This document shows positions 1 to 64,000 of a stretch of DNA of 64,000 nucleotides, piece by piece. A model generated the notes under the pieces. That model did not search any database and had not been told where the DNA came from. It saw only the letters and a list, made by a program, of their open reading frames with translations. Source of the DNA: a virus; IMG/VR virus record IMGVR_UViG_3300042514_001858, positions 1 to 64,000 of that record. One strand, given 5' to 3'. The position numbers were made by a program, and so were the translations under genes. Positions within the stretch are counted from its first letter, which is position 1. The number at the start of each line of letters is the position of its first letter.

Positions 1-120
1 GATTCTTGAAAGAATGTAGCAGCCAATTAAAGCTAATCCAAAAGAAAATAGTCCTGCATTCATAGCTATTCCAATTAGAAACAAAACAAGTCCCAATGCG
101 ATGTAAGGTAATTTAAACAT
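1..120 (-). CDS. Small membrane protein, C-terminal part beyond the window
   Basis: A minus-strand reading frame starts with ATG at 120 and runs off the left edge (at least 40 residues). It begins MFKLPYIALGL and continues with a hydrophobic stretch that would form one or two membrane helices. The start lies exactly 11 nt after a CTAGAAC element at 132-145, the same geometry as eight other early starts here. No family is recognised; position among early genes suggests a small inner-membrane protein. Confidence 0.6.
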   Translation of the reverse strand, partial: MFKLPYIALGLVLFLIGIAMNAGLFSFGLALIGCYILSRI

Positions 121-131
121 GGTTCATGTGT

Positions 132-145
132 GTTCTAGTTTTTAA
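132..145 (-). promoter_or_regulatory. CTAGAAT-type early element for the gene at 1-120
   Basis: Minus strand reads TTAAAAACTAGAAC. The TAGAAC hexamer ends 11 nt before the ATG at 120. The TTAAAAACTAG part overlaps the stop of the preceding gene. Confidence 0.5.
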
Positions 146-341
146 TAATATCAATTTCTTCGGAACGTAGGGACTCACCGATGGACAGTTGATGACCTTC
201 GAAGATGTAGCGAGCGTATTCGCCATACTTTTCCATTACGTCTTCAATACTATTAGCTTCCACCCATGTTCTCTTAGTAAGACAATGATGATGCGAGCCT
301 GATTGCCAACGATCCTCCCAAATGACTGTGTATTTTTGCAT
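135..341 (-). CDS. Hypothetical protein, 68 aa
   Basis: Short early-region gene of unknown function. It has a basic, His-rich N-terminal segment (SGSHHHCLTKRTW) followed by an acidic helical stretch containing VEANSIEDVMEKYGEYARY. It ends in IKN-stop because its last codons overlap the repeated TTAAAAACTAG element. The ATG at 341 is 11 nt downstream of another copy of that element, which supports the start. No Shine-Dalgarno sequence precedes it. Confidence 0.6.
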   Translation of the reverse strand: MQKYTVIWEDRWQSGSHHHCLTKRTWVEANSIEDVMEKYGEYARYIFEGHQLSIGESLRSEEIDIIKN

Positions 342-352
342 GAAATAATTGT

Positions 353-366
353 ATTCTAGTTTTTAA
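353..366 (-). promoter_or_regulatory. CTAGAAT-type early element for the gene at 135-341
   Basis: Minus strand reads TTAAAAACTAGAAT followed by ACA. The hexamer TAGAAT ends 11 nt before the ATG at 341. It overlaps the TAA stop of the upstream gene in a different frame from the copy at 132, so the DNA motif, not the peptide, is what is conserved. Confidence 0.55.
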
Positions 367-638
367 TTGCGTTCTTCTCTAAGTTCGTAGCGCAAATCTT
401 GTAATTTATCTTCAAGTTCAAAGACTTGTTGAGCAAGTGCGGTATTAGCATAACGAAGAACTTCAATGTCTTTTGGCAAGCATGGCAACCCTTCTGCGAG
501 CTTGTCTGCATATGCTGAGAGTTCATTGTAGTCTTCATAGCTTACCCATTCACCAGAGCTATCTGCCTCCATTTCGGCGGAGAAGCAATCAAATTTGCAT
601 TCGCGTAGAATTGGGGTGTATGTTTGGATTTTTTCCAT
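363..638 (-). CDS. Hypothetical protein, 91 aa, C-terminal coiled coil
   Basis: Early-region protein of unknown function. The C-terminal third (about residues 62-91, ALAQQVFELEDKLQDLRYEL) is strongly heptad-like and probably forms a coiled coil; the N-terminal part is acidic with several Cys. This layout recalls short Ead/Ea22-like phage proteins, but similarity cannot be asserted from the sequence alone. It lies just downstream, in the direction of transcription, of the probable structured RNA at 669-851. Confidence 0.6.
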   Translation of the reverse strand: MEKIQTYTPILRECKFDCFSAEMEADSSGEWVSYEDYNELSAYADKLAEGLPCLPKDIEVLRYANTALAQQVFELEDKLQDLRYELREERN

Positions 639-668
639 ATTTTATTTTTTAAAATCGATTAAAATTAA

Positions 669-851
669 TTCGCTTCGGAACGGTCTGCGCCAACCTTTTC
701 AGTATCCGAGTTTGAGGAGGATGGAATTTATGCCTGTCATTACTGACTTTTTCCGCGCACCCGAAGGCTCCATTTCTCGATCCCACCAGTCTCCGTGCTA
801 AGTTAATAGTAGAGGGAGGTTCTGGTCATGTATTGATACTGCCGAAGCGAA
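669..851 (-). ncRNA. Probable structured non-coding RNA
   Basis: There is no convincing reading frame here and the segment is clearly richer in G and C than its flanks. It folds as one nested set of helices: 669-678 with 842-851 (10 bp, perfect), 700-706 with 835-841, 707-710 with 776-779, 721-725 with 769-773, a hairpin 736-739/744-747, a hairpin 759-761/766-768, and a stem 785-789/822-826 plus 791-794/815-818. Read on the minus strand, two hairpin loops are GTAA (a GNRA tetraloop) and C(TTCG)G; on the plus strand they would not be stable tetraloops, which argues for minus-strand RNA. I do not recognise a family: it is not a tRNA, tmRNA or RNase P RNA by any signature I could find. It could be a free RNA or a 5' leader of the gene at 363-638. 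Confidence 0.5.
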
Positions 852-857
852 AAATCG

Positions 858-1025
858 TTATTTGGAATGGTTACGTTGATTACCTTTGCGGCTTCTGTGT
901 TTGCTCTCAGGGGCATCCCATCGAGTGTCACAAGCTTTGCCCTCAAAAATACGAGTGCCATTGTTGTTTTGATCTTTCTTGCTTGCGAATCCCGCAGCTT
1001 TAGCTTGTCGTGTGTTTTTGTTCAT
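858..1025 (-). CDS. Small basic protein, 55 aa
   Basis: The frame starts at ATG 1025 (MNKNTRQAKAAGFASKK) and ends with TAA at 858-860. The product is rich in Lys, Arg, Asn and Gln with one Cys and no hydrophobic segment, so it is probably soluble and nucleic-acid binding. It ends 6 nt before the structured RNA begins. Function unknown. The HNH gene starts 50 nt away on the other strand. Confidence 0.55.
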   Translation of the reverse strand: MNKNTRQAKAAGFASKKDQNNNGTRIFEGKACDTRWDAPESKHRSRKGNQRNHSK

Positions 1026-1064
1026 TTTGTTTTGTATTTTTATTTGTTTTGTGTTTTTATTTGC

Positions 1065-1070
1065 TAAATA
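1065..1070 (+). promoter_or_regulatory. Late-promoter-like TAAATA before the HNH gene
   Basis: TAAATA, then TTATT, then ATG at 1076: exactly 5 nt spacing. Confidence 0.55.
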
Positions 1071-1075
1071 TTATT

Positions 1076-1822
1076 ATGATTAAAGTATATGATACGTTTG
1101 AGAAAAAATCAATAGTCATGAATGATCCTTATGAATTTTTGAAAGAATATGGTTATTATAATTATAAAAATAGAAAAACTATATTTTTCTTCGCCACTAG
1201 AACCAAATATTGTTTGCATAGATTTATCAAAGAAGATTTTATTCATAAAATGTTTATCATGTATTGTATTGATGATGGTAGAGAGTATCACGGTGTTTCG
1301 TCTAATGGTTTTTTAATCCAAATTGGTGAGGAATGTTCGAGGTCTAATATTCATGAAATTAATAGAATTAGGTGTGGTGTTAGAACTACAATATCATTTT
1401 CGCAAAAAACATATTGTCTCAAAAAGAATAAAGATTCGATAAACAATCTCATGATAAGTAAGTATAAAGATTCTCATTTATATAGAACAAAATCAAAAGA
1501 TGTAAAAATACAAAGAAAAATTTCAAACTTACTTCGAGATAGAATAAGGTGTGCAATGAAGAGGAGTATCGCCAAGAAATCGGAGAAAACAATGGATTTG
1601 ATCGGTTGTTCGATTTCATTTTTAATGAATTATCTGGAAGAAAAGTTTCAAGAAGGTATGACTTGGGATAATCAGGGTAAATGGCATATTGATCATATTG
1701 TTCCATGTGCCTCTTTTAATTTATCAAATCCAGAAGAACAGAAAGTATGTTTCCACTACACCAACTTACAGCCTTTATGGGCGTTGGATAATATGCGAAA
1801 GGGTTCTAAAATTTTGAAATGA
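1076..1822 (+). CDS. HNH homing endonuclease
   Basis: A 248-residue protein whose last 46 residues carry an HNH module: WHIDHIVPC (the HNH His and metal/base residues), then FHYTNLQPLWALDN, which matches the Asn-containing end of phage HNH homing enzymes. Upstream, GCSISFLMNYLEEKF is the usual helix before the HNH fold. Such enzymes nick or cut DNA and spread by homing. The frame is open further upstream, but the ATG at 1076 sits exactly 5 nt after TAAATA, so it is preferred. It is one of only two plus-strand genes in the first 20 kb and is free-standing, not inside an intron. Confidence 0.85.
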   Translation: MIKVYDTFEKKSIVMNDPYEFLKEYGYYNYKNRKTIFFFATRTKYCLHRFIKEDFIHKMFIMYCIDDGREYHGVSSNGFLIQIGEECSRSNIHEINRIRCGVRTTISFSQKTYCLKKNKDSINNLMISKYKDSHLYRTKSKDVKIQRKISNLLRDRIRCAMKRSIAKKSEKTMDLIGCSISFLMNYLEEKFQEGMTWDNQGKWHIDHIVPCASFNLSNPEEQKVCFHYTNLQPLWALDNMRKGSKILK

Positions 1823-1871
1823 TTTAGTATTGCGATTTGCCATATATATTATTTTGTTGTGTTGTTATTGT

Positions 1872-2069
1872 TCAAGCCATGTTATCACGAATTCTCATAA
1901 GTGTCAAGCGTTGATCGAGTTGTTCGTCAATCATTTTCATCCATTTATTTTTTTTATCCTCACTAGCATCTTGCCAAGATTCACGAAGAATAGAAAGCTT
2001 TTCATCAATTTTTCGAATGGAAGATTGATTTTCGTCTGCATCGTATTGTTCTTTTAATTTTGTTACCAT
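1872..2069 (-). CDS. Hypothetical protein, 65 aa, helical
   Basis: Short, charged, predicted all-helical protein (MVTKLKEQYDADENQSS at the N terminus, then repeated E/K/D-rich helices). No family recognised. It is preceded by a CTAGAAC element, but 27 nt away rather than the usual 11, so either the start or the promoter geometry is unusual here. It is convergent with the HNH gene. Confidence 0.55.
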   Translation of the reverse strand: MVTKLKEQYDADENQSSIRKIDEKLSILRESWQDASEDKKNKWMKMIDEQLDQRLTLMRIRDNMA

Positions 2070-2096
2070 TTTAATTCGTTGTCAGGTGTTTAGTAT

Positions 2097-2110
2097 GTTC
2101 TAGTTTTTAA
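2097..2110 (-). promoter_or_regulatory. CTAGAAT-type early element (27 nt spacing)
   Basis: Minus strand reads TTAAAAACTAGAAC. It overlaps the stop of the phosphatase gene; the next ATG (2069) is 27 nt away, an exception to the usual 11 nt. Confidence 0.4.
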
Positions 2111-2684
2111 TATCTCGGATGATAAGTTCACAATTTTTAACGTTGGGAATTGTATCGAAGTCTTCCACACTCACGTTGTCAATGATCATCAGCATTGTCT
2201 TGATAAATTCACCATGAGACACGATAACAGCAGTGTCAGCAGTGTCAGCCGCTTGAGTCTTCAACCAATTCAGAAAGATGAATGCTCTCTGATGGCAATC
2301 AGCGAATGATTCCCCACCATCAGGACGACGATAGAAGTCAAACAGGTGTTTGCGTTCTTCTCTATTTTTACAGGCTTCATATTCATTTCGAAGATTACCC
2401 CACTCACGTTCGCGAATCAAGACATGCTCTTCTTTATAAAATGGAATATAGAGAGGAAAGTGTGTATTGATAATTTTCATTGTCTCTTTTGCTCGCACAT
2501 AAGGACTATGAATCAATAAAAATTCACTTGATGAGAGAAGCTCTGCACGAATCTCTTGCCCAACTTTATTTGCTTGCTCTTTACCCTTTTCTGTTAGAGG
2601 AACAGACCAATCAGGCATTTTGAAATACACTGACTTGTTGATATTACCCTCTGACTGACCATGGCGTGTGATTAATAATTTCAT
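2100..2684 (-). CDS. Histidine phosphatase family protein (phosphoglycerate-mutase-like)
   Basis: 194 residues. The phospho-acceptor motif RHGQSEGN is at residues 7-14, and a second catalytic His appears in VSHGEF near residue 156, with the usual ESFADCHQRA helix between them. These enzymes remove phosphate through a phospho-His intermediate; the substrate cannot be read from sequence. The gene overlaps the RNA ligase stop by ATGA and so is translationally coupled to it, which suggests a role in nucleotide or RNA-end metabolism, but this is only inference. Confidence 0.85.
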   Translation of the reverse strand: MKLLITRHGQSEGNINKSVYFKMPDWSVPLTEKGKEQANKVGQEIRAELLSSSEFLLIHSPYVRAKETMKIINTHFPLYIPFYKEEHVLIREREWGNLRNEYEACKNREERKHLFDFYRRPDGGESFADCHQRAFIFLNWLKTQAADTADTAVIVSHGEFIKTMLMIIDNVSVEDFDTIPNVKNCELIIRDIKN

Positions 2685-3691
2685 AATTGTGAGATTTTAT
2701 TTTGAAACCATCTGGCTATTTTTTTAGAACAAGCAGCACCAAATTCTTTTCGGGAAATATCCGAAGCTCTAATAGAATCGCCTTCCTCTTCCCAACAATC
2801 TTCAATTACCAAACGCACAAAATCTCCGATCTTTTGAGGAACTTTATCGGCTTCTGCCAGAACGATTTTATCGTAAATTTGTTGTAATCTATCTTCATGA
2901 CAATGAGTATCGACAGCTTCTTGGATAGAGTCTAATTTTTGAACGTCAACCGTAGGGAGCTTTTTAATTTTGGAAATGGTGTGTTTCTCATCTTTTGTTT
3001 TAAATGCTGACGAATACCCGAAAGTGTTTGAAATGCGCCACACCAATCCTTCTCCTACTCCAGATACCCCAAATTCTTTTGCAAATGGACACTCATTTCC
3101 AATTTCCGTTGTCCATTGCGTCATTTGTTCAATAGCCTTATCAGGACGATTCAAATCAATATCAATTTCATATTTATGATAATCATCGATATTATACACA
3201 TGGATAGAATGATCTCGAATACCAGAAGAATCTAGCCATTGTGTGGTGTCATCTTCGAGAACTACTTTAAGACCGAAAATAACAAATCTTTTGGTCAATT
3301 GATTCAGAGCAACCCCTTTTTGGATAGAACCGCCACACCATTCACCGAACAAAATCACATATTTCACATTGTCTTGGAAATATGTTTTGATTCGATCCCA
3401 AATACCTTTTCCATCTTTGTTCACCCAATGAGCGAATCCAGCATTATCTTGAATCTCGCTAATAATATTTTCTCTTGATTGACAATAGAAAGAACCTTCT
3501 CGACTAAAAACAATGGCAGCATTAGTACCATGTAGCTTAACTCGTCCTTCAAATTTAATAATATGCCAAGTATCAGGCTCTTTATAGATTGGTTCGTCGT
3601 TCTCGTCTTGCCCAACATAGGAAATTTGTAATTTAATATCACGGAGAACTTGATGATATTGTTTAATTTTTGGGAATGTATAGTGTTTCAT
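2681..3691 (-). CDS. RNA ligase (Rnl2-like nucleotidyltransferase fold)
   Basis: 336 residues. The covalent AMP-acceptor motif is KLHGTN with Lys at residue 52, followed by an SRE motif (QSRENI). Further motifs are LFGEWCGG (motif III-like) and GEGLVWR (motif IV-like). This is the signature of the RNA-ligase family that seals nicks in RNA, as T4 Rnl2 does. It is one of two RNA ligases in the window (the other at 11118-12245), coupled to a histidine phosphatase downstream. Likely a tRNA or RNA repair enzyme. Confidence 0.85.
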   Translation of the reverse strand: MKHYTFPKIKQYHQVLRDIKLQISYVGQDENDEPIYKEPDTWHIIKFEGRVKLHGTNAAIVFSREGSFYCQSRENIISEIQDNAGFAHWVNKDGKGIWDRIKTYFQDNVKYVILFGEWCGGSIQKGVALNQLTKRFVIFGLKVVLEDDTTQWLDSSGIRDHSIHVYNIDDYHKYEIDIDLNRPDKAIEQMTQWTTEIGNECPFAKEFGVSGVGEGLVWRISNTFGYSSAFKTKDEKHTISKIKKLPTVDVQKLDSIQEAVDTHCHEDRLQQIYDKIVLAEADKVPQKIGDFVRLVIEDCWEEEGDSIRASDISRKEFGAACSKKIARWFQNKISQL

Positions 3692-3694
3692 TAT

Positions 3695-3778
3695 TTATTT
3701 TTTAAGTAGTTTATAAAGGATATAAATTCCTGTTGCGTATAGTAACACAAGAGTAATGGTTGTCAATATTTTTTTCAT
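3695..3778 (-). CDS. Tiny single-pass membrane protein, 27 aa
   Basis: ATG at 3778 overlaps the TGA of the RadA-like gene (ATGA), and TAA is at 3695-3697. The product is MKKILTTITLVLLYATG, then a few residues and a KLLKK tail: one hydrophobic helix with basic ends. The coupling and the clean membrane helix make it credible despite its size. Role unknown. Confidence 0.45.
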   Translation of the reverse strand: MKKILTTITLVLLYATGIYILYKLLKK

Positions 3779-4731
3779 TTCGTCAATTCTTTATGCAATT
3801 TCTGACACTCTTGAGCGATCTTCCACACAGCATTCACACCACGACCGAACTTCTGAAGCTTACCCTCTCCAACCATCTCACGCACGATGTTGCCAGCAGT
3901 TTGACCTGACACGTTCAGCTTATCACAGATACGATCTAATGTCAAGTGAGGGGGTTCATCCATAGCAAGAATTTCTTCTTTACGCTTGTCGTTAGCAGGT
4001 TCTTTAGATTTCTTTTCTTTGACTTCCTCAGTAGGAGCATTGTAAAGACCTTTGAAATCAAAACCATTGGCATTCATCATAGCCATGTGAGTCTTAGTCT
4101 CACCGAAGCGATTCTTGTATACATTGAAAATACGTAGGGCATTGTCTTCAGGATCAACAGTGATTTTCAGATTCACATCGACGGCATGAATAATATCAGT
4201 ACCACCTTTTGGAAGACCTTGAGTTGTAACATGGAGAACGAATACCAATACACAACCAGTTTCTTTAGCAGTGGAGAGAAGCAAGTCTTGAGCATATTGA
4301 TAGAACTCTCGCTTCTTCATGTTCTTGTTAGAGCGAAGAGCTTGAAAGCTATCAACGACCATCATGTCATAGGAATCCATGGCAGCAGCGATTTCTTCCA
4401 CATCCTTGATGTGAGCTACATCCACATCAGTAACACCTAAACGCTTACAAGCATATGCGATTTGAATGTGAGACTCTTCGCCAGATGCTACTGCCACACG
4501 CTTACCTTGATTTGTAAGCAATTGGGCAATCTGTAAAAGTGCGGTAGATTTCCCCGTACCTCCTGGAGCGCAGATGGTGATGGCACTACCTGCCATGAAT
4601 CCTTTGAATTGTTCAGTGCCAAACATAGTGTCGATCTCATCGTTACCAGTTGACATGCGATTGTAGAACGCATCTGGAATTTCAATGGATGAGCATTTGG
4701 CGAATTTTGTTTCTAAAGTGTTAAGTTGCAT
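3775..4731 (-). CDS. RadA/Sms-like recombination ATPase with C-terminal winged helix
   Basis: 318 residues. Walker A APGGTGKST is at 55-63, Walker B MMVVD at 123-127, and KNRFG at 206-210. KNRFG is the hallmark of bacterial RadA (Sms), a DnaB-like branch-migration motor. The N-terminal Cys4 zinc finger and C-terminal Lon-like domain of RadA are absent; instead about 75 C-terminal residues form a winged-helix-like domain (LTLDRICDKLNVSGQTAG). It probably acts in phage recombination or replication restart. The start at 4731 is 11 nt after a CTAGAAT element. Confidence 0.8.
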   Translation of the reverse strand: MQLNTLETKFAKCSSIEIPDAFYNRMSTGNDEIDTMFGTEQFKGFMAGSAITICAPGGTGKSTALLQIAQLLTNQGKRVAVASGEESHIQIAYACKRLGVTDVDVAHIKDVEEIAAAMDSYDMMVVDSFQALRSNKNMKKREFYQYAQDLLLSTAKETGCVLVFVLHVTTQGLPKGGTDIIHAVDVNLKITVDPEDNALRIFNVYKNRFGETKTHMAMMNANGFDFKGLYNAPTEEVKEKKSKEPANDKRKEEILAMDEPPHLTLDRICDKLNVSGQTAGNIVREMVGEGKLQKFGRGVNAVWKIAQECQKLHKELTK

Positions 4732-4742
4732 GTCGTGAGTGT

Positions 4743-4756
4743 ATTCTAGTTTTTAA
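4743..4756 (-). promoter_or_regulatory. CTAGAAT-type early element for the RadA-like gene
   Basis: Minus strand reads TTAAAAACTAGAAT then ACA. The hexamer ends 11 nt before ATG 4731 and the motif overlaps the IKN-stop of the YopX gene. Confidence 0.55.
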
Positions 4757-5120
4757 TAAGTTCGGAGTTTTCGTTAATATTGCCAATAATTTCAATGTTT
4801 TCGCCGCTCCACAACCCTCTGATATCGCAAGAATTGATATAAGTTAGATAATTACCATCATCGAAAATCACATGCGCTATGAAATTTTCATTCGAATATT
4901 CATCAGATGTAGCTTTTACAATATCTCCACAATAAATTTCTTCATTATTTTTGTCTTTCGTACCAGTCCATTGTTCGATTTTTTGATTTGGAATATCTCC
5001 CAACACTCCATAAGACTCCAAAGACCTCGCTTCAAAATCACCGTCATCAGTTGGAAATAGACAGAATGAATCTTGTGGTAGATATTTTTTACCGTTCCAA
5101 ACTCTAAATTTTAATTGCAT
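4746..5120 (-). CDS. YopX family protein
   Basis: 124 residues from ATG 5120 (MQLKFRVWNGKKYLP). Family features are the N-terminal KFRVWN, the middle QWTGTKDKNNEEIYCGDIV, and the C-terminal IIGNINENSEL. YopX proteins are common in phages of many hosts and have no established function. An in-frame ATG at 5168 exists but would overlap the neighbouring gene; the family N terminus fits 5120. Two clear paralogues and one partial relative lie at 16.3-17.0 kb and 15.3 kb. Confidence 0.85.
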   Translation of the reverse strand: MQLKFRVWNGKKYLPQDSFCLFPTDDGDFEARSLESYGVLGDIPNQKIEQWTGTKDKNNEEIYCGDIVKATSDEYSNENFIAHVIFDDGNYLTYINSCDIRGLWSGENIEIIGNINENSELIKN

Positions 5121-5125
5121 AATAT

Positions 5126-5392
5126 TTAATATAAATTTTCTGAAAAAAGTGTTCCATCCACAGAGCATTTTCTTCTAATCTGTCCTGCAAGTTGTGCTAT
5201 AATCCAAGCATCTTGTCGATTAATGAATAAACCCGTTTGATCAACGAATCCTTGTTCTTTGACTCGCGTGTGGTATTTCTCACCATAAGCTTTTTCCAGC
5301 GTTTTTCGCATCTCAGGAGAATAATGACGAACACCGACGATGACATCCCCGTCATCCATGAGCATTGCAGCGGCAACAATAAGTCTTTCCAT
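5126..5392 (-). CDS. Conserved phage hypothetical protein, 88 aa
   Basis: Starts MERLIVAAAMLMDDGDVIVGVRH and contains DQTGLFINRQDAWIIAQLAGQI. This layout (a substrate-like loop, then a helix ending the protein) resembles a small uncharacterised protein seen in many tailed phages, but I cannot name a function. The ATG at 5392 is 11 nt after a CTAGAAT element, and YopX begins 6 nt after its stop. Confidence 0.65.
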   Translation of the reverse strand: MERLIVAAAMLMDDGDVIVGVRHYSPEMRKTLEKAYGEKYHTRVKEQGFVDQTGLFINRQDAWIIAQLAGQIRRKCSVDGTLFSENLY

Positions 5393-5403
5393 GGCGTAAG
5401 TGT

Positions 5404-5417
5404 ATTCTAGTTTTTAA
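5404..5417 (-). promoter_or_regulatory. CTAGAAT-type early element for the gene at 5126-5392
   Basis: Minus strand reads TTAAAAACTAGAAT then ACA; 11 nt to ATG 5392. Overlaps the TAA stop of the upstream gene. Confidence 0.55.
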
Positions 5418-5683
5418 TCTTCTTTTTCGAAACATAATCCACCCAACCATCCTGATCCAGATAAACAATACCTATGAGGATGATAATAGAAAGATGTAAA
5501 CCAGTCCCAATCAGAACTATTTGATTCAAAATCATCCATCCACTCCATCCCCTCAATTTCTTCAATACTACTGATTAATTCATAAAGAGGAAAATGAAAA
5601 TCCTTTTCCAACCAACCCTCACCACCTGTTTCCAAGGTGTGTAAGATCTTGGGGATTACCAATTCTTTAATTTTCTGTTTCAT
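5414..5683 (-). CDS. Hypothetical protein, 89 aa, acidic and Trp-rich
   Basis: Acidic protein with many aromatic residues (EGMEWMDDFESNSSDWDWF, then HPHRYCLSGSGWLGG). No known family. The CTAGGC variant of the early element directly abuts its ATG with no spacer, unlike the other copies, so its promoter may be degenerate or its start may differ. Confidence 0.55.
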   Translation of the reverse strand: MKQKIKELVIPKILHTLETGGEGWLEKDFHFPLYELISSIEEIEGMEWMDDFESNSSDWDWFTSFYYHPHRYCLSGSGWLGGLCFEKED

Positions 5684-5697
5684 AGCCTAGTTTTTAA
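5684..5697 (-). promoter_or_regulatory. Divergent copy of the CTAGAAT element (no spacer)
   Basis: Minus strand reads TTAAAAACTAGGCT directly followed by ATG 5683. Same core, but the 11 nt spacer is missing; function here is doubtful. Confidence 0.3.
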
Positions 5698-6128
5698 ACG
5701 TAGTCCTCTTCTTTACCATAGGAAGAAAACGATGGTTCATTAAAGTCAATTCTACCATCATCGTAACCTTTCTCGTAACCAGAGCCAAAGGATTCATGTC
5801 CAATGGTTTCCAGCAAGTCAGTGATGTCATTTTGGTCTTCTTGGTTGATTTGATATTTACCAAGAATGTTTTCAATTTGTTTATGGATGTTCATAGGTTC
5901 TTGTTTTCTTGTTATGTCGATTTCTATTTTATCATCATGAAATTTGATAATACCATCTTTCACTAATTTGTCAGTGATTTCACCGCACTTCGGATTATCT
6001 CCCCATTGTTCTCTAGTTTTTAAAGAGAGATTTGGGGAGGCAAAGATCATACTTATTGTGGCGATTTCTTCAAGAGAGAATCTACCATCAAAAAGTTCCA
6101 GAGGTATTGTAATATTATTATTTTGCAT
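5694..6128 (-). CDS. Hypothetical protein, 144 aa
   Basis: Soluble mixed alpha/beta protein. The first 75 residues (FDGRFSLEEIATISMIFASP, then KLVKDGIIKFHDDKIEIDI) look like a small winged-helix-type domain; the rest is acidic and helical. It overlaps the start of its downstream neighbour and the end of its upstream neighbour by a few bases, as expected of an operon member. No function can be assigned. Confidence 0.55.
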   Translation of the reverse strand: MQNNNITIPLELFDGRFSLEEIATISMIFASPNLSLKTREQWGDNPKCGEITDKLVKDGIIKFHDDKIEIDITRKQEPMNIHKQIENILGKYQINQEDQNDITDLLETIGHESFGSGYEKGYDDGRIDFNEPSFSSYGKEEDYV

Positions 6129-6360
6129 ATTTTTCGCTGATTATCTTAGTGGCATCCCACCAATCTGTCAAGTCATTATTTTCGCTAATTAGGTGCATGG
6201 AATATTTCTCTTTATCTGTATATGATCGAGAGCATAAAATAATATCCTCTCGACCACAAAGCATCAAGGTTTCTTCCATGAGGTATTGATATTCAGGATC
6301 ATAATCAAGAACAGCAGTCCCCCCCAATTCCATTGGTAACATATTAAGCTTGTAATCCAT
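6118..6360 (-). CDS. Hypothetical protein, 80 aa
   Basis: Acidic small protein (MDYKLNMLPMELGGTAVLDYD at the N terminus) ending DATKIISEKYAK. It overlaps its neighbours by 17 and 11 nt, so translation is probably coupled. No recognised family. Confidence 0.5.
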   Translation of the reverse strand: MDYKLNMLPMELGGTAVLDYDPEYQYLMEETLMLCGREDIILCSRSYTDKEKYSMHLISENNDLTDWWDATKIISEKYAK

Positions 6361-6661
6361 CTAAGTATACTCCCAATGTTTCAATTTTAAAAATACCCAT
6401 CAAATTAGTTTGACTAGCAGACCGATAGAAATTACCGCTTTTAAATCCAGAATTACCCCCATATACGAATGCCACTGCATTTGATTTAACACGTTGATAA
6501 AATTCTGGTAATTCTTTTGATACTCCAACATCCACCAAAAATTGTGCTAATCTTTGAATGGCATCATCAGAGGATTTTGTAGCACCGATAAACACAAACC
6601 CAAGATTATCATTATGATAATACTTGAGTTCATGAATAGGCAATGTTTTTTCGGGAATCAT
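6344..6661 (-). CDS. Hypothetical protein, 105 aa
   Basis: Globular protein with a Gly/aromatic-rich stretch (VAFVYGGNSGFKSGNFYR) and a helical middle (DDAIQRLAQFLVDVGVSKEL). Its ATG overlaps the TAA of the membrane protein gene at 6658 by 4 nt. No family recognised. Confidence 0.55.
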   Translation of the reverse strand: MIPEKTLPIHELKYYHNDNLGFVFIGATKSSDDAIQRLAQFLVDVGVSKELPEFYQRVKSNAVAFVYGGNSGFKSGNFYRSASQTNLMGIFKIETLGVYLDGLQA

Positions 6662-6864
6662 TTTTTAAAAAATAAAAATATAATACCAGTTACGATCAAA
6701 ATAGCGACCAGCAACAAAAAAGAAATCCAGATAGGGGAAAGAACCCACCACCATGACCACGCAATTACTCCCATTAATTTCAGAACTATGAATGCCACAG
6801 TCAAAAGACCCGCAAATCCAATTCCACCATTACTATTATTATTACTATTACTATTATTACTCAT
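6658..6864 (-). CDS. Transmembrane Fragile-X-F-like protein
   Basis: 68 residues. After an Asn/Ser-rich N terminus come GGIGFAGLLTVAFIVLKLMG and WSWWWVLSPIWISFLLL, two membrane helices with the aromatic WSWWWVL motif typical of the phage transmembrane Fragile-X-F family, whose function is not established. The N-terminal Asn/Ser tract is encoded by a simple trinucleotide repeat (near 6836-6862), which could slip and vary in length. Confidence 0.8.
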   Translation of the reverse strand: MSNNSNSNNNSNGGIGFAGLLTVAFIVLKLMGVIAWSWWWVLSPIWISFLLLVAILIVTGIIFLFFKK

Positions 6865-6865
6865 A

Positions 6866-7126
6866 TTATTGTTTGAAGTATTTGTTAGCGCGGGTTTTCA
6901 TATGTTCAATTGCTTCACTCACCGATTTAAGGCGATTATCAACTTTAGGCAATTGAAATTCATTTGCATTTGCTCGCGCCACAGCAATTTTGATACCAAG
7001 CTCACGATCCCATTTGTCGATAGGATTGTGGAGAGAGTATCCATAATGAATTTTTTCATCTTGTTTAAATGCCACAACGACTCCGTGTGGTTTCCGATCT
7101 GCGTTTCTGATATAATTAATTAACAT
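6866..7126 (-). CDS. Hypothetical protein, 86 aa
   Basis: Contains PHGVVVAFKQDEKIHYGYSL followed by NPIDKWDRELGIKIAVARA, a beta hairpin then an amphipathic helix. This is reminiscent of small uncharacterised phage proteins with a G-I-x-I-A-x-x-R-A segment. Function unknown. The start is 14 nt after a CTAGAAT element. Confidence 0.6.
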   Translation of the reverse strand: MLINYIRNADRKPHGVVVAFKQDEKIHYGYSLHNPIDKWDRELGIKIAVARANANEFQLPKVDNRLKSVSEAIEHMKTRANKYFKQ

Positions 7127-7140
7127 TGTCTGTATAGTGT

Positions 7141-7154
7141 ATTCTAGTTTTTAA
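7141..7154 (-). promoter_or_regulatory. CTAGAAT-type early element (14 nt spacing)
   Basis: Minus strand reads TTAAAAACTAGAAT then ACA; 14 nt to ATG 7126. Overlaps the stop of the upstream gene. Confidence 0.5.
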
Positions 7155-7456
7155 AAGTCAAGTTTCATTTGATTGAGGTCTTCAGGTTTTGGTCTTACTG
7201 GAAAGTATTCTGTCGCATCATAAACCTCGTAGAACTTAGCGGTTTCTTGTGATGTTTTCCGAATAGAATTGGTATCCAAATCATCAGCCCATCCAAAATC
7301 GTCCCAATCACTTTCTTCAAGCGTTTCTTTGGCTACTTCGGAAATCAATCTACTATCTCTCGATGTAATCTCTTCGCCTTTTGGGACTTTGATATAGACC
7401 TCGGAGTAAGATTTTTTAATCACCTCCACAATATAGTAATCATGTTCTTCTTCCAT
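7151..7456 (-). CDS. Hypothetical acidic protein, 101 aa
   Basis: Acidic protein starting MEEEHDYYIVEVIKKSYSEV, then ETLEESDWDDFGWADDLDTN. The first 60 residues look like a small beta-sheet domain. No family recognised. It follows the tiny membrane protein gene at 7463-7561 by 6 nt. Confidence 0.55.
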   Translation of the reverse strand: MEEEHDYYIVEVIKKSYSEVYIKVPKGEEITSRDSRLISEVAKETLEESDWDDFGWADDLDTNSIRKTSQETAKFYEVYDATEYFPVRPKPEDLNQMKLDF

Positions 7457-7462
7457 ATTTTA

Positions 7463-7561
7463 TTATTTTTTGGGTTTATGTTCGTCACTTGCAGCTTTAC
7501 ATATAGCAATCACCGCAAGCAAAAAAAGACAGTAAAAGATGAATAGTATAGTATACCACAT
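7463..7561 (-). CDS. Tiny single-pass membrane protein, 32 aa
   Basis: ATG at 7561, TAA at 7463-7465. The product starts MWYTILFIFYCLFLLAVIAI and ends in a charged KAASDEHKPKK tail: one membrane helix and a short cytoplasmic tail. It fills what would otherwise be a 168-nt gap in a tightly packed operon. Function unknown. Confidence 0.45.
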   Translation of the reverse strand: MWYTILFIFYCLFLLAVIAICKAASDEHKPKK

Positions 7562-7624
7562 ATTTTTTTATTTTTGATTATCTACGTTTTTCGTTGTTTC
7601 GAATTTTGAGCGCAATGCTTCATA

Positions 7625-8065
7625 TTATTTGATTGTAATCATTTTCGGCCAATATAATACGTGTTTTGTTCCTGATTTACCAGACGACCCAATGGTGATA
7701 TGTAGTCCACGATAGCCATCGTTCTCCATGATATTAAGGTCTTTTTTCATATTGTCAATGGTTTCCGAATAAACTTTCAGATAAAACATAATAAATCCTT
7801 TGGTATATCCACCCCGAATCATATATGGATCATACTGAAAATCTACACGTTCTCCATCGTAATACACAGCACGTTGCCAATTGACATCTTTGTGAAATTT
7901 GGGATTGGTGATGGTGATGTGAGCATTATGTAAAGGACGTTGTAGGAGAATCCAATATTTTTTCGATAGATGCCAGTGGTAATAATCAATAATATCGGGA
8001 GAAGTCTCAACGACGATGCGTTGTTTATCTCTTTCTACTTTAATTACCCCACTGGCATTGATCAT
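7625..8065 (-). CDS. 2H phosphoesterase superfamily protein
   Basis: 146 residues with two H-x-T motifs, HITI at 49-52 and HITI at 122-125, 73 residues apart. Paired H-x-T/S motifs define 2H phosphoesterases, which open 2',3'-cyclic phosphates or hydrolyse cyclic and linear oligonucleotides. The size and spacing also suit phage Acb1-type anti-CBASS enzymes, which have the same motif pair; a role in RNA-end repair alongside the RNA ligases is equally possible. Start at 8065 is 11 nt after a CTAGATT element. Confidence 0.7.
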   Translation of the reverse strand: MINASGVIKVERDKQRIVVETSPDIIDYYHWHLSKKYWILLQRPLHNAHITITNPKFHKDVNWQRAVYYDGERVDFQYDPYMIRGGYTKGFIMFYLKVYSETIDNMKKDLNIMENDGYRGLHITIGSSGKSGTKHVLYWPKMITIK

Positions 8066-8076
8066 GCACCGATTGT

Positions 8077-8090
8077 AATCTAGTTTTTAA
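8077..8090 (-). promoter_or_regulatory. CTAGAAT-type early element for the 2H phosphoesterase gene
   Basis: Minus strand reads TTAAAAACTAGATT then ACA; 11 nt to ATG 8065. Confidence 0.55.
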
Positions 8091-8296
8091 TTTAATTCTT
8101 CCCACCGATTTTTAGCTGCTTTCAAACACTTAATAATTCTCTTCAATGTTTCAATATCTTTAATTTCGCCATCATTCGGCAATCCAGAGATAAGCACAAA
8201 ACATTTATTTTCTTTGACAAGTGTGACCTCAAAATTGATGAGTTTATTATCGTTATATGTTTTAAATACAATTTCTTCGCTAATTTCTTCTTCCAT
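8087..8296 (-). CDS. Hypothetical protein, 69 aa
   Basis: Small acidic protein (MEEEISEEIVFKTYNDNKLIN) with a beta-rich middle and a basic helical end (ETLKRIIKCLKAAKNRWEE). No family. It sits 2 nt downstream of the gene at 8299 and shares its transcript. Confidence 0.5.
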   Translation of the reverse strand: MEEEISEEIVFKTYNDNKLINFEVTLVKENKCFVLISGLPNDGEIKDIETLKRIIKCLKAAKNRWEELN

Positions 8297-8298
8297 AA

Positions 8299-8787
8299 TT
8301 AATTAATCCAATCGGGTTTATTACGCTTCCAAGCATGAATATGCTTCTTATCTAAAATAATATATTTTACGTATTTTTCAGTAGCTGACAGTGACTCGAA
8401 ATTTGGTATTTTCCGACACTCACAATCACCAGCAATGGCAATTGCAAAAGGTTTTAGATCGAAGTCATCAAATCCTAACAAGTGAGCATGATCTTCACAC
8501 CATTCCAATACTGCTTGAGACTTGTGAATCTTACCATAACGTGCTGTGTATTCATCGAAGATAGCATGAGCATGAGCAATCAACCATTGGAAGTTGTCCC
8601 AGCTTGCTCTTGTCCAAATAGATGAGGGATGCGAACGATGCGATGGTTTATAAGGAGCTTCGATACCTTGTTCATGATAAGCAGTACACAAAAGCTGAAC
8701 CGATTCTAAGCCTTGTTTAACACAATGTTTGTCCACTAACCATCTTGCAGATTGATCAGGGTCTAATGACGTGCTGAAGATATTCAT
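8299..8787 (-). CDS. Conserved phage protein, MNIF...DKH family (possible pyrimidine-dimer glycosylase relative)
   Basis: 162 residues with the ordered motifs MNIFSTSLDPDQSARWLVDK, HCVKQ, YKPSHRSHPSSIWTR, and FDEYTARYGKIHKS. Many T4-like and other phages have a protein with this order (N-terminal MNIF, DKH, HPxxxWxR, YTxRYGK.HK), often labelled as related to pyrimidine-dimer DNA glycosylases; activity is not proven. Start at 8787 is 11 nt after a CTAGAAT element that lies alone downstream of a terminator, so this gene begins a transcript. Confidence 0.65.
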   Translation of the reverse strand: MNIFSTSLDPDQSARWLVDKHCVKQGLESVQLLCTAYHEQGIEAPYKPSHRSHPSSIWTRASWDNFQWLIAHAHAIFDEYTARYGKIHKSQAVLEWCEDHAHLLGFDDFDLKPFAIAIAGDCECRKIPNFESLSATEKYVKYIILDKKHIHAWKRNKPDWIN

Positions 8788-8798
8788 GGGTGAATTGT

Positions 8799-8812
8799 AT
8801 TCTAGTTTTTAA
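8799..8812 (-). promoter_or_regulatory. Stand-alone CTAGAAT-type early element
   Basis: Minus strand reads TTAAAAACTAGAAT then ACA; 11 nt to ATG 8787. Unlike most copies no real upstream gene overlaps it: a terminator lies about 70 nt upstream, so it is the only visible initiation signal for this transcript. A 9-codon frame ending IKN-stop precedes it. Confidence 0.6.
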
Positions 8813-8882
8813 TGAGTGATACATCAGTCATAAATCGAGTTAATGTTGTATATACCACACATTATCCTTTCCATAGTGAATA

Positions 8883-8912
8883 AAAAATGCCCCATATTTC
8901 AGGGGCATTTTT
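8883..8912 (-). terminator. Rho-independent terminator
   Basis: Perfect 11-bp stem AAAAATGCCCC (8883-8893) with GGGGCATTTTT (8902-8912), 8-nt loop. It lies 9 nt past the stop of the gene at 8922-9185. The A/T-flanked stem could work on either strand. Confidence 0.85.
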
Positions 8913-8921
8913 AAGAGTGGA

Positions 8922-9185
8922 TTAGAACGAGCGGATACCGTTCATCCTAATCTCGGTTGCCAAGTCTCGAACATCAACACTTGCCCATTGTGTGGAGTGT
9001 TGGTTCTTAGAAATGGCAACATTAGCTCCTCCACCTAACAAATGGAACGAACCGTCTTTCAACTGCACCATCTGAACTGAAAAAATTTTCGGATGTTTGC
9101 GTTGATCTCGGCTACGAAGCCACTGTTTGTTTTTACGTTGGTTTCTAACTGTTGTTGTTTTTGTTGTTGTTTTATTGTTTTCCAT
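8922..9185 (-). CDS. Hypothetical basic protein, 87 aa, with its own sigma70-type promoter
   Basis: N-terminal 35 residues are rich in Thr, Lys, Arg and Gln (KTTTKTTTVRNQRKNKQW) and look disordered and nucleic-acid binding. The rest holds FSVQMVQLKDGSFHLLGGG and a short helical end. The gene has a strong TTGACA/TAATAT promoter and a perfect terminator, so it is a monocistronic unit likely read by host polymerase soon after infection. Such genes often encode host-takeover proteins, but no function can be read. Confidence 0.6.
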   Translation of the reverse strand: MENNKTTTKTTTVRNQRKNKQWLRSRDQRKHPKIFSVQMVQLKDGSFHLLGGGANVAISKNQHSTQWASVDVRDLATEIRMNGIRSF

Positions 9186-9194
9186 AACTTTTTT

Positions 9195-9222
9195 ATATTA
9201 CTATTGTTTTTTGTTTTGTCAA
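9195..9222 (-). promoter_or_regulatory. Sigma70-like promoter
   Basis: On the minus strand TTGACA (9217-9222), a 16-nt spacer, then TAATAT (9195-9200). The -10 box ends 9 nt before ATG 9185, so the 5' leader would be only about 3 nt. Confidence 0.65.
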
Positions 9223-9281
9223 GAAAAATTACCCATGTTTCACTATTTCGCCCTAAAAACAAAAAAATATCACAAATTTGT

Positions 9282-9287
9282 TAAATA
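9282..9287 (+). promoter_or_regulatory. Late-promoter-like TAAATA before the LAGLIDADG gene
   Basis: TAAATA, then CTGAT, then ATG at 9293: exactly 5 nt spacing. Confidence 0.55.
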
Positions 9288-9292
9288 CTGAT

Positions 9293-10207
9293 ATGGCTAT
9301 AAGATGGAGCGATGAAGATATTAATAATTTGATAAAATGGTATCCAGAATTTGGTGGTGAATATTGCGCGGAGAAATTAGAAAGAAAAATATCCACAATA
9401 AGATTAAAGGCTTCTAGATTGGGGTTGAGGGTGAAAAATTGTGATAGAACAAAGGTTTCTCAATTAAATACCGAAAGATTTTTAAAATTAAGACAAGATG
9501 TTTTCGATTCTCGAAAAGATTTCTTAAAAAAAGATAAAATAACTCCAGAACAAGCATATTCATTAGGGTTTTTATGGGGTGACGGTCATTTATCAACCCA
9601 AGGCGAAATGCTGTATATTACATTAGAAATAGCAACGGAAGATTTTACTGAAATATTTCCAATTTTGAAATCTTTAGAAATTGGAAAGAAGTGTTGGAAG
9701 ACATATAATAGAAAACGAGCAGAAACATGGAAAGAAACAACTCAGGCTGGTTTATATGACCCATATCTTGGAAAATTTTTAGAATTTTATGATTATAAGA
9801 ATAAGTCTGGTTGTGGTGCTGATAAAATAGTTTCATATATCCCAGAAAAATTACGACATTATTTTTTCAGAGGGTTATTTGATGCTGATGGAACTTTTCA
9901 TTTCAACGAAACGGCTAGTTCACACCGAGCTAGTATATCTTCGGTTTATGATCAAGACTGGAATTTTGTTTTAAATTTTTATAAATCAATTAGTGTTGAT
10001 CATGTGGCTACAATTAGTAGAAATATATCAGCAAATGGATATAAATACTCAAACATTTTTATACATAGGCAGAAATATTTAAATGTTCTTTATGAAAATA
10101 TTTTTGCATCATACACACAAGATAAAATAGGATTGGGTAGAAAACATGAAATTATAAAAGAAATATACGACAACCCGAAACATATAAAATTATTAAAAGA
10201 TCGTTAA
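9293..10207 (+). CDS. Free-standing LAGLIDADG homing endonuclease
   Basis: 304 residues. Two LAGLIDADG helices are present: LGFLWGDGHL at 91-100 and FFRGLFDADG at 191-200, each with the catalytic acidic residue. The N-terminal 47 residues (WSDEDINNLIKWYPEFGGEY, then STIRLKASRLGLR) look like a GcrA/Myb-like helix-turn-helix that would add DNA contact. No intein splicing blocks are seen, so this is a stand-alone homing gene. It lies on the plus strand inside the minus-strand early region, and its stop directly abuts the convergent metallophosphoesterase stop. Confidence 0.85.
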   Translation: MAIRWSDEDINNLIKWYPEFGGEYCAEKLERKISTIRLKASRLGLRVKNCDRTKVSQLNTERFLKLRQDVFDSRKDFLKKDKITPEQAYSLGFLWGDGHLSTQGEMLYITLEIATEDFTEIFPILKSLEIGKKCWKTYNRKRAETWKETTQAGLYDPYLGKFLEFYDYKNKSGCGADKIVSYIPEKLRHYFFRGLFDADGTFHFNETASSHRASISSVYDQDWNFVLNFYKSISVDHVATISRNISANGYKYSNIFIHRQKYLNVLYENIFASYTQDKIGLGRKHEIIKEIYDNPKHIKLLKDR

Positions 10208-10861
10208 TTATCTAACATGATCAGTCACATAAATCTCTTTGGTTGACATAATATCTCTAATTTCTTCAAAACTCCATATATCTTTTTTCCAATCCCAAGA
10301 GCAATCTAAATATTTTCCCATTTGGAAGTTTGGATTTCTCGTTTTATCATTATTATGGCTATGACCATGTAAATGCCACGAACCTCTGGAACATTGGTTA
10401 TGCGTTCTCAATGGGAAATGATTTAAAACAATTCTAATTTTTCCAACCTGAATTTCTTGATGGTTCCCCATAAAAGTTAAATTATTCAACCTGAGTGGAT
10501 ACACTTCAATGTCAGATTTACCATATTGATCCATTACGGCATTTTTATAGATACGATACATTTGTGATTCATGATTCCCAAAAAGAACCATAACATTCTG
10601 ACACATGATATTATTCCACCAATTTAACACTTGATTATCTGTTGCTGACAAAAAGCTATCGCCAATCACCCATAAAAAATCATCTTCTTTAACTCTCGCA
10701 TTGATTTTGCTCACCACATCATCCACAGATTCTTGAGGGGAATTATAACCTCTCATTTTCCAAATGGGAATGTCCCATTTCGGATCGTGGTAATTATGCC
10801 AATCGCTTGAAAAAAAGATTTTGTTTCTATCTTCCCATTTGTGTTTGATATTTTTATTCAC
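10208..10861 (-). CDS. Metallophosphoesterase
   Basis: About 217 residues. Calcineurin-like metal motifs in order: SSDWHNYHD, IGDSF, FGNHES, LNHFPLR and LHGHSH. This fold hydrolyses phosphomono- or phosphodiesters; the substrate is unknown. I prefer the GTG at 10861, which overlaps the upstream gene by only 8 nt. An ATG at 10921 would overlap it by 68 nt and add a basic tail, so the N terminus is uncertain. Confidence 0.8.
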   Translation of the reverse strand: MNKNIKHKWEDRNKIFFSSDWHNYHDPKWDIPIWKMRGYNSPQESVDDVVSKINARVKEDDFLWVIGDSFLSATDNQVLNWWNNIMCQNVMVLFGNHESQMYRIYKNAVMDQYGKSDIEVYPLRLNNLTFMGNHQEIQVGKIRIVLNHFPLRTHNQCSRGSWHLHGHSHNNDKTRNPNFQMGKYLDCSWDWKKDIWSFEEIRDIMSTKEIYVTDHVR

Positions 10862-11108
10862 TTTGTTTAATTTTTTCAATAATATCATCAATACCTTGAA
10901 TGATTTCAAAGGTATCACCATCTTCCACTACCAAACATGGAACATTACGAATACCATGTTTTTTGAACCATTCAATGTTTTGTGGATCATTGTAATTTTT
11001 AATTTCCACAGTTAATTCCAATTTCTCCAGTCTTGCTTTAAGCAAGTGACATGGACCGCAAGTTGCACTCGTAGCCAATATAAAATTTTTATTTATTTTT
11101 TCCAACAT
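10854..11108 (-). CDS. Thioredoxin/glutaredoxin-like protein
   Basis: 84 residues with the redox motif CGPC at 17-20 and the cis-proline VPCL at 56-59, on a minimal thioredoxin fold. Phages use such proteins (T4 NrdC type) to reduce ribonucleotide reductase or to redirect host redox pools. No ribonucleotide reductase gene lies in this window. It overlaps the downstream metallophosphoesterase start by 8 nt. Confidence 0.85.
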   Translation of the reverse strand: MLEKINKNFILATSATCGPCHLLKARLEKLELTVEIKNYNDPQNIEWFKKHGIRNVPCLVVEDGDTFEIIQGIDDIIEKIKQSE

Positions 11109-11117
11109 ATTTTTTGG

Positions 11118-12245
11118 TTAATTTTTGTGTTCCAATTCTAAGATTTTCTCCATTGCTTTGCGCACGATTTTATCATCAATGTCACGCTTGTCAAGCAAAA
11201 TAAATGCAATCGGAGTCTTCCAATCGCGAAACTCTTCCTGAATCGCCATTGCTTGTTCTTTGCGAGTTTCATAATTCCGAATAAAAGGAATTCGCTCATT
11301 CATATTATCTACACACTTTACGAATTTAGTATAGGCATCGGTAATCAATTTAGCCTCGTCTTTGATTTTCTCTGCTACTTCGAAGTCGATGTGATTGACA
11401 GTATAGTTATAAAAATCTTGATAATCAATGAATCTTGGAGATTCTAAAAAGAATTCTAAAACATGAGAAGTGCTACGCAATCCAGTTGCCAATCGGTGAA
11501 CAGAACAATACCAACTGCCCTTTGCCTTGCGCATTTTTCCAGATTCAGAGTATAAAACAACACCCTCTTTACCTACCCACATTTCAACATCTTCAAGACA
11601 TTCTTGAATAGAGTCGTAGGAATATTTTGCAGGTCTGTCGATTTCAAGAGTGATAGCCAACTGATCTAAATATTCTTGTGTCGCCATCCATCCAGAATCT
11701 TTTTTAATTATTCCAATCAAAGACAATTTCGGTTCGGGAAAACCACCAATAACAATCACATTGCTATTAGTTTGCCACTCACATAAAAATGTAAATTCAG
11801 AATTACTCTCAACGTCTTTGATAAATTCAAAAAACTTTTTATATTTTTTGATTAAAAAATCAATCTCATGACCATTAGGCATTTGTCTCGCATCTGCTGT
11901 GCCTCTAGTTCTGTGCAATAGATTGCCCTTGTATTGATCACAAATAAGCAAGCTACCATCTAATTTCTCGTAAGCGACAAAAGGTTCATCCAGAGGAAAT
12001 TTATCCAAATCTGGCTGCTCCGTATAATTGAAAAACTTTGAGAACGAACGCGATACGATAAAATTATCAGAGACGCGAACGATCATCGAACGAAATTTCA
12101 TTGTATCTTCCGTCCACTTCACTCCGATTTCTTTCGGCGTAATGAGCCAACATTCGTCACCAGCGATGACGCAATCTTTGTAATTAAATTCTTCTTTGTC
12201 TGGTAGTTTCATATTAATAGCTGACTTTTCCAAGTCGATCTTCAA
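11118..12245 (-). CDS. rnlA: RNA ligase 1 family protein
   Basis: 375 residues, close to T4 Rnl1 (374). Catalytic EKLDGS has Lys at 94. Other nucleotidyltransferase motifs are FLCEWQ (III-like), GKEGVVLY (IV) and MRKAKGSWY (V). Rnl1 enzymes join 3'-OH and 5'-phosphate RNA ends and repair tRNAs cut by host anticodon nucleases. A kinase-like gene (17484-17888) and a 2H phosphoesterase could supply matching end-processing. Symbol given by analogy. Confidence 0.85.
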   Translation of the reverse strand: MKIDLEKSAINMKLPDKEEFNYKDCVIAGDECWLITPKEIGVKWTEDTMKFRSMIVRVSDNFIVSRSFSKFFNYTEQPDLDKFPLDEPFVAYEKLDGSLLICDQYKGNLLHRTRGTADARQMPNGHEIDFLIKKYKKFFEFIKDVESNSEFTFLCEWQTNSNVIVIGGFPEPKLSLIGIIKKDSGWMATQEYLDQLAITLEIDRPAKYSYDSIQECLEDVEMWVGKEGVVLYSESGKMRKAKGSWYCSVHRLATGLRSTSHVLEFFLESPRFIDYQDFYNYTVNHIDFEVAEKIKDEAKLITDAYTKFVKCVDNMNERIPFIRNYETRKEQAMAIQEEFRDWKTPIAFILLDKRDIDDKIVRKAMEKILELEHKN

Positions 12246-12606
12246 TTGATTTGCCGCGAGTTTTTCCGTTGATTAAAACGAACTTCTTTTTATTTTTACC
12301 ATACCAACGCTCCTCATCTTCTTTTGTTTGCAAACATTGATTCGGCAATTCCCACTGTCTATCTTTTAATCTTTCTTTTATAACCTCTTCGATTTGAATC
12401 TGCGCCTCTTCAGGGATTTCCCATTTTTGGTTACGCTCCTTCCAAGCCATCTCGATACTCCAACGAATAAAGTCCTCTGATTCTTTGACAAACTCTTGTT
12501 CGCAAAGTTGAATATTCATCCAATCATCAACATACCCATTCCACATTTTGATTTCGGGATTGCCTTTGATTTTTTGAAGCTGTTCAATTAATTGATTTTT
12601 TTTCAT
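12214..12606 (-). CDS. Hypothetical protein, 130 aa, helical and charged
   Basis: Lys/Glu/Trp-rich protein starting MKKNQLIEQLQKIKGNPEIK and ending with a basic tail (GKNKKKFVLINGKTRGKS). It overlaps the RNA ligase start by 32 nt. The N terminus resembles the short helix found in several small phage proteins of this window (compare MKTKELIEELNKLDPEGNCE at 20590). No function recognised. Confidence 0.55.
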   Translation of the reverse strand: MKKNQLIEQLQKIKGNPEIKMWNGYVDDWMNIQLCEQEFVKESEDFIRWSIEMAWKERNQKWEIPEEAQIQIEEVIKERLKDRQWELPNQCLQTKEDEERWYGKNKKKFVLINGKTRGKSIEDRLGKVSY

Positions 12607-12609
12607 AAT

Positions 12610-12948
12610 TTAAACATAGTCTTCTACTTTGTATAAGCTATTATCAGTTGTAACGTAAGTCACGCCATTCCGCTCTTCCACATTCCGAACAATCGAGCTA
12701 TGGAAAACGCCACGCATTTCAACCAATGCTCCTGTAACGTCAGATCGGAAAAATCGATCCATGAGAATCGGAGAATCACATTTAATTTCACCGATTAATT
12801 CACCGACCATTTCATAAGAAATTGGTGGTGATTTTCCCTCGTAAATAGAGAACCAACCGTTTTCCTGATCTTTACGATATTCTTCGATTGTTTGCGCTTG
12901 AAGCACAAGACTGTCGGGATTTATGTCTATTTTCGTTAATCTTTTCAT
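12610..12948 (-). CDS. Hypothetical protein, 112 aa
   Basis: Soluble, acidic protein starting MKRLTKIDINPDSLVLQAQT; the C-terminal half is beta-rich (GALVEMRGVFHSSIVRNVEE, then VTYVTTDNSLYKVEDYV). No family. Start is 11 nt after a CTAGATT element. Confidence 0.6.
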   Translation of the reverse strand: MKRLTKIDINPDSLVLQAQTIEEYRKDQENGWFSIYEGKSPPISYEMVGELIGEIKCDSPILMDRFFRSDVTGALVEMRGVFHSSIVRNVEERNGVTYVTTDNSLYKVEDYV

Positions 12949-12959
12949 GCTATTATTGT

Positions 12960-12973
12960 AATCTAGTTTTTAT
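12960..12973 (-). promoter_or_regulatory. CTAGAAT-type early element for the gene at 12610
   Basis: Minus strand reads AAAAACTAGATT then ACA; 11 nt to ATG 12948. Confidence 0.55.
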
Positions 12974-12986
12974 CTTTCTTCAATAC

Positions 12987-13454
12987 TCATACTCCACGAC
13001 TTTTCAAAATGTATTCAATTACTTTCTTTGTCTCTGCTTGAATATGTTTAACATCTTTCAAAATATTCTGTAGATGATCGGTATCGCAATTCTTTAGGAG
13101 AACGTATTTCAGAGGTGATTTACCATCTTTACCATAAGTCCCCCAAATAAAATTATCCATTTTCTCTTCGATGCTATCACAATTTGGACGTTCTTCAGGT
13201 GGTAGGATTCTACCTTGTTTCACATCCCAAACACCATTGATTTCTTTTCGATTATATTTGTTATAAATTTCTGCGAAATCAGCATTAAATTCGAACCAGA
13301 CTGTCTCACCATCAAAAGAAAAGCGATTATAACCTCCATAAAAATTCGTATGAGGTTGACCACCATCGCACATCATGTCGCCATGAGTAACGTAATGATA
13401 ATGGTGAAGCGATGCGATGAATTTCTCACCATCTGTTTTTCCTAAAAGTTTCAT
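12987..13454 (-). CDS. Hypothetical protein, 155 aa
   Basis: Has a striking His/Tyr/Gly-rich block (LHHYHYVTHGDMMCDGGQPH) near residues 16-35 that could bind metal, then a beta-rich middle (FSFDGETVWFEFNADF) and a helical C terminus. I do not recognise the family. Its start is 11 nt after a degenerate copy of the early element (CTAAGGT). Confidence 0.6.
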   Translation of the reverse strand: MKLLGKTDGEKFIASLHHYHYVTHGDMMCDGGQPHTNFYGGYNRFSFDGETVWFEFNADFAEIYNKYNRKEINGVWDVKQGRILPPEERPNCDSIEEKMDNFIWGTYGKDGKSPLKYVLLKNCDTDHLQNILKDVKHIQAETKKVIEYILKSRGV

Positions 13455-13465
13455 GATTATAGTAT

Positions 13466-13479
13466 ACCTTAGTTTTTAT
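13466..13479 (-). promoter_or_regulatory. Degenerate CTAGAAT-type element for the gene at 12987
   Basis: Minus strand reads AAAAACTAAGGT then ATAC; 11 nt to ATG 13454. The spacing is conserved although the hexamer differs. Confidence 0.45.
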
Positions 13480-13700
13480 TTTTTCACATTAAATTTAAGT
13501 TCATTATTAGTAGCTGGTCTTGTTCTTATAATAGGTATAATTACAAAATTTGGCACTTTTTTCAAAACATCAGGCATTTCTACAATCTCCACAGGAACTT
13601 TGTCGCAGCTAGGTATCACGCCTTTAGAAGAATATTCGACTGGTTTGACAGTATCGAATTTTTCTGAGAAAATACTCCACAGTAAGATTAATAATTTCAT
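13476..13700 (-). CDS. Small exported or membrane-anchored protein, 74 aa
   Basis: ATG at 13700 overlaps the TGA of the PEP-CTERM gene (ATGA), so the two are translationally coupled. It starts MKLLILLWSIF, a short hydrophobic stretch, and then holds a proline/valine-rich segment. It has one Cys (PSCDKVPVE) echoing the PSCVTIPEPS of its partner. A longer upstream frame exists but would run through the partner gene. Function unknown; probably acts with the PEP-CTERM protein. Confidence 0.5.
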   Translation of the reverse strand: MKLLILLWSIFSEKFDTVKPVEYSSKGVIPSCDKVPVEIVEMPDVLKKVPNFVIIPIIRTRPATNNELKFNVKK

Positions 13701-14179
13701 CGTTTGCGGCGTAATAATAACAACATACCTAAGAATGAAAGACCAACAACAGAAGGTTCTGGAATTGTTACACAAGAAGGTACGTATTCCTTTGCAAATG
13801 TCTCTGTCCTTGCGTATTTAACAGCGACATCACCAATCTCTGGAGCATTGGGGCTATCAAAAGTAAACCATAATTGCTTATCGTTGTTATCGTCCTCAAT
13901 ACTATCGAATTTAAAAAATCTATCTCCCAATTCTTCAGTGAAGCGTATGTTCGATCTAGCGTTAAGAATTTTTGCATCCTCACAAAAGAAAATTTCAAAG
14001 TTAGAAATATCGTAAGTAGTAAATAGCTCAGGTGTGATATTGTAGCTATATGTGTATAGTCCAATCCCATTATAAACTACGCTTGATGATACGTATGTGT
14101 CATCGTAAGTAGTTGTGACTCTAGCATTTGCGGCATTTGTCGCGATTAATAAGCTTAGTAATAGTAATTTTAATTTCAT
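13697..14179 (-). CDS. PEP-CTERM sorting-signal protein
   Basis: 160 residues. N-terminal signal peptide (MKLKLLLLSLLIATNAANA, likely cut after ANA). The C terminus has the full PEP-CTERM layout: IPEPS near residue 139, a hydrophobic helix (VGLSFLGMLLLL) and a terminal RRKR. In bacteria this tripartite tail is recognised by exosortase, which cuts at PEP and places the protein at the cell surface. The body is Thr/Tyr/Asp-rich with beta-strand character and Cys residues. It appears to use host exosortase, which would limit hosts to exosortase-bearing phyla. Confidence 0.85.
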   Translation of the reverse strand: MKLKLLLLSLLIATNAANARVTTTYDDTYVSSSVVYNGIGLYTYSYNITPELFTTYDISNFEIFFCEDAKILNARSNIRFTEELGDRFFKFDSIEDDNNDKQLWFTFDSPNAPEIGDVAVKYARTETFAKEYVPSCVTIPEPSVVGLSFLGMLLLLRRKR

Positions 14180-14219
14180 TTTAATATTTGTTCTTTTATT
14201 TATTTATTTGTTTCCTGCT

Positions 14220-14447
14220 TTAATAAGTTTCATTGTTTTGTTTGTTAAATTCATCTAATGCCATCCATCCTGCTTTGTTTATTTGATGTGGTAATTCATT
14301 TACCTTTTTCAAAAGCATTGTCATTGTAGTATCGTCATCATGCTCTCCTTCTGCTCTCTTGGCACACCAGTGTGACAAATTGTGCAGAGCTTCAATAAGA
14401 CGAGCGTGTCTTGCTGTGTAAAGTGTTTTGTCTTGCTCGAAGGACAT
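14220..14447 (-). CDS. Hypothetical protein, 75 aa
   Basis: Helical, His-rich protein (TARHARLIEALHNLSHWCAK, then GEHDDDTTMTMLLKKVNELP). No family recognised. It lies upstream of the PEP-CTERM gene on the same strand. Confidence 0.5.
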   Translation of the reverse strand: MSFEQDKTLYTARHARLIEALHNLSHWCAKRAEGEHDDDTTMTMLLKKVNELPHQINKAGWMALDEFNKQNNETY

Positions 14448-14459
14448 AATATTTAAAAT

Positions 14460-14522
14460 TTAATTCCCGCTTCTCTCAAAGCGTAATGTATATTGTTGGT
14501 AATCAAAATGTCCTCCACTCAT
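14460..14522 (-). pseudogene. Possible remnant of an MSGGHFDY-type phage protein
   Basis: A 20-codon frame reads MSGGHFDYQQYTLRFERSGN and stops. MSGGHFDYxQY is the conserved start of a small phage protein that is normally much longer, so this looks truncated. An alternative GTG frame at 14518-14453 (MEDILITNNIHYALREAGIK...) of similar length overlaps it, and which one is real, if either, is unclear. A perfect TATAAATA lies 3 nt upstream of the ATG. Confidence 0.3.
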
Positions 14523-14525
14523 AAT

Positions 14526-14533
14526 TATTTATA
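14526..14533 (-). promoter_or_regulatory. Exact T4-type late box TATAAATA
   Basis: Minus strand reads TATAAATA, the full T4 late consensus, just after the stop of the gene at 14541. Only 3 nt separate it from the MSGGHFDY ATG; the in-frame use is unclear. Confidence 0.35.
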
Positions 14534-14540
14534 TCGTCAG

Positions 14541-14560
14541 TTATGGCGAGTTATGGCGAG
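14541..14560. repeat. Tandem 10-bp duplication at a gene end
   Basis: TTATGGCGAG occurs twice back to back. On the minus strand it extends the gene from ...TRHN-stop to ...TRHNSP-stop, a recent-looking slippage event. Confidence 0.6.
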
Positions 14561-15254
14561 TATAACCATATTTGCACATTTGTGCTATTGAGAGAGTCCT
14601 TAACCATCCATTTTTAGAACATAAATATCCTCTCTCGCCAGTTTCTTCACAGATTTTATCTGACATCTTCTCTGCAAATGATACCATGCCTTCTATCCTT
14701 CCGTCCCCACCACTGTAGTAGAATCTGAGGGTTCCGAATTTCTCTTTGACTTGTTGGATAGTAACTGGTGGAATTGTTTTCTTTGTGAATCTTCTTGTTG
14801 GTCTTAGAAATGAATTAAGTTTCCACACACGGCGAACCAACTGTGTTAGAATTGGCGATGCCTTTCTCAATTCATCAGCTTTACTAGCTGGAAGAAATCC
14901 CGATGGAGGATATACTACGGGATCGATAGCTCTGGAGACATACGTCAGAATTTGATGGATAAACAAATACTTGTGAATCCAACTACATACTGCATGGTAT
15001 TTGACGTATTTGGGAATCCATGTTTTGTTATTCTCAACATGATGGTTAATAGATTCGCATAGAGTTTCCACCATAGGTTGCCATCCAACTGGACACCATG
15101 CTCCACAATCAGGTTGTTTTGGTTTCCCATCAGCATCCTTTGGAAAAAGTTGTGGATATGCTGCCATCAGACGTTCTGAAAACCTTTCTTGAATCATTTC
15201 TTCATTTGTAAAATAACTCATCATCTCTCCTACGCTTTTAAATGTTTCGCTCAT
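14541..15254 (-). CDS. Conserved phage protein with KEKFGTLRFYYSGGD motif
   Basis: 237 residues. The C-terminal 75 residues carry QVKEKFGTLRFYYSGGDGRI, FAEKMSDKICEETGERG and CSKNGWLRTLS. This block (FGxLRFYxxGGD..., a Cys pair, then W-[LV]-x-T-[LC]) recurs in small phage proteins of unknown function and may bind zinc. The N-terminal GAWCPVGWQPMVETLCESI is also typical of that family. A 10-bp tandem duplication sits at its stop codon. Confidence 0.65.
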   Translation of the reverse strand: MSETFKSVGEMMSYFTNEEMIQERFSERLMAAYPQLFPKDADGKPKQPDCGAWCPVGWQPMVETLCESINHHVENNKTWIPKYVKYHAVCSWIHKYLFIHQILTYVSRAIDPVVYPPSGFLPASKADELRKASPILTQLVRRVWKLNSFLRPTRRFTKKTIPPVTIQQVKEKFGTLRFYYSGGDGRIEGMVSFAEKMSDKICEETGERGYLCSKNGWLRTLSIAQMCKYGYTRHNSP

Positions 15255-15255
15255 A

Positions 15256-15591
15256 TTATTCTTCTACTATTCCAAGTTCAATTACGCTCGCCATTGCCAA
15301 GTCGTAACACTTTGTTATTTTAGACCATTCTCCAGTTTTGTCAAGTCGAATTCGGTATTTATTATTTGTCCAAATATCTTCGGGCATTTCAATACGATCA
15401 TCATCAAAGCGGTTTTTGATTTTTCCAAGTATTTTAATGTTCATCTTATCAATACGATCCGCTCTTTCCAAAGCTTTTTGTGCCGCTCGTCTCAATTGTT
15501 CTGCTGTAGCAAACCCAGCAACCATGCCAATGTGATTTATAATAATGTCCCCCTCGTAAATGTCTTTTCCATTCTCTTGTTCTGTATTCAT
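15256..15591 (-). CDS. Small protein with a partial YopX-like N terminus, 111 aa
   Basis: Begins MNTEQENGKDIYEGDIIINH; NGKDIYEGDII is the central motif of YopX proteins, which normally lies around residue 50-60. The rest (a helical RRAAQKALERADRIDK region) does not look like YopX. It may be a fusion of a YopX fragment with another small domain. It follows the gene at 15595 by 3 nt. Confidence 0.55.
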   Translation of the reverse strand: MNTEQENGKDIYEGDIIINHIGMVAGFATAEQLRRAAQKALERADRIDKMNIKILGKIKNRFDDDRIEMPEDIWTNNKYRIRLDKTGEWSKITKCYDLAMASVIELGIVEE

Positions 15592-15594
15592 AGA

Positions 15595-16041
15595 TTATTT
15601 TTTTGTAATTTTTAATCCTAGCTTGGCGGCTTTTTCAGTTAATTCATCCATTTGTTTTTGAATTGTATATTTTTCGTAAGTAACTAAATCTTTTTTGTAT
15701 TGAATCATATCTGCTTCGTATTCTTTCATGTGTTGAGCATAGTCATCACGTTCAACTTTATACCAACGCAGATTGTTTTGATATTGTTTTTCATCTTGTT
15801 GGAGATTGCGTTCTGTTTTTTGAATTTTAATTCGTTTATATATACACGAATTGGCGCAGATCAATTCTTCGCCAGCGTTATCTTTTTGAATCTTTGCAAG
15901 TTTTTGAATAATATACTCAATTGGTTTGCTAGTTATTGTAGAAAACCCTATTAGAGGTATGTCTTTATAATAATAAGACTTGGGTTTATTTGGTCTGATC
16001 CAGTATTTTTCTGGTTTTATTGGTATGAAAGGATAATGCAT
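15595..16041 (-). CDS. Hypothetical coiled-coil protein, 148 aa
   Basis: N-terminal 40 residues are Pro/Tyr/Lys-rich (HYPFIPIKPEKYWIRPNKPK). From about residue 75 a long charged helix follows (RNLQQDEKQYQNNLRWYKVE, then QHMKEYEADMIQYKKDLVTY), likely a coiled coil. One short CANSC sequence lies between. Function unknown. Confidence 0.55.
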   Translation of the reverse strand: MHYPFIPIKPEKYWIRPNKPKSYYYKDIPLIGFSTITSKPIEYIIQKLAKIQKDNAGEELICANSCIYKRIKIQKTERNLQQDEKQYQNNLRWYKVERDDYAQHMKEYEADMIQYKKDLVTYEKYTIQKQMDELTEKAAKLGLKITKK

Positions 16042-16063
16042 ATTAGCGTGTGTTTATATTATT

Positions 16064-16294
16064 TTAATATTTGTTCTCTTTTCCAAAAATTGTTTCCATT
16101 GTTTTCATTTGCTCTAGCGTTTCGCTAATTTCTTCTTCACTGATTTGTTCATCATCTTGATTACAAATGCGAAACCGATAGGGCAACTCCCTTACCAATT
16201 CCATGATGGGCATCAAATAGCGGCGATAGTCACCCATCGTCCAAGTTTGCCCCCCATCGTCGGAGTATTCGTAGTAATAGTATTTGTGTTTCAT
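16064..16294 (-). CDS. Hypothetical protein, 76 aa
   Basis: Starts MKHKYYYYEYSDDGGQTWTM and has an acidic C terminus (EQISEEEISETLEQM). The first gene product of a coupled chain: its ATG overlaps the preceding YopX stop (ATGA). No family recognised. Confidence 0.5.
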   Translation of the reverse strand: MKHKYYYYEYSDDGGQTWTMGDYRRYLMPIMELVRELPYRFRICNQDDEQISEEEISETLEQMKTMETIFGKENKY

Positions 16295-16644
16295 TGTTTT
16301 AAAAGCTCAGGGTTCTCGTGAATGTTACCAATGACTTCGTAATCCTCCAAAATGTCTGGTGATAAACTGTATGCGTGGTCATAAAGTGGACCATCACCAT
16401 CTATCATGAATGAACCTGCTGCAAAAAACACATGCCCGATATTAGCCTCTCCATCACTACCATCATGTTCTTCAGCTAGAATATCACCCTCATACACCTC
16501 TTTACCAGAAGTCGTTTTCATTCCAGTGAATTGCAGAGGTATGAATTCCTTGTGACCAAATCGCATAACCATTTCCCATGAATACGCTCTATCACTCATT
16601 CTTTTAGTATCAGAGTGATACGTTTTAAATTTAATTTCTCTCAT
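16291..16644 (-). CDS. YopX family protein
   Basis: 117 residues: MREIKFKTYHSDTKRM, then LQFTGMKTTSGKEVYEGDIL, then GHVFFAAGSFMIDGDG and a terminal YEVIGNIHENPELL. These are the ordered blocks of YopX. It overlaps its neighbours by 4 nt at each end. Its C-terminal GNIHENPELL is nearly identical to the next YopX gene, so the pair is probably a tandem duplication. Function unknown. Confidence 0.85.
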   Translation of the reverse strand: MREIKFKTYHSDTKRMSDRAYSWEMVMRFGHKEFIPLQFTGMKTTSGKEVYEGDILAEEHDGSDGEANIGHVFFAAGSFMIDGDGPLYDHAYSLSPDILEDYEVIGNIHENPELLKQ

Positions 16645-16982
16645 TTTTGTAATAGTTCTGGATTTTCGTGGATGTTACCAATGATTTCGTGTTCAATTGC
16701 CCAATCTTTTGAAGCAATATCTTCATCAATCATAAATGAACCGTCATCGAAGGATACTATACTAACACCATTACCAACTTTATGTATTCCTCCATATGAT
16801 AAGATATCTCCCTCGTAAATGTCTTTTCCATTCTTATCTTTAAGACCAATAAATTGTTGAAAATCATACTCTTCTACAGGGTTCATGTCATACATCTGCC
16901 ACTCCACGATATCAAAGTTGGCGAATGGTTTCCATTCCTTCTCAACCTTATCCCAAACTCTAAATTTTATTTCTCTTCGCAT
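16641..16982 (-). CDS. YopX family protein (tandem paralogue)
   Basis: 113 residues: MRREIKFRVWDKVEKEWKPF, QFIGLKDKNGKDIYEGDILS, FDDGSFMIDED and EIIGNIHENPELLQK. This is closer to canonical YopX than its tandem neighbour. It sits in an overlapping four-gene chain at 16.3-17.5 kb. Confidence 0.88.
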   Translation of the reverse strand: MRREIKFRVWDKVEKEWKPFANFDIVEWQMYDMNPVEEYDFQQFIGLKDKNGKDIYEGDILSYGGIHKVGNGVSIVSFDDGSFMIDEDIASKDWAIEHEIIGNIHENPELLQK

Positions 16983-17152
16983 ATTGAAAATAAATCTTTA
17001 ACGGTGTCTTCGTTGAAGGTTTGATGGATTAAAATTGTTTTAAATGTTAGAATCCAATCATCGACATTTGAGTGTCGATTCATGGTGATTCGAAGCTCAT
17101 TATCAGATGATGGGTCGGAAACGGTAATTATTATTGTTTGTTGTTGATTCAT
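16967..17152 (-). CDS. Hypothetical protein, 61 aa
   Basis: Beta-hairpin then helices (MNQQQTIIITVSDPSSDNEL, then WILTFKTILIHQTF). It overlaps YopX by 16 nt and its ATG overlaps the stop of the upstream gene. No family recognised. Confidence 0.5.
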   Translation of the reverse strand: MNQQQTIIITVSDPSSDNELRITMNRHSNVDDWILTFKTILIHQTFNEDTVKDLFSICEEK

Positions 17153-17460
17153 TTTTTAATGTTTTTAGGTGCTTCTTTTATTGCTTCTTCTGGCAACGGA
17201 GGGCATTTTTGATACTGCCACCATTCACTCCCATGATATTCGCCGCGATCACTCCATGAGCCATCGTTATACCAAATTGTGCCGAAGAGTTCTTGACTCC
17301 CATAGCCGCTATTATAGTCAAAGTCGAGACGAGGAAGTACCTCTTCAAGAGTTCCCTCGATCTTTATGTTACTATCTCCCCAGTCGAGTTCGTGGTTGAT
17401 TTGAACATACTTTACTTCACGGTCTTTGATATGTTTTAATAATTCTTCTTTAGCATTCAT
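17149..17460 (-). CDS. Hypothetical protein, 103 aa
   Basis: Contains a Trp/Tyr/Gly-rich middle (LFGTIWYNDGSWSDRGEYHG, then SEWWQYQKCPPLP). This resembles a family of short phage proteins with WxDGSWxxRxEYDGSEWW motifs, whose function is unknown. First gene of the coupled chain 17460-16064. Confidence 0.6.
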   Translation of the reverse strand: MNAKEELLKHIKDREVKYVQINHELDWGDSNIKIEGTLEEVLPRLDFDYNSGYGSQELFGTIWYNDGSWSDRGEYHGSEWWQYQKCPPLPEEAIKEAPKNIKK

Positions 17461-17483
17461 AGTGTTTTTATTAATTTGTTCGT

Positions 17484-17888
17484 TTATCGTAATTTCAAGC
17501 TATTTTTAATATTTTGTTCTTGATGCTCCAGAACATGTTCAGGCACATTATGAATGTTTTTACCTCCATGACGATTCTCAAGCACCAACGAGAAAACCAT
17601 AATACCACGTTTTTCTGCTTCGTCAAGATAAAATTTGTAATCGCTTTCTTTCGTGGAGGTATTTGCAACTACGATGGTATCGGTTGAAGAAGAATCGATC
17701 AATGATAGATACTTCTCTTGGCAAGCTTTATGAGCCTGTCCAAGCTTGGAAGCATCAAAATTATAATTACCCTGTCCATCTGTGAAATAATCATCAGCAC
17801 AGCAGATACAAGAATCAGGTGCAAAGGTTTTGGCAAAAGTGGATTTGCCAGCCCCACTGACTGCTCTAATTAGTATTAATTTACGCAT
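17484..17888 (-). CDS. P-loop kinase, polynucleotide-kinase/NEDD4BP2-like
   Basis: 134 residues. Walker A is AVSGAGKSTFA (residues 9-19), followed by the DDYF and DASKLGQAH motifs and VANTSTKESD. This is the AAA_33/NEDD4BP2-like branch of polynucleotide kinases. It could phosphorylate 5'-OH ends of RNA or DNA to prepare them for the ligases, but the substrate is not shown. Its start is 11 nt after a copy of the early element. Confidence 0.75.
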   Translation of the reverse strand: MRKLILIRAVSGAGKSTFAKTFAPDSCICCADDYFTDGQGNYNFDASKLGQAHKACQEKYLSLIDSSSTDTIVVANTSTKESDYKFYLDEAEKRGIMVFSLVLENRHGGKNIHNVPEHVLEHQEQNIKNSLKLR

Positions 17889-17899
17889 AGCCCAATTGT

Positions 17900-17913
17900 A
17901 GGCTAGTTTTTAA
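17900..17913 (-). promoter_or_regulatory. CTAGAAT-type early element for the kinase gene
   Basis: Minus strand reads TTAAAAACTAGCCT then ACA; 11 nt to ATG 17888. Overlaps the stop of the upstream gene. Confidence 0.5.
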
Positions 17914-18095
17914 TTCATTCGCACCCACCAATCTGCAATTTCCATGTGAAATTGTCGCTCATTCTTAATTTCACCTTCTTTGAGGTAGATGTAGGACTCT
18001 GGAAATTCCGCATCCGTGTCTGACCACACTTCAATTACATCATCACCTTCCTTCATAATGAAGGTGTAGCTATTAATATTACCTGTGTATTTCAT
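17910..18095 (-). CDS. Hypothetical protein, 61 aa
   Basis: Beta-rich small protein (MKYTGNINSYTFIMKEGDDV) that ends MEIADWWVRMN. Its ATG overlaps the stop of the gene at 18092. No family. Confidence 0.5.
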   Translation of the reverse strand: MKYTGNINSYTFIMKEGDDVIEVWSDTDAEFPESYIYLKEGEIKNERQFHMEIADWWVRMN

Positions 18096-18265
18096 GCTCT
18101 AAATTTTTTAATCAAAACATCATGATAACCTAAATCTTGTAATTTGTGATGCTCTTTCAAAGCATCTTCTAATGTATCGACCTTTTTTGTCAAAAAATGG
18201 AGTAATCCATCTTTTTCTTTTCTATAAGAAATAATATAATTTCCGTAATTAAATTTCTCTTTCAT
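18092..18265 (-). CDS. Hypothetical protein, 57 aa
   Basis: ATG at 18265, TGA at 18092-18094 overlapping the next ATG. The product, MKEKFNYGNYIISYRKEKDG then a helical KKVDTLEDALKEHHKLQDLG, is a plausible small alpha/beta protein. It is coupled at both ends: its ATG also overlaps the TAA of the metallopeptidase gene. Function unknown. Confidence 0.5.
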   Translation of the reverse strand: MKEKFNYGNYIISYRKEKDGLLHFLTKKVDTLEDALKEHHKLQDLGYHDVLIKKFRA

Positions 18266-19125
18266 AATCTTGTAATAACTTTTTTTAATATTTGTTTGAA
18301 TTTATATGATATCATATTGTTTGGTAGGTTTTTCCAATTGGCAATCAATTCAGCAAACCACTCGTCGAAATTTGTGGCAGCATAATCAGATGGTAATCCC
18401 ATTTTCTGTGCTACTTGCGTTCTCAATTTTTCATTCCTTTTACCTTCCAAATTTTTACGTCTTGTTTTCCTCTCGAAAAAAGCATCCAACATTTTTTTGT
18501 ATTCGTTTCTCAAAAATGGTTCAACTTGTTTTGACATTCTATCAGATAAAAAGTGAGCATATTCATGTGTCAGAGTATCGATATCATCAACACTAAATTG
18601 ATCTAAATAAATAATTCGTTCGCTGTAAGCTCCTGCTGTCGATGTTTTACCACCAATAATACTTATATTTTTCAACTTTGGATTTATTTTTGTATTTGTA
18701 ATAAAAATCTTTGGTTTTCTATTAGGTAATAAATCACGATAATCTGTCACCAACATATAGATAATATTTTTCAAGGTTCTCATATTAAGAGAACCTTTTT
18801 TAAAGTCCTGATCAACATACTCGTCTTTGAATACCTTGATACCATAGTCAGTAAAAAGTAGTTCACCCTCTACTTTAGCTCTCAGATAATCATTTTTAAG
18901 AATCTTTTCGTATTCTGCCTTTTTAGCATTACGAAATTTATCAATCAATTCAGAAGGAACTTTTAGTTTCTCCATTTTCTTGATTTTATTTAATTCTTCG
19001 GGAGGTAGATTTTCTTTTTCTTGATCTACCCAATCTTTATTATTAGGTATATCATTGTCTCTCAACTCCTGTTTACGAAGTCGATTCCTCTCGCGTCTTT
19101 CAACGAATAATCCAAAAGATTCCAT
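18262..19125 (-). CDS. Zinc metallopeptidase (HExxH), late-type gene
   Basis: 287 residues. The zinc motif HEYAH is at about 187-191, and FDEWFAELIANW some 65 residues later offers the third ligand, as in lethal-factor- or gluzincin-type peptidases. The N-terminal 60 residues are charged and helical. The frame is open slightly upstream, but the ATG at 19125 lies 5 nt after TAAATA. It has a late-type promoter among early genes, so it may be a virion-carried or lysis-time protease. Target unknown. Confidence 0.7.
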   Translation of the reverse strand: MESFGLFVERRERNRLRKQELRDNDIPNNKDWVDQEKENLPPEELNKIKKMEKLKVPSELIDKFRNAKKAEYEKILKNDYLRAKVEGELLFTDYGIKVFKDEYVDQDFKKGSLNMRTLKNIIYMLVTDYRDLLPNRKPKIFITNTKINPKLKNISIIGGKTSTAGAYSERIIYLDQFSVDDIDTLTHEYAHFLSDRMSKQVEPFLRNEYKKMLDAFFERKTRRKNLEGKRNEKLRTQVAQKMGLPSDYAATNFDEWFAELIANWKNLPNNMISYKFKQILKKVITRL

Positions 19126-19130
19126 CTGAT

Positions 19131-19136
19131 TATTTA
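19131..19136 (-). promoter_or_regulatory. Late-promoter-like element for the metallopeptidase gene
   Basis: Minus strand TAAATA, then ATCAG, then ATG at 19125: 5 nt spacing. It contains the stop codon of the upstream gene. Confidence 0.55.
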
Positions 19137-20222
19137 ACCACAAATGGTTTTACCCAATGTTGAGATATTGGCTACTCCACTGTTGATCATTACTTGTTCC
19201 ACTCCAAATGAGTCATCATTTAAAGCTATGATATTAAACCCTTGCTGCCAGTTACAAGTGGATGAGTAAACTGCATCCAAACTGCACAATGCGCCACCTT
19301 CGAATCCATAAATCTGTTTATCTGGTCTATTTCCAAATGCTGGTATTCTCTTACACGAACTCCCGATTCTGTGAGTGTGTCCATGTAAAATACTTGTATG
19401 CCACTTTTCAATCTCTCCTTTAGCTGAAGCACCGCCAGCGGCTCTTACAGTTGTTCCGTGAGTAACAATCAAACCATTTAAGTCTACGTAATCAACATGT
19501 TCAACTTTATTTTGGTAATCGCCCATGAATACATTCTGATAACTCAATCTATCTGTGATTTCAGGAAGACATCCAAGTTCACCCAAACGATCCGATAGAT
19601 AACGTCTCCACCTACCATCAATAGATTGACCACTGTGATTGGAAACGGTTTCATAGATTTTAGCACCATTGGAGATAGAAATCAAATCATCCAAAAATTG
19701 GTGATATGCCTTTCTCTCATCCAAGAGACTCCAATGTTTTTTAATATCTTTTGGATATTTGGAAATGGCAAGCATGTCCATGGTGTCACCGTTCAATACA
19801 ATCGTTCTTGGTTGCAATTCAGAAATTGTTTCAAGGAAGATATTGATAGCTGATTCGTCATGACAACCAAAATGGAAATCAGAACCAACAACAGCATATT
19901 CATTCAAAACATAAGATACCGAATTATTATTCAGACTATTGACTTTGATTGGTGCTAATTGTTCCAGAAATGCAAAGACTTCATCCTCTGTCTTTTTGAA
20001 TTTCTGAGGTTTGTCACGCTGCATGGTTTCCACCACATACCCTTGTTTATGAAATGCGGTTGGTTTCACATCTTCATATTCAGATGTGATTTCGTTATCT
20101 TCATAATAACGTTTGATCCAGCCTTGGGCTGTTGATTTAGGCACTCCGTATGTATCGTAGATCATTGAAAATGTCCAACCTTTATCAATACGCGCATCGA
20201 TTACTTCTTGTTTATTTATCAT
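19134..20222 (-). CDS. Metallophosphoesterase with N-terminal helix-turn-helix
   Basis: 362 residues. The first 45 residues (DKGWTFSMIYDTYGVPKSTA, then QGWIKRYYED) look like a resolvase-type helix-turn-helix. The catalytic domain has GSDFHFGCHD, NGDTMD, SNHSG, VTHG and LHGHTHR, the metal ligands of calcineurin-like phosphoesterases. A DNA-binding phosphoesterase of this order occurs in several marine phages, but its substrate is not known. Confidence 0.8.
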   Translation of the reverse strand: MINKQEVIDARIDKGWTFSMIYDTYGVPKSTAQGWIKRYYEDNEITSEYEDVKPTAFHKQGYVVETMQRDKPQKFKKTEDEVFAFLEQLAPIKVNSLNNNSVSYVLNEYAVVGSDFHFGCHDESAINIFLETISELQPRTIVLNGDTMDMLAISKYPKDIKKHWSLLDERKAYHQFLDDLISISNGAKIYETVSNHSGQSIDGRWRRYLSDRLGELGCLPEITDRLSYQNVFMGDYQNKVEHVDYVDLNGLIVTHGTTVRAAGGASAKGEIEKWHTSILHGHTHRIGSSCKRIPAFGNRPDKQIYGFEGGALCSLDAVYSSTCNWQQGFNIIALNDDSFGVEQVMINSGVANISTLGKTICG

Positions 20223-20239
20223 CGCTTTTATTACTTATA

Positions 20240-20590
20240 TTACATTATGTGTTTTTTAGCCAATTCTTTACCATGTTGGTATCTTTGGATAAATCTATCA
20301 TCTCCTTCAATTATATAATTTATATCAGGGTTATCGATTTTATCCCATTCCTCATCATAACCCAAGTCATCCACTGTCATGGTATGGACATTGATCTTAT
20401 CGCCATCGTTTGCTGTAGCTTCTCGCATTCCAATGATTTTTCCTTCATCGTCTTTGATGAGAATAGAGTATTTTCCATCATAATACCATGGGAGTCGCAT
20501 GAGATAGATAATAGCACCTCCGAAATTGATTTCACAATTTCCTTCAGGATCGAGTTTGTTTAACTCTTCAATGAGTTCTTTAGTTTTCAT
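20240..20590 (-). CDS. Hypothetical protein, 116 aa
   Basis: Starts MKTKELIEELNKLDPEGNCE and ends with a basic helical stretch (QRYQHGKELAKKHIM). The N-terminal motif KELIEELxKLDPEG is common in small phage proteins. The ATG at 20590 overlaps the rmlB stop; a longer upstream frame would intrude further into rmlB. Function unknown. Confidence 0.55.
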   Translation of the reverse strand: MKTKELIEELNKLDPEGNCEINFGGAIIYLMRLPWYYDGKYSILIKDDEGKIIGMREATANDGDKINVHTMTVDDLGYDEEWDKIDNPDINYIIEGDDRFIQRYQHGKELAKKHIM

Positions 20591-22625
20591 ATTTGTTTCT
20601 ATAAAATTCAACAGTCTCTTTGAGAGCTTCATCGTGATTTCTCAATTCAAAAGGAAGATGAGATTCAATGGCATAACGGAAGTCATGCCCCTTTCTATCT
20701 TCGACAAATTTGATATTAGGTATCAATCCCAATATATTACCAATATCTTTGATCATGTTAAGGTTTGTTTTTTCGATTCCCGAACCAATGTTTGTAGAAC
20801 AGTGTGGATTAGATGCAATTTCAAGCAACCATTTGTTGTGATCTTCAACATGAATCCACTCACGGATGTTCTCTCCTGTTCCATAGACAGGAATTGGTTC
20901 GCCTCTTACGATAGAGCGAATCACTGTGGGAATAAATTTCTCATCTGCTTGGTGCTTACCGAAATTGTTACAGCAGTGTGTCGTGGTGATGTCTAATCCA
21001 TAAGTCGTGACGTAAGAATTAGTAATCAGATCAGCAGACGCTTTGGATGCAGCATAAGGACTTCTTGGATTAAATGGTGATTCTTCTGTGAATGCGGGGT
21101 CATTCACGTTCAAATGACCAAATACTTCGTCAGTATTTCCCGATAGATGAGTTATACCATTTCTAACAGTGATAAAATTTTTATTATCTCTCACCTTCAA
21201 ACACCAAACTTTACCATCATATGGTATTTTACTATATTTATGATTAATTCCGATTTTATTTTTTCTGAAATAGATACAATTTGAATCACCCTCAATTTTA
21301 CGCCCATCAATATAAGATATCGATGATCTTTTAGAACATCTTGAAGAAAATCCCAACATATTACCCAAGAATAGCGCATTTTCAGCTAATTTATTAGACG
21401 AAGTATTTAAAACCCAAGGATGATCTTCCCTATATGAGCCATCAGAATCTATCAATCCGTGAAACAATGCTTCAGCTTGTTCAAAATTTAATTCGCTAAT
21501 GATATCATCTGGTATAAATTTTTCTTTGGCTCGTTTACCAAAACATTGGACTGAATCATATAACCATTTATCTGAAGTATATATATAGTCATATGTTGCA
21601 TTTTTTTGAACAGATGTCCACTTTATCCCCAAAATGTTTAAAGCTTTTTCAGTATTTTCCCTTGCTTTGTCTCCAGTTGGAACATGAATAAATACCCGTC
21701 TACCTTTCTGAATCACATATTCTTGATAACCTTCATCACCAATCAATGCTTGATTTTTGGTAAAATGACCTTTAGAATCTCTCACCTTTTTTAAGTAAGA
21801 TTCTCGATTCAATCCCGACAATGATTTACTTTTCTTTATCTGCGTGTCGGAACAACCGTCACCTATGTAGATACCAAACAAATACCATTTCGCCCATTCT
21901 TTTTCATTAAAATTTCCAGATTTTTCTATTTTACCTCTAGGAAAGTATTTAACTGCTTTATGATTTACTAGACTTTCCGCATCTTCAAACAATAATTTTT
22001 GTTCATCGCTATCGGTGTAATACATTCTGTGGTTTGGAGTGACCATCAAATCATTTCTACTAGATTTAAAATGAATCATTTCACCGTTATAATCTTGTAT
22101 AAGAACTTTCTCAACTTCTTTCCATTCCAATACAAATTTATCATTCAACGATAACACTTTATCACCAATTTTTATGTCTTTATAACCCAAAATTCCACGA
22201 TTTGTTAAAGCCTTTGTTTCTTCGTCGTAACAACTGATATTAATAACTTTTGCTTGAGGTTGATAATTTCGCACCCATTCCAATAGAGACACCATACCCA
22301 TCACATTATTTTCAATAAATGGTGAGGGAGAATTGATACTACGATCAACATGAGATTCAGCAGCAAAATGGAAGATGTAATCGAATTTGAAATGTTCGTG
22401 GGTTGCTACTAAATAATTCATGTATCGAATATCACATTTTAAATATGTGTATTTATTTTTATCATTGTTTGGGATTTCTAAAAGCGTTCTGCTCCCGATA
22501 CCCATTTTATCCATATTGATTATCGTGACATTTTCATATTCTTTCGAAACCATTTCAAGGAAATTGCTACCAATAAATCCACATCCACCTGTTACAAGTA
22601 TCGTTCTATTTGTTAAATCAACCAT
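20580..22625 (-). CDS. rmlB: dTDP-glucose 4,6-dehydratase (RmlB) interrupted by an intein
   Basis: 681 codons, of which 315 are RmlB. The Rossmann motif TGGCGFIGS is at 12-20; after the intein, TDEVFG (catalytic Thr-Asp-Glu) and the YAASK dyad follow. The enzyme makes the 4-keto-6-deoxy sugar in dTDP-rhamnose synthesis. The intein splits the protein immediately before the catalytic Thr, so enzyme activity should need protein splicing. rmlA and an rmlD-like gene lie at 34.5-36.2 kb; no rmlC is in the window. A TTGACA promoter precedes it. Confidence 0.9.
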   Translation of the reverse strand: MVDLTNRTILVTGGCGFIGSNFLEMVSKEYENVTIINMDKMGIGSRTLLEIPNNDKNKYTYLKCDIRYMNYLVATHEHFKFDYIFHFAAESHVDRSINSPSPFIENNVMGMVSLLEWVRNYQPQAKVINISCYDEETKALTNRGILGYKDIKIGDKVLSLNDKFVLEWKEVEKVLIQDYNGEMIHFKSSRNDLMVTPNHRMYYTDSDEQKLLFEDAESLVNHKAVKYFPRGKIEKSGNFNEKEWAKWYLFGIYIGDGCSDTQIKKSKSLSGLNRESYLKKVRDSKGHFTKNQALIGDEGYQEYVIQKGRRVFIHVPTGDKARENTEKALNILGIKWTSVQKNATYDYIYTSDKWLYDSVQCFGKRAKEKFIPDDIISELNFEQAEALFHGLIDSDGSYREDHPWVLNTSSNKLAENALFLGNMLGFSSRCSKRSSISYIDGRKIEGDSNCIYFRKNKIGINHKYSKIPYDGKVWCLKVRDNKNFITVRNGITHLSGNTDEVFGHLNVNDPAFTEESPFNPRSPYAASKASADLITNSYVTTYGLDITTTHCCNNFGKHQADEKFIPTVIRSIVRGEPIPVYGTGENIREWIHVEDHNKWLLEIASNPHCSTNIGSGIEKTNLNMIKDIGNILGLIPNIKFVEDRKGHDFRYAIESHLPFELRNHDEALKETVEFYRNKYEN
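21135..22232 (-). mobile_element. Intein with LAGLIDADG endonuclease domain in RmlB
   Basis: 366 residues inserted between Ser131 and Thr of TDEVFG. Block A begins CYDEETKA with Cys1; block B is NDLMVTPNHRM. Endonuclease helices are LFGIYIGDGCS and LFHGLIDSDGS. Block F is VWCLKVRDNKNF and block G HLSGN with terminal Asn. The penultimate residue is Gly rather than the usual His, and the +1 residue is Thr. It should self-splice in the standard class 1 way. Confidence 0.9.
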
Positions 22626-22634
22626 ATTTCCCTT

Positions 22635-22662
22635 ACTTTAGCGTTGAATTAAACAATGTCAA
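22635..22662 (-). promoter_or_regulatory. Sigma70-like promoter for rmlB
   Basis: Minus strand TTGACA (22657-22662), 16 nt, TAAAGT (22635-22640). The -10 box ends 9 nt before ATG 22625, the same spacing as at 9195-9222. Confidence 0.5.
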
Positions 22663-22665
22663 GGG

Positions 22666-22671
22666 TAAATA
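22666..22671 (+). promoter_or_regulatory. Late-promoter-like TAAATA
   Basis: TAAATA, then TCAAC, then ATG at 22677; 5 nt spacing. It lies back to back with the rmlB promoter. Confidence 0.5.
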
Positions 22672-22676
22672 TCAAC

Positions 22677-23141
22677 ATGGATCACGATGAAGATGATGAT
22701 TTTTTAAATGCAGAGGTAGATGATATTATTTCACAAATCAAAAATCAATCCAAAATTGTTAATCAATTACCGAAAGAACGACCAAATCTCAAGAAAGAAG
22801 ATTTGGAAGAATTTATTATTACCAATGCTGGTAAAGTCGTAAATCATTCTTTAGAAATGGTGGAGAACCTTAAATTGGAAGTTCTTGCTGGTGCAGATTC
22901 CAAGTTAATCGAGTCTGTATCAGAGTTGGTAAAAGCTACCACATCTGCAATTGATGCTCTTTCCAAATTAAAAATATCGGAGGACAAAATCAATGCACAG
23001 AAAGAAATCACTCAAATGAATATTCAAGCAAAAATCATTCGAGATGAAGAGGAGAGCAATACTCCAAAATTAAGTTTCACTAGAAACGATATCCTCAAAT
23101 TGTTGAACCAAAAAGACGAATCATTGGTAGTGGATGTTTAA
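22677..23141 (+). CDS. Helical phage protein, possible small terminase subunit (gp16-like)
   Basis: 154 residues, acidic N terminus (MDHDEDDDFLNAEVDDII) and a long helical body (VVNHSLEMVENLKLEVLAGA, then LVKATTSAIDALSKLKISED). Size and all-helical make-up fit T4-type small terminase subunits, which have a central coiled coil, but no direct motif proves it. An ATG at 22656 in frame would place the late promoter inside the gene, so 22677 is preferred. It is convergent with the gene at 23138. Confidence 0.45.
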   Translation: MDHDEDDDFLNAEVDDIISQIKNQSKIVNQLPKERPNLKKEDLEEFIITNAGKVVNHSLEMVENLKLEVLAGADSKLIESVSELVKATTSAIDALSKLKISEDKINAQKEITQMNIQAKIIRDEEESNTPKLSFTRNDILKLLNQKDESLVVDV

Positions 23142-24049
23142 TTACCCAATTGTCCATCGACAGTATTGAGTTTGTATTCTTCGTTCTTATCTGGTTTTTG
23201 AATTTTGAGAACGGTGTCTCTATTATCAAAAACATCACCGAAGATATCCTCTTCAAATATTTCAACATTACTCTTTTCTTTCATTTCTTTCTCAAATACG
23301 TAATTTGAAGATGTGGCATTGTTCTTCTCCGAATCGAAAGGATTAAAATCTTTTTTATCTCTAAAGATTCGGAAATGCTCTTCTCCAATAACTTCTTTAA
23401 CCTTATCAAAAATTTGACTTCTGATGTCTGTCATCTTCACACGATAGTAAGAGTCTTTGACATTGATTGTGCCATGAGATTTTTGTTGCCATTCTCCTGT
23501 TTTCTCCAATGAATATCTTTGTTGTGGTGCTTTATCAATAATAGGTAAAGTATTGTCATTCACCACACTAGCATTCAAAGAAGAACGAAACATTTTCTCT
23601 ACTTCTTTATTGGCAGATACTATCAGGTTCTGTATGAATTTTGGAGATTTATTATAAATATCCACTGGTATTTCCAATGGGTAATCACCGTCTTCGTATA
23701 AGGTGGTGTTGTGTCGTGTTATCTCATTGTTACCAACATTTCCAAGTATATCAGGAATTGCAGTAAAATATTTTTTATCTTTTGCCAATTCTTTAGCATA
23801 AGACGATAATGGACCATTCAATAATTGCTTAACATAATAGGCAATGTCCCATGGTTCCAAATCTTTTCCTTCTTCATCCAATTTATTAATAAATTTCTCC
23901 AATTGGTTGAGTCCCAATTCGTAAATCTTTTTAAATTCTACCATGAACTCAATTTCCACTTTGGAAAATTGGTCATCAATATTTTTATAATTCACCAAAT
24001 CTTCTTTAGTGAATAGAATGCTACGGAGTATTTCAATTTTATTTCTCAT
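23138..24049 (-). CDS. Baseplate-region protein of unknown function, 303 aa
   Basis: Helical, charged protein (SKVEIEFMVEFKKIYELGLN) with no recognised domain. It follows the hub-like gene with a 4-nt overlap and is the last gene of the tail/baseplate operon 30420-23138. A hub-associated or tail-tip role is a guess from position. Confidence 0.55.
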   Translation of the reverse strand: MRNKIEILRSILFTKEDLVNYKNIDDQFSKVEIEFMVEFKKIYELGLNQLEKFINKLDEEGKDLEPWDIAYYVKQLLNGPLSSYAKELAKDKKYFTAIPDILGNVGNNEITRHNTTLYEDGDYPLEIPVDIYNKSPKFIQNLIVSANKEVEKMFRSSLNASVVNDNTLPIIDKAPQQRYSLEKTGEWQQKSHGTINVKDSYYRVKMTDIRSQIFDKVKEVIGEEHFRIFRDKKDFNPFDSEKNNATSSNYVFEKEMKEKSNVEIFEEDIFGDVFDNRDTVLKIQKPDKNEEYKLNTVDGQLGN

Positions 24050-25356
24050 TCCACGTCATTTTTTATTTTGCTTGAACCACCAACGTATGTCTTACAGCAT
24101 TTGAATTCATTGGTATAGGTATCATTTGAAAAAATATGGCGCACTTCTGTTACAAACCATCTACCATACATTTTCGTATCACCTTTTTGTTTCACTTCTC
24201 CAATTTTAACAATATCCAAAAATTTACCTGCTTCTCTACCAGTAAATCCCACGTTACTAAAAATACAATTCAAATTATAAAATGTTAATAAATTACACAT
24301 TTCAGCTTCCACCATTTTTACAGTATCTTCAACTTCATATGGTGTTCTATAATGTCTAAATTTTTGTTTCGTGGTTTTATTTTTTACAACAAACGGTTTA
24401 GCACTACCACCAATTGCTGAGAAAACATCAACAAATTTTGTCTTCCATTTTTTCTCAATATCTTCCAATTTTAAAATTTTCATTTTTTGAACACCTAAAA
24501 ATTTGTCATATCCATGAACAACTGAATTGATGAAGAAATCATTATTCCATTCATACAGAGGTGTATTATATGCGAAATTTTTCAAACCACTGGAAAATTC
24601 ACTAACTTTTGCATCAGGTGGTGGGTTATTTTCGTTTTCAGCAACACCTTTATCCGACAAATCAGCAGTAGTGAAAGCATCGGTTGTATTTTTTTTATTT
24701 TCCGAAAAAATCTTGGAGAGATACATCATTTGATATTTCCCATTTTTTTTATTTTTCATTATGAGTGCTTTGGTGTAAAGTTCTCCATCTTTACCATAAA
24801 AATATTTTAGTAGATGATACATTAAATCAATATATCTGAAAGACATGGGTGGTATATAAGAAAAATCAAAATCTCCGCTTTCCCAATTTTCCTTGTCGAT
24901 TTTATCTTCGCCCAATAATTCAATAAAAATGTCTTTCAAGATATCACCTATTTTACCACTGAACGATTTGTTATATGGGATGGTATCCATAAACGGTAAC
25001 ATGTCTTTATGGATTATTTTAAATTTTTTAATATTTTCCGAACGAACTTCCATATCTCCCGTATTATCTTCTTGTAATAGAATGAATTCTTCTTCTATTT
25101 TTTCTTTCTCATCTTTGGGTTTTAAGAAAATTTTAACTTCATCTCTTCCATCACCTCTTAAAAGATATTTCTCTTCAAATAAATCATAGGGGTTCGCCAC
25201 AGCAATCGTTCCTCTCAAAAAAGGATTAAAAACGCTATCAATCAAAGTTAAACCTTTGACAGCAGAACTAGCGTATTTATTTTCATCTCCGTCAGAATTT
25301 TTAAACGTGTATTCGTATTCAAATTCTACGTCATTTATTTTACATATCTGAACCAT
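24046..25356 (-). CDS. Baseplate hub protein (gp27-like)
   Basis: 436 residues. The N-terminal half has the hub-type order: a beta strand block, SVFNPFLRGTIAVANPYDLF, RGDGRDEVKIFL, then FKIIHKDMLPFMDTIPYNKS. The last third has FSNVGFTGREAGKFLDIVKI and MYGRWFVTEVRHIF, as in hub proteins where the two tube-like domains close. T4 gp27 is 391 residues. It sits next to gp53-like and tube-cap-like genes, as expected for the hub. Confidence 0.65.
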   Translation of the reverse strand: MVQICKINDVEFEYEYTFKNSDGDENKYASSAVKGLTLIDSVFNPFLRGTIAVANPYDLFEEKYLLRGDGRDEVKIFLKPKDEKEKIEEEFILLQEDNTGDMEVRSENIKKFKIIHKDMLPFMDTIPYNKSFSGKIGDILKDIFIELLGEDKIDKENWESGDFDFSYIPPMSFRYIDLMYHLLKYFYGKDGELYTKALIMKNKKNGKYQMMYLSKIFSENKKNTTDAFTTADLSDKGVAENENNPPPDAKVSEFSSGLKNFAYNTPLYEWNNDFFINSVVHGYDKFLGVQKMKILKLEDIEKKWKTKFVDVFSAIGGSAKPFVVKNKTTKQKFRHYRTPYEVEDTVKMVEAEMCNLLTFYNLNCIFSNVGFTGREAGKFLDIVKIGEVKQKGDTKMYGRWFVTEVRHIFSNDTYTNEFKCCKTYVGGSSKIKNDVE

Positions 25357-25757
25357 TAAAAATGCCTTCCATTAAATATAGTATTTTTTGTAATATCGTT
25401 ATACAGCAATACTCTGTATTCCAATTTAATATATTTTAACCTTATACCACCATCAACCCAAAATGGAGGGTTTTGAATTTGATCTTTATTCATTAGATAC
25501 AAAATCCACCATGATTTAATATCACCATAAATTTTATATGATAAAGTTGTCATGGGCAGTCTGGTTGTAACATCATAAAAATCCACGAATTCTGGATCTA
25601 AATCTACTAAATCAAGTTTATTTAAAATATTATAAAAGTAGAAATCTTTATCATCTACTTTTTCTGTGTATACTCTAAAAATACGTTCATAATCCCCAAC
25701 ATTTAATGTTGAAAGGGACTCTATATTATTTTGGTAATCTCCTCGTTTTTCTTCCAT
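25356..25757 (-). CDS. Baseplate wedge protein (gp53-like)
   Basis: 133 residues with DVTTRLPMTTLSYKIYGDIK and SWWILYLMNKDQIQNPPF. The TLSYxIYGDxxxWWILxxxN motif matches the gp53/LysM-like wedge proteins of T4-like baseplates. T4 gp53 is longer (196). Overlaps the hub gene start by 1 nt. Confidence 0.7.
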   Translation of the reverse strand: MEEKRGDYQNNIESLSTLNVGDYERIFRVYTEKVDDKDFYFYNILNKLDLVDLDPEFVDFYDVTTRLPMTTLSYKIYGDIKSWWILYLMNKDQIQNPPFWVDGGIRLKYIKLEYRVLLYNDITKNTIFNGRHF

Positions 25758-25758
25758 A

Positions 25759-26610
25759 TCATTTAACTTTGTCCATAAAGTTGCTAACTTCCGTTGTCAA
25801 TGAAGTGAGTGACATTGTAATTTGATAACCATCAGGTGTGATAGCACCGTTTACGAGTCTTCTTGCTCCGATCATACTAACAGAAAAATTGTTACAATAA
25901 GCCCATCTCATGTATCTCAAACCTTTCAATTTTACTTGGTAAATATGGGGAGGTTCCATAGTAATAGATGTTAGCCTTTTTGGTCTATTGATTCTTGTTA
26001 ATTTATCAATCAAATCATAATTTTTTTGAACTGCATCACCATTTATCGTGTTGAATAATGGGAATGTTATTTCCAGTGGACCGTCATTCTGCGCATATTG
26101 ATATAATTTAGGTGTTTCGATATAAGAGCCAGGTGCGGAACTCATTCCTTTACCAACTTCACCAGCAGCTTTTTTAAATTCATCCATATTACCTATACTA
26201 GAAGCCATTGCTCCCATTTGTCCTCCCAATTTAGAAAAATTTTCTTTAGCTTTAAATTCTCCTAAAGGTGCTAATATCTCATTCGCTCCAGTTTGTAATA
26301 AACTATCAATATTCCCCATAACTCCATTTTGAAAAGTATCACTAAATTCATTGGAGAACGATCTAATACCATCGCCAAAGTATGGTATGAAAAAATCATC
26401 AACTTTTTCAACGTTTTGATATAATTTTTCATAAAATTCATCAGCACTTGAACCATTCACTAAACTTAAATAGCTAGTTATTCTGTTTAGAGCAGCACTC
26501 GATGTTATTTTATAGGATGTCAATTTTACGTAAGGCGCAACATTTCGATATGGACTATTTCTGGGAATAGAAGTCCAGTCGTATTGTGTATGTATATTTT
26601 CCGTAGCCAT
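25759..26610 (-). CDS. Tail tube cap/initiator-like protein (gp48/gp54-like)
   Basis: 283 residues. N-terminal YVKLTSYKITSSAA, a helical middle, then an OB/tube-like C terminus: EITFPLFNTINGD, PPHIYQVKLKGLRYMRWAYC, and VNGAITPDGYQITMSLTSLT. This order and the site between tape measure and gp53-like genes fit the proteins that cap the baseplate and start tube growth. Which of gp48 or gp54 it matches cannot be decided. Confidence 0.55.
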   Translation of the reverse strand: MATENIHTQYDWTSIPRNSPYRNVAPYVKLTSYKITSSAALNRITSYLSLVNGSSADEFYEKLYQNVEKVDDFFIPYFGDGIRSFSNEFSDTFQNGVMGNIDSLLQTGANEILAPLGEFKAKENFSKLGGQMGAMASSIGNMDEFKKAAGEVGKGMSSAPGSYIETPKLYQYAQNDGPLEITFPLFNTINGDAVQKNYDLIDKLTRINRPKRLTSITMEPPHIYQVKLKGLRYMRWAYCNNFSVSMIGARRLVNGAITPDGYQITMSLTSLTTEVSNFMDKVK

Positions 26611-26616
26611 TGATAT

Positions 26617-26622
26617 TATTTA
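26617..26622 (-). promoter_or_regulatory. Late-promoter-like TAAATA (6 nt spacing)
   Basis: Minus strand TAAATA, then 6 nt, then ATG at 26610. Confidence 0.45.
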
Positions 26623-26623
26623 A

Positions 26624-28579
26624 TTACGCGAATGCATATGGAGAACTAGCATAATCACCTCTACTTGTATTCAAAGATACTTGAGAGGATGGTTTGCTTT
26701 TAGAACCACCACCAGAATTGGAAATGATTATTGGACTCGCAGAGCCTCCACTACCATTGGAAAGCACTTTATATGTTTGCATACCAATGTTTCTGATATC
26801 AGTCAGAATAGCAATTTGTTCTCTTCCAATCAATACCAAATCATCTACGTGTTGTTTACGTTTCTCGTCAACAATTTCCACTTTCTTTTTATTGGGATTT
26901 TCCTTCCAACCAGATTTTTCATACTCTTCGACAGAATTCCAACCCATTTTTTTGGCGTTTTCTTCTGCTTCTTTATCACCACCTCCAAATAGCTTGCTGA
27001 AACCCGTAACCGCAACTAAAGCACCTTCTACGATAGATTTTATAGTGCCAAATATGGTATCAACAATACTCATAACTGAACTTGCAATATTTTTAATACT
27101 ATCAATAATACTAGTCATGAAATCACTACCTAAAAATTCTTTTACCTTTTTCCAAATATCAGAGAACCATTCAACTATTTTTTGTCCAGTATCAACTTTT
27201 CCCAATGATCCCATGTTTGGTTCCGATTCCGATGAATCATCTATGATTCCAAACCATTCCAGAGGTTTTCTCAAAAAAGAAGGCAATTTTTTCAATTTAT
27301 TCTTAACCCATTCTTTAATGCTACTAAGCCAAGAAGTTTTTGGTTTTTTTTCCGATGATCCCATGCTTGGTTCCGATTCCGATGAGTCGTCTAAAATTCC
27401 AAACCATTGTAGAGGTGTTTTCAAAAAAGCAGGTAATTTTTTCAATTTATTCTTAACCCATTCTTTAATGCTACCGAACCAAGAAGTGCTTGGTTTCAAA
27501 TCTTTTTTCTCTTCTTTATCACCGAAGAAGCCCATCAGAGTTTCAATACCCATAATGATCGGTCCCATACCTCCAAATGATAGTATACCTAGTCCAAATT
27601 GTTTTAGACCTTCCATGATGTTACCACCTTTGAAAGCATCGTAAGCCATGCCCCAACGCTTAAAACCACCAATTACTGGCAACCACAAAGCATTGTCCCA
27701 AATCCAATTTCCGATTGTTTTACCAATCTCTCCCAAAATATCCATTTCACTCTTACCTTTATTTGCAGGGTCACTCATCTTAGAATCCATCCAAACGTTT
27801 AATATATCCAACCCCAAAGACAAAGTAAACCCGACTCCAGGTGCTACTAAATCGATCAATCCAACTAATCCGCTTAAAACATCAATAACACCTCTGACGT
27901 TTTGACCTTTATTAAAGCGTGATATGGCAAACCCTATGGAAATGAAAGTGCCTATGAATGGGATTCTTTTAAATATTTTACCCAATGGTTTCAGAGCATT
28001 AAAGATTTTACCCATGAATCCTTTACCCAACAATTTACCAGCAAATTTAAAAGGTGCTGTCACGAATTTAGAGAATGTTCCCAACAATCCTTTAGCTGCT
28101 GACATAAGCATCTTGATACCACCTGATATACCAATTTTGGACAGTATTTTCAAAGCACCTTTAAACGGACCGTCAGTTAGAAGACCCATTATCAAAGCAC
28201 CGACACCACCTAATAACATCAAAAGACCTCCGAGCATCGATCCTTTTTTGGGTGTTTCCAAATCGCTTTTACGACCACCAGTTTCTATTTTCTTGGCATT
28301 TGGTGTGATTTTTTGAACAGATGTTTTAAGTGCTTTGTCACCCTGAAATTTTCGCTGCATTTCAAAAAATGTCTTTGCGAAAATAGATGCAACTTCCTTT
28401 GTCTTTTTCTGTTCTTCATTAGAAAGAGAGCTTTTGACTTTTTTGTTTGGATTGGAATTTCCTGTCTGAAGAATATTCTTATCAGATATATTCTCTCCTT
28501 CAGGTACACCCTTCGTCTCATTGATCGTTTGTAACAGACCAAGAACTTCTTCTAATAAGGGAACGATATTAACACTCAC
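26624..28579 (-). CDS. Tape measure-like tail protein
   Basis: 651 residues. A Gly/hydrophobic region about residues 110-260 (LGGLLMLLGGVGALIMGLLT, then LLGTFSKFVTAPFKFAGKLL) and long amphipathic helices are typical of tape measure proteins, which set tail length and cross the membrane at DNA entry. Two tandem 50-residue repeats follow (WFGSIKEWVKNKLKKLPAFL). T4 gp29 is 590 residues. Translation starts with GTG at 28579, which is 5 nt after TAAATA. Confidence 0.7.
   Translation of the reverse strand: MSVNIVPLLEEVLGLLQTINETKGVPEGENISDKNILQTGNSNPNKKVKSSLSNEEQKKTKEVASIFAKTFFEMQRKFQGDKALKTSVQKITPNAKKIETGGRKSDLETPKKGSMLGGLLMLLGGVGALIMGLLTDGPFKGALKILSKIGISGGIKMLMSAAKGLLGTFSKFVTAPFKFAGKLLGKGFMGKIFNALKPLGKIFKRIPFIGTFISIGFAISRFNKGQNVRGVIDVLSGLVGLIDLVAPGVGFTLSLGLDILNVWMDSKMSDPANKGKSEMDILGEIGKTIGNWIWDNALWLPVIGGFKRWGMAYDAFKGGNIMEGLKQFGLGILSFGGMGPIIMGIETLMGFFGDKEEKKDLKPSTSWFGSIKEWVKNKLKKLPAFLKTPLQWFGILDDSSESEPSMGSSEKKPKTSWLSSIKEWVKNKLKKLPSFLRKPLEWFGIIDDSSESEPNMGSLGKVDTGQKIVEWFSDIWKKVKEFLGSDFMTSIIDSIKNIASSVMSIVDTIFGTIKSIVEGALVAVTGFSKLFGGGDKEAEENAKKMGWNSVEEYEKSGWKENPNKKKVEIVDEKRKQHVDDLVLIGREQIAILTDIRNIGMQTYKVLSNGSGGSASPIIISNSGGGSKSKPSSQVSLNTSRGDYASSPYAFA
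27207..27506 (-). repeat. Two tandem 150-bp repeats in the tape measure gene
   Basis: Units 27207-27356 and 27357-27506, each 50 codons, share most bases including GATCCCATG and TTCAATTTATTCTTAACC. Both encode SxKEWVKNKLKKLPxFL and DDSSESEP. In a tape measure gene such a duplication could lengthen the tail. Confidence 0.85.
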
Positions 28580-28584
28580 CTAAT

Positions 28585-28590
28585 TATTTA
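28585..28590 (-). promoter_or_regulatory. Late-promoter-like TAAATA before a GTG start
   Basis: Minus strand TAAATA, then ATTAG, then GTG at 28579: exactly 5 nt. A GTG at the same spacing supports the register. Confidence 0.55.
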
Positions 28591-28599
28591 ACTATATGA

Positions 28600-30420
28600 T
28601 TACCAATCGCCGCAAGCCGCTGCTTTGGGGGAACCTGATTTTGCTGAAGAGCATTTGTGCCTTGCACGGAAAGACTTCCTGCGTTTTGGGTTGTCTTTAC
28701 CAACTCTTACACCAGCTTGCCCCCAATGAATTCTTTTATATGAACCATCTGGTTGTCTAGCACATTTAGTCCATTTTTTACCTTTTCTATCACTAGATGC
28801 TTTTTTTGTCGAACCAGTGCATTTACTTTCGAGTAATGAATGGACTTCTTGAAGATCGATCATGAAATCGTTCATATCCAAATTAAACGAAGATGCATAT
28901 CTCGATGCCAATTCATCAAAAGATTCACTTATTACTTCTTTTTTCATACTTTGAACAGTGGACAACAATTGTTTTGCGACACTAAATCCTTGGCTATTTC
29001 TAAACCAGAATGATTTTAATCTATTATTTATGATTTTTTTATCTAAAGTAGTGAATGGTAATTTTGCGATCAATGGTTTCAAAACAGTTTTAGCATTCTC
29101 CCAGTCTTCTTTATTCCCAATACTTTCCAATTTACTAATAAAAGTTTTCAAAACTACAAAAGCAGGATTACTATCCAGATTTTCCAAAGGTATTGTTTTT
29201 CTATCTAAAGAGTTTGACGCGATACTTGTGAAGTATTTTCCCAACTCTTTAGCTGGTAACTTATCAAACATTCTCATAGCTCCTACGTTTATATTAGAAT
29301 TCATCAGTCTGGAATCAAACTCTTTCATTCTATCATCAAATTGTTTTTCATGTTCATCGATAAATGAAAAAATTGGATTATCGTCGGTTGTTAATGTTTG
29401 TAGCAATTTTAATTTTGATACAATATCTTTTGGAACTTTTACAAAATCAACATTTTTAGAATCTATCTCATCATCAGAAACTTTATTAGCTATTTTAGTT
29501 TCGAGGTAAAGTTTTTCAGCAGTGCGCTTGATCAAATTTTTCACCAATAAAATAACATTATCATTATTTTTGATATTTTCTTCAGTTACAGTGCTTATTT
29601 TGTCCTGCAATTCTTCTAATTTTTGTCTAGCTTCTAAAAATTGTTTTTCATCTGATACAAGTTTTTTACCTAAAGTATCTATTTCTTTTTGATATGTTGT
29701 AAGACTACTTTGTTTAGCTGAACTTTGTCTAAGACTGATATCAAACTGTGCCTGTTTTATTTGTTCATCGATACTATCTCTCTTATCAATATCTTTGGTT
29801 TTAGATTTTTTATTTTTTAATTTTTTTATGTAATCATTGATTTCGGAAATTTTATTTACGGCATTTTCAGCTTCCGCTTTCAATTTCATCAAATCATCTA
29901 TATCATTTCTGATTGCAGTATTATTCGATGCTCTGCGATCAACCTCAACCACAAGTCGGTTAAATTCTTTCTCCTCTTCAAGTGAAATAGAATTTCTAAG
30001 ATTGTTGGTTTCTCCATCAGCTTTTTCTTTTCGACCCATGTAGTCGCTATATATTTTTTTAAATTCAGAATAAAAACTTTTAAGATTGAAAAGTAATGCA
30101 AAAGAATTTCGCATTCTCATATTATTTTCAGCTTCCATCTGATATACATCTTTTTGACTAGCCATTTTTTTGGTATCTAGTCCATACTTTCTCATTTGAT
30201 CGATTTTTTGTCTCTTTTCAAAATTATCAACCACGCCAACTGGACCTGATGCATACCCTCTGGACGTTTCAGGTGAAAACGCTTGACCATCATCAGAAAT
30301 ACCAGCTTCAGTGCCAGTCACTCCTCTAGGACCGATTTGTCTTTGAGTATTGAAATATCTTTCTCCTGGCTTAGTTCCCTTTGCTTCCAATGCCAATGTA
30401 TATAAATCGTCGAAATTCAT
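28600..30420 (-). CDS. Virion-type coiled-coil protein with C-terminal basic/Cys tag
   Basis: 606 residues. The middle (about 150-300) is a long coiled coil (SEINDYIKKLKNKKSKTKDI and neighbours). The last 70 residues form a separate Cys/basic domain: KWTKCARQPDGSYKRIHWGQ, then PKRRKSFRARHKC and a terminal CGDW. Similar KRIHxGxxG...RRxSFxARH tags occur on small proteins of large marine viruses, with unknown role. The ATG at 30420 is 5 nt after TAAATA. Probably a virion protein. Confidence 0.55.
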   Translation of the reverse strand: MNFDDLYTLALEAKGTKPGERYFNTQRQIGPRGVTGTEAGISDDGQAFSPETSRGYASGPVGVVDNFEKRQKIDQMRKYGLDTKKMASQKDVYQMEAENNMRMRNSFALLFNLKSFYSEFKKIYSDYMGRKEKADGETNNLRNSISLEEEKEFNRLVVEVDRRASNNTAIRNDIDDLMKLKAEAENAVNKISEINDYIKKLKNKKSKTKDIDKRDSIDEQIKQAQFDISLRQSSAKQSSLTTYQKEIDTLGKKLVSDEKQFLEARQKLEELQDKISTVTEENIKNNDNVILLVKNLIKRTAEKLYLETKIANKVSDDEIDSKNVDFVKVPKDIVSKLKLLQTLTTDDNPIFSFIDEHEKQFDDRMKEFDSRLMNSNINVGAMRMFDKLPAKELGKYFTSIASNSLDRKTIPLENLDSNPAFVVLKTFISKLESIGNKEDWENAKTVLKPLIAKLPFTTLDKKIINNRLKSFWFRNSQGFSVAKQLLSTVQSMKKEVISESFDELASRYASSFNLDMNDFMIDLQEVHSLLESKCTGSTKKASSDRKGKKWTKCARQPDGSYKRIHWGQAGVRVGKDNPKRRKSFRARHKCSSAKSGSPKAAACGDW

Positions 30421-30425
30421 ATTAT

Positions 30426-30431
30426 TATTTA
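30426..30431 (-). promoter_or_regulatory. Late-promoter-like TAAATA
   Basis: Minus strand TAAATA, then ATAAT, then ATG at 30420: 5 nt. It lies opposite a plus-strand copy at 30443, forming a divergent pair. Confidence 0.55.
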
Positions 30432-30442
30432 TCAAATTGTGT

Positions 30443-30448
30443 TAAATA
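30443..30448 (+). promoter_or_regulatory. Late-promoter-like TAAATA (11 nt spacing)
   Basis: TAAATA, then 11 nt including AAGAG, then ATG at 30460; T4 geometry would give a 6-nt leader. Confidence 0.4.
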
Positions 30449-30459
30449 ATGTAAGAGTT

Positions 30460-31452
30460 ATGATGGACAAAGAAAATATAGGGGCAATTTTACAAGAAAT
30501 GTCCGACGAAAGAAAGATCCCAACCGATTCGCAAAAAAAAGTTGCAGACTTTTTTGTCAATCTTGTCATGAAATTAGAAAAAGGAGATAAAGAAGCTGTT
30601 AAAATGCTGAATATGACTCCTCAAGAATTACAACAATTAGCATCTCAAAATACACTACAAACAGAGGCTTTTGAAAATTTAAGAAGTAAAGCATCGGGAT
30701 TATTCGGTGGAGATCCAGTAAAGAAAAGATACGATCTTTTAATACAATCCTTGAATAAGCACATCTGGGAGTTTATACAAGATGTGAAAAATACGAAAAC
30801 CGAAGATGCTACAGAATATAATAAGATGGTCAATGAACTTTTAAAAATTGAACCTGCTCTTCAATCTAAAGGTGGTTTTTTCCAAAAGATTGGATATGGT
30901 GTTGGGAGGGGAGTAGGAACAGTAGCTAAAATAGGTTCTGTTGGCGTTCTCGGCGCAGCATTAGGTAGTTTCGGATTACCAGCTTATGCAGTTGGTGGTA
31001 TTTTAGGTGGTGGTTTAAGTGTTTTGAAGAATTCGCAAAACACCAAGATGGACACCAAAACAAAATTAAAAAAAGCACTTATTGGTGCTGGATTAGGTGC
31101 TATGGTTGGTTACGCTTTTTCTAAATTACAAAGCGTGACGGGTGACGCTGGTACAGAATCATCAGTAGATACCAATACTGGAGACACAATCGGTGTCGAT
31201 GGGAATGGTTCTAATATAAGTGTATCATCATTCGATGGTAACGAAGCGATTATAAAAGTTGAAACAGATATCAATAATTCTCTTGGTGCGGCAAAAGGAC
31301 AACTTCAAGCTGATCGAGTAAGTGCGATAAGAGCTAAAGAGGAATTTTTAAAATTATTGGGAACTAACCAAGGTAACATGGGAACAGAAGTTATAGATGG
31401 TGTCACTCAAGGCGGTAAAAGAATTATAACATATAAAATAACAAGACGATGA
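30460..31452 (+). CDS. Putative virion protein with Gly-rich hydrophobic segments, 330 aa
   Basis: N-terminal half is helical and charged (EEMSDERK-like, then TPQELQQLASQNTLQTEAFE). Around residues 150-220 Gly-rich hydrophobic stretches occur (GYGVGRGVGTVAKIGSVGVL, then AYAVGGILGGGLSVL and LIGAGLGAMVGYAF), like glycine-zipper membrane segments. These may insert into the host membrane during DNA entry. The next gene overlaps its stop (ATGA). No family recognised. Confidence 0.55.
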   Translation: MMDKENIGAILQEMSDERKIPTDSQKKVADFFVNLVMKLEKGDKEAVKMLNMTPQELQQLASQNTLQTEAFENLRSKASGLFGGDPVKKRYDLLIQSLNKHIWEFIQDVKNTKTEDATEYNKMVNELLKIEPALQSKGGFFQKIGYGVGRGVGTVAKIGSVGVLGAALGSFGLPAYAVGGILGGGLSVLKNSQNTKMDTKTKLKKALIGAGLGAMVGYAFSKLQSVTGDAGTESSVDTNTGDTIGVDGNGSNISVSSFDGNEAIIKVETDINNSLGAAKGQLQADRVSAIRAKEEFLKLLGTNQGNMGTEVIDGVTQGGKRIITYKITRR

Positions 31453-31757
31453 ATAATAAAGATATACATAATATAGGAAATTTATACGAAGAAGGATTAT
31501 GGGATCGTATGAAAGCAGGGGCATCATCTATTAAAGGTGGACTTACAAACATGAAAATGTTGGGAAGTTCGGGATATGCAAAGGGAGCGCAAGAAGCGAA
31601 AACTAAAAGCTTAATGAATTCGTTTATATCAAAAGTGATTAAAGATATAGAAAAATTCGATTCCGATGTGCTGAATTATAAGCAGTCTCGAAATTACGAT
31701 ACAATTTTGAAAAAGGCGAATGATATGAGAGATATAATTTATAAATACCAGAAATAA
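31449..31757 (+). CDS. Small virion-type protein, 102 aa
   Basis: N terminus NLYEEGLWDRMKAGASSIKG closely parallels the gene at 32864 (LEEGFLDRFKARGAQALGAV), suggesting a shared short helical motif. The rest is charged and helical. Function unknown; translationally coupled to its upstream neighbour. Confidence 0.5.
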   Translation: MNNKDIHNIGNLYEEGLWDRMKAGASSIKGGLTNMKMLGSSGYAKGAQEAKTKSLMNSFISKVIKDIEKFDSDVLNYKQSRNYDTILKKANDMRDIIYKYQK

Positions 31758-31760
31758 TAC

Positions 31761-31766
31761 TAAATA
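31761..31766 (+). promoter_or_regulatory. Late-promoter-like TAAATACTATT
   Basis: TAAATA, then CTATT, then ATG at 31772: 5 nt. TAAATACTATT equals the T4 late consensus core and its downstream bases. Confidence 0.6.
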
Positions 31767-31771
31767 CTATT

Positions 31772-32590
31772 ATGGGAAAAAAATTTGACGCAATTTATGA
31801 AACTGTTATTTCCAGAAGTGAAATTGGAGGTTATCTTCCAGGCGACTGTGTGAAATTTCGCACTGGTTACAAGAACACGGAAACCTACAAGCATATGCCA
31901 TCTACTCTTCAGAGAGAAGTTGATGAATTGGATAAATGTGGATTGAATATTAAAGTTGTTCAAGTAGGGGATAAACAATCGGGATTTTCTGCTGGTAATC
32001 AATTCAAACCAGCAGGTTGTGTTGTGTTGACTATCGCTGCTGATCACGGTGGGGGAAGAACTTATGGTAGAGTTACTGTAACTACTGATATGGTTGATAT
32101 TAGCGATGGTGTTCTAGTTCCTGATAAATTCAAGAAAAAAGATGTAGTCATTATCAAACCCAAGAAATTGGAAGTTGATCCAAATCTTATTACCAATGTA
32201 ACTGATAAAGGTAATGGTAAGAATACCCCAACCGATTTGAAATTGGCGGGAGAATCCAAGTCTTGGGATTTCACCAAAGAATTGGGTAATATTTATGATG
32301 AAATATTACAAGAAAAATTCGATTTCAAAAAAGCCGATAGAAATAAAAATGGGAAATTAGAGGATTGGGAAGAAAATATAGGTAAAAAAGTCTTTGGCGA
32401 TGACGAAGATGAAGATGATAGCGAAGACAATGACGAAGATAATGAGGATTGCGGGGAACAAGATGAACAGGATGCTTGCTATAAAAAAGTAAAATCCCGA
32501 TATGATGTATTTCCTAGTGCATATGCTTCTGGAGCATTAGTTAAATGTAGGAAAGTAGGAGCAAAAAATTGGGGGAATAGTAAAAAGTAA
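31772..32590 (+). CDS. Putative virion protein with EF-hand-like loop and C-terminal SAYASGALVKCRK tag
   Basis: 272 residues. An N-terminal domain of about 150 residues (GDCVKFRTGYKNTETYKHMP, then a beta-rich region) is followed by DRNKNGKLEDWEE, which fits an EF-hand calcium loop, and an extreme Asp/Glu tract. The C terminus (CYKKVKSRYDVFPSAYASGA, then LVKCRKVGAKNWG) is a small Cys domain also found on marine phage and giant-virus proteins. Function unknown. Confidence 0.55.
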   Translation: MGKKFDAIYETVISRSEIGGYLPGDCVKFRTGYKNTETYKHMPSTLQREVDELDKCGLNIKVVQVGDKQSGFSAGNQFKPAGCVVLTIAADHGGGRTYGRVTVTTDMVDISDGVLVPDKFKKKDVVIIKPKKLEVDPNLITNVTDKGNGKNTPTDLKLAGESKSWDFTKELGNIYDEILQEKFDFKKADRNKNGKLEDWEENIGKKVFGDDEDEDDSEDNDEDNEDCGEQDEQDACYKKVKSRYDVFPSAYASGALVKCRKVGAKNWGNSKK

Positions 32591-32841
32591 TGGAACAAAT
32601 GTCCCAAAGACAATTACTAGAAAATTTACGTGATTGGTTTGCTCCTCATGTGGATAAGGAAGGTAAGAAATTTAAAGGATGGATTAACTGTAAAACAGGT
32701 GGACCCTGTGGTAGAAAAGATACATCAAAAGGTTCTTATCCTGCATGTAGAGCTACAAAGGCAGACTGTAAAAAAATAAAAGGTAAGATGTATAAAAAGA
32801 AAAGCTCTGAAAGAGTTAGCTGGAAAAATAATAAGAAATAA
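32590..32841 (+). CDS. Small Cys-rich basic protein with GPCGRK motif, 83 aa
   Basis: Core is FKGWINCKTGGPCGRKDTSK, then YPACRATKADCKK and a Lys-rich tail. This is a stand-alone form of a Cys4-like basic module (GWxxCxxGGPCGRK...YPACRxT) seen attached to other viral structural proteins. It could bind zinc or nucleic acid. Its ATG overlaps the upstream TAA. Confidence 0.55.
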   Translation: MEQMSQRQLLENLRDWFAPHVDKEGKKFKGWINCKTGGPCGRKDTSKGSYPACRATKADCKKIKGKMYKKKSSERVSWKNNKK

Positions 32842-32852
32842 TTTAAATAAGA

Positions 32853-32858
32853 TAAATA
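32853..32858 (+). promoter_or_regulatory. Late-promoter-like TAAATA
   Basis: TAAATA, then ATAAT, then ATG at 32864: 5 nt. Confidence 0.55.
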
Positions 32859-32863
32859 ATAAT

Positions 32864-33625
32864 ATGGCTAGATATAATAATGAAGATCAACTTAATTTGG
32901 AAGAACTCTTAGAAGAAGGGTTCTTGGATCGCTTCAAAGCTCGTGGTGCGCAAGCACTTGGAGCAGTTAAAGGTGCGGGACAGCAATTAAAAGGTGGCGC
33001 ACAACAAATGGCTGGTAATGTTGTTCAAAAAGCTGGTAATTTAGCAGCTAAAGGAGTTCAAGCAATGGGTGGTCAAATCGATCCATCTCAAAACAAATTG
33101 ACTCAGGCTGGACAAGGAATGCAACAAGCAGGACAACAAAATGTTCAAGTAGGTGGAAACATGGGTAATAATGCCAAAATTGATTATTTGAAAAAAAATA
33201 TCACAAAAAGAATTGATAATTTTGTAGCTAATCTAAATAACGATGTCCAGAAATTAGGATTGAATATTGGAGAAATCAAATTTGCTTCGGAAATTCAAGA
33301 TGCTTTGGAAGGATTGAAACAAAACATTCAAACAACACAAGCTACCCCACCACCTTTACCACAACAATCTCAAGCAACACCACCTCCACTTCCTCAAGAT
33401 AATACAGTTGACGATCAAGTAGAACCAGAAGATGATGGTGTTAGTAGCTACGCAGCACAAAGACAACAACGTTCAGATAGATCGAAACAAGCTGCCGCTA
33501 ACAGAAAGCAACAACAATCTAAATTAGCTTCAAATCCGAAAAAAAGTAAATCTCGCAATATTCAAAAAACCTACGATAAGAATTTCGTAAGAGAGAATTA
33601 CGACAAGTTATTTTGGGGGGAATAA
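32864..33625 (+). CDS. Gln/Ala-rich virion-type protein, 253 aa
   Basis: Starts MARYNNEDQLNLEELLEEGF, then a Gln/Gly/Ala-rich region (VKGAGQQLKGGAQQMAGNVV) and proline runs (ATPPPLPQQSQATPPPLPQD), ending basic. Low complexity suggests a flexible virion or scaffold-type protein. It overlaps the convergent clamp-loader gene by 18 bp, and its terminator lies inside that gene. Confidence 0.5.
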   Translation: MARYNNEDQLNLEELLEEGFLDRFKARGAQALGAVKGAGQQLKGGAQQMAGNVVQKAGNLAAKGVQAMGGQIDPSQNKLTQAGQGMQQAGQQNVQVGGNMGNNAKIDYLKKNITKRIDNFVANLNNDVQKLGLNIGEIKFASEIQDALEGLKQNIQTTQATPPPLPQQSQATPPPLPQDNTVDDQVEPEDDGVSSYAAQRQQRSDRSKQAAANRKQQQSKLASNPKKSKSRNIQKTYDKNFVRENYDKLFWGE

Positions 33626-34534
33626 TTCTTCCAACTGTAATAGACAAGCGATACAACATATCTCCCTGTCAGTAACAGACATCATTTTAAACAAGCTATC
33701 CGCAATTATTAGGATAGCTTGTTTTTTTATTGTGTCATCAATTTGTAGATCATAAAAATAATTTAACAAATCTTTCAAAAGAGCTTCATGATCAGAGTCG
33801 AATAATTCCTCGTTCTCAATAAGAAACTTTCTTGTATCCAGTGTCTTACCCGACTTGAGATTATTATAAATTAATTCTAATGTCTCGTTAGTATCCTTCT
33901 TTGATTCAATAGTGAGGATACCAGACTTAGAGAACTTCTCCAACTCATTGATGCATTTCCTGATATCGGGAAAATGACTTCTGATCAGATTTACCAGATT
34001 CTTCTTCTGATCGTCAGGGATCTCGATGTTTTCTCTTTTGAGAATTTCCACACATCGACGAATGACATCTTTTAAGGATGTGTGGAGAGTGAGATTTTGG
34101 CAACGAGACTGTAGAGCAGGGATAATACGGTGTTTGTAATTACCTGTGAGGATGAATCGTGTAGTGGATGAATAAGACTCCATTACGTTACGTAGAATCC
34201 CCTGTGCCTGTTTGGAGATACCATCTGCTTCATCCAGAATTACAATTTTCAATCCACCATCGAAACTCATTGTTTGGGCAAACCCAATAACTTTCTCTCG
34301 AATCGTGTCCACGCCGTTTTCATCAGAGGCATTAATATAAAGATAATCACAATTCAAAATATCTTTAGCGATGATTTTGGCAAGACTGGTCTTACCGCTT
34401 CCAGCAACACCAGTCAATAACAAATTCGGGATATCTCTACCAAAGTTTTGGATGATTGCTCTTGTCTTTTCGTCCACCATCAGATCATCTAGAGTCTGTG
34501 GTCTGAAGCGTTCCATCCATAAATCATTATTCAT
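33608..34534 (-). CDS. Sliding-clamp loader ATPase (gp44-like)
   Basis: 308 residues, like T4 gp44 (319). Walker A GVAGSGKTS is at 42-50, Walker B ILDEAD ends at 104, sensor 1 is LTGNYKHR, and the SRC motif is present (LQSRCQ). It loads the clamp on primed DNA for replication and, in T4, for late transcription. It is the last gene of a late-type operon with rmlA and the rmlD-like gene. Confidence 0.9.
   Translation of the reverse strand: MNNDLWMERFRPQTLDDLMVDEKTRAIIQNFGRDIPNLLLTGVAGSGKTSLAKIIAKDILNCDYLYINASDENGVDTIREKVIGFAQTMSFDGGLKIVILDEADGISKQAQGILRNVMESYSSTTRFILTGNYKHRIIPALQSRCQNLTLHTSLKDVIRRCVEILKRENIEIPDDQKKNLVNLIRSHFPDIRKCINELEKFSKSGILTIESKKDTNETLELIYNNLKSGKTLDTRKFLIENEELFDSDHEALLKDLLNYFYDLQIDDTIKKQAILIIADSLFKMMSVTDREICCIACLLQLEELFPPK
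33692..33728 (+). terminator. Rho-independent terminator inside the convergent clamp-loader gene
   Basis: Perfect stem CAAGCTATCC (33692-33701) with GGATAGCTTG (33712-33721), then TTTTTTT on the plus strand. It ends the transcript of the virion-type gene 32864-33625 but lies within codons of the minus-strand gp44-like gene. Confidence 0.8.
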
Positions 34535-35271
34535 ATATCAATACCAATAGCATGGTTTGATCGTTTGTCAATGGTTCGGACAAGATTTGCACAGTCTAAT
34601 AGACTATCATGATCACCAATGTCGAACCAAAAACCATCAAGTTTCTCAACATTGACACCTTCTTTCTCATTCATCAAGCGAATGAGATCAACGATTTCCA
34701 GTTCTCCTCTTGCTGATGGTGTGACCTTTTTAGCCATTTCAACCACTTCATTGGAAAATACATAAAGACCAATCACAGCATCTTCTGAAATAAATTCTTT
34801 AGGTTTCTCCACAATTCGTTTGATCCAACCATTTTCATCAGTTTCCACCACACCATATGCTGATGGGTCTTTTACTTTGTAAGTGTAGATTGTATTTGAT
34901 TGGGGATGAATCGGTGAGTTGCCAATGATAATATTATCCCCAAGAATCAAACAGATTTCATCTGCATCTTTAATAAATTCTTCCCCAACAATAAAAGCAT
35001 CGACAAGACCACGAGGTTTATCCTGAATTGTATAGGATAGATTCAGACCGAATTTACTACCATCTCCCAACAAAATCTTAAATTGTTTTTGTTGTTCCTC
35101 ATCAGCATTGATAATAAGGATATCTTGATAACCCATCTCCTTCAGTGTTTGAAGGGGATAGGCGATCACTGGTTTTTTATAGATACCCAATAATTGTTTG
35201 GATGTCGTTTTTGTAATGGGGTATAAGCGAGTGGCTTTTCCTCCAGCTAAAATTAAAGCACGTTTATTCAT
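34531..35271 (-). CDS. rmlA: Glucose-1-phosphate thymidylyltransferase (RmlA)
   Basis: 246 residues. Signature ALILAGGKATRLYPITKTTS at the N terminus, then DNIIIG (metal-binding Asp) and a terminal DIGDHDSLLD motif. It activates glucose-1-phosphate to dTDP-glucose, the first step of dTDP-rhamnose synthesis. Slightly shorter than bacterial RmlA (about 290), as for many viral versions. Overlaps its neighbours by 4 and 8 nt. Confidence 0.9.
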   Translation of the reverse strand: MNKRALILAGGKATRLYPITKTTSKQLLGIYKKPVIAYPLQTLKEMGYQDILIINADEEQQKQFKILLGDGSKFGLNLSYTIQDKPRGLVDAFIVGEEFIKDADEICLILGDNIIIGNSPIHPQSNTIYTYKVKDPSAYGVVETDENGWIKRIVEKPKEFISEDAVIGLYVFSNEVVEMAKKVTPSARGELEIVDLIRLMNEKEGVNVEKLDGFWFDIGDHDSLLDCANLVRTIDKRSNHAIGIDI

Positions 35272-36184
35272 AATCTTCTCCATCATTTGCGATAGCAGTT
35301 ATTCTTGCTTTCTGGTTAGCTACGATTTGTTCACAACATTCAATGATTGCTTGCTTCTCAGTTCTGATTGGAAATATTTCTTGCAATTTACTGGTATCTA
35401 ATACACAATTGGAACGATTTGCATGTGCTTTCAATTGTGATCTATCTCCCAATTTCCAATTGGAATTGTGCATACCATATGATTTCAGAATCTCACAAAT
35501 CTCCTCAGTTTTCAATGGTTCAGGATTGGTGATATTGTAAATCTCTCTACGAACCCAATAAGTATCATTATCTAAGGTGCTAACAAGGCATTGCACAAAA
35601 TCACAAAGATCGGGAATGTATGTCTTAGAATTTACAAGATTTAATAAATCATTATAATTTTTAATTTTAGTGAGATAATTTCTATATGAATTATCTTGAC
35701 CAAATGGCATTCTAATTCTCAAAACAATACCTTTCAAATCTTTTGCGAGATTTTCGTAAGCATGTTTGGATTTGGAATAAAATGAGCTATAATTCTGAAA
35801 CAATCCAAAATTGGGAGTATCTTTTTCTGACCACTCTTTGTCGTATCCATCATAAAGACAACCAGTAGAAACGTGGATATAATAGATTCCCAATGAATCA
35901 CAGGCTCTATTAATTTCCAAAGGAACAGTGGTGTTTAATTTCCAACATTCTTCCTTTTCCAATTCTGCTTGATCCACATTAGGTTTACCAGTAAATCCTG
36001 AACAATTTATTACCGTTTTAATATCATTATTGAGAATGAATTTCTTCAATACTGACATGTCATGGTAATCTAGATCGTTTCTTGATTTAATTTGGATGTC
36101 AAATGATTTAGATTGTAAATGGTTAAAAAGGTAATTACCTATGTAACCTTTTCCTAAAATTAAAATATTATTGTTCTGGATCAT
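35264..36184 (-). CDS. dTDP-4-dehydrorhamnose reductase-like protein (RmlD-like)
   Basis: 306 residues from ATG 36184. Rossmann motif ILGKGYIG near the start, VSTGCLYDG (Ser-Thr of the active site) and YSKSK (catalytic Tyr-x3-Lys). It would reduce the 4-keto sugar in the last step of dTDP-rhamnose synthesis or a related deoxysugar. A longer upstream frame exists but lacks family features. The stop overlaps rmlA by 8 nt. Confidence 0.8.
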   Translation of the reverse strand: MIQNNNILILGKGYIGNYLFNHLQSKSFDIQIKSRNDLDYHDMSVLKKFILNNDIKTVINCSGFTGKPNVDQAELEKEECWKLNTTVPLEINRACDSLGIYYIHVSTGCLYDGYDKEWSEKDTPNFGLFQNYSSFYSKSKHAYENLAKDLKGIVLRIRMPFGQDNSYRNYLTKIKNYNDLLNLVNSKTYIPDLCDFVQCLVSTLDNDTYWVRREIYNITNPEPLKTEEICEILKSYGMHNSNWKLGDRSQLKAHANRSNCVLDTSKLQEIFPIRTEKQAIIECCEQIVANQKARITAIANDGEDYE

Positions 36185-36392
36185 ATTCGTTCTCGATAAA
36201 TTCTCTAATGTTGACCAGACTACAAGTATCATTCTCTTGGATGAAGTCAAGCGCACCTGCACAGAAATCTTCAGCCATTACTGAAATTTCCACATCTTCA
36301 ATCGAATCAAGAAAATCTTGAAAATCGTTAATCGATTTGATAATTTTCTCCTCGTGAGTTTCCAATTTTTTAAGTATTGTGTTTTTCTTCAT
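36168..36392 (-). CDS. Hypothetical acidic protein, 74 aa
   Basis: Helical charged protein (MKKNTILKKLETHEEKIIKS, then DFCAGALDFIQENDTCS). It overlaps the rmlD-like start by 17 nt. Function unknown. Confidence 0.5.
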   Translation of the reverse strand: MKKNTILKKLETHEEKIIKSINDFQDFLDSIEDVEISVMAEDFCAGALDFIQENDTCSLVNIREFIENEYDPEQ

Positions 36393-36394
36393 AA

Positions 36395-37126
36395 TTAATT
36401 ATCAAAAAATGTTATGTCAATATCAAATGATTTTTCTTCCCCATCGATAACCACTTTCGTTTGGGTTCTATCAATTTCTTTAATTTTATCAATAAATTTA
36501 GCAATATCTTGATTGATAGACAGAGGCAAGTTCTCAATTACTGAAATTCTATCTTTGACAGACAATTCAGAGAAGCCCAAAGATTTGTCACCGAATTTCA
36601 CACTCTTGACGAATTTGACAATTTCAAAGGTGAATAGATTAGTCAGATTCTTTCCAACATCTTTTTCTCCATCTTTTTTCAGAATATCAATTGCATAATT
36701 GATGACTTTATTTTCTTCAGATAATGTAGGGGTGTCCAATTCTACTGTCACTGCTCCTTCGACAATATGTTGGAGAGGAATATCAATTTTATCTAAAATT
36801 TTGATGTCTTTGATATCAATCTCTCCTTCTGATGTTTTAACGATGTCACCTAGACTTTCTTTTCTCAATTTTAAAATAACAGGGATTTTATCAACAACCA
36901 ACCAATCATTATTTCCAGTGTTTTCAATAATAATATCATTCAACATTTTTTGGAATTTCAAGACACCAACAGTTCCTTCTGTGAAAGTTGAAATAATATT
37001 TTTTTGTTGTTTGAATGACAAAGGAACACAATCAACTTTTTCACCAGTGGTGATACGATTTACTTTGAATTTTGTATTTTTTAAATCTTGGATACTTTCC
37101 AAGAAGTTCTTAACATTATTGTCCAT
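36395..37126 (-). CDS. Possible baseplate hub assembly protein (gp26-like)
   Basis: 243 residues. DCVPLSFKQQKNIISTFTEG and LKFQKMLNDIIIENTGNNDW fit the start of the T4 gp26-type baseplate family, as does the helical C terminus with ISVIENLPLSINQDIAKFID. The match is by pattern only. It begins an operon with a late promoter and precedes the sugar and clamp-loader genes. Confidence 0.5.
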   Translation of the reverse strand: MDNNVKNFLESIQDLKNTKFKVNRITTGEKVDCVPLSFKQQKNIISTFTEGTVGVLKFQKMLNDIIIENTGNNDWLVVDKIPVILKLRKESLGDIVKTSEGEIDIKDIKILDKIDIPLQHIVEGAVTVELDTPTLSEENKVINYAIDILKKDGEKDVGKNLTNLFTFEIVKFVKSVKFGDKSLGFSELSVKDRISVIENLPLSINQDIAKFIDKIKEIDRTQTKVVIDGEEKSFDIDITFFDN

Positions 37127-37131
37127 GCCCG

Positions 37132-37137
37132 TATTTA
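37132..37137 (-). promoter_or_regulatory. Late-promoter-like TAAATA
   Basis: Minus strand TAAATA, then CGGGC, then ATG at 37126: 5 nt. Spacer has G/C bases unlike other copies, so the TAAATA is not just local A/T bias. Confidence 0.6.
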
Positions 37138-37158
37138 CTGCGACAAATCATTTGTCAA

Positions 37159-37860
37159 CTAAAAAAGTGGCATATTTTCCGTTGGAGCTTCACCTTTCAT
37201 TTTATCTATGTAATATTCAATATCCATGATGGTAGAATCCATTAAAATTTCACCATCAATTTTCTTTGAAAGATAATATATGATATCTCGGAAGTAATCC
37301 ATATCATAAGAATAAAACAATCCTTTAATCATTTCGTATGGTAAAGATGTTAAGAAGTTGATTTCCATGTTTTCCAGTGCAGCATTTTGTAAAATGATTT
37401 TTTTATCATTCGCGTTTACTAAAAATTGTATCATTTTATTATAGAAATCTGCTGGTAATTTTTCCAACATTTCATCTTTAACTTCATCTGATAATTCCGC
37501 AAAATTAATAATAAAATTGCCGTATTCTATTTTTTTAATAAAATTGGATACCGATAGAATATTCAATTCTTTTATAAATTTACTTGGGATATCGACTAAT
37601 ACTTTTATATTCGAATGTTCAAACCAAGTGGGTTCGGTAACAAATTCATTCAATTCCTTTATGAGATAATCTAATGATATTTTTATATTTTTCTCTTTTA
37701 TATTGAAATTGATGGTATATGAAACATACTTCTCCCAATTCTTTAAGATGTTTATGAACTTTTCATGTGTATTATTACCTTTGAATTTATTCAAATAATC
37801 CACGAAGAAATCCTCATCTTCCTCCAAACATTTTTTTATATCTTTGATTGTTATCCTCAT
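37159..37860 (-). CDS. Tail-module protein of unknown function, 233 aa
   Basis: Helical, charged protein starting MRITIKDIKKCLEEDEDFFV with many Ile, Lys and Asn. ATG at 37860 overlaps the upstream TAA (TAATG), so it is coupled to the tube-like gene. Position between tube-like and gp26-like genes suggests tail assembly. No family is recognised. Confidence 0.55.
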   Translation of the reverse strand: MRITIKDIKKCLEEDEDFFVDYLNKFKGNNTHEKFINILKNWEKYVSYTINFNIKEKNIKISLDYLIKELNEFVTEPTWFEHSNIKVLVDIPSKFIKELNILSVSNFIKKIEYGNFIINFAELSDEVKDEMLEKLPADFYNKMIQFLVNANDKKIILQNAALENMEINFLTSLPYEMIKGLFYSYDMDYFRDIIYYLSKKIDGEILMDSTIMDIEYYIDKMKGEAPTENMPLF

Positions 37861-38468
37861 TACACAGCAATCTGTTCGTAATTCTGACAACCAAATGTCA
37901 CGGATTTCACAGGAAATTCTGTATTTTGATAGTCCATCGTAAATCCTTCAACACCAGTGGGAAATGCTTTTCTAAAGATATAACCTTTTCTCAATTCACC
38001 ACCGTTTGTGTATTGTTTCACTGTAATATCAGCTTTGAGGTTTGCACCTGCTTCGATTAATCCTTTTATAGATGTAGCAATAATCCAAGGTCTGAAGTAT
38101 TCATGTTCCAAATCTTTTCTAGTCTCTAAAAAGTTTATAGAAAAGCTACGAGACAAGAAATCTTGTCTACTGTTCAAAACATATCCTGGTAAAAATCCAC
38201 CACTATTTTCACCAATTGAACTGGAACCAAAATTAGCACCTTCGGTTGGAATTGTCACTGATTGTGCTGGTAAAATATTACCATTTTTTGTCATGGAATT
38301 AGGAGTGATCTTAGCTCTCCATTTTTCCTGTGCTAACTGTAAATACTGGTTTATGGAATCATTTGATACTCCATCAATGGATACTGACCACAATACTGGT
38401 ATAGAAAGACAGTATCTAGCGTCCCCTGAAAACGCTTGGAGGAAATCTTCAATCTGTGGGTGAGACAT
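37860..38468 (-). CDS. Tail tube-like protein
   Basis: 202 residues with the tube-type signs of the region: SRSFSINFLETRKDLEHEYF, RPWIIATSIKGL and VEGFTMDYQNTEFPVKSVTF, all at the expected relative positions. It is one of three gp19-fold proteins near the sheath. A TAAGTA variant of the late element lies 5 nt before the ATG. It may be a minor tube or tail-terminator protein. Confidence 0.5.
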   Translation of the reverse strand: MSHPQIEDFLQAFSGDARYCLSIPVLWSVSIDGVSNDSINQYLQLAQEKWRAKITPNSMTKNGNILPAQSVTIPTEGANFGSSSIGENSGGFLPGYVLNSRQDFLSRSFSINFLETRKDLEHEYFRPWIIATSIKGLIEAGANLKADITVKQYTNGGELRKGYIFRKAFPTGVEGFTMDYQNTEFPVKSVTFGCQNYEQIAV

Positions 38469-38473
38469 GTAAT

Positions 38474-38479
38474 TACTTA
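38474..38479 (-). promoter_or_regulatory. Late-promoter-like TAAGTA variant
   Basis: Minus strand TAAGTA, then ATTAC, then ATG at 38468: 5 nt. Single-base variant. Confidence 0.4.
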
Positions 38480-38484
38480 ATCAC

Positions 38485-39054
38485 TTAGACCAGTCCACGA
38501 TAGAAATGATACGCGAAAGTCGCAGTGAATGTTTTAATTTCACCAGTTCCATCAGCAATTTCATAAGAAACTTCGCTGATATTTCGAAGAGAAGCACCAA
38601 TCAATTGGATGGTTCTACCAACTTGCATTTCACTACCCGATGTCACATTGGAACCTCTTTGACAAGGGATTTGAAGAACATCCAAAGTAATTACGGATTC
38701 ATATCCTGGCATACAAATATTACCAGTGGTGGTTTCGTTGTCGAATAGGACTCTACTTGCTCTTTCGAGTTTCTCTCTGATATCCAAATTTTGATCAAGA
38801 TAAAATTCTACAGACCAACCTTCAGAACCTGGATAGCTAGATTTTCCAGGAATATTGAAAGTTTGACCAGAATAATTCACCTGTTTGTTTTCAATATCTC
38901 TTCCAGGAAAAGTAGCTGTTTTAGCGTAAACCAAATCAGTCTCACCATTCAAGGAGAGTCCTGTGATGTCGATCTGTTTAACACGGAAAAGGAAGTCGCG
39001 AGCAAATTGTTTTTGCATCGCCTGATTCATAAAATTTTCGATTGTGGTCGCCAT
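38485..39054 (-). CDS. Tail tube protein (gp19-like)
   Basis: 189 residues; T4 gp19 is 163. Motifs include LFRVKQIDITGLSL, VYAKTATFPGRDIENKQVNY (the tube insertion loop and PG turn), and WSVEFYLDQNLDIREKLERA. The order and size match the major tail tube subunit around which the sheath contracts. It follows the sheath gene in the T4 order with its own late promoter. Confidence 0.75.
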   Translation of the reverse strand: MATTIENFMNQAMQKQFARDFLFRVKQIDITGLSLNGETDLVYAKTATFPGRDIENKQVNYSGQTFNIPGKSSYPGSEGWSVEFYLDQNLDIREKLERASRVLFDNETTTGNICMPGYESVITLDVLQIPCQRGSNVTSGSEMQVGRTIQLIGASLRNISEVSYEIADGTGEIKTFTATFAYHFYRGLV

Positions 39055-39059
39055 AATAG

Positions 39060-39065
39060 TATTTA
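39060..39065 (-). promoter_or_regulatory. Late-promoter-like TAAATACTATT
   Basis: Minus strand TAAATA, then CTATT, then ATG at 39054: 5 nt. Confidence 0.6.
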
Positions 39066-39110
39066 ATCATCCGATATAACTTTTTCCAAATAAATCCTTT
39101 TATAAAAAAA

Positions 39111-39141
39111 AAATCCTGACTGGTATTGCCAATCAGGATTT
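39111..39141 (-). terminator. Rho-independent terminator after the sheath gene
   Basis: Stem AAATCCTGA (39111-39119) with TCAGGATTT (39133-39141), further pairing inside, and a run of T on the minus strand after it. It separates sheath and tube transcripts. Confidence 0.8.
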
Positions 39142-39163
39142 CTTATATTATTTAGTATTAATA

Positions 39164-41599
39164 TTATACCAATTCGTCGAAGTTTGCATCGGATCTGGTC
39201 GCTGTGAAGGTGCAGAGGATGAACTCACCAGTTCTCGTTGGTTTGATTAGAATATCAACTTTCAGTTCATTACTATCAATGACTTGTGGCGTGTTATTTC
39301 TTTCATCGCAGACAATCAAGTAATCATAGCAACCACCGTTTTCCTTCGCAGTTTTGAAGATTGGGTTCAATGTATTGACCAATCTGGTGCGAGTAAATTC
39401 ATTGTTAGGTTCAAACACGAAGAATTGTGCTGTTTTCTTGGTAGGTCTTTCCAGAGCAAGGAACAATCTACGAACATTGATACGATCAAATGCACTTGGT
39501 TTGCGTGACATCGTTTTTTGACCGAACACCACGATTCCTTGAGATGCAGAGAACATAACAGGGTTAATGTTTACCTTGTAAAGTTCATCACGTTGTTTCT
39601 GGTTAGGATTGATAGCGATATCCAAAGCGTTAGTTACAAGACCACGAGTGAATCCAGCAGGAGCAGACCATGGGAATTCAGCAGCATCGCTACGAGCCAT
39701 GATAGCAGCTTGATAACCAGAGAATGGAATCCAAACTTTTTCACCAGTGAAATCGTCATAAGCTTGCACCCAGTTACCATAGGTAGCTGCATACGAGGTG
39801 TTCTCCAATTCAAATTGGTGTCTCATTGCCCAATAAACGTCTAATTGGAAGTTTCTGGTTTTGTCAGTAAGAATCTTACTGTTTCTTCCAGTCACAAGAA
39901 GATGACGGATTGGATCAGCAATAAAGATACAATCACCACGACCACCAGTATTGGATGGAAGGTTGCAGAAATTTTCAAATTGATTGAACACTGCACTGTA
40001 ACTTCCGCGAATATCAGTAGCAACTGCATCATTGAAAATATCTTGTGATGTTCTGAGAGAATCAACTTTCGTTTTCAATGCAGGAGTGTATAGAGTGTCA
40101 TCGTAATAAGTTGTTCCAGCGGCAGATGCCATTGTGAATACCGTTCCAAGACCACCTTCCACGACAACATCGATGTCATAGATTTCATCATTTTTAACAC
40201 TTTCCAAAGCACGATTGATTTTACTTGGAATGCTTCCAAGGGTTTTTTGAGTAATCACTGTTGGGCTGTATGCACCAAGAGGATATAGAGCATCAGCTTT
40301 TACTGCCAATTTGTTAGTAATTTCATCCAATTGTTGTTGAAATGCTCCGAACTTGTTGGTAGCAGATAAACTACCAACAGCAGATAATTTGCTAACTTCA
40401 TTGTAGAAATTATCAGTAAACACTCTGATCTTCTTCTGAGGATTACCTGAAACATCCAACGAAGATTCTCTAAATTTGTTGGAAATGTATGGGTTCACCA
40501 TGATTTCCACATTACGAGCATTGGTATCTTGACTTTCCAAGAAGAAAGGAACAGATGGACCGCCTGTAGGATTGAGTTGAGTGCGGAATGTATCAATCGA
40601 ACCAACAACTCTGTCATCCAACACGAAATCCAATTTGAAGGATTCTGTGGCATAGATACTCTTACGAAGTTTGAATACACCAACGTTCAGAAGGTCATCA
40701 TCTTCTCTACCATCAATGTTGTAATCTGTAAGATTCTCCATGATTTGAGAGATGCTATTCGAAGCTCCTGTTGCAGTAGAAGACAGATTGAATTGCAGAG
40801 TGCCATTTGGAATCTGAGTATATGTGGTATGGTAAGCAGCAGTCAAGCTAGTGGTATATGCACGAGTGACAGCATTGAATGGGGAAGCTGGATCGATGTT
40901 AGTATTATCGCAAATACCGACATAGTAACCTTCAAATTGGCTATTGATAGTCGTTTGTGCTTTATCGAGAACGATAACACCAGCACCACCTAGCGATGCC
41001 AAGGAGTTGAGTCCTGTTCTAGTCGCAGCAGTTGCATTCCAATCAAATAGAGTTCCTTCCATTGCTTGGGCATATTGAGCTTCCGTTAAAGTGAACTGGA
41101 TAGGGCTACCCAAGATGTAAGAAGCAGCAGAAAGATCCAGATTAGTTGTAACCGATGCTGACAAATTGGCGATACTGGATAAAGCTGCTAAAGTTGCAGC
41201 GGAAAGAGTTTCGCTACTCAAATTAGCGACATTCGTGGCAGTAATAGGAACTGTAACAGTGTCGGGTTTAACCGCAATTACTGGATAAACCAGTGCAGTG
41301 TGTTGTGTACCGAATCCGTCACCAGAACCACTACCATAAGGAATGCGGAAAGTGTAGATATTGGCAGGAGAATTCAAAAGTTCTCTTACAGTATAATAAA
41401 AATATCTTTCAGCACTATTCGTTGGTGTGCCGTAAATCGAGTCCAATTCGTCTCTAGTGGTGATTTTGATCACTTCATCCGATGGTCCTTGTGGGGTGAA
41501 ACCAGTCACGAAAACGTTAGTACCAACATTTGTTGGTGCGATGAGACTCAAATCTCTTTCGAAAATTTCTACTCCTGGGCTGTTAATTGTTCGTTGCAT
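39164..41599 (-). CDS. Tail sheath protein (gp18-like)
   Basis: 811 residues; T4 gp18 is 659. N terminus INSPGVEIFERDLS with VTGFTPQGPSDEVIKITTRD is the sheath start, and the C-terminal NPVMFSASQGIVVFGQKTMS, NVRRLFLALERPTK and VCDERNNTP are the conserved end domain. It forms the contractile outer tube. The frame is open five codons upstream, but ATG at 41599 lies 5 nt after TAAATA. The extra length is in a middle insertion, probably an outward-facing domain. Confidence 0.9.
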   Translation of the reverse strand: MQRTINSPGVEIFERDLSLIAPTNVGTNVFVTGFTPQGPSDEVIKITTRDELDSIYGTPTNSAERYFYYTVRELLNSPANIYTFRIPYGSGSGDGFGTQHTALVYPVIAVKPDTVTVPITATNVANLSSETLSAATLAALSSIANLSASVTTNLDLSAASYILGSPIQFTLTEAQYAQAMEGTLFDWNATAATRTGLNSLASLGGAGVIVLDKAQTTINSQFEGYYVGICDNTNIDPASPFNAVTRAYTTSLTAAYHTTYTQIPNGTLQFNLSSTATGASNSISQIMENLTDYNIDGREDDDLLNVGVFKLRKSIYATESFKLDFVLDDRVVGSIDTFRTQLNPTGGPSVPFFLESQDTNARNVEIMVNPYISNKFRESSLDVSGNPQKKIRVFTDNFYNEVSKLSAVGSLSATNKFGAFQQQLDEITNKLAVKADALYPLGAYSPTVITQKTLGSIPSKINRALESVKNDEIYDIDVVVEGGLGTVFTMASAAGTTYYDDTLYTPALKTKVDSLRTSQDIFNDAVATDIRGSYSAVFNQFENFCNLPSNTGGRGDCIFIADPIRHLLVTGRNSKILTDKTRNFQLDVYWAMRHQFELENTSYAATYGNWVQAYDDFTGEKVWIPFSGYQAAIMARSDAAEFPWSAPAGFTRGLVTNALDIAINPNQKQRDELYKVNINPVMFSASQGIVVFGQKTMSRKPSAFDRINVRRLFLALERPTKKTAQFFVFEPNNEFTRTRLVNTLNPIFKTAKENGGCYDYLIVCDERNNTPQVIDSNELKVDILIKPTRTGEFILCTFTATRSDANFDELV

Positions 41600-41604
41600 A
41601 TAAT

Positions 41605-41610
41605 TATTTA
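41605..41610 (-). promoter_or_regulatory. Late-promoter-like TAAATA
   Basis: Minus strand TAAATA, then ATTAT, then ATG at 41599: 5 nt. Confidence 0.55.
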
Positions 41611-41636
41611 GCAAATACCGAACAAAAATTTCCTAT

Positions 41637-42242
41637 TTAAGAAAGAGTCTGATTATATCTATCACATCCTAGCAAATTGATGTGCATTTGTGAGAAAACA
41701 AATGTGAAACCACTTTCTATTTCCATTTCACCCGTCTCATTCTGAGAGAATGCTAATTCGTCGATTGATGTTACAAAGGCTTTCGTATATTTAAATTGGA
41801 TTACTTTATTATCATATTCATCTAAACCATACATCGTTATATCTGTTTGATAATCAGAGAAATTACCATCAACTACAATCCCCTTTGCATTAAATTGACC
41901 TGTTTCTTGATCATGTTGCAGATTCAACCATTGATAAATCGCCCAATAATTATTATAACCAGAATCCACCTTAAATTTAACATTTACAGGAGGATATGGA
42001 TCTTTGGAGTGAGATGACACATAAAGAGTATCACCAGCATATCTAGTCGCAATCGCTTTGATTGTCAGACCTGGAACCATTGTCCCATAGATGCTGAATT
42101 GCACACTATCAGGAATGATCGTGTCATTATTTCTCGTGTAATTTGATTGGATTTTCTTGAGAATTGGGGGCAAATCGAAAACGAGAAGAAATTTGTCTTT
42201 TCTTGATCGATTAAGCCATGATTGCTGGATTTGTCGGGGCAT
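41637..42242 (-). CDS. Tail tube-like protein
   Basis: 201 residues. FSIYGTMVPGLTIKAIATRY is the strand/PG turn of tube proteins, and VNVKFKVDSGYNNYWAIYQW, then FVFSQMHI near the end fit the rest of the fold. With 38485 and 37860 it forms a set of three related proteins around the sheath. It could be a tail completion or terminator protein. Confidence 0.5.
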   Translation of the reverse strand: MPRQIQQSWLNRSRKDKFLLVFDLPPILKKIQSNYTRNNDTIIPDSVQFSIYGTMVPGLTIKAIATRYAGDTLYVSSHSKDPYPPVNVKFKVDSGYNNYWAIYQWLNLQHDQETGQFNAKGIVVDGNFSDYQTDITMYGLDEYDNKVIQFKYTKAFVTSIDELAFSQNETGEMEIESGFTFVFSQMHINLLGCDRYNQTLS

Positions 42243-42248
42243 CTATAT

Positions 42249-42254
42249 TATTTA
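42249..42254 (-). promoter_or_regulatory. Late-promoter-like TAAATA (6 nt spacing)
   Basis: Minus strand TAAATA, then 6 nt, then ATG at 42242. It contains the stop codon region of the terminase gene. Confidence 0.45.
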
Positions 42255-45092
42255 GCCAAAATACTTATTCATAGCATCCCATTGCTCATAAGAAATATTC
42301 CTATCAGGATTTGAATTTATGGAACCTTCAGGTAAGAACCATCCCTGTGCTTCTAAATCTGCCATGTCACTAGCTGCCATGGAACCTTCCCCACCAAAAA
42401 GCATTGGTGCTAAGTTGGAATGTTCAATTTTAGCAACTTCTTCGTTAGTGTAAATAGATGTGGATGATTTGTATTTGAATAGTCCTTGATCAATGGGTTT
42501 GATCACCAATGGTTTGTCACAATCATCATATTCGTCAATTTCAAAATACAATTCTGTGATATCTTTATAAAGAGCCATCAATGCCCACACAAATGCCATA
42601 ACTCTATCATCGTGTTCCCCACTTTTTGCTTTCCAAGAGCCATTGGGGTATCGCACAAAATTTTTAAATTCTTTCAGGGTATCTATATTACGGAATGTTA
42701 CTGATTGTGCTTCATTGACGAAGTATCTCTGGTTCTCCACCGCTTTGTATTTGGTGTTGATATGGGAAATCATACCATTTTGTTTGTTCTTATGAGCTTC
42801 TTTTGCACCCCAAGATACCAGATTTTGATACATGTGAGTGTTTGCCAGAGTATCACAAACACCTGTTCCTTGGTTATTACGCTCAATTAATAATAGAGGA
42901 TTTCCCCAATTTCCACAAACATCTACCACTTCATTGGTAAATTCTGATGGTCCTTTTTTATTTGTCCAATATTCCGCAACTTGTATGATTTGCTTTGGAT
43001 TTGTCACATCCAAAACTTGCAATACAGATGCATCTATACCAACACCTTCAGAAACGTCTCCACCAATCACATAGATTTTTTCAGAATCGTATTCTTCCCA
43101 TATTTTATAAGCACCTTCTTTTAGAACATGGATCGGTTGTTTGCATTCATTCCTAAGTCTATCAAATAGGGATTCATCAATCGATTGTTGACTATTATCA
43201 AGGAAAACATTTCCAAATTCCTGCATGAAAGCTTCATATGATCCCAGAGCTTTAATTTGTTGTAATTTCCAAGCTTCATCTCTTCCAGGTATTTCATCCC
43301 ACTCAATTTTATGGGGAGTGAATCCATTTTCACCTTTTTCAGCTTCAGTATAAAGCTTGTGGAATAGGTTTCCCACTTGATTGGGTGTGGATGCCGCAAT
43401 AATCTTAGATGTTCGGGAACGAGAAATTGTGGGGTAAACAGACTTCCAAAATTCATCAACAACATGTTCCTCCAAGAATGCCAACTCGTCCAAAATGAGC
43501 AGATTCAAAGCAGTTCCACGGATCGCTGATCCCGTTGTAGTTGAGATGCTGATACGACTACCATTATCAAATGCACATCCTGTTTTACCATATTCCTCAA
43601 CTCCTGGCTTTAACCAATTTGGTAACTCCTCATAAGCCAAACGAATTCTTCGAAATATCTCAATCGCAGTGGATTCTTTGTTTGCTACAATAATGGTGTT
43701 TCTGTATGGTTTAAAACATGCTTCGTGGAGAGCAGCAATGGTCATCATTGTAGTATTATGGGTTGGGATAAATGACTTACCACACAGGAACAAATTATCA
43801 CTTGAATCCACAGTAATACATCTAACTGGAACCGATTCAATCGGTCTTATATCTTTAATATAGTGCCATTGATTTCTTTTATTTGATTCTGGTTCTTGAA
43901 TATTTTGTAATACAATTCTATTCTTTTTAAAATTCAATTTTACAACATATTCTCTAGGATAAAATTCAATACTGTGGGAATCCGCACATTGTTTCCCATT
44001 TAAAAATGTTTTTCTTACTTTATAGGTGGTTTTATACCCCAAACTCTCAACCAATTCTTTGAATTGATTTACTAAATTTTCATTTTTATTGGTAAATTTG
44101 GCATGACCACGAGTGTTGATACTCCCATCACTATCCATCAAACCTTTTAACAATTCCAATCTTTGCTCTCTGGATGATTCCAGATAATCTTTGGGTATAT
44201 ACTTATTTCCCAATAAATTTAAATTTCTTAAATCGTTGTTTAACGATGCTCGATAACCGATTTTATCCCATTTACCGTCTATTTTTCCCAGATTGACAGA
44301 ATAAATGTTTCTATTTTCTCTATATACTTCAGAATATTTATATCTTTCATATTGTGATAATATTTCTCTCAATTCATTAATATATTGATACCCAACTGTA
44401 ATTCGAGAAGAATCTGTCGATCCATCTCCCAACCACATTCCCAATACATAAGGTGGGATTGTCAAATCCTTTTCTTCCTTCTCTACTCCATTTATACAAG
44501 ACGGGATTCTGTAAAAAGGTTCTCCAGATTTTGTTTTAAAATTTTCAATTAATTCTTTAGTTGTTTTAATGCTTCCACTTGAAACAACTTTTAAATCCCT
44601 ATCTCTTTTTGATTGGACAAACCAATTATGATCTTCATCAGCTACAATAACTTCACCATTATCAAATTCAACTTCGTAACACGGTCTATCATATCTAATG
44701 TTATGCGCCATGGCAATATTGCAAGGTTTACCATCTCTCCCATAGACCACATCACCATCTTTGAGTTCTCCCATTGTTGTCCAACCATTTGGTGTAGGTA
44801 TTGGAGTATCAAGAGCCAATGCCTTAGAAGCTTGACGGGGGCTAAGAATTACGTTAAATCGATTATCAAAAACGCCTTTTAAAATTCTTTTTTGGAAATC
44901 ATAAAGTTGGATATTAACCTTACCAACATCACTATCAGGATCGATTATATAAAAATAATTAGCTGCAAAATGAATAATATCATTCCTACACTTTTCAATT
45001 TCAACCACCATCTCTGGTGTATATTCAAACGCTGAATTTGCGCTGGGTAAATTAGTATTACCCATATAATTTTGTTTCTTTTTAGCAGCCAT
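42252..45092 (-). CDS. Terminase large subunit (gp17-like) interrupted by an intein
   Basis: 946 codons, 590 after intein removal (T4 gp17 610). The intein splits the Walker A loop SPRQASK|TT; the usual Gly before Lys is Ser here. Walker B is LLILDELAFL. The nuclease domain has GGDVSEGVGIDASV, LLIERNNQG and HDDRVMAFVWA, with the expected acidic metal ligands. It pumps DNA into proheads and cuts concatemers. Packaging ATPase activity should need splicing. Confidence 0.92.
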   Translation of the reverse strand: MAAKKKQNYMGNTNLPSANSAFEYTPEMVVEIEKCRNDIIHFAANYFYIIDPDSDVGKVNIQLYDFQKRILKGVFDNRFNVILSPRQASKALALDTPIPTPNGWTTMGELKDGDVVYGRDGKPCNIAMAHNIRYDRPCYEVEFDNGEVIVADEDHNWFVQSKRDRDLKVVSSGSIKTTKELIENFKTKSGEPFYRIPSCINGVEKEEKDLTIPPYVLGMWLGDGSTDSSRITVGYQYINELREILSQYERYKYSEVYRENRNIYSVNLGKIDGKWDKIGYRASLNNDLRNLNLLGNKYIPKDYLESSREQRLELLKGLMDSDGSINTRGHAKFTNKNENLVNQFKELVESLGYKTTYKVRKTFLNGKQCADSHSIEFYPREYVVKLNFKKNRIVLQNIQEPESNKRNQWHYIKDIRPIESVPVRCITVDSSDNLFLCGKSFIPTHNTTMMTIAALHEACFKPYRNTIIVANKESTAIEIFRRIRLAYEELPNWLKPGVEEYGKTGCAFDNGSRISISTTTGSAIRGTALNLLILDELAFLEEHVVDEFWKSVYPTISRSRTSKIIAASTPNQVGNLFHKLYTEAEKGENGFTPHKIEWDEIPGRDEAWKLQQIKALGSYEAFMQEFGNVFLDNSQQSIDESLFDRLRNECKQPIHVLKEGAYKIWEEYDSEKIYVIGGDVSEGVGIDASVLQVLDVTNPKQIIQVAEYWTNKKGPSEFTNEVVDVCGNWGNPLLLIERNNQGTGVCDTLANTHMYQNLVSWGAKEAHKNKQNGMISHINTKYKAVENQRYFVNEAQSVTFRNIDTLKEFKNFVRYPNGSWKAKSGEHDDRVMAFVWALMALYKDITELYFEIDEYDDCDKPLVIKPIDQGLFKYKSSTSIYTNEEVAKIEHSNLAPMLFGGEGSMAASDMADLEAQGWFLPEGSINSNPDRNISYEQWDAMNKYFG
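43755..44822 (-). mobile_element. Class 3-type intein with LAGLIDADG domain in the terminase
   Basis: 356 residues. It starts with Ala (ALALDTPIPT) rather than Cys or Ser. It has HNW in block B, CIT in block F (VRCITVDSSDNLFL) and PTHN in block G, the Trp-Cys-Thr set of class 3 inteins that start splicing from the internal Cys. Endonuclease helices are LGMWLGDGSTD and LLKGLMDSDGS. The +1 residue is Thr. Confidence 0.88.
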
Positions 45093-45098
45093 TGGTAT

Positions 45099-45104
45099 TA
45101 CTTA
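45099..45104 (-). promoter_or_regulatory. Late-promoter-like TAAGTA variant (6 nt spacing)
   Basis: Minus strand TAAGTA, then 6 nt, then the terminase ATG at 45092. It overlaps the neck gene stop. Confidence 0.35.
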
Positions 45105-45893
45105 AAAATAATTGCCATAAACACTCCCATCACTACCTCCTGTAGATGGTGGGAATATCTCATTTCTCACAATATCGTCTGAATTTTCCGTATAAATCTT
45201 ATTGGCACTCAAAGCACTAGACAATGCAGGGAACAATACTGAAGATATTTTACCAAAGTAAGAATTATCAGCAATTTGTTGATTGAATGCTTCTCTAGGT
45301 TCATTGGTAACGAAATTGTGTTCACTACGAACAGCTTTTAGTCTCCACACATAATGACCCATTGCTGGATTGAGTTCTGATTGATCCTCATCCATCGCCT
45401 CTGTCACTTCAAATATCTTAGCACTTCTACCATTTGGTCTATCGCAACCAAATGGATAAACGATAATCTTATCCTGTGATTTGGGTTCCAATGGATGATT
45501 CTGAAAATAACTCAAGGATGCAAATTTTGTTTCAAAATCATCAATGTGTAGATACAGTGTTAGTGTATCAGGAGAATCCATACCAGCCAAAGCATAAATC
45601 GGAGAACCGTTCTCCATCTGAATATATGCTTTGATTTCCATTGCACTCAACCAATACATCGTGGTGTGTTCACCGTAAATAGAGTTCATTTGGTCTGGTT
45701 CAAAAGTATTGACCATGTAACCAATCGTCACACCGTAATTATTGATAAGTTCTCCAAATTGAGAATTGAAAATTGCTCTTTCTGCTTGGAAATTGGATGG
45801 ATCAGCAAATCCACCACAATTAGGACGATATACACCAGCGAAAATGTTTTCAGGTGTTAAGCACGATAAAGGTATTGTAGGACATCCAGCCAT
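45102..45893 (-). CDS. Neck protein (gp14-like)
   Basis: 263 residues, close to T4 gp14 (256). FGELINNYGVTIGYMVNTFE, then IYGEHTTMYWLSAMEIKAYI, LTLYLHIDDFETKF and MGHYVWRLKAV follow the block order of gp14 neck proteins. It lies just upstream of the terminase, near the T4 position 13-14-15-16-17. It would close the head-tail junction. Confidence 0.6.
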   Translation of the reverse strand: MAGCPTIPLSCLTPENIFAGVYRPNCGGFADPSNFQAERAIFNSQFGELINNYGVTIGYMVNTFEPDQMNSIYGEHTTMYWLSAMEIKAYIQMENGSPIYALAGMDSPDTLTLYLHIDDFETKFASLSYFQNHPLEPKSQDKIIVYPFGCDRPNGRSAKIFEVTEAMDEDQSELNPAMGHYVWRLKAVRSEHNFVTNEPREAFNQQIADNSYFGKISSVLFPALSSALSANKIYTENSDDIVRNEIFPPSTGGSDGSVYGNYF

Positions 45894-46252
45894 TATTTTT
45901 TAATTTCTACGATTTTTCCACATTGTTGACCATGAAGATTGGTAAACATTTTTATCATTTGATCGGAATTCTTTCTTTTGATTTCCTTTCCATCTTCAAA
46001 TTCGATGCCACCCAAAGATCCCAACTCTTTTAATAATTCATCACCAATTAAAATTTGTCCATTACTTCTGATCTTTTGATATGGTCCTTTAGTTGAAATA
46101 TTTTTCCTATTAACCATGCGAGCAATATCACTACCACCTTTTTTGTTTCTAGGATTTACTAAACTCTGTTTGATATTTCCGAAAGCATCTTTGTGTCGGT
46201 ATTCCAGTATGACACCGTTGTGTTTTTCAAAAAATTCCAGAAAAGATTCCAT
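45893..46252 (-). CDS. Hypothetical protein in head-neck cluster, 119 aa
   Basis: Starts MESFLEFFEKHNGVILEYRH; the middle is basic (NPRNKKGGSDIARMVNRKNI) and the end is beta-rich. No family. Its stop overlaps the neck gene start by 1 nt. It has its own late element and follows a terminator, so it starts the operon 46252-42252. Confidence 0.5.
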   Translation of the reverse strand: MESFLEFFEKHNGVILEYRHKDAFGNIKQSLVNPRNKKGGSDIARMVNRKNISTKGPYQKIRSNGQILIGDELLKELGSLGGIEFEDGKEIKRKNSDQMIKMFTNLHGQQCGKIVEIKK

Positions 46253-46257
46253 GTTAT

Positions 46258-46263
46258 TATTTA
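46258..46263 (-). promoter_or_regulatory. Late-promoter-like TAAATA
   Basis: Minus strand TAAATA, then ATAAC, then ATG at 46252: 5 nt. It lies directly after the terminator, as expected for a promoter. Confidence 0.6.
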
Positions 46264-46270
46264 AGAAAAA

Positions 46271-46297
46271 AAGGGAGAATCACCACGATTCTCCCTT
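46271..46297 (-). terminator. Rho-independent terminator
   Basis: Perfect stem AAGGGAGAATC (46271-46281) with GATTCTCCCTT (46287-46297), 5-nt loop, and a T run on the minus strand. It ends the transcript of the acidic protein gene 46325-47356. Confidence 0.85.
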
Positions 46298-46324
46298 CTT
46301 GAGTTTATTTTTTTCTAGAAATTA

Positions 46325-47356
46325 TTAGCGGAAGTAGTCTTCCGATGTTCTCAAATCAGACACTTTGTTTTGTTTACCCATGTTTGGTTGTTTTGCGCCG
46401 TGTAGAGCATGACCGTAATCACCATCGTTACCAACTTTATCAGTAACTCCCGTTACTTTGGTTCCTTGATTTTTAGGTTGTGGGCGACCACCAACTTTGT
46501 TATTCTTGGATTGGAATTTGTGAGAACCATCTTTGGAGTTTTTAGCACCAATTGTCCCATCGTTACCAACTTTATCGGTAGGGAAGGTTTCTTCATCTTC
46601 TTCGTATTCCTCTTCGTCGTCATACATATCACCTTCTTCGTCCATTTCTTCGCCTTCCATATCGAAGTCTAGATCATCACCTTCGTCACCAAGGTCTTCT
46701 TCACCTCCAAGAACGCCCATAAGCACATCATGAAGTTTTTGAGCAGTAGCACGATCAAGAGTAAAGGTAACTTCATCACCCATATCTTCATCACCCATGT
46801 CATCACCCATGTCATCACCGAATTCATCATCAGTAGGAGCATCGGAAAGACCCAATGCAGCGTTTTCAGCGTCTTCGGAGAAATCGCTACCCATAACAGA
46901 TTCAAACAATTTATCAAATGTAGATTTTTTCATCATAAAAGTATTTAGTCTTTCTCTTGCAATTTTTTTAGATTCTTTAACAATATTTTCTTCAGCTTCT
47001 TCTCTTTGCATATTTTTTTTCATATTTTTGAGAGTTTTCTCAAAAGAAGCTTTTTCTGTATCAGATAGATTAGGATTTTTTAATTTTTCTTCAATTTCAG
47101 AAATTCTACTATATTGTTCTTCATTGTCTTCTTCATCACAACCACAATCATCATCATTCAATGCTTTATGGAAACCACCTTTTTCTGTCGGTCCCCCTTT
47201 TTGAATGTCCATTTTATCATTAAATGCATTTTTTGACATTTTAGGAATTTTTTTCGATTTGTTGATGTTTTCCTGAGCATTCTCATTCACAACGGTTTTA
47301 ACACTTTTAAGCATTTCTCCGTAAACATCTCCTAGTGTTGTTTGTTTTTTTCTCAT
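46325..47356 (-). CDS. Highly acidic structural or scaffold-like protein, 343 aa
   Basis: The first 130 residues are basic/helical, then KSTFDKLFESVMGSDFSEDA and a middle with runs of Asp, Glu, Gly and Met (FGDDMGDDMGDEDMGDEVTF). Near the C terminus DKVGNDG occurs twice (about residues 263 and 307), joined by basic Asn/Gln-rich segments. The charge pattern fits scaffold or internal head proteins, but no family match is clear. Late-type cluster. Confidence 0.5.
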   Translation of the reverse strand: MRKKQTTLGDVYGEMLKSVKTVVNENAQENINKSKKIPKMSKNAFNDKMDIQKGGPTEKGGFHKALNDDDCGCDEEDNEEQYSRISEIEEKLKNPNLSDTEKASFEKTLKNMKKNMQREEAEENIVKESKKIARERLNTFMMKKSTFDKLFESVMGSDFSEDAENAALGLSDAPTDDEFGDDMGDDMGDEDMGDEVTFTLDRATAQKLHDVLMGVLGGEEDLGDEGDDLDFDMEGEEMDEEGDMYDDEEEYEEDEETFPTDKVGNDGTIGAKNSKDGSHKFQSKNNKVGGRPQPKNQGTKVTGVTDKVGNDGDYGHALHGAKQPNMGKQNKVSDLRTSEDYFR

Positions 47357-47359
47357 AAA

Positions 47360-47725
47360 TTATGGTTGATATGGTTTATTGGTTACAGTTACAGTTCCAG
47401 CATTAACATCCATATCGAATGAATTAGTTGGATATTTCAATTCAACAGTGGAACCATCAAATTGTGCCAATTCTGAAATTAATTGTGTCAATTTAGCGTG
47501 AAAATGGAAAACTTTGAATACATCAACTCCCAATTCATCGATAATTTCTTGAGGAGTCAAGTTTTCATGATTCCACATGATATCAATACCATCTCTCTGT
47601 GTCTTAACCAAATTATTAAAGCAATTTTTTGATAATTGTTTAATACGTCTGGTTGTATTTTCCAGTTTAATCTTCTTTGGCACTGGCACTCGTAATGGTA
47701 TTGTATTGTCTCCTAATAATGACAT
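47360..47725 (-). CDS. Hypothetical virion-region protein, 121 aa
   Basis: Basic N terminus (PKKIKLENTTRRIKQLSKN), helical middle and a beta-rich C terminus (TNSFDMDVNAGTVTVTNKPY). The gene has a late element 5 nt before ATG 47725 and is followed 4 nt later by the acidic protein. No family. Confidence 0.5.
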   Translation of the reverse strand: MSLLGDNTIPLRVPVPKKIKLENTTRRIKQLSKNCFNNLVKTQRDGIDIMWNHENLTPQEIIDELGVDVFKVFHFHAKLTQLISELAQFDGSTVELKYPTNSFDMDVNAGTVTVTNKPYQP

Positions 47726-47729
47726 GCTA

Positions 47730-48530
47730 TTATTTAGCTAAATTTTTCCAAAATTCGTATCCATCTGTAATTTTACATAAATTTTCCCCTAAAATTTCAA
47801 TTGCTTTAGGTTTTGATGGAATAACTGAGCTTTTAATTTTATGTAAATCAACATAATTATAAACACCATCATCTTCTATTGTTTGATTTATAATATTTTT
47901 AAAATCGTGATTACATCTAGGTATTTCGAGAAAATCCCAAATTACGTTCATAGTTCGTTCTGGTTCATTCGTAAGATAATCGTAATCAACCAATAAAAAT
48001 CTATCACCCAATCCTCTTTGAAAGGCATCTTTTAAAATATTATATGCGACCCCAACTTCACCATTTAAACTAGCCCAATGCATCATTCGACCTTCAGTAT
48101 TTATACATTGCGGCATCGGTCCTTGGGGTGGAAATTTATAAGAACCTTTTCTATAGAGAACTTCAAAAGAAGCCAATACTTCTTTTATATCACGCACAGG
48201 TGCAATAATTTTAACTTTTCTATTGGTTATGGTTTCCAACATCTCAATACCGCCTCCCCAACCTCTACACTTATCTAAAACAAATTCTTTATCAGTATCG
48301 TGATAATTCTGTAAAGTGCTTTTTAAAATTCTTTTTAAATTATCATCTTTTCCAGCATTTTTATCTGCTCTGTGTTCAATGATGTTATTCCAAGAAACTT
48401 TAATATCGTGTAATAATTGAAATAATCCTGATGTGGGGGTGCAAAAAACTTTTGGATTTTGTGCCATGAGATTCATCAATAATGTGCTACCTGATCTAGG
48501 TAATCCCGAAACATAGTGTATGTTTTTCAT
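47730..48530 (-). CDS. Sulfotransferase family protein
   Basis: 266 residues. The 5'-phosphosulfate loop is GLPRSGSTLL at 9-18 and the 3'-phosphate binding region is IAPVRDIKEVLASF. A WDFLEIP motif follows. It would move sulfate from PAPS to a sugar or protein acceptor. Similar genes occur in some aquatic myoviruses. Its start overlaps the glycosyltransferase stop (ATGA-type), so the two products probably act on the same glycan. Confidence 0.8.
   Translation of the reverse strand: MKNIHYVSGLPRSGSTLLMNLMAQNPKVFCTPTSGLFQLLHDIKVSWNNIIEHRADKNAGKDDNLKRILKSTLQNYHDTDKEFVLDKCRGWGGGIEMLETITNRKVKIIAPVRDIKEVLASFEVLYRKGSYKFPPQGPMPQCINTEGRMMHWASLNGEVGVAYNILKDAFQRGLGDRFLLVDYDYLTNEPERTMNVIWDFLEIPRCNHDFKNIINQTIEDDGVYNYVDLHKIKSSVIPSKPKAIEILGENLCKITDGYEFWKNLAK
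47731..47736 (-). promoter_or_regulatory. Late-promoter-like TAAATA
   Basis: Minus strand TAAATA, then ATAGC, then ATG at 47725: 5 nt. It overlaps the sulfotransferase stop. Confidence 0.55.
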
Positions 48531-49399
48531 GCTACAATTTTTTCAATATTGAAGATATCTTCAATATTATCATATGGACATTCATGAACCAATCCATTGA
48601 AACTGTAATCATATAAATATGAATTTATATTACCCATGGGAAAAGATTTTTCTGGAATTATGTTATTATGAATGTTATAACCAAATACTTCAGGTTGTGT
48701 TCCGACCCACATCACAGTTGATGGAAGATTCATTGCAGCGGCAGCATGTTGTAAAGATGAATCAATTAAAATTCTTTTCTGTGAAAATTCCATCATTGCA
48801 CATAAAATCTTTTTGTTTAAGAATTGATCAAGTCTAACCACATTCTGCAATGAGGGATGGTGGGGGTAACAGATATGTAAAATTGTGTATTTTTCTTTGA
48901 AATGATTGACTATATCTTGAGCTATTTTCGGATGAATATCTCTCATCCAAGAATATGGGATGTCTTGATTTTGTGGACCACCAAAAGGTTGAAATATCAA
49001 TAATGGTTTATCGGTATTCGGTAAAAATTTGTAAGCCATCTCTTTTTCACGGAAATTAAAATTGATGTTCGGTAACTGCTTATCAAATTCAACGTCAAGC
49101 ATACCACACCAAGATTCAATTACGTGTAATTTTTTGGTAATGTGGTTTGTTGTTTTATATGGATCATGTGCAAAAATATCAATATTTTTATTATAGATAT
49201 AATCTTCGTAAAAATATGGTGTGCTACCCATTAAAAAAGATCTTTTGATATTAAAATCATTTTTAAATAATTCGGGATAAGCAGTAGTGACAATTATATC
49301 AGTATCTGGGTTAGATTTTTTATAAGATCTGATTACTGCGGTTGCAGCTATATTTTTTCCCAAACCACCTTCAATATGGAACAGCGCGTTTTTCAACAT
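48527..49399 (-). CDS. Glycosyltransferase, GT9/heptosyltransferase-like
   Basis: 290 residues. HIEGGLGKNIAATAVIRSYK at the N terminus and LLIFQPFGGPQN, then LIDSSLQHAAAAMNLPSTVM match the two-domain GT-B fold of the GT9 (heptosyltransferase-like) family. The D-S-x-x-x-H-A-A motif is typical. It could glycosylate a phage fibre or host surface glycan; the donor is not known. Coupled to the sulfotransferase. Confidence 0.7.
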   Translation of the reverse strand: MLKNALFHIEGGLGKNIAATAVIRSYKKSNPDTDIIVTTAYPELFKNDFNIKRSFLMGSTPYFYEDYIYNKNIDIFAHDPYKTTNHITKKLHVIESWCGMLDVEFDKQLPNINFNFREKEMAYKFLPNTDKPLLIFQPFGGPQNQDIPYSWMRDIHPKIAQDIVNHFKEKYTILHICYPHHPSLQNVVRLDQFLNKKILCAMMEFSQKRILIDSSLQHAAAAMNLPSTVMWVGTQPEVFGYNIHNNIIPEKSFPMGNINSYLYDYSFNGLVHECPYDNIEDIFNIEKIVA

Positions 49400-49404
49400 G
49401 CGTA

Positions 49405-49410
49405 GATTTA
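49405..49410 (-). promoter_or_regulatory. Late-promoter-like TAAATC variant
   Basis: Minus strand TAAATC, then TACGC, then ATG at 49399: 5 nt. Confidence 0.4.
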
Positions 49411-49423
49411 ATTAACTTTGTGA

Positions 49424-50815
49424 TTAAATCAATGCTATTTTTTTAATCACACCATTAATATTTACTACTAGGCATGTACCACCGTTTGTAGTTGATAGTG
49501 GGTATGTTGCCGACCCCAATGCTAATTGATTGTGGCTTGTTGGAATAGCACACGATCCAAGAGCGATGGATGCTGATAAAGATGCGCCAGATCTATATCC
49601 TATAAAAATTGAGTGACAAGCATTAATAGCACCACTACCAGCACCATTACCTAAGAAATTAGAATTACTTGCATTCGTAGCACCATTACCAGCACTATAA
49701 CCTAAGAAATTAGAACTACTTGCATTCGTAGCACCATTACCAGCACTCTGCCCTAAGAAATTGGAGTTATTTGCACACGTAGCACTACTACCAGCACCAT
49801 TACCTAAGAAATTGGAGTTACATGCACTATAAGCACCACAACCAGCATTGTTACCTAAGAAATTGGAAACACATGCATTTGTAGCACCATTACCAGCATT
49901 ATAACCTAAGAAATTAGAGTTACTTGCACAAAAAGCACCAAAACCAGCATTATTACCTAAGAAATTAGAATTACAAGCATACGTAGCACCAGAACCAGCC
50001 TGATACCCTAAGAAATTAGAACTGCAAGCATCTGTAGCACCAGAACCAGCATTATCACCTAAGAAATTAGAACTGGAAGCATTTGCAGCATTATTACCAG
50101 CTTTATAACCTAAGAAATTAGAATTATTTGCACCTGTAGCACTACTACCAGCACTCTGCCCTAAGAAATTAGACTTACTTGCACACGTAGCACCATTACC
50201 AGCACTCTGCCCTAAGAAATTAGAATTACTTGCACAACAAGCACCACTACCAGCACTATTACCTAAGAAATTAGAATAACTTGCACACGTAGCACCATTA
50301 CCAGCACTATAACCTAAGAAATTAGAACTACTTGCACAAAAAGCACCATTACCAGCACTATAACCTAAGAAATTAGAATTACTTGCACACGTAGCACTAC
50401 TACCAGCACAATTACCCAAGAAATTGGAACCACTTGCACCTGTAGCACTCTGACCAGCACTTTTGCCTACAAAAAAGCTACCTGCGCGTGTTGCGCTAAT
50501 AGGTAAACTACCTATGTTGATCGCACTTGTAGCAAAAGTTTGAGTCGTTGAGAAATTATTATCAACGTTCACTTTCGCGTAATTAGCAGAATTAGCACGG
50601 AAAGTAGTCGCAGTGCTTTGCCAGTTGGATGATAAGCTACGAACTGTGGTTGCAGAACTTTGCCAGTCAGAGGATAAGCTACGAACTGTGGTATCCGTAT
50701 AATTTTTGATAGAGCTTAAAGGAGTATTGTATGTTACCCCCTTTTGATTCAAAATAAAAGTCTCACCACCAGATAGGGGTGTTGTTGCTGGATCATATTG
50801 GGAAATCTTAGGCAT
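49424..50815 (-). CDS. Fibre or surface protein with 17-residue SNFLG repeats
   Basis: 463 residues. N-terminal 110 residues are like a tail-fibre attachment (PLSGGETFILNQKGVTYNTP, then two copies of VRSLSSxWQSxAT). Residues 113-401 are 17 units of the type SNFLGxxAGxGAxxAxx. Such pentapeptide-like runs occur in phage fibres and probably form a beta-helix or stacked coil. Cys is frequent at the variable positions. A late element is at 50821. Probable tail or head fibre. Confidence 0.7.
   Translation of the reverse strand: MPKISQYDPATTPLSGGETFILNQKGVTYNTPLSSIKNYTDTTVRSLSSDWQSSATTVRSLSSNWQSTATTFRANSANYAKVNVDNNFSTTQTFATSAINIGSLPISATRAGSFFVGKSAGQSATGASGSNFLGNCAGSSATCASNSNFLGYSAGNGAFCASSSNFLGYSAGNGATCASYSNFLGNSAGSGACCASNSNFLGQSAGNGATCASKSNFLGQSAGSSATGANNSNFLGYKAGNNAANASSSNFLGDNAGSGATDACSSNFLGYQAGSGATYACNSNFLGNNAGFGAFCASNSNFLGYNAGNGATNACVSNFLGNNAGCGAYSACNSNFLGNGAGSSATCANNSNFLGQSAGNGATNASSSNFLGYSAGNGATNASNSNFLGNGAGSGAINACHSIFIGYRSGASLSASIALGSCAIPTSHNQLALGSATYPLSTTNGGTCLVVNINGVIKKIALI
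49613..50479 (-). repeat. Array of seventeen 51-bp coding repeats
   Basis: Each unit holds the plus-strand core CCTAAGAAATTAGAA and encodes a 17-residue repeat. Units are near-identical in the SNFLG part and differ at the residues that follow. The array is intact in frame. Confidence 0.85.
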
Positions 50816-50820
50816 GTGAT

Positions 50821-50826
50821 TATTTA
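50821..50826 (-). promoter_or_regulatory. Late-promoter-like TAAATA
   Basis: Minus strand TAAATA, then ATCAC, then ATG at 50815: 5 nt. Paired with the plus-strand copy at 50836. Confidence 0.6.
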
Positions 50827-50835
50827 GTCATCAAT

Positions 50836-50841
50836 TAAATA
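50836..50841 (+). promoter_or_regulatory. Late-promoter-like TAAATA before a GTG start
   Basis: TAAATA, then ATAAT, then GTG at 50847: 5 nt. With 50821-50826 it makes a divergent promoter pair in a 31-nt gap. Confidence 0.6.
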
Positions 50842-50846
50842 ATAAT

Positions 50847-51332
50847 GTGAGTATTAAAATATCATCTCTTCAAAAGTCAAAAGCACAAAAAAATGCAAGT
50901 TCTTCTGGATATTTGTATAAAGATGTCAATTTTGACCTCAAACCAGCTTATTCTTACAATAATCAATTGAATAGAAAAGAAAATTTGAAGGATATTCAAG
51001 CTATATTCGACGTTGAAGCGATTAAAAATAGTATTGTTAATTGTTTCTTGACTGCACCTGGTCAAAAGATATTGAATCCTACCTTTGGTATCGATCTGAG
51101 AAGATTTCTGTTTGAACCTGTGGATGATTATACCTCGGAAATCATCGAAGATGACATCTCAAGAAGATTACCTCTTTTAGAACCAAGAATTACAGTGACA
51201 GATGTTTCAGTAATTGCTGATCCCGATGCACAGGAATATCGAATTTTTCTACAAATCAATATCCCATCTTTAGATGTGGAAGGTTTAAGTATTAAATCAA
51301 AATTAAACACCATCGGTTACACTATCCTCTAA
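50847..51332 (+). CDS. Baseplate wedge protein (gp25-like)
   Basis: 161 residues, start GTG at 50847. The gp25 core is present: IKNSIVNCFLTAPGQKILNP, then FGIDLRRFLFEPVDD. This small wedge protein links baseplate and sheath and helps trigger contraction. It begins the plus-strand baseplate operon, followed at once by gp6-like. Confidence 0.85.
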   Translation: MSIKISSLQKSKAQKNASSSGYLYKDVNFDLKPAYSYNNQLNRKENLKDIQAIFDVEAIKNSIVNCFLTAPGQKILNPTFGIDLRRFLFEPVDDYTSEIIEDDISRRLPLLEPRITVTDVSVIADPDAQEYRIFLQINIPSLDVEGLSIKSKLNTIGYTIL

Positions 51333-51335
51333 ATA
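51330..51335 (+). promoter_or_regulatory. Late-promoter-like TAAATA (7 nt spacing)
   Basis: TAAATA, then 7 nt, then ATG at 51343. Contains the gp25-like stop. Confidence 0.4.
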
Positions 51336-51342
51336 ATAAAAA

Positions 51343-53148
51343 ATGAAAGAATCTATTGAATATAATTTACCAAAAAATGCTTACATCAATTTTGATGCGC
51401 TTTCTCTCAAAGATTTCATCATTCAAAAATTGAATGAAAATTCTAATTTCACTGATCAGAATTATGAAGGGAGTAATTTAGCTTCTTTTATTGATATCAT
51501 TGCTTTTAGTTACCATGTTTTACTGTTTTATTTGAACCAGACAGCTTCGGAGAGTATGTTTTCTCAAGCTACGATTTATGAGAATATTAACAAAATTGTA
51601 AATTTGGTTGGGTATAAACCTACTGGTAAACAAACATCTCTAGTTCCTGTGTCATGTGTGGCGAGTAATTCTTTGGGTGTGGGTAATTACACATTAAGAA
51701 AATATGGATATTTCTTGATTGATAAAATCCAATACACAATATTGGAAGATTTTAATTTTGAAAAATCAGTTACTGGTTCACAGGATATTGATAGCATTAA
51801 AAATAATTTAATCCTTTATCAAGGTACAGTTGGGGAATACCCAATATACACTGCAAATGGCGATGAGTTTGAAACTCTTCCGATTGTAGTAGTTAATAGA
51901 GTTGATACCAATGATACAAGATTTATTTCCGATGGAACTGTCAGTGTGTATGTCAAAGAAAAGAGTGATGGTAAATGGTATGAATATCAAGAATTGGATA
52001 ATATTTTCCTCGCTAAAAACGATGATCGTTACTACAGTGTTCGTCTAAACGATTCAGGATTTTATGAAGTCAAATTCGGTAATGGTATTTTCGGTAAAAA
52101 AATTGAATCTGGTGATGAAGTCGCAATTTATTACATCCTGAGTGATAACCTCAATGGTATTATCAGTAAAGGTGCTATCAATGGTAACAAATTGTTCAAT
52201 TTTAACTCCACTAGATTTACTCAAATCTATAATGATACTACAAATTCCAACAGTGAAAATGTAATTGATTCTGTAAACAATTCGTTTCTGTTTTTCACCA
52301 ATACAGACAATTCCACTGCTATATCGGAAGCAGAAAGTGTCGAGCAAATCAAAAACAACGTTCCCAAATATTTAAATTCTCAAATAAAATTGGTAACTGA
52401 GGATGATTATGATACTTTCTTGAACAAAGAGATATCAAATATCATTTCTTCTGTCAAGACTGTCAATAACAAAATTTTTATTGATAGTTACATTGATTAT
52501 TTCTACAAAATCTGTGTTGATCCCAATAAATCAAACAGAGTGATCATAAATCAAGTAAATTTTGCAGATTCTTGCGACTTCAATAATGTAAACGTGTTTT
52601 GCGTTCCTAAATTTAGTCTAAAAGATGATGGCGCATATCCACCTTTTCTATCAAATAGTTTGAAAAATTTAATCATTGAAAAAACAAAAGATAGAAAAAT
52701 TTTAAGTCATGAAGTAGTTCCTCGTGATCCAATTTATGTCGCTTTCGATATTGGATATACCAATGGTGTTGCTAATAAAAGTGTCTTAAATACAAGCAAA
52801 TTGGAAATTGTTCGTAAAAACGACTCTAAAACAAATCCTGAAAATTTGAAAAAGAAAGTTGGCGATATTATCTTATCATTTTTCGATAGTTCAAGAAATG
52901 TTTTAGGTCAAAAGTTAGATATTTCATCGCTGACATCGGACATATTAAGTTTGGAAGGGGTTGCCAATATAAGAACAAGAAATGGTAATGAGATTTTCAA
53001 TGGTATTTCATTTGTATCATGGAATGCTATTTATGAAGACGTTGATGATCTTATTATCAATCAAACGACAACATTACCATTCTTCAAATTCCCTTATTTC
53101 TTCAATCCTCAATCAATATATCAAAAAATTTCAATAGTAAATGAGTAA
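51343..53148 (+). CDS. Baseplate wedge protein (gp6-like)
   Basis: 601 residues; T4 gp6 is 660. N-terminal YEGSNLASFIDIIAFSYHVL, LNQTASESMFSQATIYENIN and VGYKPTGKQTSLVPV are the gp6/baseplate J pattern, and the middle has the J-like IYYILSDNLNGI domain. gp6 forms the inner ring of the baseplate. It directly follows gp25, as in T4. Confidence 0.8.
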   Translation: MKESIEYNLPKNAYINFDALSLKDFIIQKLNENSNFTDQNYEGSNLASFIDIIAFSYHVLLFYLNQTASESMFSQATIYENINKIVNLVGYKPTGKQTSLVPVSCVASNSLGVGNYTLRKYGYFLIDKIQYTILEDFNFEKSVTGSQDIDSIKNNLILYQGTVGEYPIYTANGDEFETLPIVVVNRVDTNDTRFISDGTVSVYVKEKSDGKWYEYQELDNIFLAKNDDRYYSVRLNDSGFYEVKFGNGIFGKKIESGDEVAIYYILSDNLNGIISKGAINGNKLFNFNSTRFTQIYNDTTNSNSENVIDSVNNSFLFFTNTDNSTAISEAESVEQIKNNVPKYLNSQIKLVTEDDYDTFLNKEISNIISSVKTVNNKIFIDSYIDYFYKICVDPNKSNRVIINQVNFADSCDFNNVNVFCVPKFSLKDDGAYPPFLSNSLKNLIIEKTKDRKILSHEVVPRDPIYVAFDIGYTNGVANKSVLNTSKLEIVRKNDSKTNPENLKKKVGDIILSFFDSSRNVLGQKLDISSLTSDILSLEGVANIRTRNGNEIFNGISFVSWNAIYEDVDDLIINQTTTLPFFKFPYFFNPQSIYQKISIVNE

Positions 53149-55222
53149 TTACCAACAATTTGATTTTAAAATCATTGATTATAAAAATGAACAAGTTCTT
53201 AGTGCATATGCTCTAAAAGAAACACCATTAACATTTATACCGAATGTTGAGAATTTATTTTATATTAGAGTATTGTGGGATTTTGGTGATGGAACATATT
53301 CCACATCATTAACGGCTAACAAATATTATGACAAGGCTGGGAAATATGACACCAATCTAACAATTTTCGATTGCTATTCAAACGCTATCATATCAAATAC
53401 GATCAAAACAGTTAATATCAAAGACTATTTGGTAAACACCTTTAAAATAGACTTTGAAGATGCATCGTATTATGACAATATTATATGGAAAAATGGAAAG
53501 ATATCAGGTCCTTTAATTGCTTCGGCAACTTACCCAAGTAATGTCACTCCTTCCACCATATTCTACAGAATAAGCGGAAGTGGTAGTGAGTATTATTTCC
53601 AAGATACTCCAGATAAATTCAGACATTTAAGAAACACATATTCTTTTTTCGAAAAGATATACAATCAGACAAAAAAGCAATATGAATATATCGAGATTGA
53701 TAAAATTGAAATAGATACAGTTCCAGTATATGCTAAGGTATCAAATAATAACATTATACTAACTAATTCTACAGATGTATCAGCGTTTTATGTCGGTTTA
53801 TCAGGTAATAAGCAAGTTTATTTCAAAGACGATAGTGTCAACAAATTGCAAATCGATCTTTTCTTTGATAAAAGAAACAATAACATATGGGATAATAATT
53901 TGAAAGTGTCTCTATCTGCTAATATTATTCAAAACAATGAAGTAGATAATTTTAGTGTCACATCAAATGGTATGGATGGCGAATTTTATGCTGAAAATTC
54001 TTTCAATATAGATTCTCAAAAGTTTTCAAACGTCGATATTCCCTTTGTCATCAAAGTTAAAGATTCGGAACACTTTACAGTTAAGAATTTTAAACCTCTT
54101 TCTGCTTCAAACTTGGTATATACGGTGTTATCTTCAAACGAAGTTATTTCATCTCAATATTATACAATATCAGCTAAAGATTCTTTCAGTGGTGCAATAA
54201 GAAATACCATACGTTTCACTTCGCCAAACAAAATAAATGATGTTAAAATCACGGTATCTGGATCAGTATCATCTGTCCAAGGTAGCGCATACTCTTTGAA
54301 TGGTGAGACATCTGTATTTGATGTTTATCCACAGAATTTCTTAACAATTGAGAAAAAGAATGAGAGTTACGATGCCACTGAAATGTTTAAGGATTTACGA
54401 TTCCAAGAATTTCTTTTGGATGATAGTATGCTGTTTGATGAGTTTATTGGGTCTATATTTGGAACATTGACTTCATCTTATGATACTCTTGGTAAGAAGA
54501 TATACGAAAAAATAACAAATTTTGTTCAAAATATTCAAGATGTTGATAAGAATGAGATATTCCCATTAATTTCACAAATGAAAATGCTGAATACATCGAA
54601 TAATGTGTTTGAAGACAATTCTTTCACTTATCCAGAAAAAATTAAAAGAATTTTGGATCTTTTTTCCATCAGCAACAATAAATTGTTGGGTATTGATAAC
54701 AAATTTAAAGAAAATTTCGATTTGAGAGGATATTCATCTAAGAGTGTATACGGTATCAATCTTGGAGATCAGATAAACACGAATACTTATGTGGTATCTG
54801 CTGGAACTCCTATTGTAGCACTTGAAAAATTTAGTAATAAATACTCTCTATTGAATACTGAGCAGCCTGTTGAATATACTACAAATACCGTCTATACATT
54901 ATCATCCTACAATCAAAATTGGGGATGGCCGTTGGTATTACCTGATACTTTCCAATTTGAAGATGTGGAAAAATATTACTTATTTTTTGAATATGTCGAT
55001 ACTTTCGATAATACTCTGTATGATAACACTATAATCAAAGATAATACGTTATATGACATGTTATCGGGGGAAAACATCATTAGAGATAATGATAATGATC
55101 CGATTTTGGATGAAAACGGTAATTACATTTTCAGTGAATATGTCACACCGTCTTACAAAGACTTCACAATGGGAATTGTATTACGTGATACGCTTTATCA
55201 ATCATTATCTTTGGTTAAATAA
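53141..55222 (+). CDS. Large baseplate/tail protein with N-terminal PKD-like domain
   Basis: 693 residues. Near residues 45-75 RVLWDFGDGTYSTSLTANKY, then YDKAGKYDTNLTIFD is a PKD-type immunoglobulin fold (WDFGDG signature). Its C-terminal 100 residues contain repeats of YDNT. It overlaps the gp6 gene by 8 nt. The place after gp6 would be gp7 or gp8 in T4 but the sequence does not show those domains. Function unknown, probably baseplate or tail periphery. Confidence 0.6.
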   Translation: MSNYQQFDFKIIDYKNEQVLSAYALKETPLTFIPNVENLFYIRVLWDFGDGTYSTSLTANKYYDKAGKYDTNLTIFDCYSNAIISNTIKTVNIKDYLVNTFKIDFEDASYYDNIIWKNGKISGPLIASATYPSNVTPSTIFYRISGSGSEYYFQDTPDKFRHLRNTYSFFEKIYNQTKKQYEYIEIDKIEIDTVPVYAKVSNNNIILTNSTDVSAFYVGLSGNKQVYFKDDSVNKLQIDLFFDKRNNNIWDNNLKVSLSANIIQNNEVDNFSVTSNGMDGEFYAENSFNIDSQKFSNVDIPFVIKVKDSEHFTVKNFKPLSASNLVYTVLSSNEVISSQYYTISAKDSFSGAIRNTIRFTSPNKINDVKITVSGSVSSVQGSAYSLNGETSVFDVYPQNFLTIEKKNESYDATEMFKDLRFQEFLLDDSMLFDEFIGSIFGTLTSSYDTLGKKIYEKITNFVQNIQDVDKNEIFPLISQMKMLNTSNNVFEDNSFTYPEKIKRILDLFSISNNKLLGIDNKFKENFDLRGYSSKSVYGINLGDQINTNTYVVSAGTPIVALEKFSNKYSLLNTEQPVEYTTNTVYTLSSYNQNWGWPLVLPDTFQFEDVEKYYLFFEYVDTFDNTLYDNTIIKDNTLYDMLSGENIIRDNDNDPILDENGNYIFSEYVTPSYKDFTMGIVLRDTLYQSLSLVK
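55216..55221 (+). promoter_or_regulatory. Late-promoter-like TAAATA (6 nt spacing)
   Basis: TAAATA, then 6 nt, then ATG at 55228. It contains the upstream stop. Confidence 0.4.
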
Positions 55223-55227
55223 TAAAA

Positions 55228-57759
55228 ATGGAGAACGTATTAAACATCACACTTCCCAAGTCCATCACAAATCCAAATGTTGATATTATCAATGCTTTGG
55301 ATTCGTCACAACCATTTTCTTTCTTAGAATTTATAAAAATAATAGAAGATTCAGTTGATAACTTGCAAAATGTTTACATTCAATACCTGAAAAAATGGAA
55401 CAGAGTGAAAAGTGTAAAGGAATCGGAAGATTCTTTGACTATTATTGAGAGATATAGAGATTTTATAAAAGAAATAAATTTAAAATATTCCACAACAGAT
55501 GAGCAAAAATTTTTATCGCAATTAGATTTCAATGATCCGTTAGATTTAGAGGTAGCAATACCTTTTTACAGTCGAAAATTAATAGAGATTGCTAATTATT
55601 ACAATAAAAAGAGAGAAGAAGCAAAATATCAAGTCACAAAGAAAAAGTTACTTGGTACCAATAATCTGTTGTCACAAGAGATAAGAAATAATATCATAAA
55701 TTATTTGGAAAATGTTTCTGATGGTGAAATTTATTATGATATTCAACAAATCAAAGACGATATTGATATTGATATTGATGAATTGTATGATTCATACCCT
55801 TTGTATTTCAACCAAACTCCGAATGAGAAGATTTATGACAATAAAGATTTAGATTATGGATTTGATATATTCTTGAAAAATAATTCAGAAATTATTTCAG
55901 ACGTGTTTTCGAATATGTCTAGTTCGGAATTAGGTATCAAAGAAATAAATGACCTTTTAGACAATAAAAGAAGACTAACGGAAAAATACATCGGTAGTGA
56001 TTTTTATTATTTGTCCACTGGTTCAACTGTGAATAATTTTGTATCTGGTTTGGCTATCTTAGCTGATGATCCATCACAAAATTTTTTAAATGTCGATTAT
56101 CCAACTACCGCATCAACAGATAGAAAAATCTTAATTTCAAAAGAAGATATTGGATATTTTCGACCCCATAAAACCTCGATAATCAATATTGATGGGAAAA
56201 CACTTAGCTTTTCTTTCAATACTGAGAATCTAGAGCCAAATACCATTTATTATTTTCCCGATCCATCTATAAGAGGTGATAATGGTGATATTGTCACGTT
56301 TATTAATGATAATGACTATGTTCGTAGAAATTTCACTTCTGGTAAATCGCAAATATTACCATCAAGTAAAAGAAATGACAGCAAATATTACGGATACATA
56401 TCAAAAATCGAACCAAATTTTGATAAATACCTCGATAGATTGCCAAATATCGGTTATTTACAAGATTCTAAACGCGATATTTACAATAATTTATTCGGAT
56501 TGTTTAAAGATGATAATAGCTTCACAAAAACTATTTCTACTTATGAATCTGCCCCGATATATTATCAGATATTGAATGGTCATACTTTTTATGACTATCT
56601 CTATGGTGAAGGCTTCAATTTCAATTATTCAACAGTTGATAATACCACATATGACTATACAAGTAGATCAGGACTAAGCACATTCACCAGTGGTTTTTCT
56701 AGTATCGATCTGTATTATCAAATATTCGGTGGAACTTTCGACAATAATCAATTTTATTATGAAAATGAATATCTTCCAAATTTTCAAACATTGGAAGGTT
56801 TGTTCATAATGGATGGAGACACGCCTTATATCGATGCTGCTTCGTCTGATTTGAGTTCTTTTGAATTGAGTGGTAATTTCTATTACTCAAGACTGATTGA
56901 GGGTGGTATTAACTCTTCTTTACCATTGAGGAGAGCTTTGTTGGATGCTGGGTTTCCAACTATAACAGCAAACATGACTCGAAACGTGTTCCCCAACGAA
57001 TTAAGCACATTTATGATTGATGGTGCTTCGTTTGGTAGCGATTATCCAGATTTTTCTCCGACTCTATCTCAAATATATTACGATAATACTACTTTAAAAT
57101 CGAGCGAATACGTATTATCGTCAGCACCTGTTCAGAATCTTTATAATAGATTTAATTTGAATGGCAAATTGTATGTTAGGAACTCATATACAATGGAGAT
57201 TTTACCTATTGAATCTGAATTGAGTTATCTGACAAGTGTTCTTCCATTGTCAGTGTATACTGAATCGGTAAGTGCTGTCAAGAGATTTGATATTATTTCT
57301 GATATTCTGACAATTGAAACGGAAAACAACTTGATTATCATTAAATTGATTTTTGAAGATGGTGAATTTTCGACTCCAACCAAACAGGTATACACCGTCC
57401 AGCATAATGGGAATATTTCAAATAGATACAGCAAAGACGGCAATATTTATTTCACCACTATTGGAAGCTTGTCGAGTAATAATGTCGATTCCGTCTTTGT
57501 AAGACCTTCGATATTCAAATTCGACACTGAAAAGCATACTTTGTTGGAATATGATGATTATTCCTTATCTCCAATAAAGGTCAATTCACCTTCAATATCC
57601 ACATTTGAATCTCCAACATTGGCTTACAATCCAAAAAATGATAAATTCACCACATCATTCTTGATTAAGAATGCTCTAAATGAATTTGTTATGAGTGAAA
57701 TGGATTTCAAAATGAATCCTTTGGAAATAATAAATATTTCACAATACAATCAAAAATGA
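55228..57759 (+). CDS. Large tail/baseplate protein, 843 aa
   Basis: N-terminal 230 residues are helical (WNRVKSVKESEDSLTIIERY), the rest beta-rich with many Tyr, Asn, Ser and Asp (FYYSRLIEGGINSSLPLRRA). No domain recognised. Its start follows the PKD protein by 5 nt and its end overlaps the next gene. It is likely a tail-peripheral structural protein. Confidence 0.55.
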   Translation: MENVLNITLPKSITNPNVDIINALDSSQPFSFLEFIKIIEDSVDNLQNVYIQYLKKWNRVKSVKESEDSLTIIERYRDFIKEINLKYSTTDEQKFLSQLDFNDPLDLEVAIPFYSRKLIEIANYYNKKREEAKYQVTKKKLLGTNNLLSQEIRNNIINYLENVSDGEIYYDIQQIKDDIDIDIDELYDSYPLYFNQTPNEKIYDNKDLDYGFDIFLKNNSEIISDVFSNMSSSELGIKEINDLLDNKRRLTEKYIGSDFYYLSTGSTVNNFVSGLAILADDPSQNFLNVDYPTTASTDRKILISKEDIGYFRPHKTSIINIDGKTLSFSFNTENLEPNTIYYFPDPSIRGDNGDIVTFINDNDYVRRNFTSGKSQILPSSKRNDSKYYGYISKIEPNFDKYLDRLPNIGYLQDSKRDIYNNLFGLFKDDNSFTKTISTYESAPIYYQILNGHTFYDYLYGEGFNFNYSTVDNTTYDYTSRSGLSTFTSGFSSIDLYYQIFGGTFDNNQFYYENEYLPNFQTLEGLFIMDGDTPYIDAASSDLSSFELSGNFYYSRLIEGGINSSLPLRRALLDAGFPTITANMTRNVFPNELSTFMIDGASFGSDYPDFSPTLSQIYYDNTTLKSSEYVLSSAPVQNLYNRFNLNGKLYVRNSYTMEILPIESELSYLTSVLPLSVYTESVSAVKRFDIISDILTIETENNLIIIKLIFEDGEFSTPTKQVYTVQHNGNISNRYSKDGNIYFTTIGSLSSNNVDSVFVRPSIFKFDTEKHTLLEYDDYSLSPIKVNSPSISTFESPTLAYNPKNDKFTTSFLIKNALNEFVMSEMDFKMNPLEIINISQYNQK

Positions 57760-58244
57760 ATACCTCATATTTATCATTATCTTCGATTAACACATCCAAT
57801 ACAACAACATTACCTTTGGTGGTGTTGAATGACATAACAACACTGAATGTTGTTTTGACTGGTGTTTCAGAAAAATTTTTACCTTGTTTTTTAAGAATAA
57901 ATTGGGGTGATAATGTTGAAGATTTTTTTGAAAATGATGTCATGTTGAACATTTTTTCACCGATTAGTAGGTATTCGGAGGTATTGAACAATACTCATAG
58001 TCATGTGTATTACCCAAGTGTTTCTTCAACAAGTCAAAATCTATCGGCAAATTTTTACGTATCCTATTGTAATGGTGATATCTCCACTTTCACCGTTCCC
58101 ATCAGTGTTGTTAATTATAATTATTCACAAAGTATTGAAGATTTGACGTTGATAAACACCATTAGCAAATTCGATAAAAAAATACACCAATTTGTGACCA
58201 AAAATGGTGGGTATTTGATTGAGCTTGAAACACCGTTCAATTAA
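57756..58244 (+). CDS. Tail-module protein, PKD-like fold, 162 aa
   Basis: INWGDNVEDF at about residue 47 and THSHVYYP resemble the metal/turn motif of PKD/immunoglobulin-like repeats (xWGDG...HxY). Mostly beta. Coupled to the upstream gene by ATGA overlap. No function is known. Confidence 0.5.
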   Translation: MNTSYLSLSSINTSNTTTLPLVVLNDITTLNVVLTGVSEKFLPCFLRINWGDNVEDFFENDVMLNIFSPISRYSEVLNNTHSHVYYPSVSSTSQNLSANFYVSYCNGDISTFTVPISVVNYNYSQSIEDLTLINTISKFDKKIHQFVTKNGGYLIELETPFN

Positions 58245-58247
58245 ATA
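58242..58247 (+). promoter_or_regulatory. Late-promoter-like TAAATA before a GTG start
   Basis: TAAATA, then CTAAT, then GTG at 58253: 5 nt. An ATG two bases earlier is out of frame. Confidence 0.55.
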
Positions 58248-58252
58248 CTAAT

Positions 58253-60457
58253 GTGGATACCTTTATAAGTAAAATATCATCCTGTAACGCTCGTGAATTT
58301 TCATACAATGATGAGAATTTCACGCTCGATAAATTTGAAAGATACTACGATGGGGGGTATAAATTTAATTTTTATAATGCATTTTCCAACATCAGAGATG
58401 TCAAATATAAAAATTACAGCATTTTCTATTTGACTGATGAGCGTAAGCTGTCTGACATAACTGTTAATGATAAAAATGTTATAAAATTGGAAAAGTCTCT
58501 GACATTTTTAAAATTTGGAGAAATTTATTTAGAATTCAAACCAAAAGATACGAATCAATTGGGATTATCTGGTATTTATACCAATTATGATTATTATGGA
58601 GATTATTCTTTTTTCAATATTACATCAGATTCGACCAATTTTATAATTGATCTGAAAGATTCAAATGTTTGCAACATTTACAAAATTTACAATTATAAAA
58701 AATATTATCTAACGCAAGATTCTAACAACACTGTTAATTTTTACACTAGAAAATTAGGATTGTCTGGTATAGATTTCAATTACATTTACTCTAGCTCTAA
58801 TAACTCGTTATGCCTATTCAGAAATGATGGATCTTGTAAGTTACTAACAAAACAAGGTAATACACTAACTTTGGTTCCGTTTACAAGTGCCAATAAAGTT
58901 TTGGCTCCTCTGAACAATATCAAAATTGATAAAAAAATCTATAATAATATTGACAACAATCAGAATTTTTCATTGGTTGGTTATGATGAGAGTAACACCA
59001 TTCCAGATAATCTGATAGAAAAAGATTTATCTAATAATTATCTATTACATTCTGAAAACGATGATGTTGAGATCGTCACTTTGAAAAACCAATTGACTCA
59101 GGAAGATATTTTCACATCTGGAAACACTTTGATATCTTCAAACAATTCTCCTTTCTATATGAAAGAGATGAGATCGTATACATCGATTTTCAATGATATT
59201 GATAGTGAGAGAGACGAAAGTTTGTCTTTAAATTATGTATTTTACAATAAACCTTATATCATTAAAAGTGGTATAAATACGATTAAAGCTCCAAACGATC
59301 TAAATCCTTTCATAAAAATCAACATAAATGATACAAAATTTGTGGAATCGGGAGCATTTTCGTATACCACACCTCTTTATGCTGATAAAGTTTACAAATT
59401 AGATAATAACAATGGATATACCGATGGACAAAATTACCTATGCACTTGGTTATCTGGTTCGCCTTTAAGTAACAATAAAGTATGGGTAGATAGATATTAC
59501 TATCCTGATCGGATTGAAAAGGCATCTGCATTAGCGACCAATTCAACCTTTAATATTACTTACACTGATTTGGTCGAACAATTGGTGTCTGGAAATGATC
59601 TCATCAAACAAAGTCTGTCAGCTTATCAAGTTTTCGATAAAAAAAGTGATTTCATCATTGAACCAAATGATGTATTTGTATATGAACGGTTGAATTCTTT
59701 ACCTGTTGTGAGTTCTCCAGATGAGATTCCAGTGTGTAAAATTGAAGATATTAATTTTTTCAACGAAATAAATTATTTCGAAAATATAAATACAGATGGT
59801 GTCTTTTCCATATTTTTCACCTTTAGCGGTGATAATACCAATTGGTCATTTTTTAGTAAACGCAATAATATTGATGGTGGGTTGAATATTGATAAAAATA
59901 GTGATAACATTTCCTTTTTGTTAAATTTGTATGATCCTAGTAATGAAAATACTACTAGTTTTGATGCTACTGCAAGCTTTAAAAAATTAAAAATTAACAC
60001 GTTGGTATTTGCCATCGATACTATTAATGGACGAGGATATTTTAATCTGAATGGCACAAGTATCAAAGAGTTCACTTTTGATATATCACAATTTTTTGGT
60101 AAGAAAATACTTTTTGGAGACTTTGTTGATAATAATCATATCCAAAATTTCAAAATATATACCAGATATATTGATTTCGACGAATCTTTAATATTGCCAT
60201 ATACCAATGGGTTGCAAAGTATAGATACTCTGGTTATCACTATTCCATCTGGACAGCGAAATAGCGAAGATGAAATCGAATTGTTACAAAGTGTCTGTAA
60301 TAATCAAACCTTCAAATCAAATCATGTTGATATTTTGATTAAAAATATTAGTCTCCCTGATAATATCAAAAATGAATTGAAAAGGATTGTAACGGAAACA
60401 TGCAAGTCCTTCTCACCTTTAACTTCGGAAGTAAATAACATAGAATTTATTGAATAA
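58253..60457 (+). CDS. Large tail protein with C-terminal lectin-like domain
   Basis: 734 residues, GTG start. Residues about 515-650 (DGVFSIFFTFSGDNTNWSFF, FKKLKINTLVFAIDTINGRG, then IQNFKIYTRYIDFDESLI) look like a LamG/concanavalin-type jelly roll that often binds carbohydrate. The earlier part is beta-rich and unrecognised. It could be a receptor-binding or tail-surface protein. Confidence 0.5.
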   Translation: MDTFISKISSCNAREFSYNDENFTLDKFERYYDGGYKFNFYNAFSNIRDVKYKNYSIFYLTDERKLSDITVNDKNVIKLEKSLTFLKFGEIYLEFKPKDTNQLGLSGIYTNYDYYGDYSFFNITSDSTNFIIDLKDSNVCNIYKIYNYKKYYLTQDSNNTVNFYTRKLGLSGIDFNYIYSSSNNSLCLFRNDGSCKLLTKQGNTLTLVPFTSANKVLAPLNNIKIDKKIYNNIDNNQNFSLVGYDESNTIPDNLIEKDLSNNYLLHSENDDVEIVTLKNQLTQEDIFTSGNTLISSNNSPFYMKEMRSYTSIFNDIDSERDESLSLNYVFYNKPYIIKSGINTIKAPNDLNPFIKININDTKFVESGAFSYTTPLYADKVYKLDNNNGYTDGQNYLCTWLSGSPLSNNKVWVDRYYYPDRIEKASALATNSTFNITYTDLVEQLVSGNDLIKQSLSAYQVFDKKSDFIIEPNDVFVYERLNSLPVVSSPDEIPVCKIEDINFFNEINYFENINTDGVFSIFFTFSGDNTNWSFFSKRNNIDGGLNIDKNSDNISFLLNLYDPSNENTTSFDATASFKKLKINTLVFAIDTINGRGYFNLNGTSIKEFTFDISQFFGKKILFGDFVDNNHIQNFKIYTRYIDFDESLILPYTNGLQSIDTLVITIPSGQRNSEDEIELLQSVCNNQTFKSNHVDILIKNISLPDNIKNELKRIVTETCKSFSPLTSEVNNIEFIE

Positions 60458-62232
60458 TGATTACATATTTTAAATATACAAACGGTGAATCCTTTACCTC
60501 AAATGGTATTGATTATTCAGGATTTTTTAATGTTGATAATGGTATAGCTTATACAGGTAAAACCAAAGACCAATTCTCTGAAGAATTGACATCGAAAAAT
60601 AATTTTTCCTCAGAATTTTATCTTAGAAAATTAGAATTTGATAATCAATTTGATTCGATTCAAAACATAACACCATATTTCACTAATGCTTTTGATGTTT
60701 TAAATAAAAATGAATTAGATAAAATTTTCGATAAAATCAACACTAATAATTTGATTGTTTTTAAATCTTTAATTATTAGTAATCCCCAAATTGTGGATTT
60801 CGATGAAAACGATTGCCATTTTTATGGGCTATCATCAACAATTAGAGATGAAAGAAACGATGATTTGATGGTGGGTAAAGATGTAGTCACACATATTGAT
60901 AATTTTAACTATTCTAGTGAATGGGATTTTTTGGAAAAAGTAAAATATGGTGATTTTATCGTAAAATCGGATCAAACATTCAAATATCTCTGCTCCACTG
61001 GTAAAGAATTGATAACAATAAATGGATCATTTGATGATACTTCATTATTGACATATGATATCCAAGAGTTGGAATTTGGTAAGGAAGTTTATGGCATAAA
61101 TTATGATGAATTTGAAAATAAAATCAATATAATTATAAATGATGTCATCAACACTTATGAAGGATTGAATTATATCGAATGTGGAACTTTAATCTTAATT
61201 GATAGTATAAAAATCGGCAATGTTGACACCATTTCTTTAAAATGGAGTGCTAAAGAGAAATTTTCAAAAGCATTTGGTTATTTCAATGACAAATTTTTTA
61301 ACATAAATTCCAATAATGTGAAATTTATGAAATATGGTGACAATATAAGAACAGTAATTGATAAAAATATTCTTTATCTTTGGAATAAAAAATCTTCAAC
61401 ATTACTTGGAACGGTAAATCTACTCGAATATAACATAGAAAATGTTGTGGCAATTGATATCAGAAATGTCGATGATTTTGTTATTATTTTACACGAAAAA
61501 AACGGTATTTATTCGATTTTTACATTTGATCCTTATTCTATCTCCACTACTTTCATTAATTATGAAATAAATGATTTGGATACAGATAATTATGATGTCG
61601 CTTTTTCAACTTACGATTCTAATATCTTCTACATAAGAAGTGTGAAAAATATTGAAACAAGATTTATATCAAATCCCCGTAATACTGCCAATAATTTCAA
61701 GAAATTTAATTTAAAATATCCACCTGATTATCTTTTCAAAAACACTTATCATAAGTTTGGTAATACTCCAACTAAGTGGAATACCAATAGAATGAATGCT
61801 AATAACTTTTATAATTTGTTATTCAGTGAAATCACCAAAGGTAATAAGAATTATACAATATTACACAATTCTGGTAGAATATATGCTCTAAAACAACCTA
61901 TTGAAGATAATAGATATACTGCAATTGATAGTAATATTACGAAAAATTTCAAAAATGTAACATGTGGAGATTATTCGTTCGGTATATTTTTCAATCAAAA
62001 TCTTTTAAACATTCTGAAAGACGTATTGACACTCTTTACCAAAGCGTCAAATTCATTTAATTTTAGAAAAGATGAAGTATTATTAAATAATATTGAATTG
62101 ATCAATTACGACTTTGATAATTTACGAGTTAATGGTAATGAAAGCATCAACACAACGACTATGCAGAGAATTTTCACATTAATAGTCGAAATTCAGCAAA
62201 AATTAATTTCCAATTTAACAACTTCCGAATAA
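60457..62232 (+). CDS. Large tail protein, 591 aa, possible propeller-like
   Basis: Beta-rich with regularly spaced aromatic/Gly strands in the middle (NVKFMKYGDNIRTVIDKNIL, then YSIFTFDPYSISTTFINYEI), and RCC1/propeller-like HNSGRIYALKQ and CGDYSFGIFF. The N terminus (TYFKYTNGESFTSNGIDYSG) is unlike known families. Coupled to the upstream gene (TAATG). Role unknown, probably tail fibre network. Confidence 0.45.
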   Translation: MITYFKYTNGESFTSNGIDYSGFFNVDNGIAYTGKTKDQFSEELTSKNNFSSEFYLRKLEFDNQFDSIQNITPYFTNAFDVLNKNELDKIFDKINTNNLIVFKSLIISNPQIVDFDENDCHFYGLSSTIRDERNDDLMVGKDVVTHIDNFNYSSEWDFLEKVKYGDFIVKSDQTFKYLCSTGKELITINGSFDDTSLLTYDIQELEFGKEVYGINYDEFENKINIIINDVINTYEGLNYIECGTLILIDSIKIGNVDTISLKWSAKEKFSKAFGYFNDKFFNINSNNVKFMKYGDNIRTVIDKNILYLWNKKSSTLLGTVNLLEYNIENVVAIDIRNVDDFVIILHEKNGIYSIFTFDPYSISTTFINYEINDLDTDNYDVAFSTYDSNIFYIRSVKNIETRFISNPRNTANNFKKFNLKYPPDYLFKNTYHKFGNTPTKWNTNRMNANNFYNLLFSEITKGNKNYTILHNSGRIYALKQPIEDNRYTAIDSNITKNFKNVTCGDYSFGIFFNQNLLNILKDVLTLFTKASNSFNFRKDEVLLNNIELINYDFDNLRVNGNESINTTTMQRIFTLIVEIQQKLISNLTTSE

Positions 62233-62235
62233 ATA
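62230..62235 (+). promoter_or_regulatory. Late-promoter-like TAAATA
   Basis: TAAATA, then ATATT, then ATG at 62241: 5 nt. It includes the upstream stop codon. Confidence 0.55.
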
Positions 62236-62240
62236 ATATT

Positions 62241-62915
62241 ATGCTACCTGATCTTACTGACCAATTCATCGCAGATTCTTATGCAGGAATATTACATACC
62301 TCAAATGTACCTGTTAGTGAAACCAACTTACCACAAATTTATGATGGTTTGGGTAATAAAACATCCATGAAAATTGGTTCTGAAGGTGGTGGTGCTTCTT
62401 TCACTGGAACATTATCAGCAGATGGTTTCGCGATAACAGGATACGCATCTTTGATCGATTACATTTATCCTGTAAATTCAATTTATCTCTCAATTGATAA
62501 TATCAATCCACAATTAAGATTTTTAAATACCACATGGCAAAATGTGGCAGAAGGTAAATTTTTGGCTGGTGTTGGTTTGGGTAATGATGGAGTAAATAAT
62601 AAAAACATTACAAGCGGTAATAATAGTGGTAAATATGAAACCACATTAACCGTAGATCAGTTACCAAGTCATACCCACACTGGTGTTACAGGTACTGTAG
62701 GAAGTGGTGGTGAAGCTATAACAGATGGTGAACCAACTCTACTAGATTCGCTACAATCGTTTAATCATCAAAATAGTGGACATACATCATCTACCGATTC
62801 AAATAAAATATTGAAATTAGATGGTCAAGTATTTTTAAATAATACTGGTAGTGGTAGTCCCATCGATAATACACCACCATCATTCGGTGTCTATGTCTGG
62901 AAAAGAATTTCATAA
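62241..62915 (+). CDS. Tail collar/baseplate fibre protein (gp10/gp12 C-terminal-like)
   Basis: 224 residues. The tail-collar pattern is clear: YPVNSIYLSIDNINPQLRFL, TTWQNVAEGKFLAGVGLGND, LTVDQLPSHTHTGVTG, and a terminal TPPSFGVYVWKRIS. T4 gp10 and gp12 and many phage collar fibres end this way; HTHTG residues bind metal in gp12-like trimers. It probably attaches fibres or binds the host surface. Confidence 0.8.
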   Translation: MLPDLTDQFIADSYAGILHTSNVPVSETNLPQIYDGLGNKTSMKIGSEGGGASFTGTLSADGFAITGYASLIDYIYPVNSIYLSIDNINPQLRFLNTTWQNVAEGKFLAGVGLGNDGVNNKNITSGNNSGKYETTLTVDQLPSHTHTGVTGTVGSGGEAITDGEPTLLDSLQSFNHQNSGHTSSTDSNKILKLDGQVFLNNTGSGSPIDNTPPSFGVYVWKRIS

Positions 62916-62917
62916 TT

Positions 62918-64000
62918 ATGCCTGACTTTTACATATCAAAAATAAAAATTCGCAGAGGTACAAACGACCAAAGAAAATCGGTTCGTTTGGATCAAGGGGA
63001 ACCTGCTTTCACTACTGATACCAATCGTTTATACATCGGAAACGGTGTATTGAGCGGTGGAGTATCAGTAACGGCAAAAAATCATATACCTCTGACTAAT
63101 TTTTATAGTTTATCTAATACATATTCGGAAGTAGGTGATATAGCGTCAATTGATAATATTTGGTATCAATTGACGGCAAACCCTTATACTGATATCACAA
63201 AATGGGGTAAAATTGCTACTAAAGTATCACAAGAATTTGAGTATGACTCCTTTTCAACAATCAATTTGAAATTGAGTGGTCTATCGGCATCTAAAATAAA
63301 TCCAAATACAGTTGATGGTGGATTATTTATTAACAATAATAAATTACAAGTCAATTATAATCCAACATTTTTCGGACTTTCAGCTAATAAATTATCGATA
63401 AATGCTACATCGATCACTACTAGAGAGTTATTGTCAACATCATTTGGGAATGGTTTGAGCGGTGGGAATGGTAATACAATTGCTCTGAGAATTAATCCGA
63501 CGAATTTTTCTTTTGTCGGCGGTGTTTTGACTGCCAATTATACGTCATTATATAATTCAATTAGTTCCTCTTCTGGTAAATCACAATTTTTTCCACCAGT
63601 AAGCACATACAATTCTCTAACAACTCTAAGTGCTAATGGTAATGATGTATCAACTTTCGATGGTGTTCTATACCAAATGAACGGCTCATCTGCTACCGAA
63701 TTAAGTGCGTGGACGAACATTAGCGATACAAAAGCAGTTCAGAGATCTGTTTTCACGACACTGACAGGTAATTCCACATTAAATGCGACAAATAGCTTAT
63801 CATCTATTTTCAATGGGACACCTGCACACACCATCACAGGTGCTATATCAGGTCTTCGATTAACTAAATTTGAGGCAATATCATCAAATGGTATCAGCAC
63901 GGTAACAATAACACTAACATCTGCTGGTTTTTTAGCTTATGAAGGTGATTCCACCTCAAAAACAGGACAACCAATTGGTAGATTCGCAATTCCAATTTTC
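62918..64000 (+). CDS. Tail fibre protein with Mtd-like N terminus (partial)
   Basis: ATG at 62918, open to the right edge (361 codons seen). IKIRRGTNDQRKSVRLDQGE, then TDTNRLYIGNGV is the N-terminal attachment motif of tropism-determinant-type tail fibres. The rest is Ser/Thr/Asn-rich with repeated beta-strand blocks (GNGLSGGNGNTIALRINPTN), as in fibre shafts. The receptor-binding C terminus lies outside the window. Confidence 0.7.
   Translation, partial: MPDFYISKIKIRRGTNDQRKSVRLDQGEPAFTTDTNRLYIGNGVLSGGVSVTAKNHIPLTNFYSLSNTYSEVGDIASIDNIWYQLTANPYTDITKWGKIATKVSQEFEYDSFSTINLKLSGLSASKINPNTVDGGLFINNNKLQVNYNPTFFGLSANKLSINATSITTRELLSTSFGNGLSGGNGNTIALRINPTNFSFVGGVLTANYTSLYNSISSSSGKSQFFPPVSTYNSLTTLSANGNDVSTFDGVLYQMNGSSATELSAWTNISDTKAVQRSVFTTLTGNSTLNATNSLSSIFNGTPAHTITGAISGLRLTKFEAISSNGISTVTITLTSAGFLAYEGDSTSKTGQPIGRFAIPIF

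Follow-up and report, generated by a model that had tools for sequence, protein, structure and literature searches.

Three promoter classes in an uncultured T4-related phage and its relatives are placed so that RNA would start on the start codon or three bases before it, and this layout of late, early and bacterial-type promoters suggests, as judged from sequence, phages that are largely leaderless and free of ribosome-binding sites. In particular, the hexamer TAAATA found 5 nt before many ATG and GTG codons very probably represents a T4-type late promoter, read by the sigma factor gp55 with +1 on the start codon so that the mRNA would be leaderless, the same placement recurring in the two other classes.

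The virus record and its relatives

The window, which is the whole stretch of 64,000 nt analysed, corresponds to bases 1-64000 of a virus record of 154,167 bp with 34.5% GC. The record is that of an uncultured T4-related phage and encodes homologues of the T4 DNA polymerase, clamp loader, helicase, primase, RecA-like protein, terminase, portal, capsid, prohead protease, sheath, baseplate wedge and late sigma gp55; the closest isolates are distant (terminase 35%, capsid 33%). The clade set includes the record and four relatives of 178-207 kb (five genomes), all of which may be incomplete records. Gene calls are heuristic and were made for the present analysis, and "early" and "late" are labels taken from promoter type and gene content, not from measured timing.

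The gene of the terminase large subunit gp17 (42252-45092, minus strand) carries an insertion matching a LAGLIDADG model and, below the curated cut-off, Intein_splicing; the terminase match is ~356 codons shorter in several relatives and, therefore, a probable intein is present in some members and absent in others. Another intein is probable in a nucleotide-sugar epimerase/dehydratase gene (20580-22625, minus strand), which is interrupted by a stretch matching Intein_splicing at 9.5e-7, again below the curated cut-off. ARAGORN found no tRNA genes in the window's own record, unlike the relatives L058, L059, L071-L073, L078, L079 and L087, in each of which 6 to 20 are predicted. As for the host, the markers WhiB and PsbA were not found in nine records, and the search of genome contigs for the early-promoter pattern gave 11 single matches in unrelated taxa, which were treated as chance. 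The capsid protein was compared with samples of 380-395 genomes per phylum for three phyla; its only match was in a Prochlorococcus single-cell genome (35%), and absence from such drawn samples shows little.

Late boxes at a fixed distance from the start codon

The first-pass annotation had listed 17 starts with TAAATA exactly 5 nt upstream, and TAAATA-N5-RTG is present at all of them:

50813..50826, minus strand, late box, ATG start 50815, 463-aa protein; half of a divergent pair
50836..50849, plus strand, late box, GTG start 50847, gp25-like baseplate wedge subunit; other half of the pair
1065..1078, plus strand, late box, start 1076, endonuclease VII-like
9282..9295, plus strand, late box, start 9293, endonuclease-like
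19123..19136, minus strand, late box, start 19125
22666..22679, plus strand, late box, start 22677
28577..28590, minus strand, late box, GTG start 28579, tape-measure-like
30418..30431, minus strand, late box, start 30420
31761..31774, plus strand, late box TAAATACTATT-ATG, start 31772
32853..32866, plus strand, late box, start 32864
37124..37137, minus strand, late box, start 37126
39052..39065, minus strand, late box, start 39054
41597..41610, minus strand, late box, start 41599, tail sheath gp18
46250..46263, minus strand, late box, start 46252
47723..47736, minus strand, late box, start 47725
58242..58255, plus strand, late box, GTG start 58253
62230..62243, plus strand, late box, start 62241, tail protein

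The register is held at the three GTG starts (28579, 50847 and 58253) and by the variants TAAGTA (start 38468) and TAAATC (start 49399), and copies at 6-7 nt exist, as had been reported (starts 26610, 51343 and 55228). Two additional sites were found in the window:

11667, plus strand, TAAATA-N5-RTG, opposite to a predicted gene
46934-46947, minus strand, TAAATA-N5-ATG, at an internal in-frame ATG of the 343-aa gene 46325-47356

A near-identical string is found at the second of these in relatives; it could give a shorter product or be due to chance within conserved coding sequence.

An equal frequency in shuffled sequence had been named beforehand as an outcome that would speak against this arrangement; the window holds 19 sites, the shuffles 3.49 +/- 1.84. 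The search over the whole record, which contains 232 TAAATA copies, gives a signal stronger than first reported: 53 sites at spacing 5 versus a mean of 6.3 at other spacings between 0 and 40 (Poisson p ~1e-30) and 7.3 +/- 2.4, at most 15, in first-order Markov simulation. The RTG opens an ORF of at least 60 codons at 49 of the 53 sites versus 29 of 144 at spacings outside 5-8; sheath, gp25 and prohead protease genes are among those preceded by such boxes, and the profile of 43 late boxes carries no -35 information upstream.

The T4 late box TATAAATA spans -13 to -6 (PMC1524935), in agreement with the first-pass annotation; +1 then falls five nt after TAAATA and, in the clade, would be the start codon. 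The clade box is RYTAAATAATA, in which the T4 "TA" at -13/-12 is not kept. Two observations count against a late promoter fused to the start codon: the initiator test for late boxes at 6 and 8 nt is weak, and some genes have no box at 5 nt. Among the latter is the capsid gene gp23, whose predicted start (record position 133101, plus strand; L012:9101-10552) has no TAAATA at that distance, in contrast to neighbouring head genes.

Conservation of the spacing

The four relatives contain 50, 53, 54 and 55 spacing-5 sites, and 226 of 699 boxes are at spacing 5 in the sum of 42 terminase loci, some of which overlap these relatives. When the record's spacing-5 genes with an alignable N-terminus were followed into their orthologues, the box was at exactly 5 nt in 36/39, 34/37, 29/36 and 26/34 cases. 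The exact spacing persists even where proteins are on average 59% identical and the upstream 30 nt 43%; in the last two sets these 30 nt are 43-48% identical, and each of the two has one differently spaced box.

Late-transcription machinery

The homologue search proposed in the first-pass annotation was positive for gp55 and negative for gp33. The late sigma homologue is encoded at record positions 93900-94340 (phrog_234, E 7e-25; T4 gp55 by phmmer, 1.2e-12), and the sliding clamp gp45 (phrog_223) has homologues in all five records. For the co-activator gp33, phrog_254 yielded nothing up to E 1 and the tail motif nothing convincing; gp33 is a fast-evolving protein, and true absence is not implied. 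The C-terminus of gp55, SLDFLYEAND in T4, is EGDEYDDND or EGDEYDDE in the clade, which has no clamp-binding motif; this tail is also missing in gp55 of cyanophage Syn9, which does have gp33. Since gp33 is undetected and the clamp-binding motif is not kept, clamp-activated late transcription of the T4 style can be assumed only tentatively here. The +1 on the start codon, as first proposed, is supported by the T4 offset, the gp55 and gp45 homologues, the spacing kept in relatives and the lack of a peak in T4 and Syn9.

Early-type and sigma70-type promoters

Two promoter classes beyond those of the first-pass annotation point the same way. The early-type class has the form AAAAACTAG-N2-TANANT-N6-ATG, with a variant in which N9 replaces N6; the element TTAAAAACTAG sits immediately 5' of the TANANT -10, and the implied leader is 0 or 3 nt. 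The record has 21 copies of AAAAACTA and relatives have 44-125, and 10 to 79 copies per genome are 15 nt before ATG or GTG; where a -10-like TANNNT intervenes, it is 6 nt, or in a minority 9 nt, from the ATG. The 6-nt kind, with 102 distinct spacers, always has C or T as nucleotide 6 after the -10, followed by ATG, and the 9-nt kind, with 28, has Y at nucleotide 6 in 89% and R at nucleotide 7 in 96%. As this Y/R step keeps its place although the ATG is 3 nt further on, the initiator is tied to the -10 and not to the start codon, which implies a 3-nt leader. The early-type promoters of the window are the following:

339..364, minus strand, AAAAACTAGAATACAAT-N6-ATG, start 341
4729..4754, minus strand, AAAAACTAGAATACACT-N6-ATG, start 4731
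5390..5415, minus strand, start 5392
7124..7152, minus strand, 3-nt-leader kind (-10 to ATG 9 nt), start 7126
8063..8088, minus strand, start 8065
8785..8810, minus strand, start 8787
12946..12971, minus strand, start 12948
13452..13477, minus strand, start 13454
17886..17911, minus strand, start 17888

The sigma70-type class, TTGACW-N16-TANNNT-N6-RTG, peaks at 6 nt in 5/5 clade genomes and includes the start of the DNA polymerase gene. Box-to-start distances over the late, early and sigma70 classes are, respectively, 5, 6 and 6 nt; the gp55-type offset of 5 nt and the sigma70-type offset of 6 nt are each the usual distance of the class to +1.

Shine-Dalgarno use and proposed mechanism

Shine-Dalgarno (SD) motifs are absent from the late starts of the record (0/43), as had been noted, and likewise from early (0/10) and sigma70 (0/7) starts. 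In the five clade genomes SD-like motifs show no clear excess over shuffles at late, early, sigma70 or internal starts, apart from a mild one in two classes (internal starts of genome G006, 21 vs 11 expected; early starts of genome G005, 6 vs 2.5). The controls were HTVC008M, Syn9, Melnitz and phiYS40, with T4 left out, and their larger gene classes show an excess of ~2.5-4-fold in the first three and ~1.6-2-fold in phiYS40. Among 205 predicted genes, 98, close behind another gene, start without a late, early or sigma70 box, and TAAATA is thus not a general start signal. The operon-internal class was defined after removal of box-bearing genes; the argument that its starts have no box was dropped for this reason, and the count of box-less genes is the only part used as evidence. 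The commonest arrangement at operon-internal starts of the record is a 4-nt overlap with the previous stop (22/107).

The gp55 sigma on the host RNA polymerase would read the TAAATA boxes, and with +1 on the first base of the start codon late genes would be expressed as leaderless mRNAs, on which ribosomes would start without SD. Early-type and sigma70-type promoters, placed likewise, would make many first genes of transcription units leaderless, and genes inside operons, often with a 4-nt overlap with the preceding stop, may depend on translational coupling or re-initiation. A host that hardly uses SD would explain this layout most simply. The wider proposal of a widespread T4-related clade in which all promoter classes are leaderless, SD is not used and gp55 works without gp33 or a clamp-binding tail is tentative, and somewhat doubtful as a whole. 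If the leaderless reading holds, start codons in these genomes could be read from promoters, a T4-type sigma system would have been adapted to supply leaderless translation, and a host that hardly uses SD would be predicted by the phage's own sequence.

Alternative explanations

The boxes could be host -10 elements read by a host sigma, leaderless but without a T4-type late system. This alternative, already raised in the first-pass annotation, draws on the similarity of TAAATA to a -10, on TTGACA found 15-17 nt upstream of some late-type boxes and on the sigma70-type promoters with leaderless spacing in the same genome; the -10 classes at 6 nt are indeed present there as separate sets and likewise point to leaderless mRNA. 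However, for the late boxes it is unlikely: they show no -35 information, fit an offset of 5 nt and not 6, and precede sheath, gp25 and prohead protease genes in a record with a gp55 homologue.

Slightly less probable still is that TAAATAAT is an A/T-rich translation signal, that is, an unstructured or S1-binding stretch or a Kozak-like context, and no promoter, with transcripts starting elsewhere. The clade has no clear SD use, A-rich regions precede its internal starts, and for several phyla A/T-rich initiation without SD has been discussed (PMC5397173). In contrast, the presence of gp55 in a genome whose fixed hexamer, at one exact spacing, matches the T4 late box, the 98 of 205 genes without any box, and an early class with another box, another spacing and a Y/R initiator locked to its -10 all argue for promoters.

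Chance spacing in an A/T-rich genome was rejected as practically negligible, since, common as TAAATA is (232 copies), neither shuffles, simulations nor the Poisson expectation approach the observed counts, and T4 has no significant peak with its 225 copies at 35% GC.

Comparison with known systems

The late promoters resemble those of T4 in the short TAAATA-type box without a -35, in gp55 and gp45 and in the position before structural genes; they differ in the box sequence, in the undetected gp33, in the gp55 tail and in distance, the boxes of T4 being mostly ~20-30 nt before the start codon instead of 5 nt. The same ~20-30 nt is usual in Syn9, which has no significant spacing-5 peak.

Whole-phage leaderless late expression had been put forward as new. 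The principle is already known, since most middle and late transcripts of Thermus phage phiYS40 are leaderless, according to the statement in PMC3594737 that cites Sevostyanova 2007; a gp55-type promoter fused to the start codon was not found described in the open-access literature searched, and its novelty is provisional. As its mRNAs are reported leaderless, phiYS40 is a positive control, and its TTGACW-N17-TANNNT-N6-RTG peak was recovered with the same script. Its likeness to the clade, a -10 box lying 6 nt ahead of the start codon of reportedly leaderless mRNAs, is one of promoter geometry alone; unlike the clade, phiYS40 has no TAAATA-N5 class and shows an SD excess at part of its genes. 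In Deinococcus-Thermus, -10-adjacent leaderless ORFs have TANNNT, most commonly TACACT, 6-7 nt upstream, a comparable geometry; these are bacterial genes, and PMC12340547, where consulted, describes no AAAAACTAG element or gp55 class.

For pelagimyophages, a prediction of middle and late promoters has been tried in the literature without success (PMC7029224). Pelagibacter phage HTVC008M (KC465899), T4-related and with gp55, has 15 TAAATA-N5-RTG sites (p 2.6e-4), which in the stretch checked are mostly at annotated starts:

6280, 7562, 11972, 18943, 19456, 31132 and 49760, plus strand, late-box spacing at annotated starts
16007 and 18916, minus strand, late-box spacing at annotated starts

These include a divergent pair (18916, minus strand, and 18943, plus strand) and a baseplate wedge gene (31132). 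In contrast to the clade, this is a minority set in a genome with zero copies of the AAAAACTAG class and with SD-like sites strongly enriched elsewhere; HTVC008M is cultured and, with its partial set, makes the transcription part of the proposal directly testable.
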